From Narthecium ossifragum (taxonomy: Eukaryota; Streptophyta; Magnoliopsida; Dioscoreales; Nartheciaceae), in assembly GCA_963920575.1 (NCBI GenBank), contig OY986965.1, forward strand, positions 17,996,957 through 18,060,956: a stretch of DNA of 64,000 nucleotides. The letters run 5' to 3'. Both the position numbers and the translations under genes were made by a program. Below the pieces are notes generated by a model. The model was not told where the DNA came from. It ran no database searches and saw only the letters and a list, made by a program, of their open reading frames with translations. The first letter of the stretch is position 1. Every line of letters begins with the position of its first letter. Positions 1-64,000 of this stretch are shown in pieces.

Positions 1-41
1 ACAATATGCGCATACCAGGGCAGTCGTGGAACTGAAAAGAG

Positions 42-480
42 TTACGCATAAGGGAAGTCATCCATGATCGGTGGCTCATTTTCTGCTACTTCCACCATCA
101 ACCTCGATAGGTAATCAGCGACAACGTTCTCCACACCCTTTTTATCTTTTATAGAAATATCAAATTCCTGTAAGATTAATATCCAACGAATTAGGCGCGC
201 TTTAGCATCCTTCTTGGTGACAAGGTACTTAAGCGCGGCATGATCAGTGAAAATAGTGATAGGAGACCCAATCAATTAAGCACGAAACTTGTCTAATGCA
301 AAGACTATAGCTAACAGTTCTTTCTCGGTGGCAGAATAATTCATCTGTGCATTATTCAAGTTTCACCTAGCATAATGAGTAACATGAGGTTTACCATCTT
401 TTCACTGTCCTAAGACAGCTCCTACAGCAAAATCACTTGCATCACACATCAATTCAAAAGGAAGGCTCCAATCGGGTGGT
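42..480 (-). pseudogene. E1 pol: RNase H domain (degenerate)
   Basis: Minus-strand translation gives the RNase H that follows RT in Ty3/Gypsy pol. The motifs are CDASDFAVGAVLGQ (first catalytic Asp), a TEKELLAIVFAL stretch (Glu), [10 protein letters not shown] (Asp) and the exit motif VVADYLSRL. At least three in-frame stops interrupt it, near 400, 375 and 277. Downstream, toward position 1, is the typical Athila linker to integrase (LPWYAHIV-like). RNase H degrades the RNA strand during reverse transcription. This copy cannot encode an active product. Confidence 0.85.
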
Positions 481-1269
481 TGCACAATAGGTGCGGAAGT
501 CAATTTATCAATCAAGGCTTGAAAAGCCTTCTGACAATCAATAGTCCACTCAAAAGGGGTATCCTTTATCAAAAGATTACATAAAGGACGAGCAATAACA
601 GAAAATTTTTGAATGAATCTCCTGTAAAAACCAGCATGCCCTAGAAAGGATCTAACATCTTTAACTGTCTTTGGCACAGGAAGCTTTGAGATGAGATCGA
701 TTTTTGATCGATCCACCTCAATGCCTCTGGAGGAGACTATGTGGCCCAACACAATGCCTGAGGGCACCATGAAGTGACACTTTTCCCAATTAAGTACAAG
801 GTGCTTCTCTTCACACCTGACCAAGACTCTCTTTAAGTTTTGCAGGCATGCATCAAAAGTATTATCAAATAGTCAAGTCATCCATATATACTTCCATACA
901 TTCCTCGATCATATCAGCAAACATACTCATCATACAACACTGAAAAGTAGCAGGAGCATTACACAATCCAAATGGCATTCTACGGAAAGCATAAGTACCA
1001 AAAGGATATGTAAAAGTAGTTTTTTCCTGATCTTCTAAAGCAATTTCAATATGATAATATCCAAAATAACCATCAAGAAAACAATAAAAAGGATGTCCAG
1101 CTAGTCTCTCTAAAATTTGGTCTAAGAATGGTAATGGAAAGTGATCCTTACGGGTGGCTGCATTCAGTTTTCTATAATCTATGCACACGCACCATCCGGT
1201 CACCAATTTAGTGGGGACAAAGTCACCACTTTCATTCTTAACAACGGTGATACCAGATTTTTTTGGCAC
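402..1269 (-). pseudogene. E1 pol: reverse transcriptase (frameshifted)
   Basis: The RT core is read from 1269 leftward. It shows CVCIDYRKLNAATRKDHFPLPF, then MPFGLCNAPATFQ, and the catalytic box as YMDDLTI where YMDDFS is usual in Athila. A frameshift follows around 825-864, after which the thumb/connection region resumes (LNWEKCHFMV, VLGHIVSSRGIEV, FLGHAGFYRRFI, IARPLCNLL). The catalytic aspartates are present, so damage is from indel and stops rather than active-site loss. The domain order and sequence are unambiguous for Ty3/Gypsy RT. Confidence 0.9.
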
Positions 1270-1272
1270 AAC

Positions 1273-2496
1273 CTATGTAGGGCTCACCCACTTGCTATCA
1301 ACAATGGGATAGATAATCCATGCATCTAATAATTTCAACACTTCAGTTTTTACTACCTCTTTCATTGTAGGGTTCAACCTACGCTGAGGATCCTTACGAG
1401 GTACAACCCCCTGTTCAAGATTAATCATATGGAAACATATTAAGGGACTAATATCTTTCAGATATGCTATACTCCATCCAATAGCTGATTTATGGTAATT
1501 TAAAACGCTAAGTAATTGCTCACCTTGCTCTGCAGTTAATGCTGAAGAAATAATAACTGGATATGTATCACCTGGACTAAGATAGACATGCTTCAATCCT
1601 TGAGGAAGCGGCTTCAGGTCCAGCTTGGGCGGCTCTACTGCTGATGGTGTTGGTGGCTGTCCTTTTTCTGGCAGCTCTTCAAGCTTTGGATTCCATGAAC
1701 CTGCAAAAGAACAATGTTCCAAATTTTTGCACATACCATCAACATCAACATTTTTATCCAAATCTAATTCAAGAAAATTAATTTCAGTTGTAGCAAACTC
1801 CTCTTTAGTGAGCAGATCAATATGGTAAGTCTGCTGGCATTCATCATCCTCATCAGGCTGCTTAGCAACATTAAAAACATTAATTTCTAAAGTCATATTT
1901 CCAAAAGTTAATTTCATTAAGCCATTTCTGTAATTAATTATAGCATTAGCAGTAGCAAGAAACGGTCTATCTAAAATAATAGGAATTATAGAATCAGCAG
2001 TTACTACAGCCTGAGTATCCAAGACTAAGAAATCAACAGGATAATAAAATTTATTTATTTGAACAAGCACATCCTCTACTACTCCTCGTGGAGTCTTCGT
2101 GGATCTATCAGCCAATTGCAAAATCAAAGATGTCGACTTAATCTGTCCTAAACCAAGTTGCAAGTAAACAGAATATGACATCAAATTAACACTCGCACCA
2201 AGATCTAATAAAGCTTCTCCTACTTCATGCTCTCTAATGAAACAAGACATAGTAGGACATCCAGGATCCTTATATTTAGGAGGAATCCTATGCTGAAGCA
2301 GTGTACTAACCTGTTCTGTTAAAAATTGAGTTTTCTTTACATGATGTCGTCTCTTCACAGTGCATAAATCTTTAATCACTTTAGCATATGTAGGAATTTG
2401 CTTAATAACATGCATAAGAGGAAGGTTTACCTTAACCTGTCGAAGATGCTCCAAAATCTCGCTGTTGGGCTCCATAGTAAATTTAGTAGATTTCAA
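1273..2496 (-). pseudogene. E1 pol: aspartic protease and linker to RT
   Basis: A 407-codon open stretch in the same frame as the gag upstream and the RT downstream. The protease motif ALLDLGASVNLM is the Athila form of the DTGA/DSGA active site (here DLGA), followed by VDFLVLD and IILDRPFLATANAII, which is the usual ILGRPFL motif. The C-terminal half, down to KWVSPT, is the RT N-terminal region. An in-frame stop at 2500-2502 separates it from gag and another at 1273-1275 from the RT core. The protease would process the gag-pol polyprotein. Confidence 0.85.
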
Positions 2497-2499
2497 TGC

Positions 2500-4116
2500 C
2501 TAAGGGAAAGGGACACGTACCTTAAACTCACCTGGCGTAGGGCCATCTGGATGATCGGCCTTTGCATGGTTCTCCTCAATCCGGTCCTCTTCTTCAACAG
2601 CAATAGGAGGTTCGGTGGGCTCTTCTGAAGGGCTTTTTGTTGTTTTCCCGCTTCTTGTCGTTACGGCGTTCATCTCCTTCACATAATTTTGCTCAGCACT
2701 AGATACCTGCGTTTGTTGAGGTTGAGCTAGGAACTTTCCTCGTTCATGCATGCTCAAAGAATTGATCAGCTTCGTGATCTGGTTCTTGATCTCTTGAATA
2801 TCCTCCTTTCTTTCCTTGGATTCCTGCACAATCATAGATTTCAGTTCCTGTAAACTGTCATTAAATGTAAGCCTAGGAAAACCAGATGTATTATAAAGAG
2901 GGTTAGAAAAAGGCTTATTAGGTGGCGGTTGATGATGCTCATTGCATTGTGGAGCATTCGACTTTCAGCTGAAATTTAGATGCTCTCGCCATCCTGGATT
3001 ATACGTCTCCGAGTAAGGGGTGTACGACCTCCTGAATCAGCCTACGGCGTTGCAATGCTCGTCGTACACGCCTCTCATCTCAACATAAGTAGGGCAACTG
3101 TCAATCTGGTGGTCCACGCCCTGACATATCACACACGGCTCAGCCGGCCTTGTAGGTTCGTTGTATGGAGAGGTCTGGGCTGCCATCATATCTTTGGTCT
3201 TTAATAGTTTCAGCTCCTTTGTTAGACTCTTCACTTTAGCCTTGAGTGCATCCTCCTCCCGCAGCGGATAAATTCCTCCACCTTGTTGCTGCGGTGGTGG
3301 TCTGGCCTTGTTTGTACTTTCTGTTGCACTCGGTCCAGTCCATGTATGAGCTTTCTCGGCAAGCTCAGTTAAATATTCAATTGCTGCATCAGGATCTTTT
3401 TGTAAAAATTCACCATTACACATCATCTCAACGAATTGACGTTCTTTAACAGTTAAACTATCATAGAAATAACTAACAAGACGCCAACTTTCATATCCAT
3501 GATGTGGACAATAATTCAACATATCTTTAAATCATTCCCACGCATGATACAAAGTTTCACTATCCTTCTGTGTGAAGGTCGAAATCTGTCTCTGAAGTGC
3601 ATTGGTTTTGTGCTGTGGGAAATACTTGTTGAAAAATATCTGTGTCATTTCAGCCCAAGATCCTATAGATCATGGCCTCAAAGAATATAACCAACTCTTC
3701 GCTCTATCCTTCAGTGAGAAGGGAAAGAACTTAAGTCGAATCATATCTAGTGCACCAGATAGGCCATTGAATGTCGCTACTACTTCCTCAAACTCCCTAA
3801 TATGCACATATGGATTTTCATTTTCCAACACATGAAAGGTAGGAGTCAACTGAATCATGCCAGGTTTAAAATCTACATGTGCTGCATTAGGTGGAAACAT
3901 GATGCATGAAGGTGTAGCAGTGTGTTTGGGATGCAATTATTCTTGCAAACTCCTAGGAGCTTGTTCTTTCTTGTGCTCAACCATAATGAAAGTATGATGT
4001 GAAGTTTGTTACTGTGCGTCAAAGAGATTAGCAATATATGTCTCACTATCAGAAGTTTCAGAATCACCCTCGGGGCGTCTAGCAAATCTGCCTAGTTCGT
4101 CTTTATACCGAGGCAT
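2500..4116 (-). pseudogene. E1 gag (capsid and CCHC nucleocapsid), with in-frame stops
   Basis: The likely start is the ATG at 4116 (MPRYKDELGRFARRPEG), a typical Athila gag N-terminus. The gag fold follows (MIQLTPTF, FEEVVATF, LKFFPFSLKDRAKSWLYSL, KYFPQHKTNAL, CPHHGYESWRLVSYFYD), then a zinc knuckle CVICQGVDHQIDSC (CX2CX4HX4C), a coiled basic segment and the conserved TTRSGKTT tail. All pieces lie in one frame. Stops near 3670, 3537, 3037 and 2500 look like single transitions, for example a Gln codon to TAG. The intact-frame equivalent in E3 confirms the reading. Confidence 0.9.
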
Positions 4117-4368
4117 ACACCAACAAACACGCAATCCAAAAGATGCAACCCAACTAAAGAAAATAAGCAAAAACAATAATTGAAACTAAGCTTACTAACT
4201 AAAACCGAATAAAAGAAAACAATCCTAATAGAGAAGAAAAATCAAAGCCGAAATAAAGAAATAAAGACTAAAGAAAATGAACGAAGTTACCGCTTTCGAT
4301 GTCTACAATCACCGTAATATGATTCTGGCGCTTTTCTAAACCGTCTCCCCGGCAATGGCGCCAATTTT
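4117..4368 (-). other. E1 5' leader with tRNA-Asp primer-binding site
   Basis: This stretch lies between the LTR and gag. The PBS is at 4346-4363 on the minus strand and reads TGGCGCCATTGCCGGGGA, one mismatch from the perfect tRNA-Asp complement TGGCGCCGTTGCCGGGGA seen in E2 and E3. It begins six bases inside the LTR edge at 4369. The rest is A-rich leader without a recognisable gene. Confidence 0.85.
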
Positions 4369-4959
4369 TGACGTCACTCAAATGTGTCACGCACAGCGGT
4401 CGCGGTGCAGTACAACATAAGAGAGGTCGAACCCACAGATAGACAAGCAGAAAATATTCAAAACGCAAATAATAATGAATTGAAAACACACAAGAACGTT
4501 AAAGTTAAGAAAGTAGATCGTAGATGTAATGATGAGATAAAGTTAACGAAGGAAATCAGGATTTTGATAAGGTTAGGCTTCAGGAATCACTTCACTCGGA
4601 TTTAGGTTCTTCTCTTCTCAATGGTTCATATGATACTCAGTTAAGGGATTCACATCCTAATCACCTTAACCGAAAGATATGGAACTATAAACCTAACAAA
4701 ATATATAAATGTCTCTTCCTACGATTGATTCTTCTTTATTATAGGTCTAACTTCATCCAACCCAAACCTAAGAATACACGATACCGACTGTCACTACAGG
4801 AAACGCGCAGTAAAAGTTGATCGGGACAAAGCCCTAACTCTATCTAACCGGGTCTCTAAGAATACACAATACAAACTCTCACAATCGGCAATACAAAGCA
4901 AAGATTTCACGGGATAGAGCCCTAACCTTGTCTTACCAGATTCCTAAGAATACACAATA

Positions 4960-6403
4960 TGATAAGTCACTAATTAATCCTAATTAAACCCCTTAAATTA
5001 TCTTTGTTAGGCCTAAAGTAGGTGTATTTGATATCATGTTGCTTGATTTCAGGTTTAATCATGGTTTGAGAAGAGATACAAGAAATTCGGCTAAAATGAA
5101 GAAAAATATAGCTTCATCAACCATTGGGAAAATATTCACCAGATATTCTCTGAATCTCTAAATATTCTGAAACTTTGGGAAATTGTAGTAGACTCAGAGG
5201 TCTACAATGTTCATGTTGGACACTTGGCGAGATTCCAGACAGATTAATACCAGTTTTGAAGACTATGAAGATATACAGCTGCTGGAAACTGGTCCGTCGA
5301 TGCTCAGTAGAATATTCGCCAAATATTCCACATAAGTCAGAATATTATAAAATCTTCGGGGGGAGGACAGTAGACTTCCTAATCTAAATCATTCCTGTTG
5401 AGCACATTTCCAAATTCCGGACGGGTTGAACCCAGTCGCGACCAGAACAAGCAGTCAGAATAAAACTAGGAATTCCGAGTTGCACTAGAGGTCCAACTCA
5501 ACTTAGCCATAACCCTAATTCCGGGATTAAGGGTTTTTATTATAAAAAGGGGTTATTCCAGCAAAACTTCGGATCTTTTTGACAATCTTTGGAGGAGGAA
5601 GAAGAAGACGGAGAGGATGTGGATGGTGACAGCTCCTTATTCCAACCCCATGTCTTTCATCCAAAAGATGAGTTGCTAATTATTGTACTTAGGATTATTC
5701 ATGAAACCCTAGTGTAGTTTTGGTTTTTCTTTAGTTGGATTCTTGTGAACTTCTCGATGCATGATCTCATGAATATGGTTTTATTGTTAATAGAGTTGAG
5801 GGAACAGCGTTCCTTGACGTATTTTCAGTCCTACATGATTTCTGTGATTGATTGTAGAGATTTATGAGATGGTTTTCATGAAGTTATTGGTTTGCCTTTG
5901 AGATAAGCTATGCTACGCGAAGATAGGTTGTGCCACGGTCATTAGGAGTAGTATAATTTAATGTAATCGTAGGACCAAAGACAATCTATGCCAAGCAAAG
6001 ATAGGTTATGCCGTTGGGAACATTAACTTTCTTTTAGGGATTCATGTGAGCTTGTAGCCATATGATCCATAATGTTGAGAGAAGGGAACAAGATGATAAC
6101 TAGAGAAGACTAATAACAAAACTAGGGCGGATTGAGTAATTCCTAAGTCACTTATCCATTGATTCAAATTGATCAACCTTTTATTTATTTTCTTTATTAG
6201 TTAGATAACTCTATTCTATCTTTGATTCTTTTCCTTAGTTTTAGGATTTTGAGAATTGATTTTGATTTCCAACGTTTTCCCTGTGGATCGACTCCCGACT
6301 TCACCGCTATATCTACCTAGTAGTTTAGTGATTGAATAAGGATTATAAATTTAATATTTGATTGAGTTTGCAACGTTTTAACGACGACGTTTGTGAACGA
6401 TCA
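4960..6403 (+). mobile_element. Solo LTR, family S (copy S1), TSD CAATA
   Basis: A 1,444 bp TGATAAGTC...ATCA unit sits inside the E1 LTR. CAATA directly precedes it (4955-4959) and directly follows it (6404-6408), and the E1 LTR sequence is continuous if the insert is removed. It is homologous to 32095-33439 and to the reverse complement of 62216-63488. No internal region is present, so it is a solo LTR formed by LTR-LTR recombination. Confidence 0.93.
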
Positions 6404-6762
6404 CAATACCAGTTGTCACTACGGGTAATGCATAGCAAAGGTCTCGTGAGACTCGATAGGAGAATCAAAAGAGATAACTATGGGATTATAAGATCATGAA
6501 AGAAGCATGACTGGATTCATAATATCAATCATCCACATAGAAATCTATAATCTGAAAATAATCTTTGAAGATCCAATACATAGAAAAGAGTTTAATAATA
6601 AAGATTAAAACTATGAACCATTGTTGGAGAAGAAGCCCTAGTCCTCGTTAGATCATCCGTCCGCCATGCCCGCGGCTTACTCGGTCATGGATGGAGATGT
6701 CTTCATCTTCTTCCCTTAGAAAACGTCTAGAAAAAGCCTCCTTAAACGTCCAAGAAGTCCCC

Positions 6763-7246
6763 TTTATATAAGGACATGAAACGCTAGCTTTTATTTCAGC
6801 CGTTGGATTAAATCTGATGGCTCATATTCAGGTTGCCCGACAAGGGATCGATCTTCTTAAGGATAAAGATCGATCTTCTTTCTTTTCTCAATTTTCGTAA
6901 CCTTGTTCGCCCCAACTAAGATCGATCTCCCTAAGGAAAGGATCGATGTTCTTTCTCCGTAGACTGGGTTCCTTCCAGATCGTCCAGGTTCAGATCGATC
7001 TTTTTCAAGGAAGAGATCGATCTCTTTCATCAGTTGTTGTCAACACCCACAAAGGATCGATCTTCCTAGTAAAGAAGATTGATCTTTTATTCCAACTTTC
7101 TTGTTTTCGCTCACGGTCGATCTTCGCATCGACCCTACGAAGTGTTTTCTTTGACAGAGGCTGACGGTCGATGCCACGGTCGATCGTAGGTCTTTTTCAT
7201 CTCTGCATCCATAAGAGATTGATCTTTTATGTAAGGAAGATCGATC
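6763..7246 (-). promoter_or_regulatory. E1 LTR promoter: TATA box plus GATCGATC array
   Basis: On the minus strand a TATATAAA box (6763-6770) is preceded by seven exact GATCGATC palindromes at 6846, 6868, 6920, 6993, 7015, 7055 and 7239, plus several one-off variants. Two pairs (6846/6868 and 6993/7015) have 22-bp spacing. The position just upstream of the TATA box fits an LTR U3 enhancer. The assignment as regulatory is inference from position and recurrence. Confidence 0.6.
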
Positions 7247-7579
7247 TTTTATTTCCTGCATATTTCTTCTGCCATTCTGCACTGCGCACTGGCACTAAAA
7301 ACACTATAACTTCCTCTATGAAGCTCCAAATCACGAACCGTAAAATTCTCCCGAAACTAGACTTCAAGAGCTTTCCAACCATATATGGCACATCATCTGG
7401 TTCGTCATGAGCAGGTACAGTGTTGGCATTAAAGACCCATCTTTGCTTCAATTTCCTGCATAATACAAATAACTTTGTGAAGTAACATATACGGACGAAA
7501 TCGTCTATACTAATCATGAAAACTAAGCAAATAGGCTGCTCTTAGTCATGTTCAGAGTGCACTTTCATGCACTCATCAA

Positions 7580-7930
7580 TGGGTTAGGAAGTGGGGTCTA
7601 TTCATAACTCGGTTCGACTTGGTCTATGTACCTCCCAAAGCGGTCAAAGGTCAAGCCTTGGCCGATTTAATGGCAGATCATTGCCAAGGATATGACTTCT
7701 CGACCCCGAAATCGGAAGTGGAGATAGGTTTCATCAAGGTCACCCCAAGGAAGCAATAGTGCGATGGATCTAGCACATTGCAATCAGCTGGGGTCGGAGT
7801 CCTCCTGATGTCTCCGCAAGTAGGCAAACATACCTTTTCAGTACGACTCACCCCAAATGCTCCAACAATGCAGCCGAGTACCAAGCCTTGATTTTTGGCT
7901 TAGCGATCGCTCGAGACATGAACATTCTCG
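7580..7930 (+). pseudogene. Fragment of Tat-clade Ty3/Gypsy RNase H (archaeal-type)
   Basis: Plus-strand translation gives FDLVYVPPKAVKGQALADLMADH, a stop in place of the FDG start, then CDGSSTLQSAGVGVLLMSP, VRLTPNASNNAAEYQALIFGLAIARDMNI. The pattern GQALADfxAdH followed by DGSS...GvGvxLxSP and NNxAEYxALixGL is that of the second, archaeal-type RNase H in Tat elements. It is bounded by the E1 LTR on the left and cuts directly into the element A LTR near 7931, so both ends are truncated. Confidence 0.8.
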
Positions 7931-8368
7931 ACTCCACCAACCACCTTCACTTCACTCCCCTACCGCCGGATCCCTTCTCCACCACCGGCCTCCGCCATCC
8001 GCTGCCATCCTCCGACCATCGTCAAGCTTCTCTCCCTCTCCGCTGCCGTCCACGCCTCGACCAGCCACCTTCACTTCCCTTCCCTACCCCTTGGCTGCCG
8101 TGCACCCTCCAGCCGTCCTTCGTCCGCTATCACGTTCTCCAAGGCTTGGATCCCCGAAGGGTAGCCAGCCAACCATAGAGGAAGCTGTGAGGTAATCCTC
8201 TTCCTCATCCGTCTCTCTCTTCCTATTTAAGCCATCCTCGTCGAATACCTAGGGTGCTTCTTCTAAAACCCTAAAGGTATCTTTCGACCTAGCCATAGAT
8301 TTGGCAAAGAAGGAGCCGAGATCAGGCAAGAGACCCGGTACGCGCTTACAAGAAAGCTCGACGTATCA
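7931..8368 (+). repeat. Element A 5' LTR, 3' portion only
   Basis: It is homologous to the 3' LTR at 31682-32094 plus 33440-33473: the same TCC-rich tract, 'ccaaggcttgga..cc', 'accctaaaggtatc' and 'agaaagctcg.cgtatca'. It ends in TATCA two bases before the PBS. The first about 460 bp of the LTR are absent, being replaced by the Tat fragment. That is a truncation, not a nested insertion. Confidence 0.8.
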
Positions 8369-8371
8369 ACT

Positions 8372-8383
8372 TGGTATCAGAGC
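8372..8383 (+). other. Element A primer-binding site (initiator tRNA-Met)
   Basis: TGGTATCAGAGC is the exact complement of the 3' end of plant initiator tRNA-Met. It lies two or three bases after the LTR end, the canonical place for minus-strand priming. Confidence 0.93.
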
Positions 8384-8430
8384 TCTGTCCTCCTACCCGT
8401 GCCACCCAAAATTCTTCCGAAGGCGTCCCA

Positions 8431-8634
8431 ATGGCAGGAGCAACTCTTACAAGCGATTCCAAGGAGTGGGATCTTCCAGTAACCCGAGAAGAGATCGACG
8501 GTGTCAAGGGATCGTTGTTGTCCCTTCAGACATGGAATCTACAACTTGGCTGGACCAGGTCCCAACTAGGTCTTGGTTGGACCAGGTCCTATCCTTTCTA
8601 CCCAACCTCCTGCTCAACCGGCCCACACTACACC
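8431..8634 (+). pseudogene. Element A gag, N-terminal fragment
   Basis: An ATG at 8431 opens a frame starting MAGATLTSDSKEWDLP and running to GPHYT before it enters the Cassandra TRIM. The rest of gag resumes after 19632. The segment is short and low in recognisable motifs; its assignment rests on its position after the PBS and on the continuation beyond the insertions. Confidence 0.65.
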
Positions 8635-8748
8635 TATAACGGCCCTCGTCGTCCGGGGCTGTCCAGGGCCTACGGGCTCCGTCCAGGATCCACCCGAGGG
8701 CCCCACCCGACAGAATATTATCCGCTTTTGGATCACCGCAGAAATCTG

Positions 8749-8832
8749 AGAAAACTTCCCAGTAGGTCACTCATCCTGGGATCGCTCTAAGGCAAGCACG
8801 CTTAACCTTGGAGTTTTCTGACGGATCACTGC
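8749..8832 (-). ncRNA. 5S rRNA-like segment in the Cassandra LTR
   Basis: The minus strand reads GATCCGTCAGAAAACTCCAA, then GGTTAAGCGTGCTTG, then CCCAGGATGAGTGACC, then TACTGGGAAGTTTTC. These match the plant 5S rRNA pol III control region: the A-box part AGTTAAGCGTGCTTGG, the intermediate element and the C-box GGATGGGTGACCTCCTGGGA. The first about 30 and last about 15 nt of 5S are much diverged. It is part of an LTR, not a ribosomal gene. Whether pol III still transcribes it is unknown. Confidence 0.85.
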
Positions 8833-9857
8833 CATTACGGCTTTAAAACGCGTTGTGTTTTATAAGGGTTACTAATATACTTATTATACACGTGGGGTTG
8901 CTTACCCGGTTACCTGGTTCAGCCGCATGCTTTCCAAAAGAACACCAACACCTAGGTACCCCGTGTCGCGCCCCGACCCGTGAAATCCCAACCGGGCCGG
9001 GCGACGCGAACCGAAACCTAACAAACCGCGGAAAAATAATAGCGAGGGTTCCCTCTAACCTAAAGGTCTTCCTAACAATCATCACAAACACCCTCAATTT
9101 AAAAGACATAATTAAATTACAAGCCTCGAGCCTCAGATTACAAAACCCAAGTAAATTTAATATACATATCCTCGGAGAGGGTAAGATTCAAATACAACAT
9201 TTCTCCCGTAGGAGGCTATCTAACAAAGGTTTAAAAACTGTAAAGGATCACCACCTCTCAGACTCCACCTGGCGCCGCCGCACCGCTGACCAACTGCCCG
9301 GTAGGGGCCACTAAAGAAGAGCGAACGCTTGCACCTGCAAACGCAGCCCGGGTAGGATTGAGCACTAAGCTCAGCAGGGTTCTACACTACGACATACAGA
9401 AGGAAGAGGGAAACGCAAGAGTGTCACCCTCAAGTAAGACATAGGTGTATACAGGGGTGCCATAGCCCCATCGCGTGTCCCTGAGGTCCTACGATCATGG
9501 TCTTCCAGAAGACTAGTCACATGTCGGGTCACACTCAGTATGCAGGAATGAACACTGTAGACTCACAAGCAGGAACCACGACACTGCAGGCGGGAAATGG
9601 CACCACTGAGTCGGTAACTCCACTACTCAAGAGTCGTTACAGTGGAACACCGGCTACACCTCAACATCCGACTCGAGGCCAACATGACCTCTATAATGAT
9701 CAAGCAACAGGTGTACCAGTCATCTAAGTTTATCATCAAGTTTGATCGGACACCACAATTCAAACCGGGTCCAAACTACCGAACCCCGGTCCTAGGGCTA
9801 AATCCGAGCATCCAGCCTCGGGACGGCGACCGACAGATCACCCACGCACTAACCATG

Positions 9858-11516
9858 TGATGAGTGCATGAAAGTGCACTTGAAACAGTCTTATAACCAT
9901 CTCAATTGCTAGATTATTATCCTTAATCAACATCTTTATTACTATTTTTACATCAATATGTTGCTTCACATGGTTGTTTGGAAAATGCAGGAAATTGGGG
10001 TTAAAAGAAGCTGAAAAGAGTATATGGAGCAATTTCACAAATTAATCTGTACCTTCTTGTGAAGAACCAGATGATGTGCCATATATGGTTGGAAAGCTCT
10101 TGAAGTCTAGATTCTGGAGAATTTTACGGTTCATGATTCCGAGTTTCTTAGAGGAAGTTACGGCAATTTTAGTACCGATGGCGCAGTCTGAAGGGCAGAA
10201 CAGAAAATAAGCTGGAAGTCCGATCGATCCGCCGATCGATCGGACTACGCAGAATCATGACAGAACATGTGTTTTTTGGTTGAACATGGTCCGATCGATC
10301 CCTCCATCCCTCCTATGGGGTCCGATCGATCCGGCACCTATAGTTGGATCGATCGGACTCAAAAATAGCCAGAGAAGGTGGATTTTTATGCATCCGATCG
10401 ATCCAGCGCCCATAGTTCGATCGATCGGACTCGGGCGTAAATAGAAGTTGAACATTTTAATGAGACGGATCGATCCAACATCCCGAGGAGGATCGATCGG
10501 ACGTTCCCAGTGAATTAAATCAACGGTTTAGATCAAATCCGTTGATGGAGAGACTTTGGGGCTATAAATAGGACTCTTTCTAGGGTTTGAGGGGGATTTC
10601 TTGGACGTTTTTGGAGGCTCTTTTCTGGATGTTTTCCAAAGGAAGAAGATGGAGGAATCTCCATCCATGGCTGACTAATCCGCGGGCATGGCGGACGGAT
10701 GATCTAGCAAGGATTAGGGTTTCTTCTCCAACAATGGTTCATAGTTTTTAATCTTTATTTTTAAACTCTTTTTATGTATTGGATCTTCACAGATTGCTTT
10801 GTGGTTAAACATTATTATAAATCCAGTCATGCTTTTTTTATGATATTGTGATCCCATAGTTATCTCTTTTGATTCTCCTACCGAGTCTTGCGAGACCTTT
10901 GCTATGCATTGCCCGTAGTGACAGCTGGTATTGTGTATTCTTAGGGATCTGGTAAGACAAGGTTGGGGCTCTATCCCGTGAGATCTTTGCTATGCATTGC
11001 CGATTGTGAGAGTTGGTATTATGTATTCTTAGAGATCCGGTTAGAGTTAGGGCTTTGTCCCGATGAACTTTTGCTGCGCGTTGCCTGTAGTGACAGTCGG
11101 TATCGTGTATTCTTAGGTTTGGTTGGATGAAGTTAGAACTATAAAGGGGAGAACCAGTCGTAGGAAGAGACATTTATATATTTTGTCAGATTCATAATTC
11201 TATATCTTCCGGTTAAGGTGATTGGGATGTGAATCCCTTAACTGAGTATTATATGAACCATTGAGAAGAGAAGAACCTAAATCCGAGTGAAGTGATTTCT
11301 GAAGCCTAGCCTCATTCAAATCTTGATTTCTTTTGTTAACTTTATCTTACCATTACATCTCCGATCTATTTTCTTAACTTTCATCGCTCTTGATTGTTTT
11401 CAATTCATTGTTATCTGTGTTTCTGGATCTTTCCTGCTTGTCTCTCTGTGGGATTCGACCTCTCTTATGCTGTACTGCACCGCGACCGCTGTGCATGACA
11501 CATTTGAGCGACATCA
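9858..11516 (+). repeat. E2 5' LTR
   Basis: It begins TGATGAGTGCATG and ends GAGCGACATCA. U3 carries the GATCGATC array and a TATAAATA box. Downstream of it are three or four imperfect direct repeats of about 60-75 bp around 'gacagt.ggta(t)tgtgtattcttag' (10880-11120). It ends six bases before the PBS. Confidence 0.95.
10222..10570 (+). promoter_or_regulatory. E2 LTR promoter: nine GATCGATC palindromes and TATA box
   Basis: Exact GATCGATC occurs at 10222, 10234, 10293, 10324, 10347, 10396, 10419, 10468 and 10491. The pairs 10324/10347, 10396/10419 and 10468/10491 are each 23 bp apart. Flanks often extend the site to GGATCGATCGGACT or its reverse complement. TATAAATA follows at 10563-10570. 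The same array is in the 3' LTR, offset by 4,766 bp. Function as an enhancer is inferred. Confidence 0.65.
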
Positions 11517-11521
11517 AAAAT

Positions 11522-11539
11522 TGGCGCCGTTGCCGGGGA
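11522..11539 (+). other. E2 primer-binding site (tRNA-Asp)
   Basis: TGGCGCCGTTGCCGGGGA is a perfect 18-nt complement to the 3' end of plant tRNA-Asp, five bases after the LTR end. The same PBS occurs at 27740-27757 on the minus strand in E3 and, with one change, in E1. Confidence 0.95.
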
Positions 11540-11768
11540 GATGGTTCAAAAAAGCGCCAGGATCATCAGATCACGATGATTGAAGACATCGAAGGCGGTA
11601 ACTTTGTTCCCTTTTCTTTGGATTTTTATTTCTTTTTCCTTAGTTTTCTTTATTTTCTTTTTAGTTTTATTTTGATTTTTCGTTTCGCTTTTACCTGTTA
11701 AAAAAAAATTGACAAAAAAAAAACTGAAAAAAAAAGAGAAAATGGAAAATTAATTATATCAATACTAT

Positions 11769-13385
11769 TTGAGATCATGTTCTATGAAGTCGAGAGATGG
11801 AATGTCTCAAACAACAGTTCGTAAGAAAAGCATATGCGAATTGAGAGAAGAGAATAGAACGAGTCATGTTTCTATCAATGAGTATCGTTCTACTTATATG
11901 AGTAATGCATTGAAAACAAAGATTTCATCCTTTGCACAGAAGGATAATGAGACATTATGTGATGCATGGCAGCGATTTAACAGTTTAATAGCTTCATGCC
12001 CTCAACATGGTTATCCTAGTTGGTGTTTAGTTAGCTATTTTTACTATGGATTAATTGAGCATGAACGTCAAATTCTTGAAACAAGATGCAGGGGTGAGTT
12101 TTTGCAGATTGATCCTGATGAAGCTATAAAGCACTGGGATGAGCTTGTTGAGACGACTCATAAACAGACAGTTCCGGAGCATTGGGATGATTATCATGGC
12201 CATATCATTGCCAAATTCTACAAGCATCCCAATGTCGCCTCAACGTCCAACAGCTATCTGCAACACAATGAGCCTTTCTACTCTTATCCTAGTGCTTATG
12301 ATGATTATGTGCATGATACTTATGTTGCTACTTCCCATGATGTGGATGTTGATGAGCCTAACACGTATGATGCATGTGTCGATGACTTTAGTGCTTGTGA
12401 TGCATACATCCATGATTTTAATGCTTATGGTGCACATGCTCAAGATGTTCATGTTGATGATGCATATGCTCATGACTGTAGTGCTAGTGTGCATGTTCAA
12501 AATTCTAGTCCTATTGATGCACAAGTTATTGATTCTCGTATGTGTGATGCATATGTACATGATTTTAGCGCTCATACGCATGTTCATGATACTAACATTC
12601 ACTATGCCTATGCTCATGATTCCAATGTTAGTAATGCACATGTTCATGTCCCTGATGCTGCCAACGCACATGTTTCTCCTCAACTTTCTGTGGCAGAGAT
12701 TTTGGACTTACTTAAGGAGGCTAAAACCAAGCCTAATTTTGACTCTTTCATTCTGCAGTTACTTATGAAGGACGAGGAGAAAGCACACCAACTATGTGAG
12801 GTAATCACATCTTTTAGCGTGCACGAACTCGGATGGACACATCATATGAAAGAAGACGAAGTACTCCAGTACGGGCCGGCCAGCAACGAGAAAGATCTGG
12901 AAGATTTCCAAGACCACCACGACCAGGTATTCGTTGAACCTCCATCGGCTGAACTTCAAGTCATTCCTTCTAAGCCACGAGGTATATTTCCAGTGTTTAT
13001 TTCATCTCCTTGGATAGTTAGGAAGAACATGACCTTGATGGATATTTTTAAACTTCGACGGATTTATTTAAGATTTTGTGATCTTACCGTCCTTGACCAC
13101 GACAATGATGACATTATTGATAGGTCATTGGATGAGTCACTGAAATTTGAGCATAATGATGATACATATTTCTATTTGAGAGATCTAGCTATTGGTGTTA
13201 GAATGCAAAAGCTAGTTCTCCCACTTGTAATATGCCACTTGGATTTACATGGTAAATTACCCTTGGTGATACTACTAAGGTTAACCTTTCAGATCATGGC
13301 ACTTACTGATTCTACATATCATCGTGCTAGGGCACGACCGCCAAGGGCGCGGTTAAAAATCCTTGTCTTATATGTAGTAGTTTAG
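11769..13385 (+). CDS. E2 gag-like protein with His/Asp-rich decapeptide repeats
   Basis: A 538-codon open frame. Residues about 40-135 align with the central gag capsid region of E3 (SNALKTKISSFAQKDNETL, CPQHGYPSWCLVSYFY, FLQIDPDEAIKHWDEL). The gag N-terminus and the CCHC knuckle are absent. Residues about 178-302 are an imperfect repeat with a roughly 10-residue period, DAYxHDFSA, rich in His, Asp, Ala and Tyr. The rest (residues 303-538) has no family I recognise. It probably contributes to particle assembly or RNA packaging in trans with E1-type proteins. The His/Asp segment could bind metal, but this is speculation. The start codon is the first ATG of the frame. Confidence 0.75.
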   Translation: MRSCSMKSRDGMSQTTVRKKSICELREENRTSHVSINEYRSTYMSNALKTKISSFAQKDNETLCDAWQRFNSLIASCPQHGYPSWCLVSYFYYGLIEHERQILETRCRGEFLQIDPDEAIKHWDELVETTHKQTVPEHWDDYHGHIIAKFYKHPNVASTSNSYLQHNEPFYSYPSAYDDYVHDTYVATSHDVDVDEPNTYDACVDDFSACDAYIHDFNAYGAHAQDVHVDDAYAHDCSASVHVQNSSPIDAQVIDSRMCDAYVHDFSAHTHVHDTNIHYAYAHDSNVSNAHVHVPDAANAHVSPQLSVAEILDLLKEAKTKPNFDSFILQLLMKDEEKAHQLCEVITSFSVHELGWTHHMKEDEVLQYGPASNEKDLEDFQDHHDQVFVEPPSAELQVIPSKPRGIFPVFISSPWIVRKNMTLMDIFKLRRIYLRFCDLTVLDHDNDDIIDRSLDESLKFEHNDDTYFYLRDLAIGVRMQKLVLPLVICHLDLHGKLPLVILLRLTFQIMALTDSTYHRARARPPRARLKILVLYVVV

Positions 13386-14623
13386 TTTGCTCGATTTGCT
13401 TTCTTGTATGCTTGAGAATGCTTGAATTATTTTTATGTTGTGTGCTTGCATGTTTGCTTTTGTTTTTGGTTTGTTTTGCTTTTGTTTTTAGGTCCTCGAG
13501 CAGTCCTTGCCTTCCGTTGGAGATTTTGGCCAGCCATCATTGGGATGAAGATTTCAGCCACCATGAGGAGCCTTGAGGAGATATTTGCTTAATCTGTCAA
13601 GTGGCCTCACTCTTATTTCGATTTCCTATTTTTATTTATGCTATATATGAAAATTCAGTCAACACCCTTCTGCTTATTTACATGATTAGCACACATTGAG
13701 GACAATGTGAATTTCAGATTGGGGGGTGTAGGCATGCATGACCTTATGCATGCTACCTTATTGAGTTTAATAGTGTTGAATTGATTATGTTACTAGAAAT
13801 TGTACATGAGCTGAAATTTTTATGCTTATTATGCATGCTGCTTTCATATGGATTGACCAATACATTGATTGCATGCGTGATAACCTGAAAGTATAACATC
13901 ATGTGATCCACACACGAACACTTTATGTGCAGTGGTAATTATACTCACTGGAGGAATGAACATGCTAGTGTCAATCGAGACCATGATTTCAACATTAGCT
14001 AGTGTTGAGTATTGCATGAGAGAAAAAAGAGAAAAAGTTCTGGAGCTTGTTCAAGCTGTGCCTAAACAACTATTAAGTGATCTACTGAGTAACCGGGTGT
14101 TCTTGCCTCAGGAAGCAGGGAGCTCGAGTAAAAAGGTAGAACCACTAGAAAAAAAAACTATTAAGTGTTTTGCTAAGTAACCGGGTCTCTGCGCCTCAAG
14201 AAGCGGAGAGTGCTCGCGTAAAAAGGCAAAGTGTCTGATAGTTGAGAAAAAAGGAAAAAAAAAAACAAGAAAGACCATGCTGTACTTAAAGAGCGAGGGT
14301 TGGATGATTGGTCATGAAGATAGTAGTGTGTTTGGACTAATGGTGGGTAGAAGTTGCTTCTGCACGTAACATTTATTTGTCACGTCACATGTGTTCTTCT
14401 GGATGGTGATTAGCATGTTTGATGTGTAGAAGTTGATTTCATGTGTTGGTAGTATGTGTATGAGTATAAGAAGTTCCCATGCTCTGTACTACATAAAACA
14501 CTATTGACTTGATAAGGTAGAATTTTTATCATGCATGTCTATATCCTTAAACCGTTAGTGTGCTTAATTATATTCTATGCGCTTTGAATTGCTAGAGACT
14601 AGCAATAAGCTGGTTGGGGGGTG
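13386..14623 (+). other. E2 3' internal region with two polypurine tracts
   Basis: Non-coding stretch after the gag-like ORF. It has CATTGAGGACAATG (13694-13707) followed by TTGGGGGGTG (13719-13728), then about 0.9 kb later the terminal PPT TTGGGGGGTG (14614-14623) immediately before the 3' LTR. An imperfect direct repeat of about 88 bp lies at 14070-14230, sharing 'ctattaagtg', 'taaccgggt', 'cctca.gaagc' and 'gtaaaaaggc'. A small open frame at 13932-14180 overlaps this repeat and is probably not a gene. Confidence 0.75.
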
Positions 14624-16282
14624 TGATGAGTGCATGAAAGTGCACTCTGAACAGTCTTATAACCATCTCAATTGCTAGATTATTATCCTTAATCAACATC
14701 TTTATTACTAGTTTTACATCTATATGTTGCTTCACATGGTTGTTTGGAAAATGCAGGAAATTGGGGTTAAAAGAAGCTGAAAAGAGTATATGGAGCAACT
14801 TCACAAATTAATCTGTACCTTCTCGTGAAGAACCAGATGATGTGCCATATATGGTTGGAAAGCTCTTGAAGTCTAGATTCTGGAGAATTTTACGGTTCAT
14901 GATTCCGAGTTTCCTAGAGGAAGTTACGGCAATTTTAGTACCGATGGCGCAGTCTGAAGGGCAGAACAGAAAATAAGCTGGAAGTCCGATCGATCCGCCG
15001 ATCGATCGGACTACGCAGAATCATGACAGAACATGTGTTTTTTGGCTGAACATGGTCCGATCGATCCCTCCATCCCTTCAATGGGGTCCGATCGATTCGG
15101 CACCTATAGTTGGATCGATCGGACTCAAAAATAGCCAGAGAAGGTGGATTTTTACGCATCCGATCGATCCAGCGCCCATAGTTCGATCGATCGGACTCGG
15201 GCGTAAATAGAAGTTGAACATTTTAATGAGACGGATCGATCCAACATCCCGAGGAGGATCGATCGGACGTTCCCAGTGAATTAAATCAACGGTTCAGATC
15301 AAATCCGTTGATGGAGAGACTTTGGGGCTATAAATAGGACTCTTTCTAGGGTTTGAGGGGGACTTCTTGGACGTTTTTGGAGGCTCTTTTCTGGATGTTT
15401 CCCAAAGAAAGAAGATGGAGGAATCTCCATCCATGGCTGAGTAATCCGCGGGCATGGCGGACGGATGATCTAGCAAGGATTAGGGTTTCTTCTCCAACAA
15501 TGGTTCATAGTTTTTAATCTTTATTGTTAAACTCTTTTTATGTATTGGATCTTCATAGATTGCTTTGTGGTTAAACATTATTATAAATCCAGTCATGCTT
15601 CTTTTATGATATTGTGATCCCATAGTTATCTCTTTTGATTCTCCTACCGAGTCATGCGAGACCTTTGCTATGCATTGCCCGTAGTGACAGTTGGTATTGT
15701 GTATTCTTAGGGATCTGGTAAGACAAGGTTGGGGCTCTATCCCGTGAGATCTTTGCTATGCATTGCCAATTGTGAGAGTTGGTATTGTGTATTTTTAGAG
15801 ATCCGGTTAGAGTTAGGGCTTTGTTCCGATGAACTTTTGCTGCGCGTTGCCTGTAGTGACAGCCGGTATCGTGTATTCTTAGGTTTGGTTGGATGAAGTT
15901 AGAACTATAAAGGGGAGAACCAGTCGTAGGAAGAGACATTTATATATTTTGTCAGATTCATAATTCTATATCTTCCGGTTAAGGTGATTGGGATGTGAAT
16001 CCCTTAACTAAGTATTATATGAACCATTGAGAATAGAAGAACTTAAATCCGAGTGAAGTGATTCCTGAAGCCTAGCCTCATTCAAATCTTGATTTCTTTT
16101 GTAAACTTTATCTTATCATTACATCTCCGATCTATTTTCTTAACTTTCATCGCTCTTGATTGTTTTCAATTCATTGTTATCTGTGTTTCTGGATCTTTCC
16201 TGCTTGTCTTTCTGTGGGATTCGACCTCTCTTATGCTGTACTGCACCGCGACCGCTGTGTGTGACACATTTGAGCGACATCA
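14624..16282 (+). repeat. E2 3' LTR
   Basis: Same length and ends as the 5' LTR (TGATGAGTGCATG...GACATCA). The TATA box is at 15329-15336, and GATCGATC palindromes start at 14988, at the same offsets. It is followed directly by the TSD copy CCATG and by the resumption of the host LTR-T sequence (CAACTAATGCACAAC). Confidence 0.95.
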
Positions 16283-17796
16283 CCATGCAACTAATGCACA
16301 ACAGAGAATGGATGCTATGAACATACACAAATAAGAGATAGGCATGCAACAGTATGATAAAGCAGCATACAAGTCCAACTGGATCGCTGCAGTAGTACTA
16401 CCAACCGCTGCCAGCTGATCCGCAGCGGGTCCCGGCATTACGACGGTACCGCGACCGTCAACCGCTGACTCCTGTAACGGGAAGCAACCCTAAAAACTTT
16501 GATGAACAGTAAAATATAATATTATATGTTTCGAACATATAATATTATATAAAACACCAAAAAAATCCTCTACCTAGAGCTAATTGACCCCGTCGATCGG
16601 ACGTCCAAACGATGTCAGATTCGAGATCCAACTTAGAGTCCAGTAGATCAACATGCTGGGATGAACATATTCAAAATCTAGAAACATCCAACGGCTGGAT
16701 TAACAGGAAAACACTAATCAAAACTAACTTATCATTCCTTGCTGCAACGCAGCCCACCCGTACGAAAATCATAACAAATCGTAGGAAAATAAGAAAATTA
16801 TGAAATCAGTTGGGTTTGAGAGTAGATTCAAGAATCGACAACTCTTATGTTTATCACAACCCAAAACAATGCACGTGCTGGTCGGACAACTCACAGAAAA
16901 CCGGCTGTTCTTCAAGAACAGCAGAAACCGGAAAATCCGAGATTAAACGTGCTTAAATCCTAGTAAAATCTCAACCAAAGCTTATGAAACTTATACCAGA
17001 AATTATACTAAGTAAGAGGTATCAAACACACAAAGAACTGTAAGATCAAACGGCTAGATTAAGAGAAACCCACTAAACAACTCTCGTAGGTAGAAACTTA
17101 TCGGAAACGCACTCCTCGGCTGATTCCCCGCAAACCAGTCACCAACAAGGTTCCAAACCACACCAGGGATCTTCCTCACGTCGTCACAGATCAAACAATC
17201 TTTGGAATGCCAAAAACGGTTGCCGGAGGAGGAAGAACGGAGAAGAAGAAGGTGGCTGCCGGGAAGAACAGAGGAAGCAGAGCGCGGGAAGAAGAAAAAA
17301 GAAGGAAGAAGAAGAGAAGGAGAAGGGGAAGAAGAGGAAGGAAAAGGGAGGGGGAAAGCCGGGGAAGGAGGGGAAAAGGGGGAGGAGAGGAGGGAAAGTC
17401 CTCTGTCCCTCTGACAGGGGAGAGCGACGGCCAACTGCGGCCGTCCTCACAAGAGTCACCACCAGGACTTTCTGGCACAGAGGGATCGATCTCTTTGGCA
17501 AAAAGGATCAATCCGCTTTGCCCAGAAAGTCAAACTTGGGCTAAGACACCAGCCCAAGCTTCGATCTTCTGATCCCGGGTCCACCTAACCATTCTAATCA
17601 AACACTAACACCAAACAAGGTCAGTGTGTGCACACGCGGGTGTGAAACAAACCAACATGGCGCAATTTACCAAATTGCCCTTGTGGTCCAAGAAACAATG
17701 CGATCCACCGGATCGCGCGCTCAACGGGAAACAATCAAAAGAGCCACGGGTCTGACCCAGCCGGTCGACCCAGGAGTAGAGGGACAGGTCCTCACA

Positions 17797-17873
17797 ACCC
17801 AACCCCCTTAGAGGCCCAGCGTCCTCCCTAGCACAAATCGGCTAACAGACCTACAACATGCTTTGATACCACC
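17797..17873 (-). other. Cassandra internal domain: PPT and PBS only
   Basis: On the minus strand the domain starts right after an LTR ending TTACA. It then has GG, the PBS TGGTATCAAAGC (17860-17871; one change from the initiator-Met complement TGGTATCAGAGC), about 45 bp containing GGAGGACGCTGGGCC, and a purine tract AAGGGGGT (about 17802-17809). Such tiny internal domains define TRIMs. Nothing here codes for protein. Confidence 0.82.
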
Positions 17874-18001
17874 TGTAACGGCCCCCGCCGTACGGGGCCG
17901 CCCAGGGCCAGCGGGCTCCGTTTAGGATCCACCCGAGAACCGCACCCGACACAATATTGTCCGCTTTTGGCTCACCGCAGAAATTCGGAAAAACTTCCTA
18001 G
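17874..18001 (-). repeat. Cassandra 5' LTR, truncated
   Basis: It aligns base for base with 8635-8763 (TGTAACGGCCC, 'cgggctccg', 'ggatccacccgag', 'tccgcttttgg.tcaccgcagaaat'). It then switches at TAGTAGG to the interior of an LTR-T sequence. The 5S-like part of this LTR is lost. The junction shares a short TAGG microhomology. Confidence 0.8.
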
Positions 18002-19631
18002 TAGGCCTATCATCGAATCGACTGAACACAACCATTCAAACCTGGACCAACCTACCTAGCCCCGGTCCTAAGGCTAATCCGAGCTTCCAAGCCCTTGGGA
18101 CGGTGATACAGCAGATCATCCACGCCCTAACCTTATGCAACTAATGCACAACCAGATGCAATGATCATACGCAGGAGAGAAGCTAAGCATGCATATGTGA
18201 CGATAAAGAACATGGTCAGGGCTCAGCACCCTGCCGCCCCAGGGTGGTGAACATGTAATATAGGCCAAGGAACTGCTGCAGTGGTAACCCCACCAACTGC
18301 AGTCTGTCCACAAAAGAATAGCATGTTACGGGAAGCAACCCTGGCAAACATGGTTAACAGTACAACATACTATCTACACATCCCGGGAGTCGTCACACTC
18401 CCGGTTTACCACTACCCCTCATTATGGGGAAAACATGCTCAAAGGTATGTACAAGTTATAAAGCGGTAAAGAAAACCGCACATACAAAGCCCCGCGGGCA
18501 AAATCCGACGAAAACACCTCACTGCGACTAAAAGGATCGATCTTTTCCAAAAAAGGATCGATCTTCTTAGCAAACAACGAGTTCCATCCCTGTCAAGCCA
18601 AAAAGGATCGATGTTCCTGGAAGATCGATCACCTTCGTGACCAAGGATCTCGTCCATGCCACCAAGCAAAAGATCGATCTTCTTCCACCGGAAGATCTAT
18701 TATGCACGGGCTAGGCACGATGCTCCAAGAATGATCGATCCTTCCTCAAGGAAGATCGATCTTCATGGGTTCTCTGTCGAAACGCTACCAAATCCCACAA
18801 AACTCTGGGATCTAGTAGTACGAAGGACCACGGGTCCAAAATTGGTACTTGCACTGAAAACCAACATGTATGCAAGGAGATCTACGTAAACAAAACACGC
18901 ACGGGCTAGGCACGAGGCTCCAAGAATGATCGATCCTTCCTCAAGGAAGATCGATCTTCATGGGTTCTCTGTCGAAACGCTACCAAATCCCACAAAACTC
19001 TGGGAGCTAGTAGTACGAAGGACCACGGGTCCAAAATTGGTACTTGCACTGAAAACCAACATGTATGCAAGGAGATCTACGTAAACAAAACACAGGAAAG
19101 CTCAAAACTCACAAAAACCGGAAAGCATCCCAACCTAGACGAAAACAGCTTCAATCTGCGCTGCTGAGCCTAGGATTGTCCTCAATCTCCTCCAAAATCT
19201 CGTCAGATCTGAGCTCAAGAACTACGGATTTCAAAAGGAGAAAAGAGAAGGAAGTTGCGTCCGTTTTATAGACGGACGAACCGACCTATGAATGATCGAT
19301 CTTTTCTAGATCGATCCTTCATGATCGATCTTAGCAAGAAAAGATCGATCATTTTGTGCAGAAAGCTAGACTTGGGCTAAAACACAAGCCCAAGTCCAGA
19401 TCTTTCGATCCCGGGTTCACCTAACCATTTCAAACAAACATTATCACAAACATGGTCAGTGTGTGCACACGCGGGTGTGAAACAAACTGACAAGGCACAA
19501 TTTACCAAATTGCCCTTGCGGCTCAAGAAACAATGTGATCCACCGGATCGCGCGCTCGAAGCGAAACAAGCAAGCGAGCCACGGGCCCGACCCGGGCGGT
19601 CGACCCAGGAGTAGAAGGACAGGTCCTCACA
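18002..19631 (-). repeat. LTR-T fragment (minus), 3' part missing
   Basis: It begins inside LTR-T at GCCTATCATCGAATCGACTG (matching 53787 on) and runs to the proper end GGTCCTCACA. About 0.7 kb of the LTR 3' end is missing. Element A gag resumes at 19632. It carries a GATCGATC cluster (18535-18760) and a 195-bp tandem duplication. Confidence 0.85.
18705..19094. repeat. Tandem duplication, two 195-bp units
   Basis: Unit 1 (18705-18899) and unit 2 (18900-19094) both run from CACGGGCTAGGCACGA to GTAAACAAAACAC. I see only about two differences (GATGCTCC/GAGGCTCC and GGGATCTAG/GGGAGCTAG). The unit is single in other LTR-T copies such as 56614-56780. It therefore duplicated recently in this copy. 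Confidence 0.93.
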
Positions 19632-20700
19632 TGTACCCTACAACCCAACTCCTCCACAACCCATTACTAGCCTCTTCATACCCCACCTGTATATGAACCG
19701 CCCCCTGACCCAATCCGTGAGCCACCCCTTGCTACCCGAATTCCCCATATGGAATTTCCCCGCTATGATGGTTCTATGGATCCTACTCATTGGATTCTCA
19801 AGGCGGAGTAGTTCTTCTCTTATCATCCTATCCATGAACGAGAGAAGGTCCGTTACGCGACTTATCACTTCGATGGAGATGCCCAGACATGGTACCAGCT
19901 TTCGAAGGATACGGATGAGTGCGCGACATGGCATACCTTCTAGCATGCCCTGCACTTGCACTATGGACCGATAACCTACGAGGACCCTATTGGTGAACTC
20001 ACTCGGATTCAGCAAGCTGGCTCGGTCTGAGACTACCAGATTGGGTTTGACCTATGAGGACACCATCGACAAACTCACTCGGATTTAGCAAGCTGGCTCG
20101 GTCTGAGACTAGCAGATTCGGTTTGACCAAGGTCTAGGTCGTGTCCCGCACTTGACTCGGGATGTTGTACTGAGTCTCTTCATTAGCGGACTGAAGCCGA
20201 CCATCAGGTACGACGTTCAGCTCGCTAGACGAGCCACCATAGCCGAGGCCATGAGCTACGCCAAGACTCATGAGGCGAAGCAGTACGTGATCCGGCAAAC
20301 TATGGCAAGGACGACGCCTGCACCTACCCGTCCTGCCCCCGCTGCCCGTACCTCGCCCGCGAACTGGAGTTTGAGTGCAACTAGAACTCCTAGTCAGATT
20401 GAAACTGTAGTCTGACCTAAACGGAGACAGCTATCCCTAGCTGAACTGCAACAACGGAGATCACAAGGACTCTGCTTCCAATGTGACGAGCCCTATACCC
20501 CGGGGCACTATTGCAAACAACTGTTGAACATCGAGATCATCAATGAGGAACCGGGCATAGAGGATGAATTTGAAGAACCGGCTCCACCTGAAGCTGAGTC
20601 AGGTGAAAACGACGTCCCAACTGAACCCGTCCCCTACATCACCTTCCATGCTATGGTCGGAACCCGCACATTGCAGACAATTCGAGTAAGAGGATCCATC
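19632..20700 (+). pseudogene. Element A gag, main part with knuckle
   Basis: Translation resumes as YNPTPPQP, then the gag domain (MEFPRYDGSMDPTHWILKAE, YHFDGDAQTWYQL, HYGPITYEDPIGELTRI, VLSLFISGLKPTIRYDV, YAKTHEAKQYVI). A knuckle CFQCDEPYTPGHYC (CX2CX7HXC) follows near 20473-20515. It is broken by in-frame stops and by a 76-bp tandem duplication (19975-20050 and 20051-20126) that shifts the frame. This is the structural protein of element A; it is non-functional here. Confidence 0.85.
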
Positions 20701-21178
20701 AATTGAATCCCGATCATCTTACTCATCGATTCAGGAAGTACGCACAACTTTCTGGTGGATCACCTTGGAACGAAGCTTGGACTCACGCCCAAGACTAACT
20801 CCGGATTCCATGTGACCATGGCCAGCGGTGAACGCTTGGAGTCCCGGGGAAGGTGTCCCAGGGTAGGCGTCCGTCTCCAGGGAGTCCTAGTCTACGTCGA
20901 CTTCTTCCTCTTACCTCTGCAGGATTGTGATGCAGTCCAAGGTGCACAGTGGTTACTAACCCTAGGAGACATCCAGATGAACCTCAAGGAGCTGAAGGTG
21001 AGATTCTATCTCAGCGAGGAGCAGATCGAGTTACAAGGGATAAAGGTACAATCACCTTCCATGATCTACTCGGAAGTCGCAACCCTACATAGCATCCATA
21101 GGGGAGATCAGGGATGGCTCTGTATGCTGAAGATCAGTCCAAACTCAGATCATCTAGACGGTCCAACCGGGATACTCT
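20701..21178 (+). pseudogene. Element A aspartic protease
   Basis: After a stop at 20704, the frame gives IPIILLIDSGSTHNFLVDHL, with the catalytic DSG triad of retroviral-type proteases. Then come FHVTMASGERL, VDFFLLPLQDCDAVQGAQWLLTLG and WQ/MNLKELKVRF, the usual protease C-terminal half in chromovirus pol. Open from 20755 to 21178. It processes gag-pol in intact relatives. Confidence 0.85.
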
Positions 21179-21199
21179 GAAGGGGACGTTCCCCTTGAC

Positions 21200-21895
21200 C
21201 CAGCTCTGGCCACCCTCTTGGAACATTACACCAAAGCTCTGGCCGCCCTCTTGGAACAGTACACCGACCTCTTCGCCGAGCCAACCGGGCTTGCTCATGC
21301 CCGGGAGCATGACCATCACATACCATTGAAGCATAGAGAAGGCCCAGTGAATGTGTGGCCCTATAGGTACCACCAATACCAGAAGACGGAGATAGAACAA
21401 CACATGGCTGCCCTACTCAAGAAAGGCGTCATACGTACTTCATGTAGCCCTACTCATCACCGGTCCTACTAGTCAAAAAGCAGGGTAGATCGTGACGCAT
21501 GTGCATTGATTACCGAGCTCTCAACAAAGCATCCGTCAAAGATAAGTTCACTATTCCCGTAATTGACGAGTTGCTGGATGAACTTCACAACGCAGCCATC
21601 TTCTACAAGCTAGATCTACGTTTCGAGTATCACCAGATCCGGATTTACTTGCCAGATGTTGAAAAAACCGCCTTCTGTACACATTATGGGTACTATGAGT
21701 TCCTTGTCATGTCGTTTGGGCTGACCAATGTCGCCTCTACCTTCCAGGCATTGATGAACTCCATCTTCGAGCCCTTGCTCCATAGGTCTATCCTAGTCTT
21801 CTTTGATGATATACTAATCTATAGCCAGAGTATGCAGGAGCATCTGGGCCATTTGGTCACCGTCTTCACCATCCTAAGAGAACATCAACTTCTCT
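21200..21895 (+). pseudogene. Element A reverse transcriptase, N-terminal part
   Basis: EQYTDLFAEPTGL, PYRYHQYQKTEIE and MAALLKKGVI, a short damaged stretch near 21470-21498, then [57 protein letters not shown] and the catalytic box [10 protein letters not shown]. It ends in ILREHQLL exactly where a solo LTR-T was inserted; TCTCT is duplicated. The frame resumes as LRKDKCQF at 24402. Confidence 0.88.
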
Positions 21896-24396
21896 TGTGA
21901 GGACCCGTCCCTCTACTCCTGGGTCAAACGGCTGGGTCGGGTCCGTGGCTCGTTGGTTTGCTTCGCGTCGAGCGCGCGATCCAGTGGATCGCATTGTTTC
22001 TTGGGCCACAAGGGCAATTTGGTAAATTGCGCCTTGTTGGTTTGTTTCACACCCGCGTGTGCACACATTGACCTTGTATGTGTTAGTGCTTGTTTAGAAT
22101 GGTTAGGTGGATCCGAGATCGGAAGATCTGAGCTTGGGCTCATGTTTTAGCCCAAGTTTGCCTTTCTGGGCGAAGGAGATCGATCTAAATTGCTAATGAG
22201 ATCGATCTGACCTTGCTAACCAGATCGATCTGACATGCTTTGGAGATCGATCGCTTAGTGCAGAAGGTCTTTGGGCTGTTGGCGGCTCGGGAGCGATCGA
22301 TCGGACTCGAGTCGGTTGGTTTTCTGCTTCGCGAGGACGGCCGTCATTGGCTGTCGCTCTCTCCTGTCAGAGGGGGAGGACTTTCCCTCCCCTCCTTTCT
22401 CTTTTTCCCCCTTCCCCCGGCTTTCCCCTTCCCCTTTTCCCTTCTTTTCTTCCTCCTTCTCCTTTCTTCTTCCTTCTTCTTTCTTCTCCCGTGGCTCTGC
22501 TTTCTTCCCCTGTTTCCGGCAGCGAGCTTCTTCTCTTCCTTTCTCCCTCTTCCGACCATCATTTTGGGTGGTCTAAGGCTCGTTGGATCCGTGGCAACGA
22601 GAGGAAGGCCCCTGGTGTGGTTTGGACGCTTGTTGGTGACTGGTTGTGAGGGATCAGCCGAGGAAAGCGTTCTTCGGTAAAGTTCTTCTACCTACTGTGT
22701 TCTTTAATGGGTTTCTTTAGATCTAGCCGTTGGATCTTGTTGATCTTTGTCTTGTTGGTTTCCTCATGCCTAGTAGAATTTCTGATATGAGTTTTATGAT
22801 CTTTGGTTGAGAGTTTAGTAGGTTTTATGCATAATTAAGCTCGGATTCTCTGTTTTCTGCTGTTCTTGAATAACAGCCGGCTTGCGGCGAGTTTTTCGGC
22901 CGGTACGTACATGATCCTGGGTTGTGATGACCATAAGAGTTGTAGATCTTTGAATCTACTCTCTAACCCAACTGATTTCATAGTTTGTCGATTTTCCTAC
23001 GATTTGTTATGAATTGTTTACTGGAGGGCTGCGTTGCAGCAATTAATTGGTAAGTTAGTTTGATTAGCGGTTGTGATTAGTGTTTTCCCGTTAATCCAAC
23101 CGTTGGATGATTATGGATTTTGGATATGTTGATCCTGGTATGTACCCCTACTGATGGTTAAGTTGGATCTTGAATCCAACGTCGTTTGGACGTCCGATCG
23201 ACGGGATCAATTAGCCCCTAAGTAGAGGCTTTGGGTGTTTTGAATATAATATTATATTTTGGAATATAATATTATATTGTTTACTGTTCATCATCGTTTT
23301 CGGGGTTGCTTTCCGTTGCAGGAGTCCACGGTTGACGGTCGCGGTACCGTCGTAATGCCGGGACCCGCTGCGGATCGGCTGGCAGCGGTCGGTGGTACCG
23401 CTGCAGCGATCCGGTTGACTTATATGATGTTTCTCATACTGTTGCATGCTTTACTTCTTATCTGTGTATGTTCATAGCATACATTTTTCCTGTTGTGCAT
23501 TAGTTGCATTGGTTAGGGCGTGGGTGATCTGTGGGTCGCCCTCCCGAGGCTGGAAGCTCGGACCTAGCCCTAGGACCGAGGTTGGGTAGTTTGGACCCGG
23601 TTTGAATTGTAGTGTCCAGTCGATTCGATGATAGGCTTAGATGACTGGTGCACTTGTTGCTTGATGATTGCAGATGTCGTGTCGGCCTCGAGCCAGACGT
23701 TGTGAGTGCAAACCGGTGTCCGGGTCATTGTCTCTTGGGGGGAAGAGGTGCCTACCCAGCGGTGTGGTTGCCCGCCTAGCAGAGTCTGGTGCCTGCTAGT
23801 GAGAGGGCAGTGTGGTTCCTGACTCGCTGAGGGAAACCCAGTATGTGACCAGTTCGGCTGGAAGACCATGACTGAGGCCTCCCTTCAGGGACACCGGCGA
23901 AGGGTTATGGGACCCTTGCGGCACACCCGAGTCTTACCTGAGGGCGACACTGTTGCGTTTCCCTCTTCCTTATGTGTGTCATATTGTAGATACCTATTGA
24001 GCTTAGTGCTCACACCTACTCGGGTTGCGTTTTGCAGGTGCAGGCGTCAGTTCTTCCTCTGTGGCCCAAACCGGGCAGTTGGTCGACGGTGTGGCGGCAC
24101 CTGATGGACTTTGAGAGGTGGCGATCTTTACTGCTTTTACCTTTGATAGATAGTCTCCTACGGGAGTAATGTTGTATTTGGATCTTCCCCTCTCCGAGGA
24201 TATGTATATTAAACACTTTGAGTTTTAAATCTGTGGTTCGATATTGTTAAATTGTTGTTTTAAATTGAGGGTGCTTTTGGTGAATTGCTAGGGAGATCAA
24301 TAGGTTAGAGGGAACCCTCGCCGTCTTTTTCCGTGTTTGTAGGTTCCGGTTCGCTTCGCCCGGCCCGGTTGGGCTTTCGCGGGTCGGGGTGCGACA
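21896..24396 (+). mobile_element. Solo LTR, family T (plus), TSD TCTCT
   Basis: A 2,501 bp unit from TGTGAGGACCCG to GGGTCGGGGTGCGACA. TCTCT lies at 21891-21895 and 24397-24401. Deleting the unit restores the RT reading of element A without loss of a codon. It holds a GATC-rich block (22180-22305), a pyrimidine-rich tract (22370-22560), and two copies of the palindrome AATATAATATTATATT (23243-23278). No ORF of note. Confidence 0.95.
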
Positions 24397-24401
24397 TCTC
24401 T

Positions 24402-24617
24402 TAAGGAAGGACAAGTGTCAATTTGGGCAGCATCAAGTCTGTTACTTAGGCCATGTCGTCTCCCCTAAAGGCGTGGCCATGAATGCTGACAAGATCGCTA
24501 CCATGATGAATTGGCCGCCCCCTACTACTGTCAAGGAGTTGCACGAATTTCTCGATCTTATCGGCTACTATCGGAAGTTCGTATATCACTACGGGACGAT
24601 TGCAAGACCATTGACGT
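24402..24617 (+). pseudogene. Element A reverse transcriptase, thumb/connection part
   Basis: Continues directly from 21895: [65 protein letters not shown]. It stops at 24617 where a minus-strand LTR-T begins. The reading then continues at 30711 with VLKKDNVQW. Confidence 0.9.
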
Positions 24618-25931
24618 TGTCGTGCCCTGGCCCGCGAAAGCCCAACCGGACCGGTACGTGAATCAGATTCTAACAAATTGCGGAAAATTTTTCACGAGGG
24701 TTCTCTCTAACCTATTGGTCTCCCTAAGCAGTTCAGCCAACACCCTCAATTAACAATTCTATAATTTACAAAAACCTCAAACTGAATATTACAAATCCAA
24801 AAAGCTATTCTACAAAACCTCGAAGAGGGGAAATCAGGTAAAAACATTTACACACTCCCGTAGGATGCTAACTATACAAGGGGACAAAAGCTGAAAGGGG
24901 AGATCACCACTCCTCGAACTCCGCTAGGCGCCACCGCACGGGCGACCAACTGCCCGGTAGGGGCCACCGAAGAGGAGGTAATACCTGCACCTGCAAAACA
25001 CAGCCCGGGTAGGAATGAGCAATTAAGCTCATCAGGGAAAGTACACTACGGCACACAGAAGGAAAAGGGAAACACAATAGTGTCGTCCTCTAGCAAGGCT
25101 TGGGTATACACAGGAGCCCCATAACCCGACCTTGTGTCCCTGAGGTCCACGGTCATGATCTTCCAGAAGAACTGGTCACCTGACGGGTCATGTTCAGTAA
25201 GCAGGAAACCAACACTACTGACTCACAAGCAGGAAACCGACACTGCTGGCAGGAAATGGTACCGCTAAGTAGGCACACTCTCTACTCAAGAGTCGTCAGA
25301 ATTGGACACTAGCTACACCTCAGAACCCGACTATAGTCCGACATGACCTCTAAAATCATTAATCAACAGGTGTTCGAGTTATCTAGGCCTATCATCGAAA
25401 TCGACTGAACACCACCATTCAAACCTGGACCAAGCTACCCAACCCCGGTGCTAGGGCTAAATCCGAGCTTCCAAGCCTCGGGACGGCGATCCATAGATCG
25501 TCCACGCCCTAACCTTATGCAACTAATGCACAGTCAGATGCATGCTGTGCACATACGCAGGAAAGCAGATAAGCATGTAACATATGTGACGATTAAATAA
25601 ACAAGGTTTGGGCTCGGCATCCTGCCGGCTGATATCGCTCAAATGTGTCACGCACAGCGGTCGCGGTGCAGTACAACATATGAGAGGTCGAACCCACAGA
25701 GAGACAGGCAGGAAAAATCTAAAAATACAGATAACAATATATCGAAAACAATCAAGAGCGTAAAAGTTAAGAAGGTAGATAAAAGATGTAATGATAAGAT
25801 AAAGTTAACGAAAGAAATCAAAATTTGAATGAGACTAGGCTTCTGGAATCACTTCACTCGGATTAAGGTTCTTCTCTTCTCAATGGTTCATATGATACTC
25901 AGTTAAGGGATTCACATCCCAATCACCTTAA

Positions 25932-27510
25932 AGTCACTAGGCGTATGGCCATCTACATGATCAGCCTCTGCATGGTTCTCCTCTATACGGTCCTCTTCTT
26001 CAACAGCGATGTGCTCTTGTGAAGGGCTTTTTGTTGTTTTCCCACTTCTTGTAGTTATGGCGTTTATCTCCATCACATTATTTTGCTCAGTACTGGATAC
26101 CTGCGTTTGTTGAGGTTGAGCTAGAAACTTCCCTCGTTCATGCACGCTCAAAGAATTTTTCAGCTTCGTGATCTGGCTCTTGATCTGTTGAACATCCTCC
26201 TTTCTTTCCTTAGATTCCTGCACAATCATGGATTTCAATTCATGTAAAATGTCATTAAATGTAGGCCTAGGAAAACCAGATGTATTATAAGGAGGGTTAG
26301 AAAAAGGCTTATTAGGTGGCGGTTTATGATGCTCGTTGCTTTGTGGAGCATTCGACTTCCAGCTAAAGTTCGGATGCTCTCGCCATCCTGGATTATACGT
26401 CTCTGAATAGGGAGTGTACGGCCTCCTGAATCCGCCTACAGCGTTGCAATGCTCGTCGTACACACCTCTCATCTCAACATAGATGGGGCAATCATCAATC
26501 TGGTGGTCCGCGCCTTGACAGATCGCACATGGCCCAACCGGCCTTGTAGGTTCATTGTATGGAGAGGTCCGGGCAGCCATCATATCTTTGGTCTTTAATA
26601 GCTCCAGTTCTCTTGTTAGACTCTCCACTTTAGCCTTAAGTGCATCCTCCTCCCGCAGCTGATAAATTCCTCCACCTTGTTGCTGCGGTGGTGGTCTGGC
26701 CCTGTTTGTACTTTCTGTTGCATTCGGTCCAGTCCATGTATGAGTTTTCTCAGCAAGCTCAGTCAAGTATTCAACTGCTGCATCAGGATCTTTTTGCAAA
26801 AATTGACCATTGCACATCATCTCAACAAATTGACGTTCTCTAACAGTTAAACCATCATAGAAATAACTAACAAGACGCCAACTTTCATATCCATGATGAG
26901 GACATAAATTCAATATGTCTTTAAATCGTTCCCATGCATGATACAAAGTTGCACTATCCTTCTGTGTGAAGGTCGAAATCTGTCTCTTAAGTGCATTGGT
27001 CTTGTGCTGTGGGAAATACTTGTTGAAAAATATCTGTGTCATTTCACCCCAAGATCCTATAGATCGTGGCCTCAAGGAATATAACCAACTCTTCGCTTTA
27101 TCCTTCAATGAGAAGGGAAAGAACTTAAGTCGGATCATATCTAGTGCACCTGGTTGGCGATGGAAGGTCACTACTACTTCCTCAAACTCCATAATATGCA
27201 CATATGGATTTTCATTTTCCAACCCACGAAAGGTAGGAAGCAACTGAATCATGCCAGGTTTAAAGTCAACATGTGCTCCATTAGGTGGAAACATGATGCA
27301 TGAAGGTGTAGCAGTGCGTGTGGGATACAAATATTCTTGCAAACTCCTAGAAGGTTGTTCTTCTTCGTGCTCAACCATAATGAAAATATGATGTGAAGTT
27401 TGTGACTGTGCGTTAAAGAGATTAGCAATATATGTCTCACTATCAGAAGTTTCAGAATCACCCTCGGGGCCTCTAGCAAATCTGCCTAGTTCATCTCTAT
27501 ACCGAGGTAT
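25932..27510 (-). pseudogene. E3 gag, long open frame lacking its start codon
   Basis: Open from upstream of 27510 to the deletion junction, ending FKVIGM where the last residues come from LTR sequence. The order is IPRYRDELGRFARGPEG (N-terminus), the capsid region (MIQLLPTFRGLENENP, WLYSLRPRSIGSWGEM, CPHHGYESWRLVSYFYDGL), a coiled stretch, the knuckle CAICQGADHQIDDC (CX2CX4HX4C), a Pro/Asn-rich linker and the ITTRSGKTT tail. Where E1 has ATG (MPRY), E3 has ATA at 27508-27510. The next ATG is at 27378 (MVEHEEEQ). It is unusually well preserved for a dead copy. Confidence 0.88.
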
Positions 27511-27762
27511 ACACCACCAAACACGCAATCCAAAAGATGCAAACCAACTAAAGAAAGTAAGCAAAAACAATAGTTGAAACTAAGCTTACTAACTAAAACC
27601 GAATAAAAGAAAACAATCCTAATAGAGAAGAAAAATCAGAGCCGAAATAAAGAAATAAAAACTAAAGAAAATGAAAAAAGTTACCGCTTTTGATGTCTAC
27701 AATCACTGTAATATGATTCTGGCGCTTTTCTACACCGTCTCCCCGGCAACGGCGCCAATTTT

Positions 27763-29382
27763 TGATATCGCTCAAATGTGTCATGCACAGCGGTCGCGGT
27801 GCAGTACATCCTAAGAGAGGTCGAACCCACAGAGAGACAAGCAGGAAAGATCCAGAAATACAGATAACAATATATCGAAAACAATCAAGAGCGTAAAAGT
27901 TCAGAAGATAGATAAAAGATGTAGTGATAAGATAAAGTTAACGAAAGAAATCAAGATTTGAATGAGGCTAGGCTTCTGAAATCACTTCACTCGGATTAAG
28001 GTTCTTTTCTTCTCAATGGTTCATATGATATTCAGTTAAGGGATTCACATCCCAATCACCTTAACCGGAAGATATGAAACTATAAACCTAACAAAATATA
28101 TAAATGTCTCTTCCTACGATTGATTCTTCCTTATTATAGTTCTAACTTCATCCAACCCAAACCTAAAAGTACACGATACCGGCTGTCACTACAGGCAACG
28201 CGCAGCAAAAGTTCATCGGGACAAAGCCCTAACTCTATCTAACCAGATCTCGAAAAATACACAATACCGACTCTCACAATCGGCAATGCATAACAAAGAT
28301 TCCTCAGGATAGAGCCCCAACCTTGTCTTACCAGATCCCTAAGAATACACAATACCAGCTATCACTACGGGCAATGCATAGCAAAGGTCTCATGAGACTC
28401 GGTAGGAGAATCAAAAGAGATTACTATTGGATTATAAGATCATGATAGAAGCATGACTGGATTCATAATATTAATCATCCACATAGAAATCTATAATGTG
28501 AAAATAGTCTTTGAAGATCCAATATATAGAAAAGAGTTTAACAATAAAGATTAAAACTATGATCCATTATTGGAGAAGAAGTCCTAGTCCTTGCTAGATC
28601 ATCCGTCCGCCATGCCCGCGGATTACTCGACTATGGATGGAGATTCCTTCATCTTCTTCCTTTGGGAAACGTCCCGAAAAGAGCCTCCAAAAACGTCAAG
28701 GAACTCCCCTTTGATTAACCCTAAGTTTCCTATTTATAGCTCAAAGTCTCTCCATCCTCGGATTAGATCTAAACCGTTGATTTTCTTCACTGGGAAAGTA
28801 GGATCGATCCAACTCTAGGTGTAGGATCGATCCGACTCATCAAAATCTTCAATTTCTGGCTACGCCCGAGTCGGATCGATCGGACTATCGGTGTCGGATC
28901 GATCGGACTCAGTAGGATGGATGGAGGGATCGATCGGACTGTGTACAGCTGAAAAAAATACGTTATGTCAGGTTTTTGCATAGTCGGATCGATCGGACTA
29001 TGGGTGTAGGATCGATCGGACTTTCCAGCGTATTTACTGTTTTGTCATCCAGACTGCGCCATTGGTACTAAAATTGCCGTAACTTCCTCTACGAAACTCG
29101 GAATCACGAACCGTAAAATTCTCCAGAATCTAGACTTGAAGAGATTTCCAACCATATATGACACATCATCTGGTTCTTCATGAGCAGGTACAGTTTAATT
29201 TTTGAAGTTGATCCATATACTCTTTTCAGCTTCTTTTAGCTCCAATTTCCTGCATTTTCCAAACAACTATGTGAAGCAACATATAGATATAAAAATAGTA
29301 GTAAAAATGTTGATTAAGGATAATAATCTAGCAATTAAGATGGTTATAAGGTTGTTCAGAGTGGACTTTCATGCACTCATCA
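27763..29382 (-). repeat. E3 5' LTR (minus)
   Basis: TGATATCGCTCAAATG...CATGCACTCATCA in plus coordinates. On the minus strand there is a TATA box TATAAATA (28731-28738) with GATCGATC sites upstream at 28802, 28825, 28874, 28897, 28928, 28987 and 29010. Three pairs are exactly 23 bp apart. It is homologous to the E1 and E2 LTRs. An open frame at 28591-28818 is incidental. Confidence 0.92.
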
Positions 29383-30710
29383 CCGGCCCGGGATGGAGGA
29401 CAATAAATACAGGCCAAGGAACTGCTATAGTGGTAACGCCACCAACTGCAGCTAGCCCTGCAAAAGACAGCATGTTACAGGAAACACCCCCGGCAAACAA
29501 GACTAACTGTATAACATGCTATCTACACATCCCAGAAGTCGTCACTCTCCTGGTTCACCACTACCCCTCACTATGGGGCTATCATGCTAAAAATATATAC
29601 TAGTTTATAAAGCGGTAAAGAAAAATTGCATACGCAAAGCCTCATGGGCAAAAACCAGTGAAAACACTTCCCTGTCACCCAAAGGATCGATCATCTCCAA
29701 AGGGAATGATCGATCTTCCTAGTGATAGGAAGGTTCCGTCCCTATCAAGCCCAAGGTGATCGATCCTTCCTCCAAAAGGATCGATCATCCTCATGACAGA
29801 GATCTCACCCATGCAAGCCAAGGCGAAGTGATCGATCATCCTCACCAGATGATCGATCCTTCTCCGACCAAGCATGATGTACCAAGAGTGATCGATCCTT
29901 CCTCAGCAAGGATCGATCCTGTTGGGTTCTCTGGCAACCGGACGACGAGAAATACCGTCGGAAAACTCTACCAAATCCCACAAAACCTTGGAATTTGGTA
30001 GTATGAAGGACCACGAGTCCAAAACTGGTACGTATGCCAAAAACCAATGAATATGTAGCAAGATTAAGTCAAACCAAACACAGACAAACTCAAACCTCAC
30101 AAAATCGTATTGCAAGTAGGTAGGATCCCTACCTAGACTAGCGCAACTTCAATCCTAGCTGCCAAGCCGACGATCACCCTCAATCTCTTCCAAATCCAGC
30201 CAGAACTGAGCTCAGGGTTGGAGGATTTCAAAAGGATTCAAAGAAGAAGGTAGCGTTTGTTTTATAGACGGATGAACCGACTAATGAGTGATCAATCATT
30301 CAGGAGGAATGATCGATCCTTCATGACGATAGCAACTTCCTGGCACCAAATGATCGATCCTTCAAGTGAGGAAGGATCGATCATCACTAAATGATCGATC
30401 CTTCTAGCAATGAATGATCGATCATCTAGGTGCAGAAAGCTAGACTTGGGCTAGAACACAAGCCCAAGCCCGGATCTTTCGATCCCGAGTTCACCTAACC
30501 ATTCTAAATAGACATTACCATAAATATGGTCAGTGTGTGCACACGCGGGTGTGAAACAAACCGACAAGGCGCAATTTACTAAATTGTCCTTGCTTTCCAA
30601 GAAAGAATGTGATCCGTCGGATCGCGCGCTCGACACCAAACAAGCAAACGAGCCACGGGTCTGACCCATCCGGTTGACCCAGGAGTAGAGGGGCAGGCCC
30701 TCATAGATGC

Positions 30711-31220
30711 AGGTGCTAAAGAAGGACAACGTTCAGTGGAAACTTGAGACTGAACAAGCTTTTCAACAACTCAAGGAAGCCATGATGTCCGGCCTTGTCC
30801 TTTCTTTGCCAGACTTCACCAAGCCCTTCATTATCGAGTTTGATGACTCATCCTACGGCATTGGAGCAGTCATCATTTGAGAGAAGAAGCCCATCGCCTA
30901 CTTCAGCCAGGCGTTACCTCCTAGAGAGCTAGGAAGATCAACATATGAGAAAGAGATGCGGGCATTGGCGTTGTCTGTCCAGAAGTGGAGACTCTATTTA
31001 CTTGGTTCCAAGTTCATCGTCAGGACTGATCATAGGAGTCTTAAACACTTTTGGGAACATACCGAGTCGACCGAAGCACATCAGATGTGGCTTGTTAAAT
31101 TGCTGTGTTAGGACTTCGACATCGAGTACAAGAAGGGTTTAGAGAATTCAGTTGCAGATGCCCTCTCCCGAGTGCCACCACTTAGCCTTGAGGCCAAAGC
31201 TCGTTCCGAAGGGGGAGGGG
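30711..31220 (+). pseudogene. Element A RNase H, running straight into the PPT
   Basis: VLKKDNVQWKLETEQAFQQL, LPDFTKPFIIEFDDSSYGIGAV, a stop, then KKPIAYFSQALPP, STYEKEMRALALSVQKWRLY, IVRTDHRSLKHF, another stop, and YKKGLENSVADALSRV. The usual catalytic D-A-S is D-D-S. After ADALSRVPPL there should be an integrase of more than 400 residues. Instead, within about 20 codons the purine tract AAGGGGGAGGGGA (31209-31221) and LTR begin. Integrase was deleted, or this is a deletion derivative subfamily. Confidence 0.88.
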
Positions 31221-31221
31221 A

Positions 31222-33473
31222 TGTTACGAGTTCAACCACCACCAAACCAGCTCAGACTAGATCCATGCCCAAACCAAAGCATGGGTGGATCCATGGTCAA
31301 GGTTAGGTGGGACCCACGTCCCTTTGGGCATCCTAAGCCCAACCGGCGAAAAGGAATCCAATTCCTAGCTGCTTACTTCCTTAGTTAGTTCTTCATTACC
31401 TTCCTAGTTGATTTCCTAGTTTGAGTTCACTTTATGCTTTGCTTTATTAGTTCCTATTATGAGTCCTAGTTATTATGAAGTTTTAGTTATGATTGACTGT
31501 TAGTAGGAAAACATTATTACTTGCTGATTAAAGCAAGGTAGTTCTCTAGTTGGAGTAGAACTTTGTCAAGGCCTCTATAAAAGGACATCTATAGTTTGTA
31601 TTAGGTTATGGACGAATTATGATGAATACAGTATAGTTATTAGTAGAATAATTCTAGGAGTAGATGTAACCCTAATTCCACCAACTCCATTAGTCACCTT
31701 TACTTCCCTTCCCTACCGCCAGATCCCTTCTCCACCATCGGCCTCCGCCATCCGCTGCCATCCTCCGTCCACCGTCAAGCTTCTCTCCCTCTCCGCTGCC
31801 ACCCATGCCTCCGCCGTCCAACCCCAAGTCCCCGGCGTACCCCTTGGCTGCTGTGCTCCTTTCCGTCATCCTTCGTCCGCTGCCACGTTCTCCAAGGCTT
31901 GGATTCCCCAAGGGTAGCCGGCCAACCATAGAGGAAGCTGCGAGGTAATCCTCTTCCTCATCCATCTCTCTCCTCCTGTTTAAGCCTTCCTCATCGAATA
32001 CCTAGGGTGCTTCTCCTAAAACCTTAAAGGTATCTCTCGACCTAGCCATAGATTTGGCTAAGGAGGAGCCGAGACCAGGCAAGAGACCCGGTACTGATAA
32101 GTCATGAAAAGTATACAAATCACCCTTTTAACTGAGTCTTGTTAGTTACCGAGCAATGCTATTTTGAATAGTATTGGTTTATTTCAGGTATTAGGGCCAT
32201 CAACAAAGATTAGATCAAGTTTGGAGCTAAAGAAGCCTAGATAGGTTGTATTCAATATTAAATCTGTACCTGCTCAGAATGAACTAGAGGATATGCCGAA
32301 CATTATTGGAAAGCTCAGGAAGCCTAGTTTCCGAAAGTTTTTACGGTTTGTGATTTTGAGTTTCATAGAAAAAGTTATGTTATTTTTAGTACAGAGGTGC
32401 ACAGAAAGAAGCTACGGACAAACTAGATCGATCGGAGTCCTAAAAGAAGATCGATCTGCGTCGGGGTGCATCTGCAGAAACCTAAGGTTAAGATCTAATC
32501 TGAGGGAGACTTGAGTTAGGGTTTTGGGCCATATAAAAGGGGTCTTTTGGCCGAATTTTGGAGGCTTGAATAGAGAGTCTTTTGGAGAAATAATAGAGAG
32601 AGAAGAGGGTGGAGAATCAGAAGACGGTGATCCTTCCGCGGGGATCAATGGCTTCATCTTCTACATCGATTGATGATTTCCAAGAGATGAGTGGCTATAT
32701 TTATTGTTCTTAGGAATAGCATGAAGCCCGAGTGTAACTTTTGACCTTTATTGGATTTTGGTGAACTTCTCTATGTATAATCTCATGAATATGATTTTAA
32801 TGATTAATGATTAATGATTATAGAGTTGAAGGAACAGAGTTACGTTGACGTAGTCTTAGTCCTACATGATGGTTGTACTTGATTGTAGAGATTTATGAGA
32901 TAGTTTTCATATGGTTTGTGATTTCCTTTTGAGATAATCTATGCTACGTGAAGATAAGTCATGCTAAGGTCATTACGAGTAGAATAACTTAAGGTAAATG
33001 TAGGACCGAAAATGATTTATGCCAAACAAAGATAGATTACGCCGTAGGAAATATAAAACCTTATTTTAGGGATTCGTGTGAGCTTGTAGCCATATGATCC
33101 ATAATGCTTAGAGAAGTGATCAAAATGATAAGAAGGGAAGATTAAGGGTGAAACTAGGGTGGATTGTGCATTTCCTCAGACATCTTTTCCATTTGATTAA
33201 AACCCTAATATTTTCTTTTGCTTTCTTAGATAGTTTCAGTTAGATCAATCTATCATTGAATTTCTTAGCTTAGATCTAGAGTTTTGAGATATGATTTTGA
33301 TTTTTCCTAGTAAATCCCAGTGGTTCGACTCCGGATTTCACCACTAGTATACTTAGTAGTCTTAGAGATTGAATAAGGATATAAATTAAAGATTTGATTG
33401 AGGTTAGCAACGTTTAAAGATCACATTTTTGAGCGAGCAGGTACCAGCGCTTACGAGAAAGCTCGGCGTATCA
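31222..33473 (+). repeat. Element A 3' LTR, interrupted by solo LTR S2
   Basis: It begins TGTTACGAGTTC right after the PPT and ends GGCGTATCA, matching the 5' LTR end at 8368. It is about 0.90 kb when the 1,345 bp insert and one GGTAC are removed. A TCC/CCG-rich stretch (31690-31900) is shared with 7940-8110. No TSD can be tested because the 5' end of the element is truncated. Confidence 0.88.
32095..33439 (+). mobile_element. Solo LTR, family S (copy S2), TSD GGTAC
   Basis: A 1,345 bp TGATAAGTCATG...GAGCGAGCA unit flanked by GGTAC (32090-32094 and 33440-33444) inside the element A 3' LTR. It shares the 'gagataa.ctatgctacg.gaagata' and 'gtgagcttgtagccatatgatcc' blocks with S1. TATAAAA lies at 32532-32538, with a GATCGATC pair at 32426 and 32449 upstream. 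Confidence 0.95.
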
Positions 33474-33593
33474 TTCCTCGCCGCCGAGAGTCTAGGGTTT
33501 CACAATTTGGGTCGAGAAGCTCGTTTGGTGGGTATTTTAAGTTAGGTCCCATGTGATTGAATCCTGGTCATCCATTCAAATGGAAGCGCAGGA
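33474..33593. other. Unassigned 120-bp spacer between elements A and C
   Basis: Lies between the end of the element A LTR and the first recognisable codon of the element C RNase H. No motif or match to other parts of the window was seen. Confidence 0.4.
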
Positions 33594-34155
33594 TTCGTGA
33601 TTGTTTGTTATGCAAGTAAGACCTTGAATGATGCACAAAAGAACTACCCGACCACAAAAGGAATTGGTTGATGTTGTCTTCGCAGTTTAGAGATTTCGTT
33701 CATATGTACTTGGTTTACCTGTTACTATTTCAACTGACAATTCTGCTCTCAAGTACTTGTTGAAAAAGAAAGATGCGAAGCCGAGGTTCATAAGGTGGAT
33801 TCTCCTCCTTCAAGAATTCAACATCACAATCAAGGACAAGAAGGGAGTTGAGAACATTGTAGCTGACCATTTATCGAGGATCACAGTTGTTGATACTATG
33901 ACACCACCTTCTACACTTACCTCTGATTCTTTTCCTGATGATAATTTATGTGTTGTTCATAGCTTACCTTGGTATGCTGATATTGTGAATTACTTGGTTA
34001 CAGGCAAAACCTCACCTACTTGGAATGCAAATGACGCTAGACAGCTTAGGCGAGAGGCAAGGTCATTTTTCTTTGATGATCCTTACTTATTTAAATATTG
34101 TAGTGATCAAGTTGTTAGGAAGTGTGTTCCAAATGATGAGATACCTAGCGTTTAA
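33594..34155 (+). pseudogene. Element C RNase H (partial) and linker
   Basis: FVIVCYASKTLNDAQKNYPTTKREL, a stop at about 33687, then VTISTDNSALKYLLKKKDAKPR, WILLLQEFNITIKDKKG and ENIVADHLSRI. These are the last RNase H motifs, followed by the linker LPWYADIVNYLVTG and the start of the integrase zinc region. It ends at an in-frame stop at 34153-34155; the same frame continues afterwards. E1's 42-275 is the homologue. Confidence 0.88.
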
Positions 34156-35215
34156 TCTTTCTATCATGGTTATGCTTGTGGAGGTCATTTTTCTTCTAAG
34201 AAGACTATAACCAAGATTTTGCAGTGTGGATTTTATTGGCCTAACATGTTTAAGGATGCATTTAATTTTTGCAAATCATATGAAGCATGCCAAAAGCAAG
34301 GATGTGTTACTCAACGCAACATGATGCCTCTACAACCTATTTTAGAACTTGAGATTTTTGATTTTTGGGGTTTGGACTTTATGGGACCATTTCCAATTTC
34401 TTTTGGAAATGTTTATATGCTTGTTGTTGTCGATTATGTTTCTAAATGGATTGAGGCCATAGCTTGCAAGACCAATGACCATCATGTTGTCCTCAAGTTC
34501 ATTAAGGAACAAATGTTTGCTAGATTTGGGATCCCGCGGGCTTTGATAAGTGATAATGGTACACATTTTTGTAATAAGCCATTCGCGGAGTTGATGAAGA
34601 AATATGGAGTCCACTACAGGTGTCTACTCTATATCATCCCCAATCAAATGGGAAGCTGAGCTAGCCCATAGGGAAATAAAGATAATCCTTGAGAAAACTG
34701 TAAATCCCTCTCGCAAGGATTGGTCTTTACGCGTTACTGATGCATTATGGGCTTATAGGACTGCCTACAAGACCATACTTGGCATGTCTCCCTACATGTT
34801 AGTTTATGGAAAGGCTTGCCACCTTCCTGTCGAACTTGAACATGAAGCATTATGGCCTATTAAGAAATTCAATTTTGATGTTGCCCAATCTGGTTCCACA
34901 AGGAAATTGCAAATTTGCGAGCTTGAGGACTTGAGGCGAGATGCCTATGAAAAGCACATTATTAGGAAAACATTTGAGCTTGATCAGAAAGTTTTGTTGT
35001 ATAATTTCAGGTTGCTTTTGTTTCCAGGCAAGCTAAAATCTAGATGGACTGGACCCTTTATTGTTGTAAATGCTTTGCCTCATGGCGTTGTTGATGTTTT
35101 TGACCCTAAAAATGGTAATACTTTCAGGGTTAATGGTCAAATGCTAAAGCCTTTTCAAGCTGATTTTTCACCTGACATTACTGCCTTACCTTTGGGTAAA
35201 CCTAGATGTACTTAG
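34156..35215 (+). pseudogene. Element C integrase (frameshifted)
   Basis: The HHCC zinc-binding domain is visible: HGYACGGH near 34165 and CKSYEAC near 34272-34292. The catalytic core follows: WGLDFMGPFP (first Asp), IPRALISDNGTHF (second Asp) and [11 protein letters not shown] (Glu). Then come a C-terminal stretch [32 protein letters not shown] and the GPFIV...GQMLKPF end. One or more small deletions near 34605-34650 shift the frame. Integrase inserts the cDNA; this copy is dead, but all catalytic residues remain. Confidence 0.9.
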
Positions 35216-36646
35216 CCTTTGTGACCATTTGTTATATATAGCTGTTTTCTATTTGTTATTCGCTTCGTTTATGTTATAGTAGCATACTTTACTGTATAGG
35301 GTGTTGTTTGTTTGTTTTGCATTTTTTCTTGTGTTACTTCACTTTACTATATGGAGTTTTAGTTGTATTATATAGTTGTACTAACACTCTTTACAACCTG
35401 AGCTTCTTCTCTACCCACACATTTAGCAGGTACATCTCTTTTTACCCCACTCTTCAGTTTCTTGATATCCGTTTTCATGCATTGAGGACAATGCGATCTT
35501 TAAGTTGGGGGGTGTGGGGTTATTTGTTATACATGTTGATGCTATGTGTGAGATATGTGTTTTGGAAATGCTACCTTGTGGTCATATGTTATATGGACTC
35601 ATTGTATGCTAGTTGGGGGGAGACTTTCTCTATCATGTTTATGTGCATTTACGCCCCCAAACTTGAGTGTACATTTATATATACTTTGTGGATGTGATGT
35701 ACTTTTTCGAATTTTTTCAAATCATGCTAGCTTGATTCAGTTCTTGTACATGTTAGAGAGGAAAAGGTCGATTTTTCTTGATATGGTTGGACCTGTTATT
35801 GCATGATTAACCCCCTTACATGTTCAAATTTCAAGAGAGGTTAGCTTTTATAACTCTAGTTGTGACAATTTAGACACGAAGGAGACTTGTATTTTGATCT
35901 AGACATGCTCTGATAGCTTTGCTTTTACTTGCTTTATGCATGCCTTCCAATGAACTGTACAGCTGTTGAAGAGTAGCCTAAAAAACAAAACTGGGGGGGG
36001 GGGGGGGGGGTTCTTAGTAAGGAATAAAATGGCTATTTGCAGGTTTTATGCTAACTAATCGGGTTGTGTGCATAACAATGTACATAATTCGCGTCAAATC
36101 GTATGAGACTTAACAATATGCCTAATGTAGCTAGTTGTGATTCGTAGCCTACGAGGTCCGAGGCATTAGGCCCGATGGGTTCTTTGAACCTAGTGCCCTA
36201 AAGCCATCTGGCTTGGGAGTCATTGGCTAAAGGCTCGTTACATGGATCTAGTAGAAGGCTTAAGGGGTCATGGCAAAGTTACCAAAAACGGGTTTTGAAT
36301 TGGAAGTTGTGTATATACTTTGGGGATTGAAGCATGTAAAGAGTTGAGTTATTGTTTATGCCTTCTTCAAACTACTTGTTTCTCCCTGTTATGCACACAC
36401 GGGTCACTCCAGCTATGTGTAAAGTTGTACTTGTCTTGTCTATTCAACTAGGTACAGGACCACCTATCTAAGTCTTGTCCAACTTGTTGAGTTTAGTTTA
36501 CCTCTACTTCCCTATATATATCTTCATTTTGGCTACGCATGTGCTTTTAAAGTTGTTTTTCTTTTATGATGGCTAAACATCCACAGTGTATGTCTTTTGG
36601 ATTGCTCAAGTTTGCTAGGGACTAGCAAAAAGCAAGCTGGGGGGTG
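35216..36646 (+). other. Element C 3' non-coding region with second PPT, poly-G run and terminal PPT
   Basis: No convincing ORF. CATTGAGGACAATG (35480-35493) precedes TTGGGGGGTG (35505-35514). A run of 18 G lies at 35993-36010. The terminal purine tract CTGGGGGGTG (36637-36646) touches the LTR start TGATTGGATGC. The arrangement parallels the E2 3' region, although the rest of the sequence differs. Confidence 0.75.
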
Positions 36647-37022
36647 TGATTGGATGCTTATATTGCATTCCATTGATTGATTCTCATATCCAAATCGTGC
36701 TTAATTTGTGTTATCTATGGATATTAATGATGAATTTCATGAATTTGGATCATTTACACCCTTAGTATGTTATTGGTGTTAATTAGGGGTGATTGAATTT
36801 TTCGTACTCTTAAGAAAAAATCTCGTATTCGAAGTTGAATTTTGAACTTAAATCATGATTTGTGACAAGGTGGAAACTTGCGTATAATTGCTTTAAATGT
36901 TGATTTTAATGCATGGGCATATGTATCACACCATATTTGAGATGTCGGAAGATCTATTTGTGCTTAAAAGGTCAATGATCAAAATATGCCACTCAAAGCC
37001 ACTTTCATTTTCCGTATTCTTA

Positions 37023-39382
37023 TGTGAGGACCCGTCCCTCTACTCCTGTGGCTCGTCGTGGACCGCAAGGGTAATTTGGTAAATTGTGCCTTGTCGGCTT
37101 GTTCCACACTCGCGTGTGCACACACTGACCATGTTTGTGGTATTGTTTGGCAAGAATGGTTATTGGGACCTGGGATCGGGCTTGAGCTTAAGTTTTAGCC
37201 CAAGTCCAGCTTCCTGCGAGAGACGGATCGATCCTTCCTTGCTAGAGAGATCGATCGGTCTTTGCCAGGAACATGGATCGTTGCGAAGGATCGATCGGTC
37301 TCGTGGGACGGATCAATCGGACTCGGAGAAGGATCGATCGGTCTCTTGGTTGGATCGATCGTTCCCTTGGCTGGATCGATCGGTCTCCTTGGCTGGATCG
37401 ATCGCTCTCTTGGCTGGATCGATCGGTCTCCTTGGACGGATCGATCTTGCTAAGTCGGTTCGTTTGCCTATAAAACAAACGCAACCTTCCTCCTTGAATC
37501 TTTTTGGAAAACCGGATTCTTGGGCTGAGAATTCCTGGATTTCGAAGAGTTCGTAGACGATCCAAGGCCTAGTAGCTGGGATTGAAGTTGGTATTGCTTA
37601 GGTAGAGATTCCTACCTACATTCTTCGGGTTTTGGAAGTTTTTCCGGCTGTCGATGTTCTTATGCTTAGATCTTGTTGTATACTTGTTAGATTGTAGTAT
37701 TTCCGCCGATTTTGGATTCGTGATGCTTCGTACTACTAGATCCCAAGGTTTTGTGGATTTGGTGGAGTTTTCCGACGGTATTTTTTCGCCATTGGTTTGC
37801 CGGAGAACCCAACCGATCGATCCGTCTATGAGATGGATCGATCCATCCTTGTTGGTCATGCTGAACCCGAGCAGGATCGATCGGCCCCGGGGGAGGGCGA
37901 TCGATCCCGGTGCCTTGGATAGCATGGGATGTTCCCTATCGCGAGTCGAATCGATCGTCTTGGGAGGACGGATCGATCGGACTCAGTGCGGTATGGAGAG
38001 TTCGCTCTCTGTCATTAGAGGGATCGATCCTCCCTTGGGGGAGGGATCGATCCGACTATGGCAGAGAGAGGAAATTTATCTTGATTTGCTCAGGGGGCTT
38101 TGCATGTACGGTTTTCTTTACTGTCTTAATACATGGTATATATGTTTAAGCATGTTAGCCCTATAATAGAGCAGTGGTGAACCGGGGGAGTGATGACTCC
38201 CGGGATGTTTAGAATAAACGGGCGGGTAGCCCTACAGCTTTTCCTAGCCTCGCATGCCGGCGTGCGCCGAGGGCTTTATCTGTTATATCTGTAAGCTGTT
38301 GTTAGCGGGGCTGATTTCCGGTGCAGGTGTTGTGGCGGACTGCTGGCAGTTGGTGGTGCTACCACTGCAGCAATCCCTAGACCTTATTTATCTGTTCACC
38401 ACCCCGGGCCGGCAGGGTGCCGTGCCCAGACCTTGTTATTTATAACATCACATACTGTTGCATGTTTATATGTTTTATCCTGCGCATGTCCATAACATGC
38501 ATTGTGTTGCGCATTAGTTGCATCTGTGTAGGGCGTTGCCGATCTGGGGCTTTCGGGTAGCCCGGATCTAGCTCTAGGACCGTTGCGGGTAGCTTGGTCC
38601 TGGACTCGATTTGTAGTATTCAGTCGATTTTCGATGATAGGGTTAGATGACCTGAATACATGTTGCTTGATGATTATAGAGGTCGTGTCGGCCTCGGGCC
38701 GAGTGTGGAGGTGTAGCCGATGTCCGGTTCATTGTCTCATGGGTAGAGGTAGTGCCTACTCAGCGGTGTTTGTTGCCAGCCTAGTAGAGTCGGGTTCCTG
38801 CTAGTGAGATGGCAGTGTTGGTCTGCCTCGCTGAGGGCGGCCCAGTATGTGACCAGTCCGACTGGAGAACATGACTGGAGTCTCTTTTCAGGGACATACG
38901 GTGTGGTTATGGGACCCTTGTGTACACCCAACCTCTGGTTGAGGGCGATACTGTTGTGTTCCCTCCCTTGTGAGTGTCGTAGTGTAGTGTCCCTGCTGAG
39001 CTTAGTGCTCACTCCTACCCGGGCTGCGTTTTACAGGTGCTGGCGCTAGCTCTTCTTTGGTCGCCCCTATCGGGCCGGTGCTTGGTGACGTGGCGGCATC
39101 TGGCGGTGCTTGAGAGGTGGCGATCTTTACAGCTTTACACCCTTTTGTTATAGATAGTCTCCTACGGGAGTGATAAATGTATAATTTTTCCTGTTTTGAG
39201 GTTTTGTAATATATCAGTTTCAGTCTTTGAGTTGTGAATGTTTGTATAATACAGGATGTTTGAGAATTGCTAGGGTAACCACTACGATTAGAGGGAAACC
39301 TCGCCAAAATTTTTCCGCAGTAGGTTAGGTTCCGCTTCGCGTCGCCCGGCCCGGTTGGGCCTACGTGGGTCGGGGCGCGACA
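37023..39382 (+). mobile_element. Solo LTR, family T (plus), TSD TCTTA
   Basis: 2,360 bp, TGTGAGGACCCG...CGGGGCGCGACA, with TCTTA at 37018-37022 and 39383-39387. The host LTR of element C is continuous across it. It has the densest GATCGATC array of the window, nine sites before and seven after the TATA box. It contains no coding region. Confidence 0.95.
37226..37475 (+). promoter_or_regulatory. LTR-T promoter: phased GATCGATC array and TATAAAA
   Basis: GATCGATC at 37226, 37249, 37289, 37332, 37353, 37374, 37396, 37417 and 37439. From 37332 on, the spacing is 21, 21, 22, 21 and 22 bp, forming a small tandem array around GGATCGATCGGTCTC. The TATA box TATAAAA is at 37469-37475. A second set follows at 37815, 37836, 37875, 37899, 37971, 38022 and 38045. 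Role inferred from position. Confidence 0.62.
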
Positions 39383-40409
39383 TCTTAAGTGATTGATATG
39401 CGATCTTTGACAATGTATAAACTCTAGCATATAAGTCCAAAAAATGTGTTTAAATACTTGAACATGTGTATTTCATTGTATACTTGAAGCTCATATATTT
39501 GGTTTGATCAAATTGTGTTCAGGTTAAAATTTGGCACGCCAAACGAGAACCGAAACATTGCTGAATTTTTTACTGTTTTCGTATTTTTTAGGGCTGAAGT
39601 AATCGGGGCATAACTTTCTCAATTCATACCATAACTTAATGTTATTGGTATCGTTGGAAATCTTACGCAATTTTCTAAAACGTATATTCAAGAACTTGTC
39701 TCATTGAATATTTTCTTCACATCCAATATTGAGCTTGAAAATTGCTAATTACTTATGAAGTATTTTTCATAGCTGAAGTGAATGAGCCATAACTCTTTAT
39801 GCTTTTATCAGAATTTCTGGTCCAAGGTACCGTCAGAATCATGATTCAGAATCCTACAATGTTTCCTGAATAGTCGTTCTAAAAAAGTGAAGTTTACATA
39901 TCGAAAATGCGCTCTAAAGTTCAGATTCCCTGAAGTTCGGATTGAAGCATAGTTGACGTAAAAAAGGTCATAACTTGCTCTATTCTTATCAGAATTTCTT
40001 GTGTAAGGTACCGTTAGAAAGGTCATTCAGAGCTCTATAACATTGCTAGAAATAGCTTATTGGATCCAAAATTTCAACATACTATCCTATTAACCCATTA
40101 AGCCTCTTAATGGGTCCTATGCTTCAAGCCTATAAATAAGCACTTAAGGGCAACCAAGAGGGGAGAGCTGGTGGAGGACGAAGAAGGAGAAAGAAGCTTA
40201 CGGTTTTCTACTTTTCTACACTTGTAAACTTGTATTTTCACTCTCATCTTTGAAATTTTGATTCTATGTATACTTAAGAACTTGTAGATCTCATTCCGAT
40301 CTATCTTTCTATCGGATTGCTTTTTGGATTTGGTTTGGTTTCAATGAAAAGTATGATTTGATTTCAATACTTGTTTCATTTTCTATACCTCTAGTTTCTC
40401 TTTGCTTTT

Positions 40410-40671
40410 AGAGGTGTAGATCCCTCTATTTTCTTTGTGATGCATGCTAGACTTGTTAAACTCAAGTGATTAGAGGTATAGATCCCTCTACATCCTTGAT
40501 CGATTCTCATTTAGGTTGATCCTAATGTCTTGCCTAGAATTAGAGGTATAGATTCCTCTCTTTTTAGCAAGGCTTAGCTTAGGGTTAACTAAAGGCCTTG
40601 AGTTCTAAGGGTATAGAGCTCCTTAGCCTTTCTTCTGGCCATCAAGTAGTTAGGGGTATAGATTCCCCTAA
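40410..40671 (+). repeat. Five hairpin repeats with a shared loop and co-varying stems
   Basis: Each unit is a 5-7 bp stem around a loop like TATAGATC. Stems: AGAGG/CCTCT (40410-40427), TAGAGG/CCTCTA (40471-40490), AGAGG/CCTCT (40542-40559), CTAAGG/CCTTAG (40605-40626) and TTAGGGG/CCCCTAA (40650-40671). The stem sequence changes while pairing is kept. The units lie downstream of the probable TATA box, so they would be in the element RNA. Confidence 0.7.
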
Positions 40672-41166
40672 TGATCTGGTTTCCTATGGCTAGTGACTCT
40701 TGGCATTTTCACATATAGAAGCAACTGTTTGACAAACCATTGGATTTCTAATTGTTGTGCGTCTTCACATGGTTTACATGTATATCTTCCTAGCTGGGGT
40801 TTTAGTGACAGAAATTCTATCTAGTGTGTGTTTGACGATCCATAAGTAAATCTGATTTGAAGGATAGTGATGGTTGAGACTACACTTTCCTCCACTTGTT
40901 TTCACACCTTTATCTACTTTATTTATGTTTTAAACTTTACAAACCTTTATTTCAAAAACCCCAAAACATCTTCTTTACTGTTTTACCTTTTGATCATATT
41001 TCTAGTTTTTATTTAGAAGTTCCCTCTTTTGGATTCCATCTGCTCCCTGTGGTAAATGATCTTGGGACTTATCCTTGTTTAACTTTGACAACTCCTGTGC
41101 TTGGGAGTATAAGCTAACTCATATTTGAGGGCAAGTCAATTCGTCTTGGCAGGGGCTGCCAAGCGA

Positions 41167-41826
41167 TTACTCTTGGCACCCCCCCGAATCCTCGGGCCAA
41201 ATCCTTTGCCCACACAGGACCTCAACCACCTCTTTGGCATCAGATTCCACAATAACGCTCTTTTCATTCCTATCTCTAGCCCATTCCAATGCTCGACAGA
41301 CCGCGAGCAATTCAGCTTCAAATGTAGAACCAGCATCAACCATCACACCTTGCACCCACCTGAGCTCCACACTACCTCCCAGTGTCACCACTCCAACCGC
41401 CGTTCTTTGGTCACCTCGAATCTCCAGCGCCACCTCCACCTGTAGGATCAAGAAGTCTGATCGGCCGCCCCTATCTTCGTTGTAGCTCTGCTTGTGGCTT
41501 CGGACAACGAACTCTTTCGCTAGTCTTCTTGCCTTTCTAACCACCACTTCCACCAGCTCCCCCTGATTCTCAAACACCCTACTATTTCTGTCCTTCCAAA
41601 TAAGGCAAACAGCATAGCTTAGAAATGTTTGTAGCCTTTGCACACCCTTTTGGCAAGAAGAACAAACAAATACCTCCACCATTGTATCTGAGTTCCAATC
41701 ACAGCTGCCTACGCGACACTCCACAAGCAAACAATCAAGCACATGGCGAGCAAATTCACATTGAAACAGGGCATGCTCCAGAGTTTCATCAAGGCCACAC
41801 CTCGAGCACCCTCTTTCCGACACCAA
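41167..41826 (-). pseudogene. LINE ORF2: zinc-binding region and RNase H
   Basis: An open stretch of 219 codons. It starts with the LINE zf-RVT motif CSRCGLDETLEHALFQC (CX2C...H...C) and then the connecting region ending CLIWKDRNSRVFEN. The C-terminal RNase H of plant LINEs follows (FEAELLAVCRALEWARDR with Glu, VIVESDAKEVVEVL with Asp). The N-terminal catalytic Asp of RNase H is not evident. The C-terminus is cut short. Confidence 0.82.
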
Positions 41827-41989
41827 TCGAAAACGCCAAAGAGTGTCTCAAACCGGGAGCTTCCTTCTCATGGTTTTCCATATGAATTGTCGTACGAAGT
41901 CCAGCAGGGAGCCTCCAAACGCTAGACCATCTTCTCTGCTCCACTATTCCACATTCCCCATAAGATCATATTTTGCTTTAAGAGCTCTT

Positions 41990-43375
41990 TGCAAGATCCC
42001 ATAATCCCGAACTCCGAGCCCCCCTAACTCCTTGGGTGGACATACATCTCACCAAGCCACAACATTTACACCAGAGTGTCGACCTTGCCATACAAAGTCT
42101 CTAGATATCCTCTCCAAGTTCTTGACAACTGATACTGGGAAAGTAGCACAAGTCATGGCATGAAGAAACATTCCTTGCAAAACCGATTTAAGTAATGTGA
42201 CCCGATCAACCTTCGACAGCTTCCTCCCCTGCCATCCGGTGATTCGCGAGGCCATTTTCTCCATCAGAGGAGAGAAATCTATTGTGCGGATCTTCTTAGT
42301 ACTTATAGGGGCTCTTAAGTAGTGTCAGCCTGCATCATTCTGTCTCACCTTTAATATGCCACAAATTGCAGAGGGCCTGTCTTTATCCTCCCTCCTTGAG
42401 AACCGAATGCTACTTTTGTTGGGGTTCATCTCCAACCCGCTGAGCACATCGAAAAGAAGAAGCTTCTGGCGAAACCTGCGGGCTTCAAGGCATGTAGCTC
42501 TAGTAACAAGCAGACAATCATATGCATAAAGAAGATATGATAGGGAGAAGCCCAAACCTCTGAATTTGATCCTTCAATCATGTAGCCTGGGCTTTTAAGA
42601 ATGCAAGAGAGAACCTCCTGGACAAGGAAGAAGAGCTAGAGGGAGAGCGGATCCCCTTGACGAAGACCCCGCTTCGCCCGCACTCTCCCCTACAACTCCC
42701 CATTCACAATGAAGGAGTACATTCCTCCCCAGACACAGGCCATAACCCAGCCAATCCAGACCCTTGAGAAGTCCATCCGCCGTAGTACCTCCTCAAGGAA
42801 AGCCCATCGAACCCTATCATAAGCAAACATAAGATCCACCTTTAGTACAATTAAGCTACAAGTCTGTGGGGCCACCTCCACGGAATTCACCACCTCCTGT
42901 GCCGTTGCAATACTGTCGAAAATGCATCTTCCCTCCAAGAAGGGTGACTGCTCTAGGCTTACTTTCTCCTCCAATGGGCCTTTTAGCCTCTACACCATGA
43001 TGCTCGTTATGACCTTGTACCCCACATTATACAGGCGAACTGATATGAAATCTTTCACTCTACTAGGGTGTTTGCATTTTGGGACCAATGTTATCCCATA
43101 AAAAATTCTGAATTACTTTGACAAAATCGGCACCCACCAAATCCCAAAAACACCCATAGAACTTCACGGGAATCCCGTCCAGTCCAGAACATGTGTTGCG
43201 TCCAAGACTGAAGATCGCTGCCTTGACTTCCTCCTCGGAGATATCTGCTACCAGGCTAGCCTTCCAATGATGTTGAATCTTCGATGAATCAGGCATACAA
43301 TTCCCGAGAACTAGTCCACCATCATCCCAAAGCTTGTTGTAATGGTCTTGCAGAACACGCCCCATGTTCTTAGGA
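41990..43375 (-). pseudogene. LINE ORF2: reverse transcriptase (several frames)
   Basis: Pieces, from the N-terminal side: EEEVKAAIFSLGRNTCSGLDGIPVKF (43063-43375), SLEQSPFLEGRCIFDSIATAQEVV with LIVLKVDLMFAYDRVRW (42690-42974), a GLRQG-like region, and the catalytic box as LSYLLYAYDCLL (42325-42555), where FADD is expected. Then GWQGRKLSKVDRVTLLKSVL and DFVWQG (42049-42264). The first catalytic Asp of the FADD box is replaced by Tyr. It is cut at its N-terminal side by the LTR-T2 at 43376. Confidence 0.85.
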
Positions 43376-46300
43376 TGTGAGGACCCGTACCTCCAACCCG
43401 GTCTGGCCGCTTGGGTCGAGGGTCTGGTATTGTTGGTTTTGGGCTTGGTTGGCCTTGCTTCGCGATCTCCGTTGATCGTTGCGGCTCCGGGGGTAATCTG
43501 GTAAATTACCCTTTTCGGAGCTGGTTTCACACACGCGTAGCGCACACACGGCCATGTGATGATGTATGTGCTTGAATAGATCTTTAGGTGTGTCTCAGAT
43601 CGAAGGATCTGAGTTCGATCGAGAAGATCAAGGCCTGATCGGTCAGGATCTAGTCTGACCAATCGGACGGCCAAGATCTGTTATTAACCCTTCATATAAA
43701 TAAGTTAATAAAACCCGTTTAAAACTCTTAAGGGATCTGTAGCCTCTAAACACTCGCGTGGAGAGAGAAAGGATAAGAGAGAACGGTGGCCCGATCTCGT
43801 GGAGAGAGAGAGGAGAGGAGTCCGGCGTCGATGTCCAGCGGCCGGAGGAGAGGAAGCTGGTGGCGCTCGCGACCACGAAGGCTCGATCAAGAGAGGCAAC
43901 GACGACTCCGACCACAGACGGAGGAGAGAGGCTGGCGTACCGGCGGTGATCGTGGTTGGAGAAGAGGAAGAGGAAGACCCGCGGATCTAGAGGTAGGGCT
44001 TCTCCCCTAAACCTGGTTTAGGACTCTACTAGTTTAGCAGAAATTCCGGTTGAAGCATATTAGTTTGGATTGCTTGATTTTTCTTCCTCTCTCCGCTGCC
44101 ATGGTAGGGATCGGTGCTATCTCGTTTTCCCCTGTTGCAACGGCTTGGATGCATGATAACTGGGTTTGATTGGCTTCTCTATTGATTACGTGATTGCTTG
44201 TTAATGTTCTTCCTTCTTCTTTGTTGCTGCTGCCTAGATCCTTCGATTGGATGGATTTCTAATAAGATTCTTTCTTTGATTTCTCTGGTTTTCGTTGATC
44301 GACTGAATTGCCTGAGCTGTTTGGGTTTCTCTATTTCTTCCCCTGTTTCCTTGGCTCTCGTCTCTGTTAGTCTATGCCATGCTCTGCTATGATATGCCAA
44401 TGGATTGTGATGCAGTGCAATGGATCTCGATGATGTACGATGCTACCTTCTTCTCCTTCTCTGTTCTTGGATGGCCGCGTGAGGTCCTCCTCAACATCTG
44501 TCCGATGCTTCTCGAGGACTCTGTTCCCTTGCTGCCATGGACGTCGATGCTGGTTTTCCCTTGCTACCATGCCCTGTTTCTCCTTGCTCCGTGATGCTCT
44601 GTTCTTCCCCAGCTGCAACACCCTTGCTACCTTTACCTGTACCTACGGATGGGTGTTGGGTATTGATGAGATTTTGATGGTTTTCTACTGGGGTTTCTCC
44701 TCTATTTCTTTTTCCTTCCCTTGTTCTTGATCCATAGATAGCTGGAATCTCCCTCTGGTCCCTCTCTAATGTCTAACCGCTGTTATGGTGTTGGGTTGTG
44801 ATTTATTAGCCATCGTTTGGGGTTTTCTTAGCTCGATTAGTTCGCTGCATCTATGTGATTTCATTTGGATCAACTGTCGACCCTGGAGTTCTTATCTGTG
44901 ACCCTTGTTCTTGGAGTGATGGTTGGACCATTTGCTGGTTAGGGTCTGTCATCCTTTGTTTCCTTGTGTCGGAATTAAACCAGTGGATTGAGTGGTCGTA
45001 GGGCAGTTGACTATTGCTGGTTGTCCATGTGTAATTAGTTACTTGCCGGCAAGGTGCTTGTGGTTTGCCTTTGCTGCTGAAGTTGGATAGTGGGTATTCA
45101 TGATTGGGATGAGGACTATAGGGTCAATTGTAGCTGTCCCTACTACCCTTCAGCTTAATCAATGGAGTTTGGCTGAGATGGTGGTTTGATCGATAGTCTT
45201 TTTCCTACGATGTTTCACCTCCATGTCCTCCCCTTCCTTGGAAATTGATTCTAATTCATCTTTGGGTATGTTTTATTGCTATTGAAATGTTGACCTGCAG
45301 GCGGTGGGTTTTCGTGTTTTTCGTCGGTTTCTAATTGGACTAATTGCGGGTTGATTTTAGGAATATCCTCTCTTAATTATTGTCGAATTGATCTGGTGTA
45401 ACTGTTTGACCTAGTATCTCCGTGATTATTCGTTATTCATTTATGCTAAATTGTTCCTTTAACAACTCAGTCCGTGCAATCTCTTATTAATCACGTCATT
45501 CATGTATTTCTGTATCATGCGTGAGCCTAGGGCCGGCGGTGTGCCCGTTTATATTTCTTTGTGGGAATGTTTATATTTTGCGGGCCAGTGGGGCCCTGTG
45601 AGCTGGTTAGCTGGGGGTGTGCCCATTGTACAATTTCTGGTTGACAGGCGGTGCATGCCGTCGTAATGCCGAAATTTGGATTGAAATGTGATAACACTGT
45701 AATAGCTTAGTTCTCTTTTATGTATTATGCGATAAATTGGACATGCTTGATGAGATGTCATGTAGAGACACCTAGGCCTAGTTGTTTGAATAGGCCCATG
45801 CATGATGATTGCATTAGAGGCATTCAGGCTAGGTGGTAGGCGATGGATTCGATCGCTGATCCGGGGTTCTCGGGTAGCCCGGATCTAGCCCTAGGACTGG
45901 GGTTTGGGGTAGTGAGGATTAGGACGTGATTGTCATCGAATGATCATAATTGATATCATTTGAGGTTATTGTTATAGTCGAACATGTTGGATATTATTGT
46001 ATTTGAGGTGTAGAGGTCGTGTCGGGTCTCCAAGGTCAAGCGCTAAGGATGGTTGTCGATATCCCTGACATATGTGTCCCCGCGAGAGATGGTATGACTG
46101 GGCATGGTGGTACCTGGACAGGAGCCCGCAGTCTTTGTTTCCTCTCGTCTGTTCTTGGGTGAGGGTGGGACCTGGACAGGAGCCCTCGGGAATCGACGGG
46201 GTTATGGGACCCCTTGGCATACCTTAGGCTTAGGCGGAGAACGACGCAGTTGCAGTTTTCCTCCCTTTCTGTGTGACGTAGAGTAGAACCCTACTGGGCA

Positions 46301-46782
46301 TTGTTGCTCACCCTACCTGGGCTGCATCGACGATGCAGGTCGATGCAGTTCCTTCTTTCAGGTGTTCCTTTAAAAGATGGCGCGGTATTTCGAGCAGATC
46401 GAGGACTTGGAGCGTTGAGGAGTTCGTCAACAGATAATTTCCAGCTTTAATTTATGATGTACAAATTGATGTATAAATCGATATATAACATGATGTATTC
46501 GAGGACATGATTGTATGATCTTTAATTTAGTTGTATTTGACAAATGTAATAATTAGTTATTTCTCATGCTATCATTGTACAAGTTGAATTCGGAATCTTA
46601 TGAAATGTACAGGTTTCTTGTGCTATAATTATAAAGGAGATTCTGCCGATTTTTTTTTGAACTTGAGGATTAAATTATTTAAATTCATAGCAGTTATACT
46701 CTTGTGCGCCCATTAATGATGTAAACAGGTTTAGGTGGCTCACGCCTCGATCTGGATGGGTTTTCTGGGTCAGGGCGTGACA
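43376..46782 (+). mobile_element. Solo LTR, family T2 (plus), TSD TAGGA
   Basis: 3,407 bp, TGTGAGGACCCG...GGGTCAGGGCGTGACA, with TAGGA at 43371-43375 and 46783-46787. It shares its first bases and several internal blocks with LTR-T ('gaggtcgtgtcgg', 'ctacc.gggctgc', 'tagccctaggac') but is longer and differs at the 3' end. GA-rich sequence lies at 43757-43870. Several short open frames show no family resemblance. Confidence 0.92.
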
Positions 46783-46787
46783 TAGGA

Positions 46788-47019
46788 TCAGTAGCAACAA
46801 CTCCGTTCTTGCCAATCAACTGGATGACCTTCGACTGGACATAAGCTGATGAAAGAATCTGGAATTGCGGTCACCAGCCCGGACCCATTCAAACCGAACC
46901 CTCTGTCGAACCTTATCCTCCTGCAGCGTCATCACATTCTCCCATTGAACTTCCATATCCTCTTAAAAACCCGCATCATTATCTAGCAACTCCCTACTAT
47001 TCTCTAGGCTATAAAGATT
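46788..47019 (-). pseudogene. LINE ORF2 segment between endonuclease and RT
   Basis: A 232 bp island of LINE sequence between two LTR-T2 insertions. Both flanking TSDs place it in the LINE. On the minus strand it codes for the spacer ahead of RT (a RWVRAGDRNSRFFHQL-like sequence can be traced with stops and shifts). Its identity rests mainly on continuity. Confidence 0.65.
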
Positions 47020-47024
47020 GGACA

Positions 47025-49660
47025 TGTGAGGACCCATTCCTCCGACCGGGCTCAACTACGTCGGTCGAGGCCCGATCCCTTCTTGGCTTGTTTCCGCGTC
47101 GAGCGCGATCTGCTGATCGCATGACCTCTTTGCGACCCCAGGGGCAATTTGGTCAAATTCCACCATGTCGGGTGGTTTCACACACACGTAGTACACACAT
47201 GGCCTTATAATGATGTATGTGTTTGATTAGACCATTAGGAGAACCGCAGATCAGAGGATCTGAGTTGGATTGTGCCAATCGAGGTTTGAATGGTTGTGAT
47301 TAGTTCTAGCTAATCCAACGGCCAAGATCCAAGATCCATGAATCATATCAAAGCCCTTTTAACTCCTGCAACCGTTAGGGCACTGTTGGTAGAGAGAGAG
47401 AGGGTGAGAGAGCGGCGGCGGCCGATCAGGGAGAGAAGAGAGAAGGCGTCCATGACCATGACTGGAGGCGACCCACGACCCGAGGAGAGAGGTGGTGGCA
47501 ACGTGCGACTGGCAGCGAGCTCGGGGACGACAACTGCGGCCGGAGAAGAGGAGGATAGGAGGAGATCTCGGCCAAAAATCGAACCCAGAGGTACGGATTC
47601 CTACCCTAACCCTTGGTTAGCCATCTAGGATGTGGATTGATGCATGCTAGAGTAGGATGGATGCTCTGTTTTGGCTTCGTGGTTTCCCCTGCCAATGTTC
47701 TTCCTGTTCTCTTGGCTGCCAATGCTTGTCTCCATGGATTAGTGGTAGATGCTGAGGAGATCTCTTCCTCTTTCCTCTAGTTTTGATGGTTTTGATGGTT
47801 TTCGACGATGTTGGTTAGGGTTTTCCATGATTACTTTGTTTTCCCGTAGCTTTGTTGGTGTTCGATGTCCTATGCTCGCAGCTCCATTCGTCATCTCCCT
47901 AGGATGCATTTTCTTGGTTTCTTCCCTTGAAGCCCTGTCTTGAGACTAGATTTCTCCTCCATAGCCATTGTCGGGTGTGCATCAGCAGCTAGGCTCTCCC
48001 CTATTCTCATCTGCTGAGCACCCGAGGTCCCCTCCAACCCCCTTCAATATTGCCTTAGTGGTTGTGGCATTTGGTCTGGAATTGCCGATCATAGTTGGGT
48101 TTTCCAGTTGATTGGAATTACTCCATTTGCTTTCTAATTCATCGTGGTTCTTGTCGGATATTCACTAGGTTTCTTCCTTACCTCTCTGCGAATCTGTTGG
48201 CTTTGAATGGTGGTTTCCAATTCCTAGCTTCCTAGCCAAATTCAGCTATGCTGTGTCTTTTGGTTATTTATTGAAGTGTTGGACTGTCAATTTATTATTG
48301 CTTTCATTCCTTGTGATTGTAGTATTCATATGTTGATAATATCCATTGCATGATATAGTAGCTTCTTCCCTTATCTGCTCAATTCCTTTGATCAAATGTT
48401 ACTTTGAAATTCTCAGAGTTGCTAGTCAAATATTCAATTCTATATTACTCTTATACCATGTTCATGCATAGGGCCGAAGGTGTGCCATTTGTATGTGTTG
48501 AATGATTATGCATGATTGGGATATCTGAATGTAGTGCTCGGCTTTTGTTTATTCTTGAATGCTAAACCTACCCTATAGCTATGATATACCTTGTTGGACA
48601 TGTGATTGATGAATTGACATGTAGAGACACCTAGGCCTAGTTGCTTGATTAGGCTCATGCATGTTGTATGCATTAGAAGCATTAAGGTTAGGTGCGGGCA
48701 ATGGGCTCGATCGTCGATCTGAGGACTCGGGTAGCTCCGATTTAGCTCTAGGGCCGAGGTATGGGTAGGACTAGGGCGAGATTGTGTGGTTATGATCTTT
48801 TGTTGATCGAAGTTGCAACCTATATATACTCATTTGAATTATGATATTGAGGAATAGAGGTCGTATTGTATCTTTGTCCCAAGGGCCTAAGTATGGTTGT
48901 CAATGACCATGACGTATGTCCCCATACAAGGAGTGGTGTACGGTGAGAGCTCCGACGGTGAGTGCAACGGCGATGCACCGACCCTGGGTCCGGGCTAGTG
49001 TTGGTCATCCTTGTTTCGCCGTTTGGATGAGACTGACCCTATTTAGGGGCCCATTCTGGATTGACGAGGTGTGATGCCTCCAGTAGCACCTTAGACTTCA
49101 GATGAAGGACAATATAGTTGCAGTTTACCCTTTCCTTGAGAGTGCCGTAGAGTAGAACCCTACTGAGCTTTATGCTTACCCTACCCGGGCTGCGTTTTGC
49201 AGGTGCAGGCGCCGCTCCTTCCACTTCAGTAGTCACATGTGGATCAACTCTCGGAGATGCTTTTACTTCGGGTGGACTTTGAGGTTGTTGGCAGATTAGA
49301 AGGCTCTATTCAGTATTTTACATTTATTTGATGTCGTTTACTCTTGGGAACTTATGTTTCACATTTGAGGACAAATTGTATAACCTTAAATTTGATAGTA
49401 ATGTGGAATGATGTTTATCTAAATGTTTAAATTAGGTTTGTAATAATGATAGTAGCTATAAATCTACATTTCTGCCCTCTTGATCGAGTTGCTTAAATTT
49501 ATCGTGAATATTGGAAATCGTACAGGTTCTTTGTGTCGGAATTATAGAGGAGACTTGGTTAAAATTTATGCTCCCATTGATGATTTAACAGGTTTAGATT
49601 GCTCACTCCCCGATCTGGAAGGGTTTTCTTGATCGGGGTGTGACGGTGCGGGTGGTTACA
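47025..49660 (+). mobile_element. Solo LTR, family T2 (plus), probable TSD GGACA
   Basis: It starts TGTGAGGACCCATTCC. The canonical end would be GGTGTGAC(A) near 49645, but the next base is G and there is no TSD there. Fifteen bases farther, GGTTACA (49654-49660) is followed by GGACA (49661-49665), which matches the left flank GGACA (47020-47024). I therefore place the end at 49660. It is 2,636 bp and lacks coding regions. Confidence 0.8.
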
Positions 49661-49665
49661 GGACA

Positions 49666-50620
49666 GGAGCCCCTCAATCATTTTTCAAGCCCGAAGACAT
49701 CCCAATTTCTCTATCAATGATCCCATCCTTTGACGGTCTACTTGATGGCCTTCAGACGCGTCGTGGAGCATAGCTGTGCTAAGCCCTTGCATGGGAACTT
49801 CCAAACTCGCATTAGTGCATTTCAGAATTCAACTGTCTTCATCGATTTGTGCTCTAGCCTAAACGTAGAGGGCCCCTTTGTGTGGTTCCATTAGTTGACA
49901 AAGGAGTAGAGCATGATTTGAGCCAACTCTCGGGAGATGTTTGATGAATGCTTCAGGAAACAACTGCCCCCAACCCCGGTTGCATAGTGCCATGTTAAGA
50001 CGCTATAATATGCAAGAGCTACCCCTTTGCTTATTAGACCATGTAAACTTACTTCCTACAAATTCCAACTCCATTAAACCATTAGAGCAAAGAAAAGACA
50101 TGAAAACACGTTCAGCCATACCAAAAGAGAATGGTAAACCTCCATGCTTCTCCTCTGTAGTGAGAATGGCATTGAAATCTCCAAGGATAAGGTGTGGTAT
50201 GCCAACAGATTCTGCTCTGGATAAAACCTCCCACAATTCCTTTCGCTCATAATCTTTGGGTGATCCATACACTACATAGATCATAACATGCCCCGTGACC
50301 AAGGAGGAATAAACTCCATGGTTGGCTTGAGCGGACCAATGAGTGAAGGAGGCATGTCCACTGTCCAGCTTCCATAAAGATAGAATTCACTATGCTTACC
50401 CCACCCACCGCGGGAAGAAGGTAAGCACGCCATTGACCTCCAAGTATTTGCTTCGCCCATTCAAGCTTGTCCTCGTGAATTAAAACATCCACCAGGCAAA
50501 TCATGGAGAGAGAGTGTGTTCACCTATACGTCGGAAAACGGTGTGCACCGCATGCTTCGGGCCAGCACCATGACAATTCTAGCAGATTGCCGTTATTTAA
50601 TCATCGCATCTTCCATCAGG
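49666..50620 (-). pseudogene. LINE ORF2: AP-type endonuclease
   Basis: Near 50600-50540 the minus strand shows a WNCRGAG-like start (NCHGAGPKHAVHTVFRRI). Then come the middle region (50247-50504) and a clear catalytic block: MIYVVYGSPKDYERKELW, GIPHLILGDFNAIL (GDFN motif) and LEFVGSKFTWSNKQ (50003-50302). It is broken by frameshifts. The endonuclease nicks target DNA to prime reverse transcription in intact LINEs. Confidence 0.82.
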
Positions 50621-50736
50621 TCCTCGCCCGATGACCCAATACACATACGCTTCCTCTGGCCGGCCAGCTCTGTCTCCTGAGCTATCCTTGGCATAGATAC
50701 AACCAAAACTGCCTCCTCCTCCTCCATGCTATCCTC

Positions 50737-51066
50737 TCAAGCTTCGTCAGGGTGCTCCAATGGTGGAAGTGTCTCATCTTCCAACCTAGAGATAAAAATC
50801 AAAGTCTCAGCCTCCATGGCGGCACAGAGCTTTTTAAAGTCCTCCTCATCGATCCTATCTGGATCCTTATAAACATCCGATCCATCCATTATGTTACTGG
50901 GTTCGGCACTGATTCGATCTAGCCCAATATCCATAAGCCTGCTAAACCAGTTTTGGCCCACTACCTTTAGTAGCTTAGCAACTGGGTTGTTAACGTCCAG
51001 CCCACTAAGGCCCACATCAGCCCAGTTTAAGAGGCATGGAACCCATCTAACCCTAGTTTTATCCAT
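50737..51066 (-). pseudogene. LINE ORF1 candidate, C-terminal part
   Basis: An open stretch of 109 codons just upstream of ORF2 on the minus strand, acidic (DPDRIDEEDFKKLCAAMEAE) and without a recognisable zinc knuckle. The position fits ORF1, the RNA-binding protein of L1 elements, but no conserved motif confirms it. Confidence 0.45.
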
Positions 51067-53067
51067 CGAGGGATCCGTCCCCCCCTTTGTCCCTTTTCAT
51101 CTCATCATCCCGCTTGCGATATGCCAACCGTCAATCGATTACCCATCATCTCCCTGTTGCGATCGTCCTTCCTCCACCGCTTGGCCTCTTTGCACGCTGT
51201 CGATCGCCTTCTTCGGCTGCCATAGGCCATGTGGATGGCTTCTATTGGCTAATGTCATCTGACATACCGCGCCTGTCACACCCCGACCCAGAAAACTCAT
51301 CCTGTTCGGAGCGTGAGGGTTCCTAATTTATTCAATCCATTTGTGGCACATTTATATAACAATTATCACAACTAATTTAGACAATTTATCTAAGGTTAAA
51401 ACTGTAATCTCCAATATTAAACCAAAGTGTACTGATACAATATTATCAAAACTTCTCGAAGAGGGAAATTATACATTTAACATAATCATCGAAGGATGTC
51501 TATAAACAAAACTGTCAGAAGTACAATAGGGTCTTCAAAAACCTCAAATGCCTCCAGAAGTCAACATGCCAACAAAAGCTGATCCGCTAGGAGCTGCGAA
51601 AGCACTGGCGCCTGCACCTGCAAACCCAGCCCGGATAGGAGTGAGCGATAAGCTCAGTAGGATTCTATTCTACAACGCTCACAAAGAAAGGGAACTACAA
51701 ACAGTGCCGTCTCCCTCCGCCAAGCCTAAGGCGTAACTAACTACATTAACAGAAAAGTAAACAACCACGACGAGGATCACGCTGGCCCCAAGCGCGCCTC
51801 AAAGTGTGAATAAGGTAGACAACAAACCGCCCCAAGGTGTAACAATAAATAAACCACCTTAAACTTGGCACAAGGGAAACGACACGACCTCTAAACCTCC
51901 AACACTATGGTCTGTAGCCAGTTAAACATTTACCCCGATAAAGCAATGATTACAGTAACAATCTCATCCTATACCTTGCTACCCAGCCTCAGTCCTAAGG
52001 TTAGATATGAGCTCCCCGAACCCTCGGATTGGCGATCAACCCATCACCCACGTCCTAACCTTTATTCTTCTAATGTGAACAAATGCATGCAATGTTTAAG
52101 CAGAAATACAGAAGTATGAGCATGCAATAGTATGCCAAATAAGATACAAGTCTTGGCGTAGCTTAAAGCTTGCCAAAAGGGTATACATAGCAATGGTCTA
52201 GATAGTGTGAATAATTTATTCTACACATCTCAAAAGGCATGACCCCCCTGGTTCAACCACAAGCCACACACAGGGCCTACGTATTATAATAATGTATTTA
52301 GAATACAATAATGAAAAGCTCAATTAATCAAATTAAAGCAAACGAACTACTACTAATTTCAAAAAAATCATAACTCTGAATCTAACTGTCCGATTGACAT
52401 GACACTTGAAACGCCCACTTAATGACATACCTCAAATTATATATCCAAAGATCGGATCAATCGGATAAAGACAATTGACTATTTTCACTAACTAAATTGA
52501 CTACTCGGTTCTGCACAACCTAGCCATTTAATTCACAATAAATCATAGATAAATCCAAAAAACTATAAAACCAAATGGAATCGAAATCTAAGCCAGAAAT
52601 ATACAACTTTCATGTTAAATATTAACTGAGATCAGGGACGTACAGCTTTGTAATTAAGCTCAAACATAGCTAATCTAATTAAAACAAAAATCCAGAAATT
52701 AGATAGGAAAAAGATGATTAAATCTGGTATAAATCAAAACAAATCCAATGAAACTTAGAACAGTTATTAGACACACCTAGTAGCAACATCTAACACAAAG
52801 AAAATCAAAGAAACAACAAATCAAACAACCTAGAACACCTAAACAAAGGTATAGGTGAAGAATCCTACAAAACTACGCTATCTACGTTTAATCCTTGATT
52901 AAACCATATAGACAAGATCTAGATCTTCTACTCTCCTTGTTGGCAACCTCATCAAGCCTCTGGATCAAACTCTCCTCAGAATTCTAAGGATTAGTGAAGA
53001 GAAGAGAAAAAAAAGAGAAAATAGAGCTTTCGCGGGCTCTTAAAGAGCCAGAGACCGATCGATCGTT

Positions 53068-56000
53068 CCTAACTAACCGCAGAAATTTTGGCGAGGGTTC
53101 CCTCTAGTCTACTAGTTTCCCTAAGCATTCATCAAACACTCTCAATTAACAATTCTAAAATTAATAGAAACCTCAAGATTTACATATTACAATCCAAAAG
53201 GTATAGGTCTACAAAACCTCCAAGAGGGGAAAATCAAGTACAAACATTTATACATCGTAGGAGGCTAACTCAACAGGCGTTCTGAAGACATAAAGCTCAC
53301 CGCTCCTCAAACTCCGACAGGCGCCGCCGCACCGCCAACCAACTACTCGGTAGGGGCTACCGAAGAGGAGATAACGTCTGCACCTACAAAACACAGCCCG
53401 GGTAAGAATGAGCAACTAAGCCCAGCAGGGAAACTACACTACAACTCACAGAAGGAAGAGGAAAACACAATAGTGTCGCCCTCTAGCAATGCCTGTGTGT
53501 ATACAGGGGCCCCATAACCCCACCGTGTGTCCCTGAGGGGCCTCAGTCATGGTCTTCCAGCCGAGCTGGTCACATACTGGGTCACCGTCAGTGAGGCAGG
53601 AAACCAACACTGCCATCTCACAAGCAGGAAACCAACACTGCTAGGCGGGATGACAACACCGCTGAGTAGGCACACCCTCTACTCAAGAGACAAGAAAATC
53701 GGACACCGACTATACCTCAGAACCCGGTTCGAGGCCGACACGACCTCTACATCATCAATCAACAAGTATTCAAGTAATCTAGGCCTATCATCGAATTGAC
53801 TGAACACAGTCATTCAAACCTGGACCAAGAAACCCAGCCCCGGTTCTAAGGCTAATCCAAGCTTCCAAGCCCCCCGGATGGCGATACCGTAGATCGCCCA
53901 CGCCCTAACCTTATTCAACTAATGCACAACCAGATGCATGCTATGAACATACACAGGAGAGCAGCTAAACATGCAACATATGCGACGATAAAGAATATGG
54001 TCTGGGCTCGGTACCCTGCCGGCCCGGGGTGATCAAAAAGTAAAATATAGGGCAAGAAACTGTTGCAGTGGTAACCCCGCCAACTGCCACCAGTCCACAA
54101 AAGAATAGCATGTTACGGGAAACAACCCCGACAAACACGACTAACAGTATAATATGCTATCTACACATCCCAGGAGTCGTCACTCTTCTGGTTCACCACT
54201 ACCCCTCATGTGAGGACCTGCCCCTCTACCCTTGTGGCTCGTTGTAGACCACAAGGGCAATTTGGTAAATTACGCCTTGTTGGTTTGTTTTACACCCACG
54301 TGTGCACACACTGACCTTGTTTTTATTAGTGCTTGATTAGAATGGTTAGGTGGACCCGGGATCGGAAGATCCGAGCGTGGTCTTGTGTTTTAGCCCAAGT
54401 TTGAGTTTCTGGGCAAAGAAGATCGATCTTTCTTGCTAAGGAGATCGATCTTCCTTGCTAAGGGGATCGATCTTCCTTGGGAAGAGATCGATCCCTCTAT
54501 GCCAGAAAGTCCTGGCGGTGATCCTTGAGAGGACGGCCGCCGTTGGCCATCGCTCTCCCCTGTCAGAGGGAGAGAGGACTTTCTCTCCTCTCCTCCCCCT
54601 TTTCCCCTCCTTCCCCGGCTTTCCCCCTTCCTTTTCTTCCTCTTCTTCCTCCTCTCCTTCTCCTTCTTCTTCCTTCTTCTTTCTTCTTCCCGCGAGCTCT
54701 GCTTCCCCTGTTTTTCTAGCGAGCTTCTTCTTCTCCGTTCTCCCTCCTCTGGCCACAGTTTTGGGCGTTCCAAGGCTCGTTGGATCCGTCGCGACTTGAT
54801 GAAGATCCCTGTTTTTTCGGCGAGCTTCTTCTTCTCCGTTCTCACTCCTCCGTTCAGCCGAGGAGTGCGTTTCCGGTAGGATTTCTACCTACGAGAGTTG
54901 TTCTTGGGCTTGCTCTAGATCTAGCCGTTAGATCTTGTTGTTCTTTGTGTTGTTGGATGCCTTTTTCTTAGTATAATTTCTGGTATAAGTTTCATAAGTT
55001 TTGGTTGAGATTTTAGTAGGATTTATGCATGTTTAATCTCGAATTTTCCGGTTTCTGCTGTTCTTGAAGAACAGCCGGTTTACGGCGAGTTTTTCGATCA
55101 GTACGTGCATGTTCGTGGGTTGTGATTAACATAAGAGTTGTAGATCTTTGAATCTATTCTCACACCCAACTGATTTCATAGTTTTATAATTTTCCTACCA
55201 TTTGTTATGAATTTCTTACTGGTGGGCTGCGTTGCAGCAAGAGATGGTAAGTTAGCTTGATTAGCGGTTTTGATTAGTGTGTTTCCGTTAATCCAGCCGT
55301 TGGATGTTTCCAGATTTTGAATATTTTGATCCCAGCATGTTAATCTACTAGACACTAAGTTGGATCTCAAATCCGACATCGTTTGGACGTCAATTAGCCT
55401 CTAAGTAGAGGATTTTGGTGATTTAAATAATATTATATGTTTGAAACATATAATATTATATTTTAATGTTCATCGCGGTTTTCGGGGTTGCTTCCCGTTG
55501 CAGGAGTCTGCGGTTGATGGTCGTGATACCGTCGTAATGCCGGGACCCGCTGTGCATCGGCTAGCAGCAGTTGGTAGTGCCGCTGCAGCGATCCAATTAG
55601 ACTTGTATGCTGCCTTATCATACTATTGCATGCCTATCTTCTTACTTGATGATAGGCTTAGATGACTGGTACACCTGTTGCTTGATGATTAGAGATCGTG
55701 TCGACTCGAAGTTGAATCTGAGGTGTAGCCGGTGTCCGATGTTCTTTACTCTTGAGTAGAGGAGTTACCTACTCAGTGGTGCCCTTTCCCGGCAAATAGT
55801 GTTCTGTGTCCTGTTGAGAGTCTGCAGTGTTTGGGCCTGCGTTCACGAACTCCCGATGGGGTTATGGGACCTTTGTATACACCTAGGTTCGACTTGGGGG
55901 TGACACTGTTGCGTTTCCCTCTTCCTTCTGTGTGTCGTAGTGTAGAACCCTACTGAGCTTTATGTTCACTCCTACCCGGGCTGGGTTTTGCAGGTGCATG

Positions 56001-57369
56001 CGTCAGTTCTTCTTCTGTGGCCCCTACCGGGCAGTTGGTGGGCGGTGCGGCGGCGCCAGGCGGAGTCTGAGTGGTGGTGATCTTTACTGCTTTTACCCTA
56101 TGTTTGATAGCCTCCTACGGGAGTAATGTTGTATTTAGATCTTCCCCTCTCCGAGGATATGTATATTAAATTTTACTTGGGTTTTCTAATCTGAGGTTCG
56201 AGGCTTGTAATTTAATTATGTCTTTTTTAATTTGAGGGTGCTTGTGATGTTTGTTAGGGAGACCAATAGGTTAGAGGGAACCCTCGCCAATAATTTCCGC
56301 GGTTTGTTAGGTTTCGGTTCGCGTCGCCCGGCCCGGTTGGGCTTTCGCGGGTCGGCGCGTGACACCTCATTATGGGACTAACATGCTTAGAGGTATGTAC
56401 AAGTTATAAAGCGGTAATGAAAAACCGCACTTACAAAGCCCCGCAGGAGAAATCCGACGAAAACAACTCCCTGCGACCAAAAGGATCGATCTTCTTAGCA
56501 AACAGGGAGTTCCATCCCTGTCAAGCCAAAAAGGATCGATCACCCGTTTAGGAAGATCGGTCACCTTCGTTACCAAGGACCCCGTCCAAGCCGCCAAGCA
56601 AAAGATCGATCATGCACGGGCCAGGCATGACGACCCAAGAATGATCGATCCTTCCTCAAGGAAGATGGGATCTTCATGGGTTCTTCGGCGAACCGGAGAA
56701 GGAAGGACCATGAGTCCAAAACTTGTACTTGTATAAAAAACCAACGACCATGCAAAAAGATCTACTCAAAACAACCACAAACAAGCTCAAAACTCACAAA
56801 AACTGGAAAAACAAGTAGGTAGCATCCCTACCTATACAAAAGCAGCTTCAATCCGCGCTGCTGAGCCTAGGATCGCCCTCAATCTCCTCCAAAATCTCGA
56901 CAGATCTAAGCTTAAGAACGGCAGATTTCAAAAAGGGAAAAGAGAAGGGGGTTGCGCCAGTTTTATGGACGAACGAACCGACCAATAAATGATCAATCTT
57001 TTCCTCAAGAAAAGATCGATCATTCATGACGAGAAACTTCACTTTCTGGCACTAAAGGATCGATTTTCTTAGCAAGAAAAGATCGATCATTTTGTGCAGA
57101 ATGCTAGACTTGGGCTAAAACACAAGCCCAAGCCTAGTCCTTTCGATCCCGTGTTCACCTAACCGTTCTAAACAACCATTATCACAGACACGGTCAGTGT
57201 GTGCACACGCGGGTGTGAAACAAACCGACAATGCATAATTTACCAAATTGCCCTTGCGGCCCAAGTAATAATAGGATCCATCGGGTCGCGCGCTCGACGC
57301 GAAACAAGCAAGCGAGCCACGGGCCCGACCTGGACGGCCGACCCAGGAGTAGAGGGAAAGGTCCTCACA
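53068..57369 (-). mobile_element. Solo LTR, family T (minus), end-truncated, with nested LTR-T
   Basis: The first about 55 bp of the usual plus-strand left end are missing; it starts at CCTAACTAACCGCAG (compare 9016 on). It ends normally at GGTCCTCACA. The flanks (GATCGATCGTT and GATTGATCGG) are similar but not a clean TSD, as expected if the left end was trimmed. It is about 2.14 kb without the nested copy. Confidence 0.85.
54209..56364 (+). mobile_element. Solo LTR, family T (plus), TSD CCTCA
   Basis: 2,156 bp, TGTGAGGACCTGCCC...GGTCGGCGCGTGACA, with CCTCA at 54204-54208 and 56365-56369. It is inserted in a minus-strand copy of the same family, so together they form an inverted arrangement. 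It has GATCGATC at about 54421-54490, a pyrimidine tract (54560-54710) and an AT hairpin (55426-55461). Confidence 0.95.
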
Positions 57370-57522
57370 GATTGATCGGTTAACATCGGTTTAGTGTTCT
57401 TTTCCAGACACATCAATGTCGGTGCCGACCCCGAAACCGATGAATCGTCCCTAGGACCGAACGATCGATCGTCCCTGGGCTGACAGTTGTCCCAAAAACT
57501 AGCTTTCATGCCAGAGCCCGGA

Positions 57523-60409
57523 TGTCACGCCCCGACCAAGAAAACCCATCCGGACCGGGACGTGAGGGTCCTAAACTCTAAAATCAAATGACGAGAGCCT
57601 CCCCTGTAAATGTCACTTTTAAACCTGGTGCATGATTATAATATTCACAATTAATTTAAACTATCCTATCATCAAATCATAATACAAATTAACTACTACA
57701 ATACTCAATTAACTTTAAAAAGATACAATAATGATTGAAGTCCCCTAAGTACAGCAATCTCTGATCAATTTACATCAAATTGAAATACAAATACATTTCT
57801 CCTTCAGATTATAATTTATACATTTAAAGTTGTACATCAATTGAATAGAATAAACTGATGATATCCTCGATCTCACGCACCACCAAGGGGAGTGCCGCCT
57901 CCAACACCGCAACTACCTGAAAAAGAAGGGACTGCATCGACCTGCATCGCCGATGCAATCCAGATAGGAGTGAGCAACAAAGCTCAGTAGGGTTCTACTC
58001 TACGACACACAGAAGGGAGGAAAACAACAACAGTGTTGTCTCTCCGCTCAAGCCTAAGGAATGCCACGGGGTCCCACAACCCCTGTTGACTACCCCAAGG
58101 ATCCTACTCTTCTCAACCGACCACGCTGGGATAAATCAACCAAACACGCTGGGAGGAAACAGAGAACCAGAACCAGTAGGATCACCCTTATCCAGCAGGA
58201 AGCCACTGCCTGGGGACCAAGTCAGGGGCACCGACAACCATCCTTAGCACTTGGCCTTGGTAGAACAACACGACCTCTAAACCTCAAGCAATATAATATT
58301 CCAGTCCGACTACCTAATAATCCTCGAATAATATCAAACATAATCATTGATGACAATCACGTCCTAATCCTCGACTACCCAAACCCTGGTCCTAGGGCTA
58401 GATCCGGGCTACCCGAGAACCCCAGACCGACGATCGAATCCATCATCTACCACCTAGCCTGATGTTTCGAATGGAAATCAAATGCATGCATTGCTCAGGC
58501 ACAGGAATACATGAATAGTAGCATGCAACAATATTGCAAGACAACATACACGGGCTAAGCGAAGCATCAAGCTTGCCGGAGGGTATTCATAGCAAGGGTT
58601 CAAACAATAAGGATCTATCTAGCAAAGCTATAATAACAAACATCCAACAGACCAAAATCCGGTATTACAACGGCGTCCACAGCCGTCAACCGCAATTTCT
58701 ATAACAGGGGCACAACGCCGGCCACGCAATCACAACAATTACAAATACACATTAACTAGGGCACACTCTCGGCCCATTCAATTATCTAAACATCCCAAGG
58801 GACATGACTCCCTTGGTTCAACCATAAGCTAAGTATACATGTAAATAAACATGACATACAATTAATTGCTAATTAAACAAGGATGATTTATAACTAACTA
58901 ATCATGTCGAAAATCAAACAATTAATCATCTAAAAACCACCAATTTGAACATGCTGGCCCTCGGGATCACTAGGAATACTAAACACATGAATCCCGAAGA
59001 ATCAAACACGATAAAACATCGAAAATCCACTAACAAGCTAATTTCTGGATTTCTACATTAAACCCTAGTTAGAGGTGATGAAATCTTATCAATTCGACGT
59101 CCAAAGGACGTCGAATTGGGAATCAAACTTGGGCAAATGGATATTAGCATACTAGAAACATGCAGCCCAAGAATCGGATTAATCTAACCGCTAATCTTCC
59201 CGGAATTCACTAATCAATTCACTAATTTCGGTCTCGTCGCAGATCAGAAGAAAAATCACCATAAATCATAAAAAAACTCCAAAAATTATGAAATCAGCGG
59301 AAATTAAAAGTAGATTCGACGATCTACAACTTTCATCTTGAGGATCAAACGAGATCATGCACGTATGAGCCCAGATCTAAGCTAGAACAGCTCAGCTCGC
59401 AGAAAAACAGAGCTTCGATAAAATCCGGGAAAAACATGTATAAATCCAGCTTAAATCCGAGATAAAATCCTACCAAGCTTATATCAGTTACTAAGCATGC
59501 TTAAGAGGGACTAATTAACACACATAAAACAATAGATCAAACAATCAAACCCTAGATCTAACTCAATCCAAAGATCTAGGTAGAAACCCTACCTTAAACG
59601 CTAATCCAAGCTTCATTCCTCTGCTAATCCGCCGTCCTACATCGCCGCCGCCGCCTCTAGCTCGTCGGAGAGCCGCTGGAGTCCTCCCACAGCCGCAGCC
59701 ATCGTCAGAGAAGTAAGAGGGCTGCCGCCGGAGAGAGAGAGGGGAGGAAGGAGGAGGAGGAGGGGACCTCGCCGCTGCCTCCAGGCCGCCAGGGAAGGGA
59801 GAGGGGTCGCCATGGGAGAGAGGGTGGGTTGCCGCGGAAGAGAGAAAGGGAAGGAGGAGGGAGAGAGCTCGGGGAAGAGGAGCTCTGGCCGGATCTCAGG
59901 AGGGGGAGCTCGAAAGAGATGACGGCCGGCAACGGTGGCGAAGGAGCTCCGGAGAAGAGGGGAGAGGCCGGCGTCATCGCGAGCGAAGGAGAAGAGAGGG
60001 GGTCGGGCGCGGGGAAGCTAGGGAAGGGAGAAGGAAAGAAAGAAAAGAAAAAGAAGTAAAGAAAGAGAGAGGGAAAGAGAGAGAAAGTAAGTAGGAGAGA
60101 GAGAAGAGAATTAAGCCACTTAAGTGGCTTAGCCGGTTCAGACGAGCCAACTGATCGGACTGAATCCGACTTGGCTCCAAATTACGATCTCTACTGGATC
60201 TATTCAATCACGTACATCAATCAAAGTCATGTGTGCACTACGTGGGCGTGAAACTGACCGCCAAGGCGGAATTTACCAAATTGCCCTTGGGGTCCAAACA
60301 CAGCGATGCGATCAACCGATCGCAACCCAAGGCCAACCGGGCCAAAACCAACCAAGCCAAGCCCTCGACCCAACGCGGTCGGACCGGGTTAGAGGAGCGG
60401 GTCCTCACA
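57523..60409 (-). mobile_element. Solo LTR, family T2 (minus), TSD CCGGA
   Basis: 2,887 bp, TGTCACGCCCCGACCAAG...GGTCCTCACA, with CCGGA at 57518-57522 and 60410-60414. It lies inside another LTR-T2 of the same orientation. A strong GA-rich stretch is at 59700-60115. Open frames here are low-complexity by-products of that tract. Confidence 0.95.
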
Positions 60410-61000
60410 CCGGATCTGTCGATACCAAACTCGCGTGAGGTTCTGACAAGCACATATATCATTCAAAGGGCTGTATGTGCACAACGTGGGTGTGAAACCA
60501 ACTTCCAAAATATAATTTACAAAATTGCCCTTGGGGTCAAAAAACAGCGCGATCAACCGATCGCTAAATAAGACCAATCGAGCCAAACCACAAAACCAGC
60601 CCTTTGACCTAACGCAGTTGGACCGGGTTGGAGGTACGGGTCCTCACAGCGCCCCCTGCTCCGCAACTGTGGGTTGCTTTGCACGCGCATCGTCTAGCTG
60701 ACATGGTCTCTCTCGCGTGCTCCGACGGTCACGATGTACTATGTGCCACTTGCCTACCACCGCCTTGATAACCCTCGGCGAGAAGGCAAGGGGTTCTCTC
60801 CGGTGATCTCACGGTGAGTATCCATCTTTTCGAAGCCCAGTGGCTCCTCGATCAAAGCTCAAAGAATAGTAGTCTTATGCTACTCCTGCAAAGCTCAAAG
60901 AACATTACTTGCTTTGGGCCATCAGCCCTACTGATATGATAAACTAAAAGAAGCCGCTTCCTACAAGATAACTATCCATGCAGTAAATTGCAGGTGGCCT

Positions 61001-61557
61001 TCTTGGAGTTCCGTCAAGCATATCCTGCAACAGCATTGGGATTAGAGTCAATGTTTTGACAATGGAGAGCCACCTTATCTATATGTATACACAATTTTGG
61101 TAGTCTAATGAACACTTTATTATAAGGCAGTACTGGTGATCCCCAGAGGTCAAAGATCCCTTCATTCACACCTCACTAGGTCCAAGGAGTTGTTTTTCGG
61201 GTTTATTAGGTTTGGAGTCTTCGTAGAGGGGAATATATAGTGTGGAATGGTGCCAACTCTAGCCTAGCCAGCCATTGGCACTTGCACTGGCGCCAAGAAT
61301 TCCCATCCTGGCTTTTGCAACTTGAATAAGAGCGTGCCATGAATCCAAGAAGGCTGTGTATCATTCTTTTACTTGAAAGATATTATAGAAATTCCTATGA
61401 TACCCCAGTCGGCCGGGTGCATGAGCGTGTGAAGGAGATTTGCAGATTTTTTTGCTGTTCAGGATCCCAATTGTTCACATTTTGCATCCTAAGGCTTCCT
61501 ATTTTCTTGCAAAACATGACCTTTAATCCACAAAATCCCAACATTACGCTTTAATCC
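61001..61557. other. Unassigned sequence, possibly low copy
   Basis: About 550 bp between the right part of the LINE and the MITE. A 71-codon open frame at 61339-61554 has no recognisable motif. I see no similarity to other parts of the window. It could be the LINE 5' end or old host DNA. Confidence 0.35.
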
Positions 61558-61953
61558 ATCGATGTAGAGTAATTTGCATATTACTAGAACGCCATGTTGT
61601 TTTTTACAACATGTGTCAGTTTCACTGTTAGTTGCATATTAGTGGCACTTTTACTTTATAAGGCGAAACTACCCTCACTTGTGCAATTTCACTCGCTTGT
61701 TGCGCAACTTCATTCATAATGTGATTAACAAGAAAAAAAGTTGCACAACAAGTCAATAAAGTTACACAACAAGTGAATGAATTTGCATAACAAGTGAATA
61801 AAGTTGGGCAACAAGTGAGAAGGTGCACATAAGTGAATGGTAATTTCACCATGTTAAATAAAAGTGTCACTAATATGCAAAAAATTATAATTGACACTAA
61901 TATGTAAAATACAACATTGAGTGCCATTAATATGCAAATTAGTCATCGATGTA
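61558..61953. mobile_element. Mutator-like MITE with 9-bp TSD
   Basis: The element proper is 61567-61944 (378 bp). ATCGATGTA is repeated on both sides (61558-61566 and 61945-61953). The terminal inverted repeats begin GAGTAATTTGCATATTA and GACTAATTTGCATATTA and remain similar for about 40 bp. A 9-bp TSD with long TIRs is the signature of the Mutator superfamily. It has no transposase. The interior has four 21-bp tandem units at 61740-61823. Confidence 0.88.
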
Positions 61954-62215
61954 TGATGGCATGTTAAGCATGGCATATGAATAAAAAAATCCGGGCGAAT
62001 TCTGTGTATTCTAACGAGATGATAGGTGGATACACGTGGCACTCTATGTGGGGCTGAACCCATTTAGAAAATAACATCGTATTAAATGCGATGGCAGCCG
62101 ACTCATTCCGGCCACTCACATCCTCTGTTGGCGATAAACAGTCTCTCCCGCCACATTTTTTTTGGCGCGCCTTCAGCCCCCCCCTTGATTTGTTCTACTT
62201 GGCTAGATTACCCCA
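61954..62215. other. Unassigned sequence
   Basis: About 260 bp between the MITE and the LTR-S. It contains a T9 run and an 8-C run near 62155-62184. No gene or repeat relationship was seen. Confidence 0.35.
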
Positions 62216-63488
62216 TGATCACTTGCAAACGCGTCGTTAAATTAGATGCAAACTCAATCAAGAATAAAATTTATAAAGGCTTATTCAAAATACTAAACTA
62301 TGGGGTATAATAGTGATGAAATACGGGGTCGAACCACAGAGAACACTTTGATTATTAAGAAGAAACCAAAATTAACTCTCAAGACTCTAATCCTAAATCG
62401 AAAAAGGATTGATTTGAGTTTTGGAAACTTATTAATTAAAACTAATTAAGAAAGCAATTAAAAGATTGAAATATATTAATGAGAGAAATCCTAGGTTTTA
62501 CTCAATCCACTTTAGTTTCAGTTCCTGTATTCTCTAGCTATCCTCTTGTTTTCTTACCTAAATACTATAAATTCATATCTTTTTAAGCTTACATGAATTC
62601 TAAAAGAAGGCAGATAAGCATGATGTCTAGCAAAACTATTTTATAGATCTCTACCATCAATCATCAAAATTCATGGTTATTCACACACCACATCAAAACT
62701 ATCTTATAGATCTTTACCATCAATCATCAAAATCAAGCAGGCCTCAATATACGTTAAGGAACTCTATTTCCTCAACTCTATTAACAATAAATCCATATTT
62801 AAAACATGATATCTAGCAAAAGATTACAAGAATCAAACTAGAAAATACAAAGAAGCTACACTAAAGATTCATGAGACCCCTAGTACAAAATTTAGCCACT
62901 CATCTTGGTGATGGAAGCCATAGATTTGATGAAGAATGATTGAGATCCACGCTGCGGCTCCATTTTCTCCAGAAAATCTTCCAATACCTAATTCTCTCTT
63001 TTCTCTCTATGAGGGCCTCCAATATTCGGCCAGCAAACACATTTTTATAGGTGAACTCCCGAAATTAGGGTTTTGGCTAAGTTGGACTCCTACTATAACT
63101 TGGATTCCTTGGATTAATCCCTGACAGCCTATTCCGGTCACAACTGGGTCCAATCAAGCCAGAACTTGAAACAACGTCAAACACCAAACATGTAGATTAG
63201 GAAGTCTTCTGTCAGATCCCGAATATTTCAGAATATTTGGACCTATCTGGAATAGTTGGTGAATGTTCTCCTGAATGTTGATGGACCTGTTTTTCAGCAT
63301 CTGAATATCTTCATAATCTTCAACCGGACAGCGGAGCGGCGTAATTTCAACATATTAGTCTTTTCTGTATTTTCTAACTCGAATCTTCATTAAACCTGAA
63401 ATCAACTAACAAACTACCAAATACAAATACTCTCGGGCTATCAAAGGTAAATTAAGGGGTTGAAGTATGAATATTTAGTGACTCATCA
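62216..63488 (-). repeat. LTR of a family-S element (3' LTR, minus)
   Basis: Plus-strand ends TGATCACTTGC and GTGACTCATCA, 1,273 bp. The reverse complement aligns with S1 along its length, including the TGATRAGTCACTAA start and the GATTGAGTTTGCA...ACGACG end. Unlike S1 and S2 it is joined to internal sequence, so it is a 3' LTR, not a solo LTR. The left flank is CCCCA; its TSD partner is outside the window. Confidence 0.88.
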
Positions 63489-64000
63489 CACCCCCCAACT
63501 TACACTTTGCTCGTCCTCGAGCAAAAAAAAAAAGAAAAAAAAAAATAACAACAAATCTAACTAGCCACTTTCGTAGGTCTCACGATTGCATTTATCTTGT
63601 GCAAGAAGCCTTTAAACCGCTGGGTTACCCCAGTGGAGGAGTAGTCTCCTGAGGGTTTTCAAGGATGAAACCCACAAACATCTATACATCCCCTTAAGGA
63701 TGCCATTAGAAATCAATCATATTATTCATCAACTCTAATGCATGAAATAGAAATAATATCCACAAATATATCTTTCAACTCATAGTCACATAAAAATATA
63801 GTAAATTCAAACATGTCATAACATATTTCCAATACTTCACCATATTTAATCCTGATTAAAAATAATTTTAACACTCCTGTGTGTGAATGTGGTTCCACAT
63901 GTTTCAGAGTATCAATCATATCTAAACACTTCAACTATTCGAGATCACAATCATATTCAAGCACATATCTTCCACTTACTAAGTATGAAATCCTTTATTT
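63489..64000 (-). other. 3' internal region of the family-S element, with PPT
   Basis: Immediately next to the LTR, the minus strand reads AAGTTGGGGGGTG (63489-63501), a PPT like those of E2 and element C, preceded by a CTCGAGGACGAGC motif and an A/T-rich run. No coding sequence is recognisable up to the window edge; pol would lie further right. Confidence 0.75.

Follow-up and report, generated by a model that had tools for sequence, protein, structure and literature searches.

Why does one perfect palindrome, the octamer GATCGATC, recur in dense arrays within the promoters of long terminal repeats (LTRs) in a single stretch of the Narthecium ossifragum genome? The window, by which we mean the whole 64,000 nucleotides of contig OY986965.1 that were analysed, is a nest of LTR retrotransposons and holds 93 copies of this octamer versus about one expected from dinucleotides, nearly all of them in the promoter-bearing part of an LTR. 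The runner-up among palindromic octamers in the window has 9 copies, and the other 23 palindromes with one each of G, A, T and C per half have 0 to 6. GATCGATCGATC occurs 0 times in the window, GATCGATC never extending to a third GATC, and a GATC microsatellite is therefore ruled out. The initial annotation of this DNA had counted nine octamers in one LTR where about 0.004 would be expected by chance; our recount of 10222-10498 returned the same nine, with a mononucleotide expectation of 0.0039, and the octamer coordinates given there were likewise correct.

Self-comparison, alignment and local alignment outside the arrays resolved the LTRs into two lineages, E and T. Lineage E consists of E1 (minus strand), E2, E3 (minus strand) and E4, a diverged LTR near 32426; lineage T consists of T1 to T4 and a variant, T-b, missed by the initial annotation, whose LTRs are named S1 to S3 (the LTR-S of that annotation, at 32426, is our E4). 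The earlier division into three unrelated families had to be abandoned, the 32426 LTR aligning as a diverged E-lineage member (alignment score 120 with E1, compared with 25 for the best of 100 shuffles) that forms one lineage with E1-E3, with T as the other. Outside the arrays, E1, E2 and E4 scored 18-28 against T1, T3 and S2 in 9/9 comparisons over both orientations, and 0/9 of these E-T comparisons beat the best of 30 shuffles (24-34); the window therefore contains two unrelated lineages. The best delimited element is E2 (9858-16282), whose LTRs are as follows:

9858..11516, plus strand: E2 5' LTR (TGATGAG...GACATCA), with target duplication CCATG and then a TGGCGCC primer site
14624..16282, plus strand: E2 3' LTR, with an eight-octamer array at 14988-15264

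The two LTRs of E2 are 97.8% identical and about 3.1 kb apart, with a gag-like open reading frame at 11769-13385 between them; one octamer of the 3' LTR has T where the 5' LTR has C. E2 looks non-autonomous because no pol reading frame of at least 130 amino acids was found between its LTRs. A Retrotrans_gag domain and the TGGCGCC primer site are present in both E2 and E3, and RVT_1 and RT_RNaseH_2 domains in the region after the LTR of E1. We take the E elements, with these domains and this primer site, to be Athila-like gypsy retrotransposons, the gypsy-type label covering lineage E and no coding region being tied to T. The E3 gag had no match in IMG/VR. Three T-lineage LTRs are flanked by 5-bp target duplications (S2 TCTCT, T3 TCTTA, S3 CCTCA), and T1 is followed by TGGTATCA, presumably an initiator-Met-type primer site. 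The 3' end of the T1 LTR (17874-18001) reads GGCCGTTACA, as against GCGACA or similar in the other T-lineage LTRs, with which T1 does not align beyond 18002. T-lineage LTRs have received three insertions, E2 in S1, E3 in T2 and S3 in T4. Integration into the octamers themselves was considered and dismissed: by eye, all three insertions miss the clusters, the nearest octamer lying about 119 bp off (56484, in T4).

The octamers are arranged in these LTRs as follows:

6846..7246, minus strand: array of E1 with seven octamers; its LTR (6402-7578, continuing past an insertion) is of lineage E
10222..10498, plus strand: E2 5' LTR array, nine GATCGATC, with pairs at 23 bp (10324/10347, 10396/10419, 10468/10491) and the TATA box at 10563
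28802..29017, minus strand: E3 array, seven octamers, aligning with E2
32426..32456, plus strand: E4, diverged member of lineage E; one pair at 23 bp, its second octamer starting 83 bp before TATA
18535..18956, minus strand: T1 array downstream of TATA, with a 195-bp tandem duplication (18704-19093)
19294..19350, minus strand: T1 array upstream of TATA
29685..29918, minus strand: T2 array downstream of TATA
30311..30423, minus strand: T2 array upstream of TATA
37226..37446, plus strand: T3 array upstream of TATA, with six consecutive sites 21-22 bp apart from 37332
37815..38052, plus strand: T3 array downstream of TATA
56484..57088, minus strand: T4 arrays, the downstream part at 56484-56650 and the upstream part at 57014-57088
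17484..17491, minus strand: sole intact octamer of the T-b LTR S1, whose aligned first site reads GATTGATC
22178..22302, plus strand: array of the T-b LTR S2 (LTR 21896-24396, duplication TCTCT)
54421..54493, plus strand: array of the T-b LTR S3 (LTR 54209-56364, duplication CCTCA)

New relative to the earlier list are the E2 3' LTR array (14988-15264), the T1 sites at 18928-19350, the T4 arrays (56484-57088), the T-b sites (17484, 22178-22302, 54421-54493) and, beyond the array zones, three isolated octamers. One of these singles, at 706, lies within a reading frame bearing RT_RNaseH_2 (402-872, minus strand), and the other two, at 53057 and 57463, lie near the two ends of the T4 LTR alignment. 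The zones were drawn by hand around the sites, so that the presence of 90/93 octamers within them is true by construction. The 195-bp tandem duplication of T1 is 99% identical, includes an octamer pair and leader sequence, and is a recent expansion of the array. We also noted a second word, TTAGCAA/TTGCTAA, between the octamers, with 9 occurrences in the blocks versus 0.3 expected; it lies in the spacers (e.g. 19323-19350, 22178-22252 and 54416-54493), by eye mainly in T and T-b, and is possibly a partner site.

The position of the arrays relative to the TATA box follows a pattern in each lineage. Those of E lie upstream of it, with 83, 72, 71 and 83 bp from the start of the last octamer to TATA in E1, E2, E3 and E4, respectively, and in 4/4 of these LTRs the last octamer closes a 22-23 bp pair. 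The upstream arrays of T1, T2 and T3 end 31, 52 and 30 bp before TATA. The annotated claim that most clusters lie just before TATA thus describes E1-E4 and T1-T3; in T4 and the T-b LTRs no TATA[AT]A match was found beside the upstream cluster. A second cluster after TATA, claimed there for LTR-T, is indeed present in T1, T2 and T3, starting 314, 348 and 346 bp downstream, presumably in the transcribed leader. The T-b LTRs bear a long pyrimidine-rich stretch (22333-22487, 54500-54700) and no TATA match after the array, and for this reason their promoter may be of another type.

Neighbouring octamers also keep a preferred distance. Of 72 adjacent distances below 80 bp, 64 were left after exclusion of the E2 3' LTR and of the second T1 195-bp copy, both of which were left out of the spacing and pair tests; they include 21 bp ten times, 22 bp eight times and 23 bp thirteen times. 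In clusters of more than two sites, 30/62 adjacent distances are 21-23 bp, whereas 5000 random placements averaged 4.2 and never exceeded 13, so that the preference for 21-23 bp noted earlier holds within the window. By element, the pair spacing is 22 bp in E1, 23 bp in E2, E3 and E4, 20, 21 and 23 bp in T1 and T2, 21-24 bp in T3 and 21-23 bp in T-b. Octamer pairs occur elsewhere too, as a pair-pattern search of IMG/VR shows, although its matches are no background for plants: 85/104 stretches had at most two octamers per 300 bp and 19/104 had at least three, 11 of these 19 with GATC runs of at least three (distance 4). Three of the stretches (L035, L028 and L062) hold eight GATCGATC each in 300 bp. 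The end word of the E LTRs was found in two IMG/VR stretches, both without octamers.

Within the arrays, the octamers vary much less than the letters around them, in agreement with the earlier remark that arms and spacing are kept through changes in the intervening sequence. Deviations from the majority in T1-T4 affect 24/356 octamer bases, 176/702 of the ten bases on each side and 941/6775 of the rest of the LTR (T1's second 195-bp copy was left out of the T alignments for deviation and gap counts). The corresponding counts are 1/168, 26/339 and 168/4245 for the two E2 LTRs and E3; 6/192, 60/320 and 331/3312 when E1 is added to this set; and 1/48, 15/99 and 574/6057 for T-b, where the difference between octamer and rest of LTR is borderline (Fisher p 0.051). 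The central CG of the octamers deviates in 7/95 cases, compared with 263/1277 for CG elsewhere in T1-T4. Because Fisher tests on such deviations count related sequences as independent, and because aligners draw octamers together, we also made an alignment-free count. In the zones it found 90 octamers intact, next to 13 separate variants with one mismatch, of which about two would be expected by chance; the variants predicted were 30 and 116 at the LTR rates of 0.04 and 0.139, and 60 and 240 at the flank rates of 0.077 and 0.25. The two LTRs of one element are identical at insertion. Those of E2 now differ at 1/72 octamer bases and 36/1589 others, a comparison of low power in which no protection of the octamer after insertion is visible. 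The octamer was held while the elements were active, and we read its conservation as probably reflecting selection on the octamer itself.

The reading that we favour, with a probability of roughly 0.6, is that GATCGATC would be a palindromic cis-regulatory repeat of LTRs, similar to those of Sireviruses and read by a sequence-specific, probably dimeric protein. We infer from the DNA that such a protein would bind at GATCGATC, as a dimer, and activate transcription there. The LTR promoters of both lineages would contain a repeated palindromic cis-regulatory element with the octamer as its constrained core, and the reader of the octamer would be a sequence-specific nuclear protein, probably dimeric because the site is a perfect palindrome. 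With pairs at 21-23 bp, two of these proteins would sit near TATA at a distance of about two helical turns. Within the arrays, sites would come and go and spacers would change quickly, with selection on active elements retaining the octamer. The suggestion of the initial annotation, a shared cis-element for one regulator, is consistent with the persistence of the octamer, its proximity to TATA and its sharing by two lineages. Its more specific proposal, a two-site enhancer for a dimer or tetramer, may apply to the pairs, which do have complementary arms, but symmetry covaries at single sites as well. Against the favoured reading, the flanks of the octamers are dyad-symmetric and covarying, which a plain 8-bp site does not need; the T-b arrays have no adjoining TATA match; and adjacent distances favour a 9.5-bp period (R 0.68) over one of 10.5 bp (R 0.39), so that general 10.5-bp helical phasing was rejected.

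The symmetry of the flanks is real; it may stem from a hairpin, from a dimer site or from correction of palindromes as the element is reverse-transcribed. If the members of a 21-23 bp pair were the arms of a stem-loop acting in RNA or in extruded DNA, selection would retain the structure, and hairpin regions of this kind can attract small RNAs, which concentrate on Sirevirus palindromes (PMC10760457, PMC5311732). The 33 pairs do form more stable folds than when their spacers and flanks are shuffled (mean z -1.6), and in 19 homologous hairpins, paired by hand from the E and T alignments, the hairpins' own halves beat halves permuted at homologous positions (energy p 0.0004; outer arms 66/114 versus 55.0, inner arms 62/95 versus 54.3). 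However, sites 31-75 bp apart show a weaker form of the same effect (27, z -1.07), shuffling within families leaves p values of 0.016 (inner) and 0.21 (outer), and covariation of the symmetry is just as strong at single octamers (p 0.0004 and 0.014); moreover, a hairpin requires complementary arms and not this particular octamer. These wide-spacing, within-family and single-site controls led us to reject the hairpin as the main explanation, which we regard as unlikely. Covariation of the flanks both around single sites and within pairs would also follow if palindromes provoked template switching in reverse transcription, generating inverted flank copies and more sites with little selection. 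Quasi-palindrome correction does occur by template switching, and the number of sites varies between copies. Such a process does not predict that two unrelated lineages should share one octamer, that exactly these eight bases should be conserved, or that a 22-23 bp pair should be fixed near TATA, and it is quite unlikely to be the main cause. An origin of the octamers in the assembly was weighed as well, the ligation junction of Hi-C and Chicago libraries made with GATC-cutting enzymes being exactly GATCGATC (PMC5288721). In 230 ordered copy-to-copy comparisons, the octamer was identical in 158, substituted in 33, wholly gapped in 36 and partly gapped in 3 (18 more, in which the reference octamer was split, were set aside); a lone GATC with a 4-bp gap was found in 0/230 of these sister-copy comparisons, and the sole 4-bp gap lies within a longer gap beside a near-intact octamer. 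Together with the 370 lone GATC that remain in the window and the same array in both E2 LTRs, this led us to reject a junction artefact, which is extremely improbable.

Transfer between lineages, the alternative that the initial annotation had offered as exchange of U3 segments, finds some support in E1. This LTR aligns with E2 and E3 on both sides of its array (71-90%), and the spacers and flank letters of the array differ from theirs. With octamers masked, the E1 block resembles T1r, T2r and T3r (z 4.4, 5.1 and 4.8), compared with z of at most 2.5 against E2 or E3, and this T-like block sits in an E-type LTR frame. An array taken from the other lineage or from a common source would make the sharing a matter of transfer and not of independent upkeep, and a motif in the LTR of wheat Quinta is reported to have come from another retrotransposon family (PMC11302176). 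The likeness is short, however, and since the control shuffles spacers it fits either an exchange of segments or the same flank letters arisen twice. E2 and E3 show a weak likeness to T blocks, reaching only z 3.0-3.2 among 91 block pairs. Exchange would explain the origin of the arrays and not the later retention of the octamer, and as an account of their sharing we hold it to be distinctly improbable. By analogy with VANC, which acts at tandem motif arrays, the octamers might instead attract a factor, encoded by a transposon or by the host, that lifts silencing. VANC targets in VANDAL elements are described as short motifs in fast-changing noncoding tandem arrays (PMC5735166, PMC10398659), a description that the present arrays resemble, and the octamers raise the CpG content of their blocks: observed/expected CpG in ten blocks is 0.76-1.58 with octamers and 0.00-1.09 without them (E2, 0.80 without and 1.53 with), the window as a whole standing at 0.73. 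VANDAL elements, by contrast, are DNA transposons with their own VANC protein (PMC5735166), and two unrelated lineages would here need the same factor; an anti-silencing role of this type is very unlikely.

Returning to a cis-regulatory repeat as the favoured reading, we compared the arrays with known LTR systems. Sirevirus LTRs contain palindromic repeats (RMs) upstream of TATA that were proposed to be cis-regulators (PMC2829016). The arrays in the window resemble these in consisting of short perfect palindromes in many clustered copies, with dyad symmetry reaching into the flanks, in their location upstream of TATA in E1-E4 and T1-T3, and in the conservation of the motif within an otherwise very diverse LTR. 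One Sirevirus member, Tnd-1, has ACAATCGATTGT, which shares ATCGAT with the octamer (PMC2829016). The differences are that the RMs described, except that of Tnd-1, have a CGG-CCG core and the core here is GATCGATC; that Sireviruses are Ty1/copia elements and lineage E, with gag, RVT_1 and RT_RNaseH_2, is of gypsy type; that two unrelated lineages in one window share the octamer; and that T has a further array downstream of TATA (PMC2829016). A palindrome reported from maize Sireviruses similarly spans transposable element classes of one genome and lies in predicted structured regions, the sharing there being between Copia and Helitron (PMC10760457). Del LTRs have variable 5' CpG islands, with no repeated palindrome described in the accessible text of that report, where the string 'palindrom' occurs 0 times (PMC4029996). 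The octamer array thus belongs with the constrained palindromic LTR repeats known from Sireviruses, but has another core and occurs in two unrelated lineages, one of them gypsy-type. The open-licence literature, to which most subscription papers do not belong, yielded no published LTR array of GATCGATC.

As to the protein that might read GATCGATC, plant GATA factors that recognise a GATC core are a weak candidate. GATC motifs, acting through GATA factors, increase transcription in step with their copy number (PMC11525189), and GATCGATC is itself among predicted rice elements in a study noting that GATA factors bind a GATC core (PMC6918188). The arrays share this core, and the second array of T, presumably in the transcribed leader, would stand in the motif's working place, which is within 500 bp downstream of the start site (PMC11525189). 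The YVGATCBR motif works downstream of the start site with minimal effect upstream, and a doubled octamer is not required for it (PMC11525189); in the window, by contrast, the E arrays lie upstream, and 48/93 octamers match YVGATCBR in at least one half. The downstream arrays of T start 314-348 bp after TATA, the point from which the distance is counted. Since downstream action would suit the second array of T and not the arrays of E, GATA factors are proposed as candidates only.

A further proposal, tentative and on present evidence doubtful, is that unrelated LTR retrotransposons may share one trans-acting factor, host- or transposon-encoded, as their currency. The exact 8-bp palindrome is kept in arrays by both lineages, in T on both sides of TATA, with its surroundings replaced, as if the elements were escaping sequence-based silencing and remained tied to one contact. 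On the practical side, Hi-C pipelines that discard the sequence after GATCGATC (PMC5288721) would lose genuine LTR sequence here. If the favoured reading is true, palindromic LTR repeats of the Sirevirus type reach a gypsy-type lineage, and two lineages at once. If one protein does read the octamer, these elements would provide a natural test of how unrelated retrotransposons depend on one regulator amid promoter turnover, with numerous copies, a pair fixed near TATA and naturally occurring variants in spacing.
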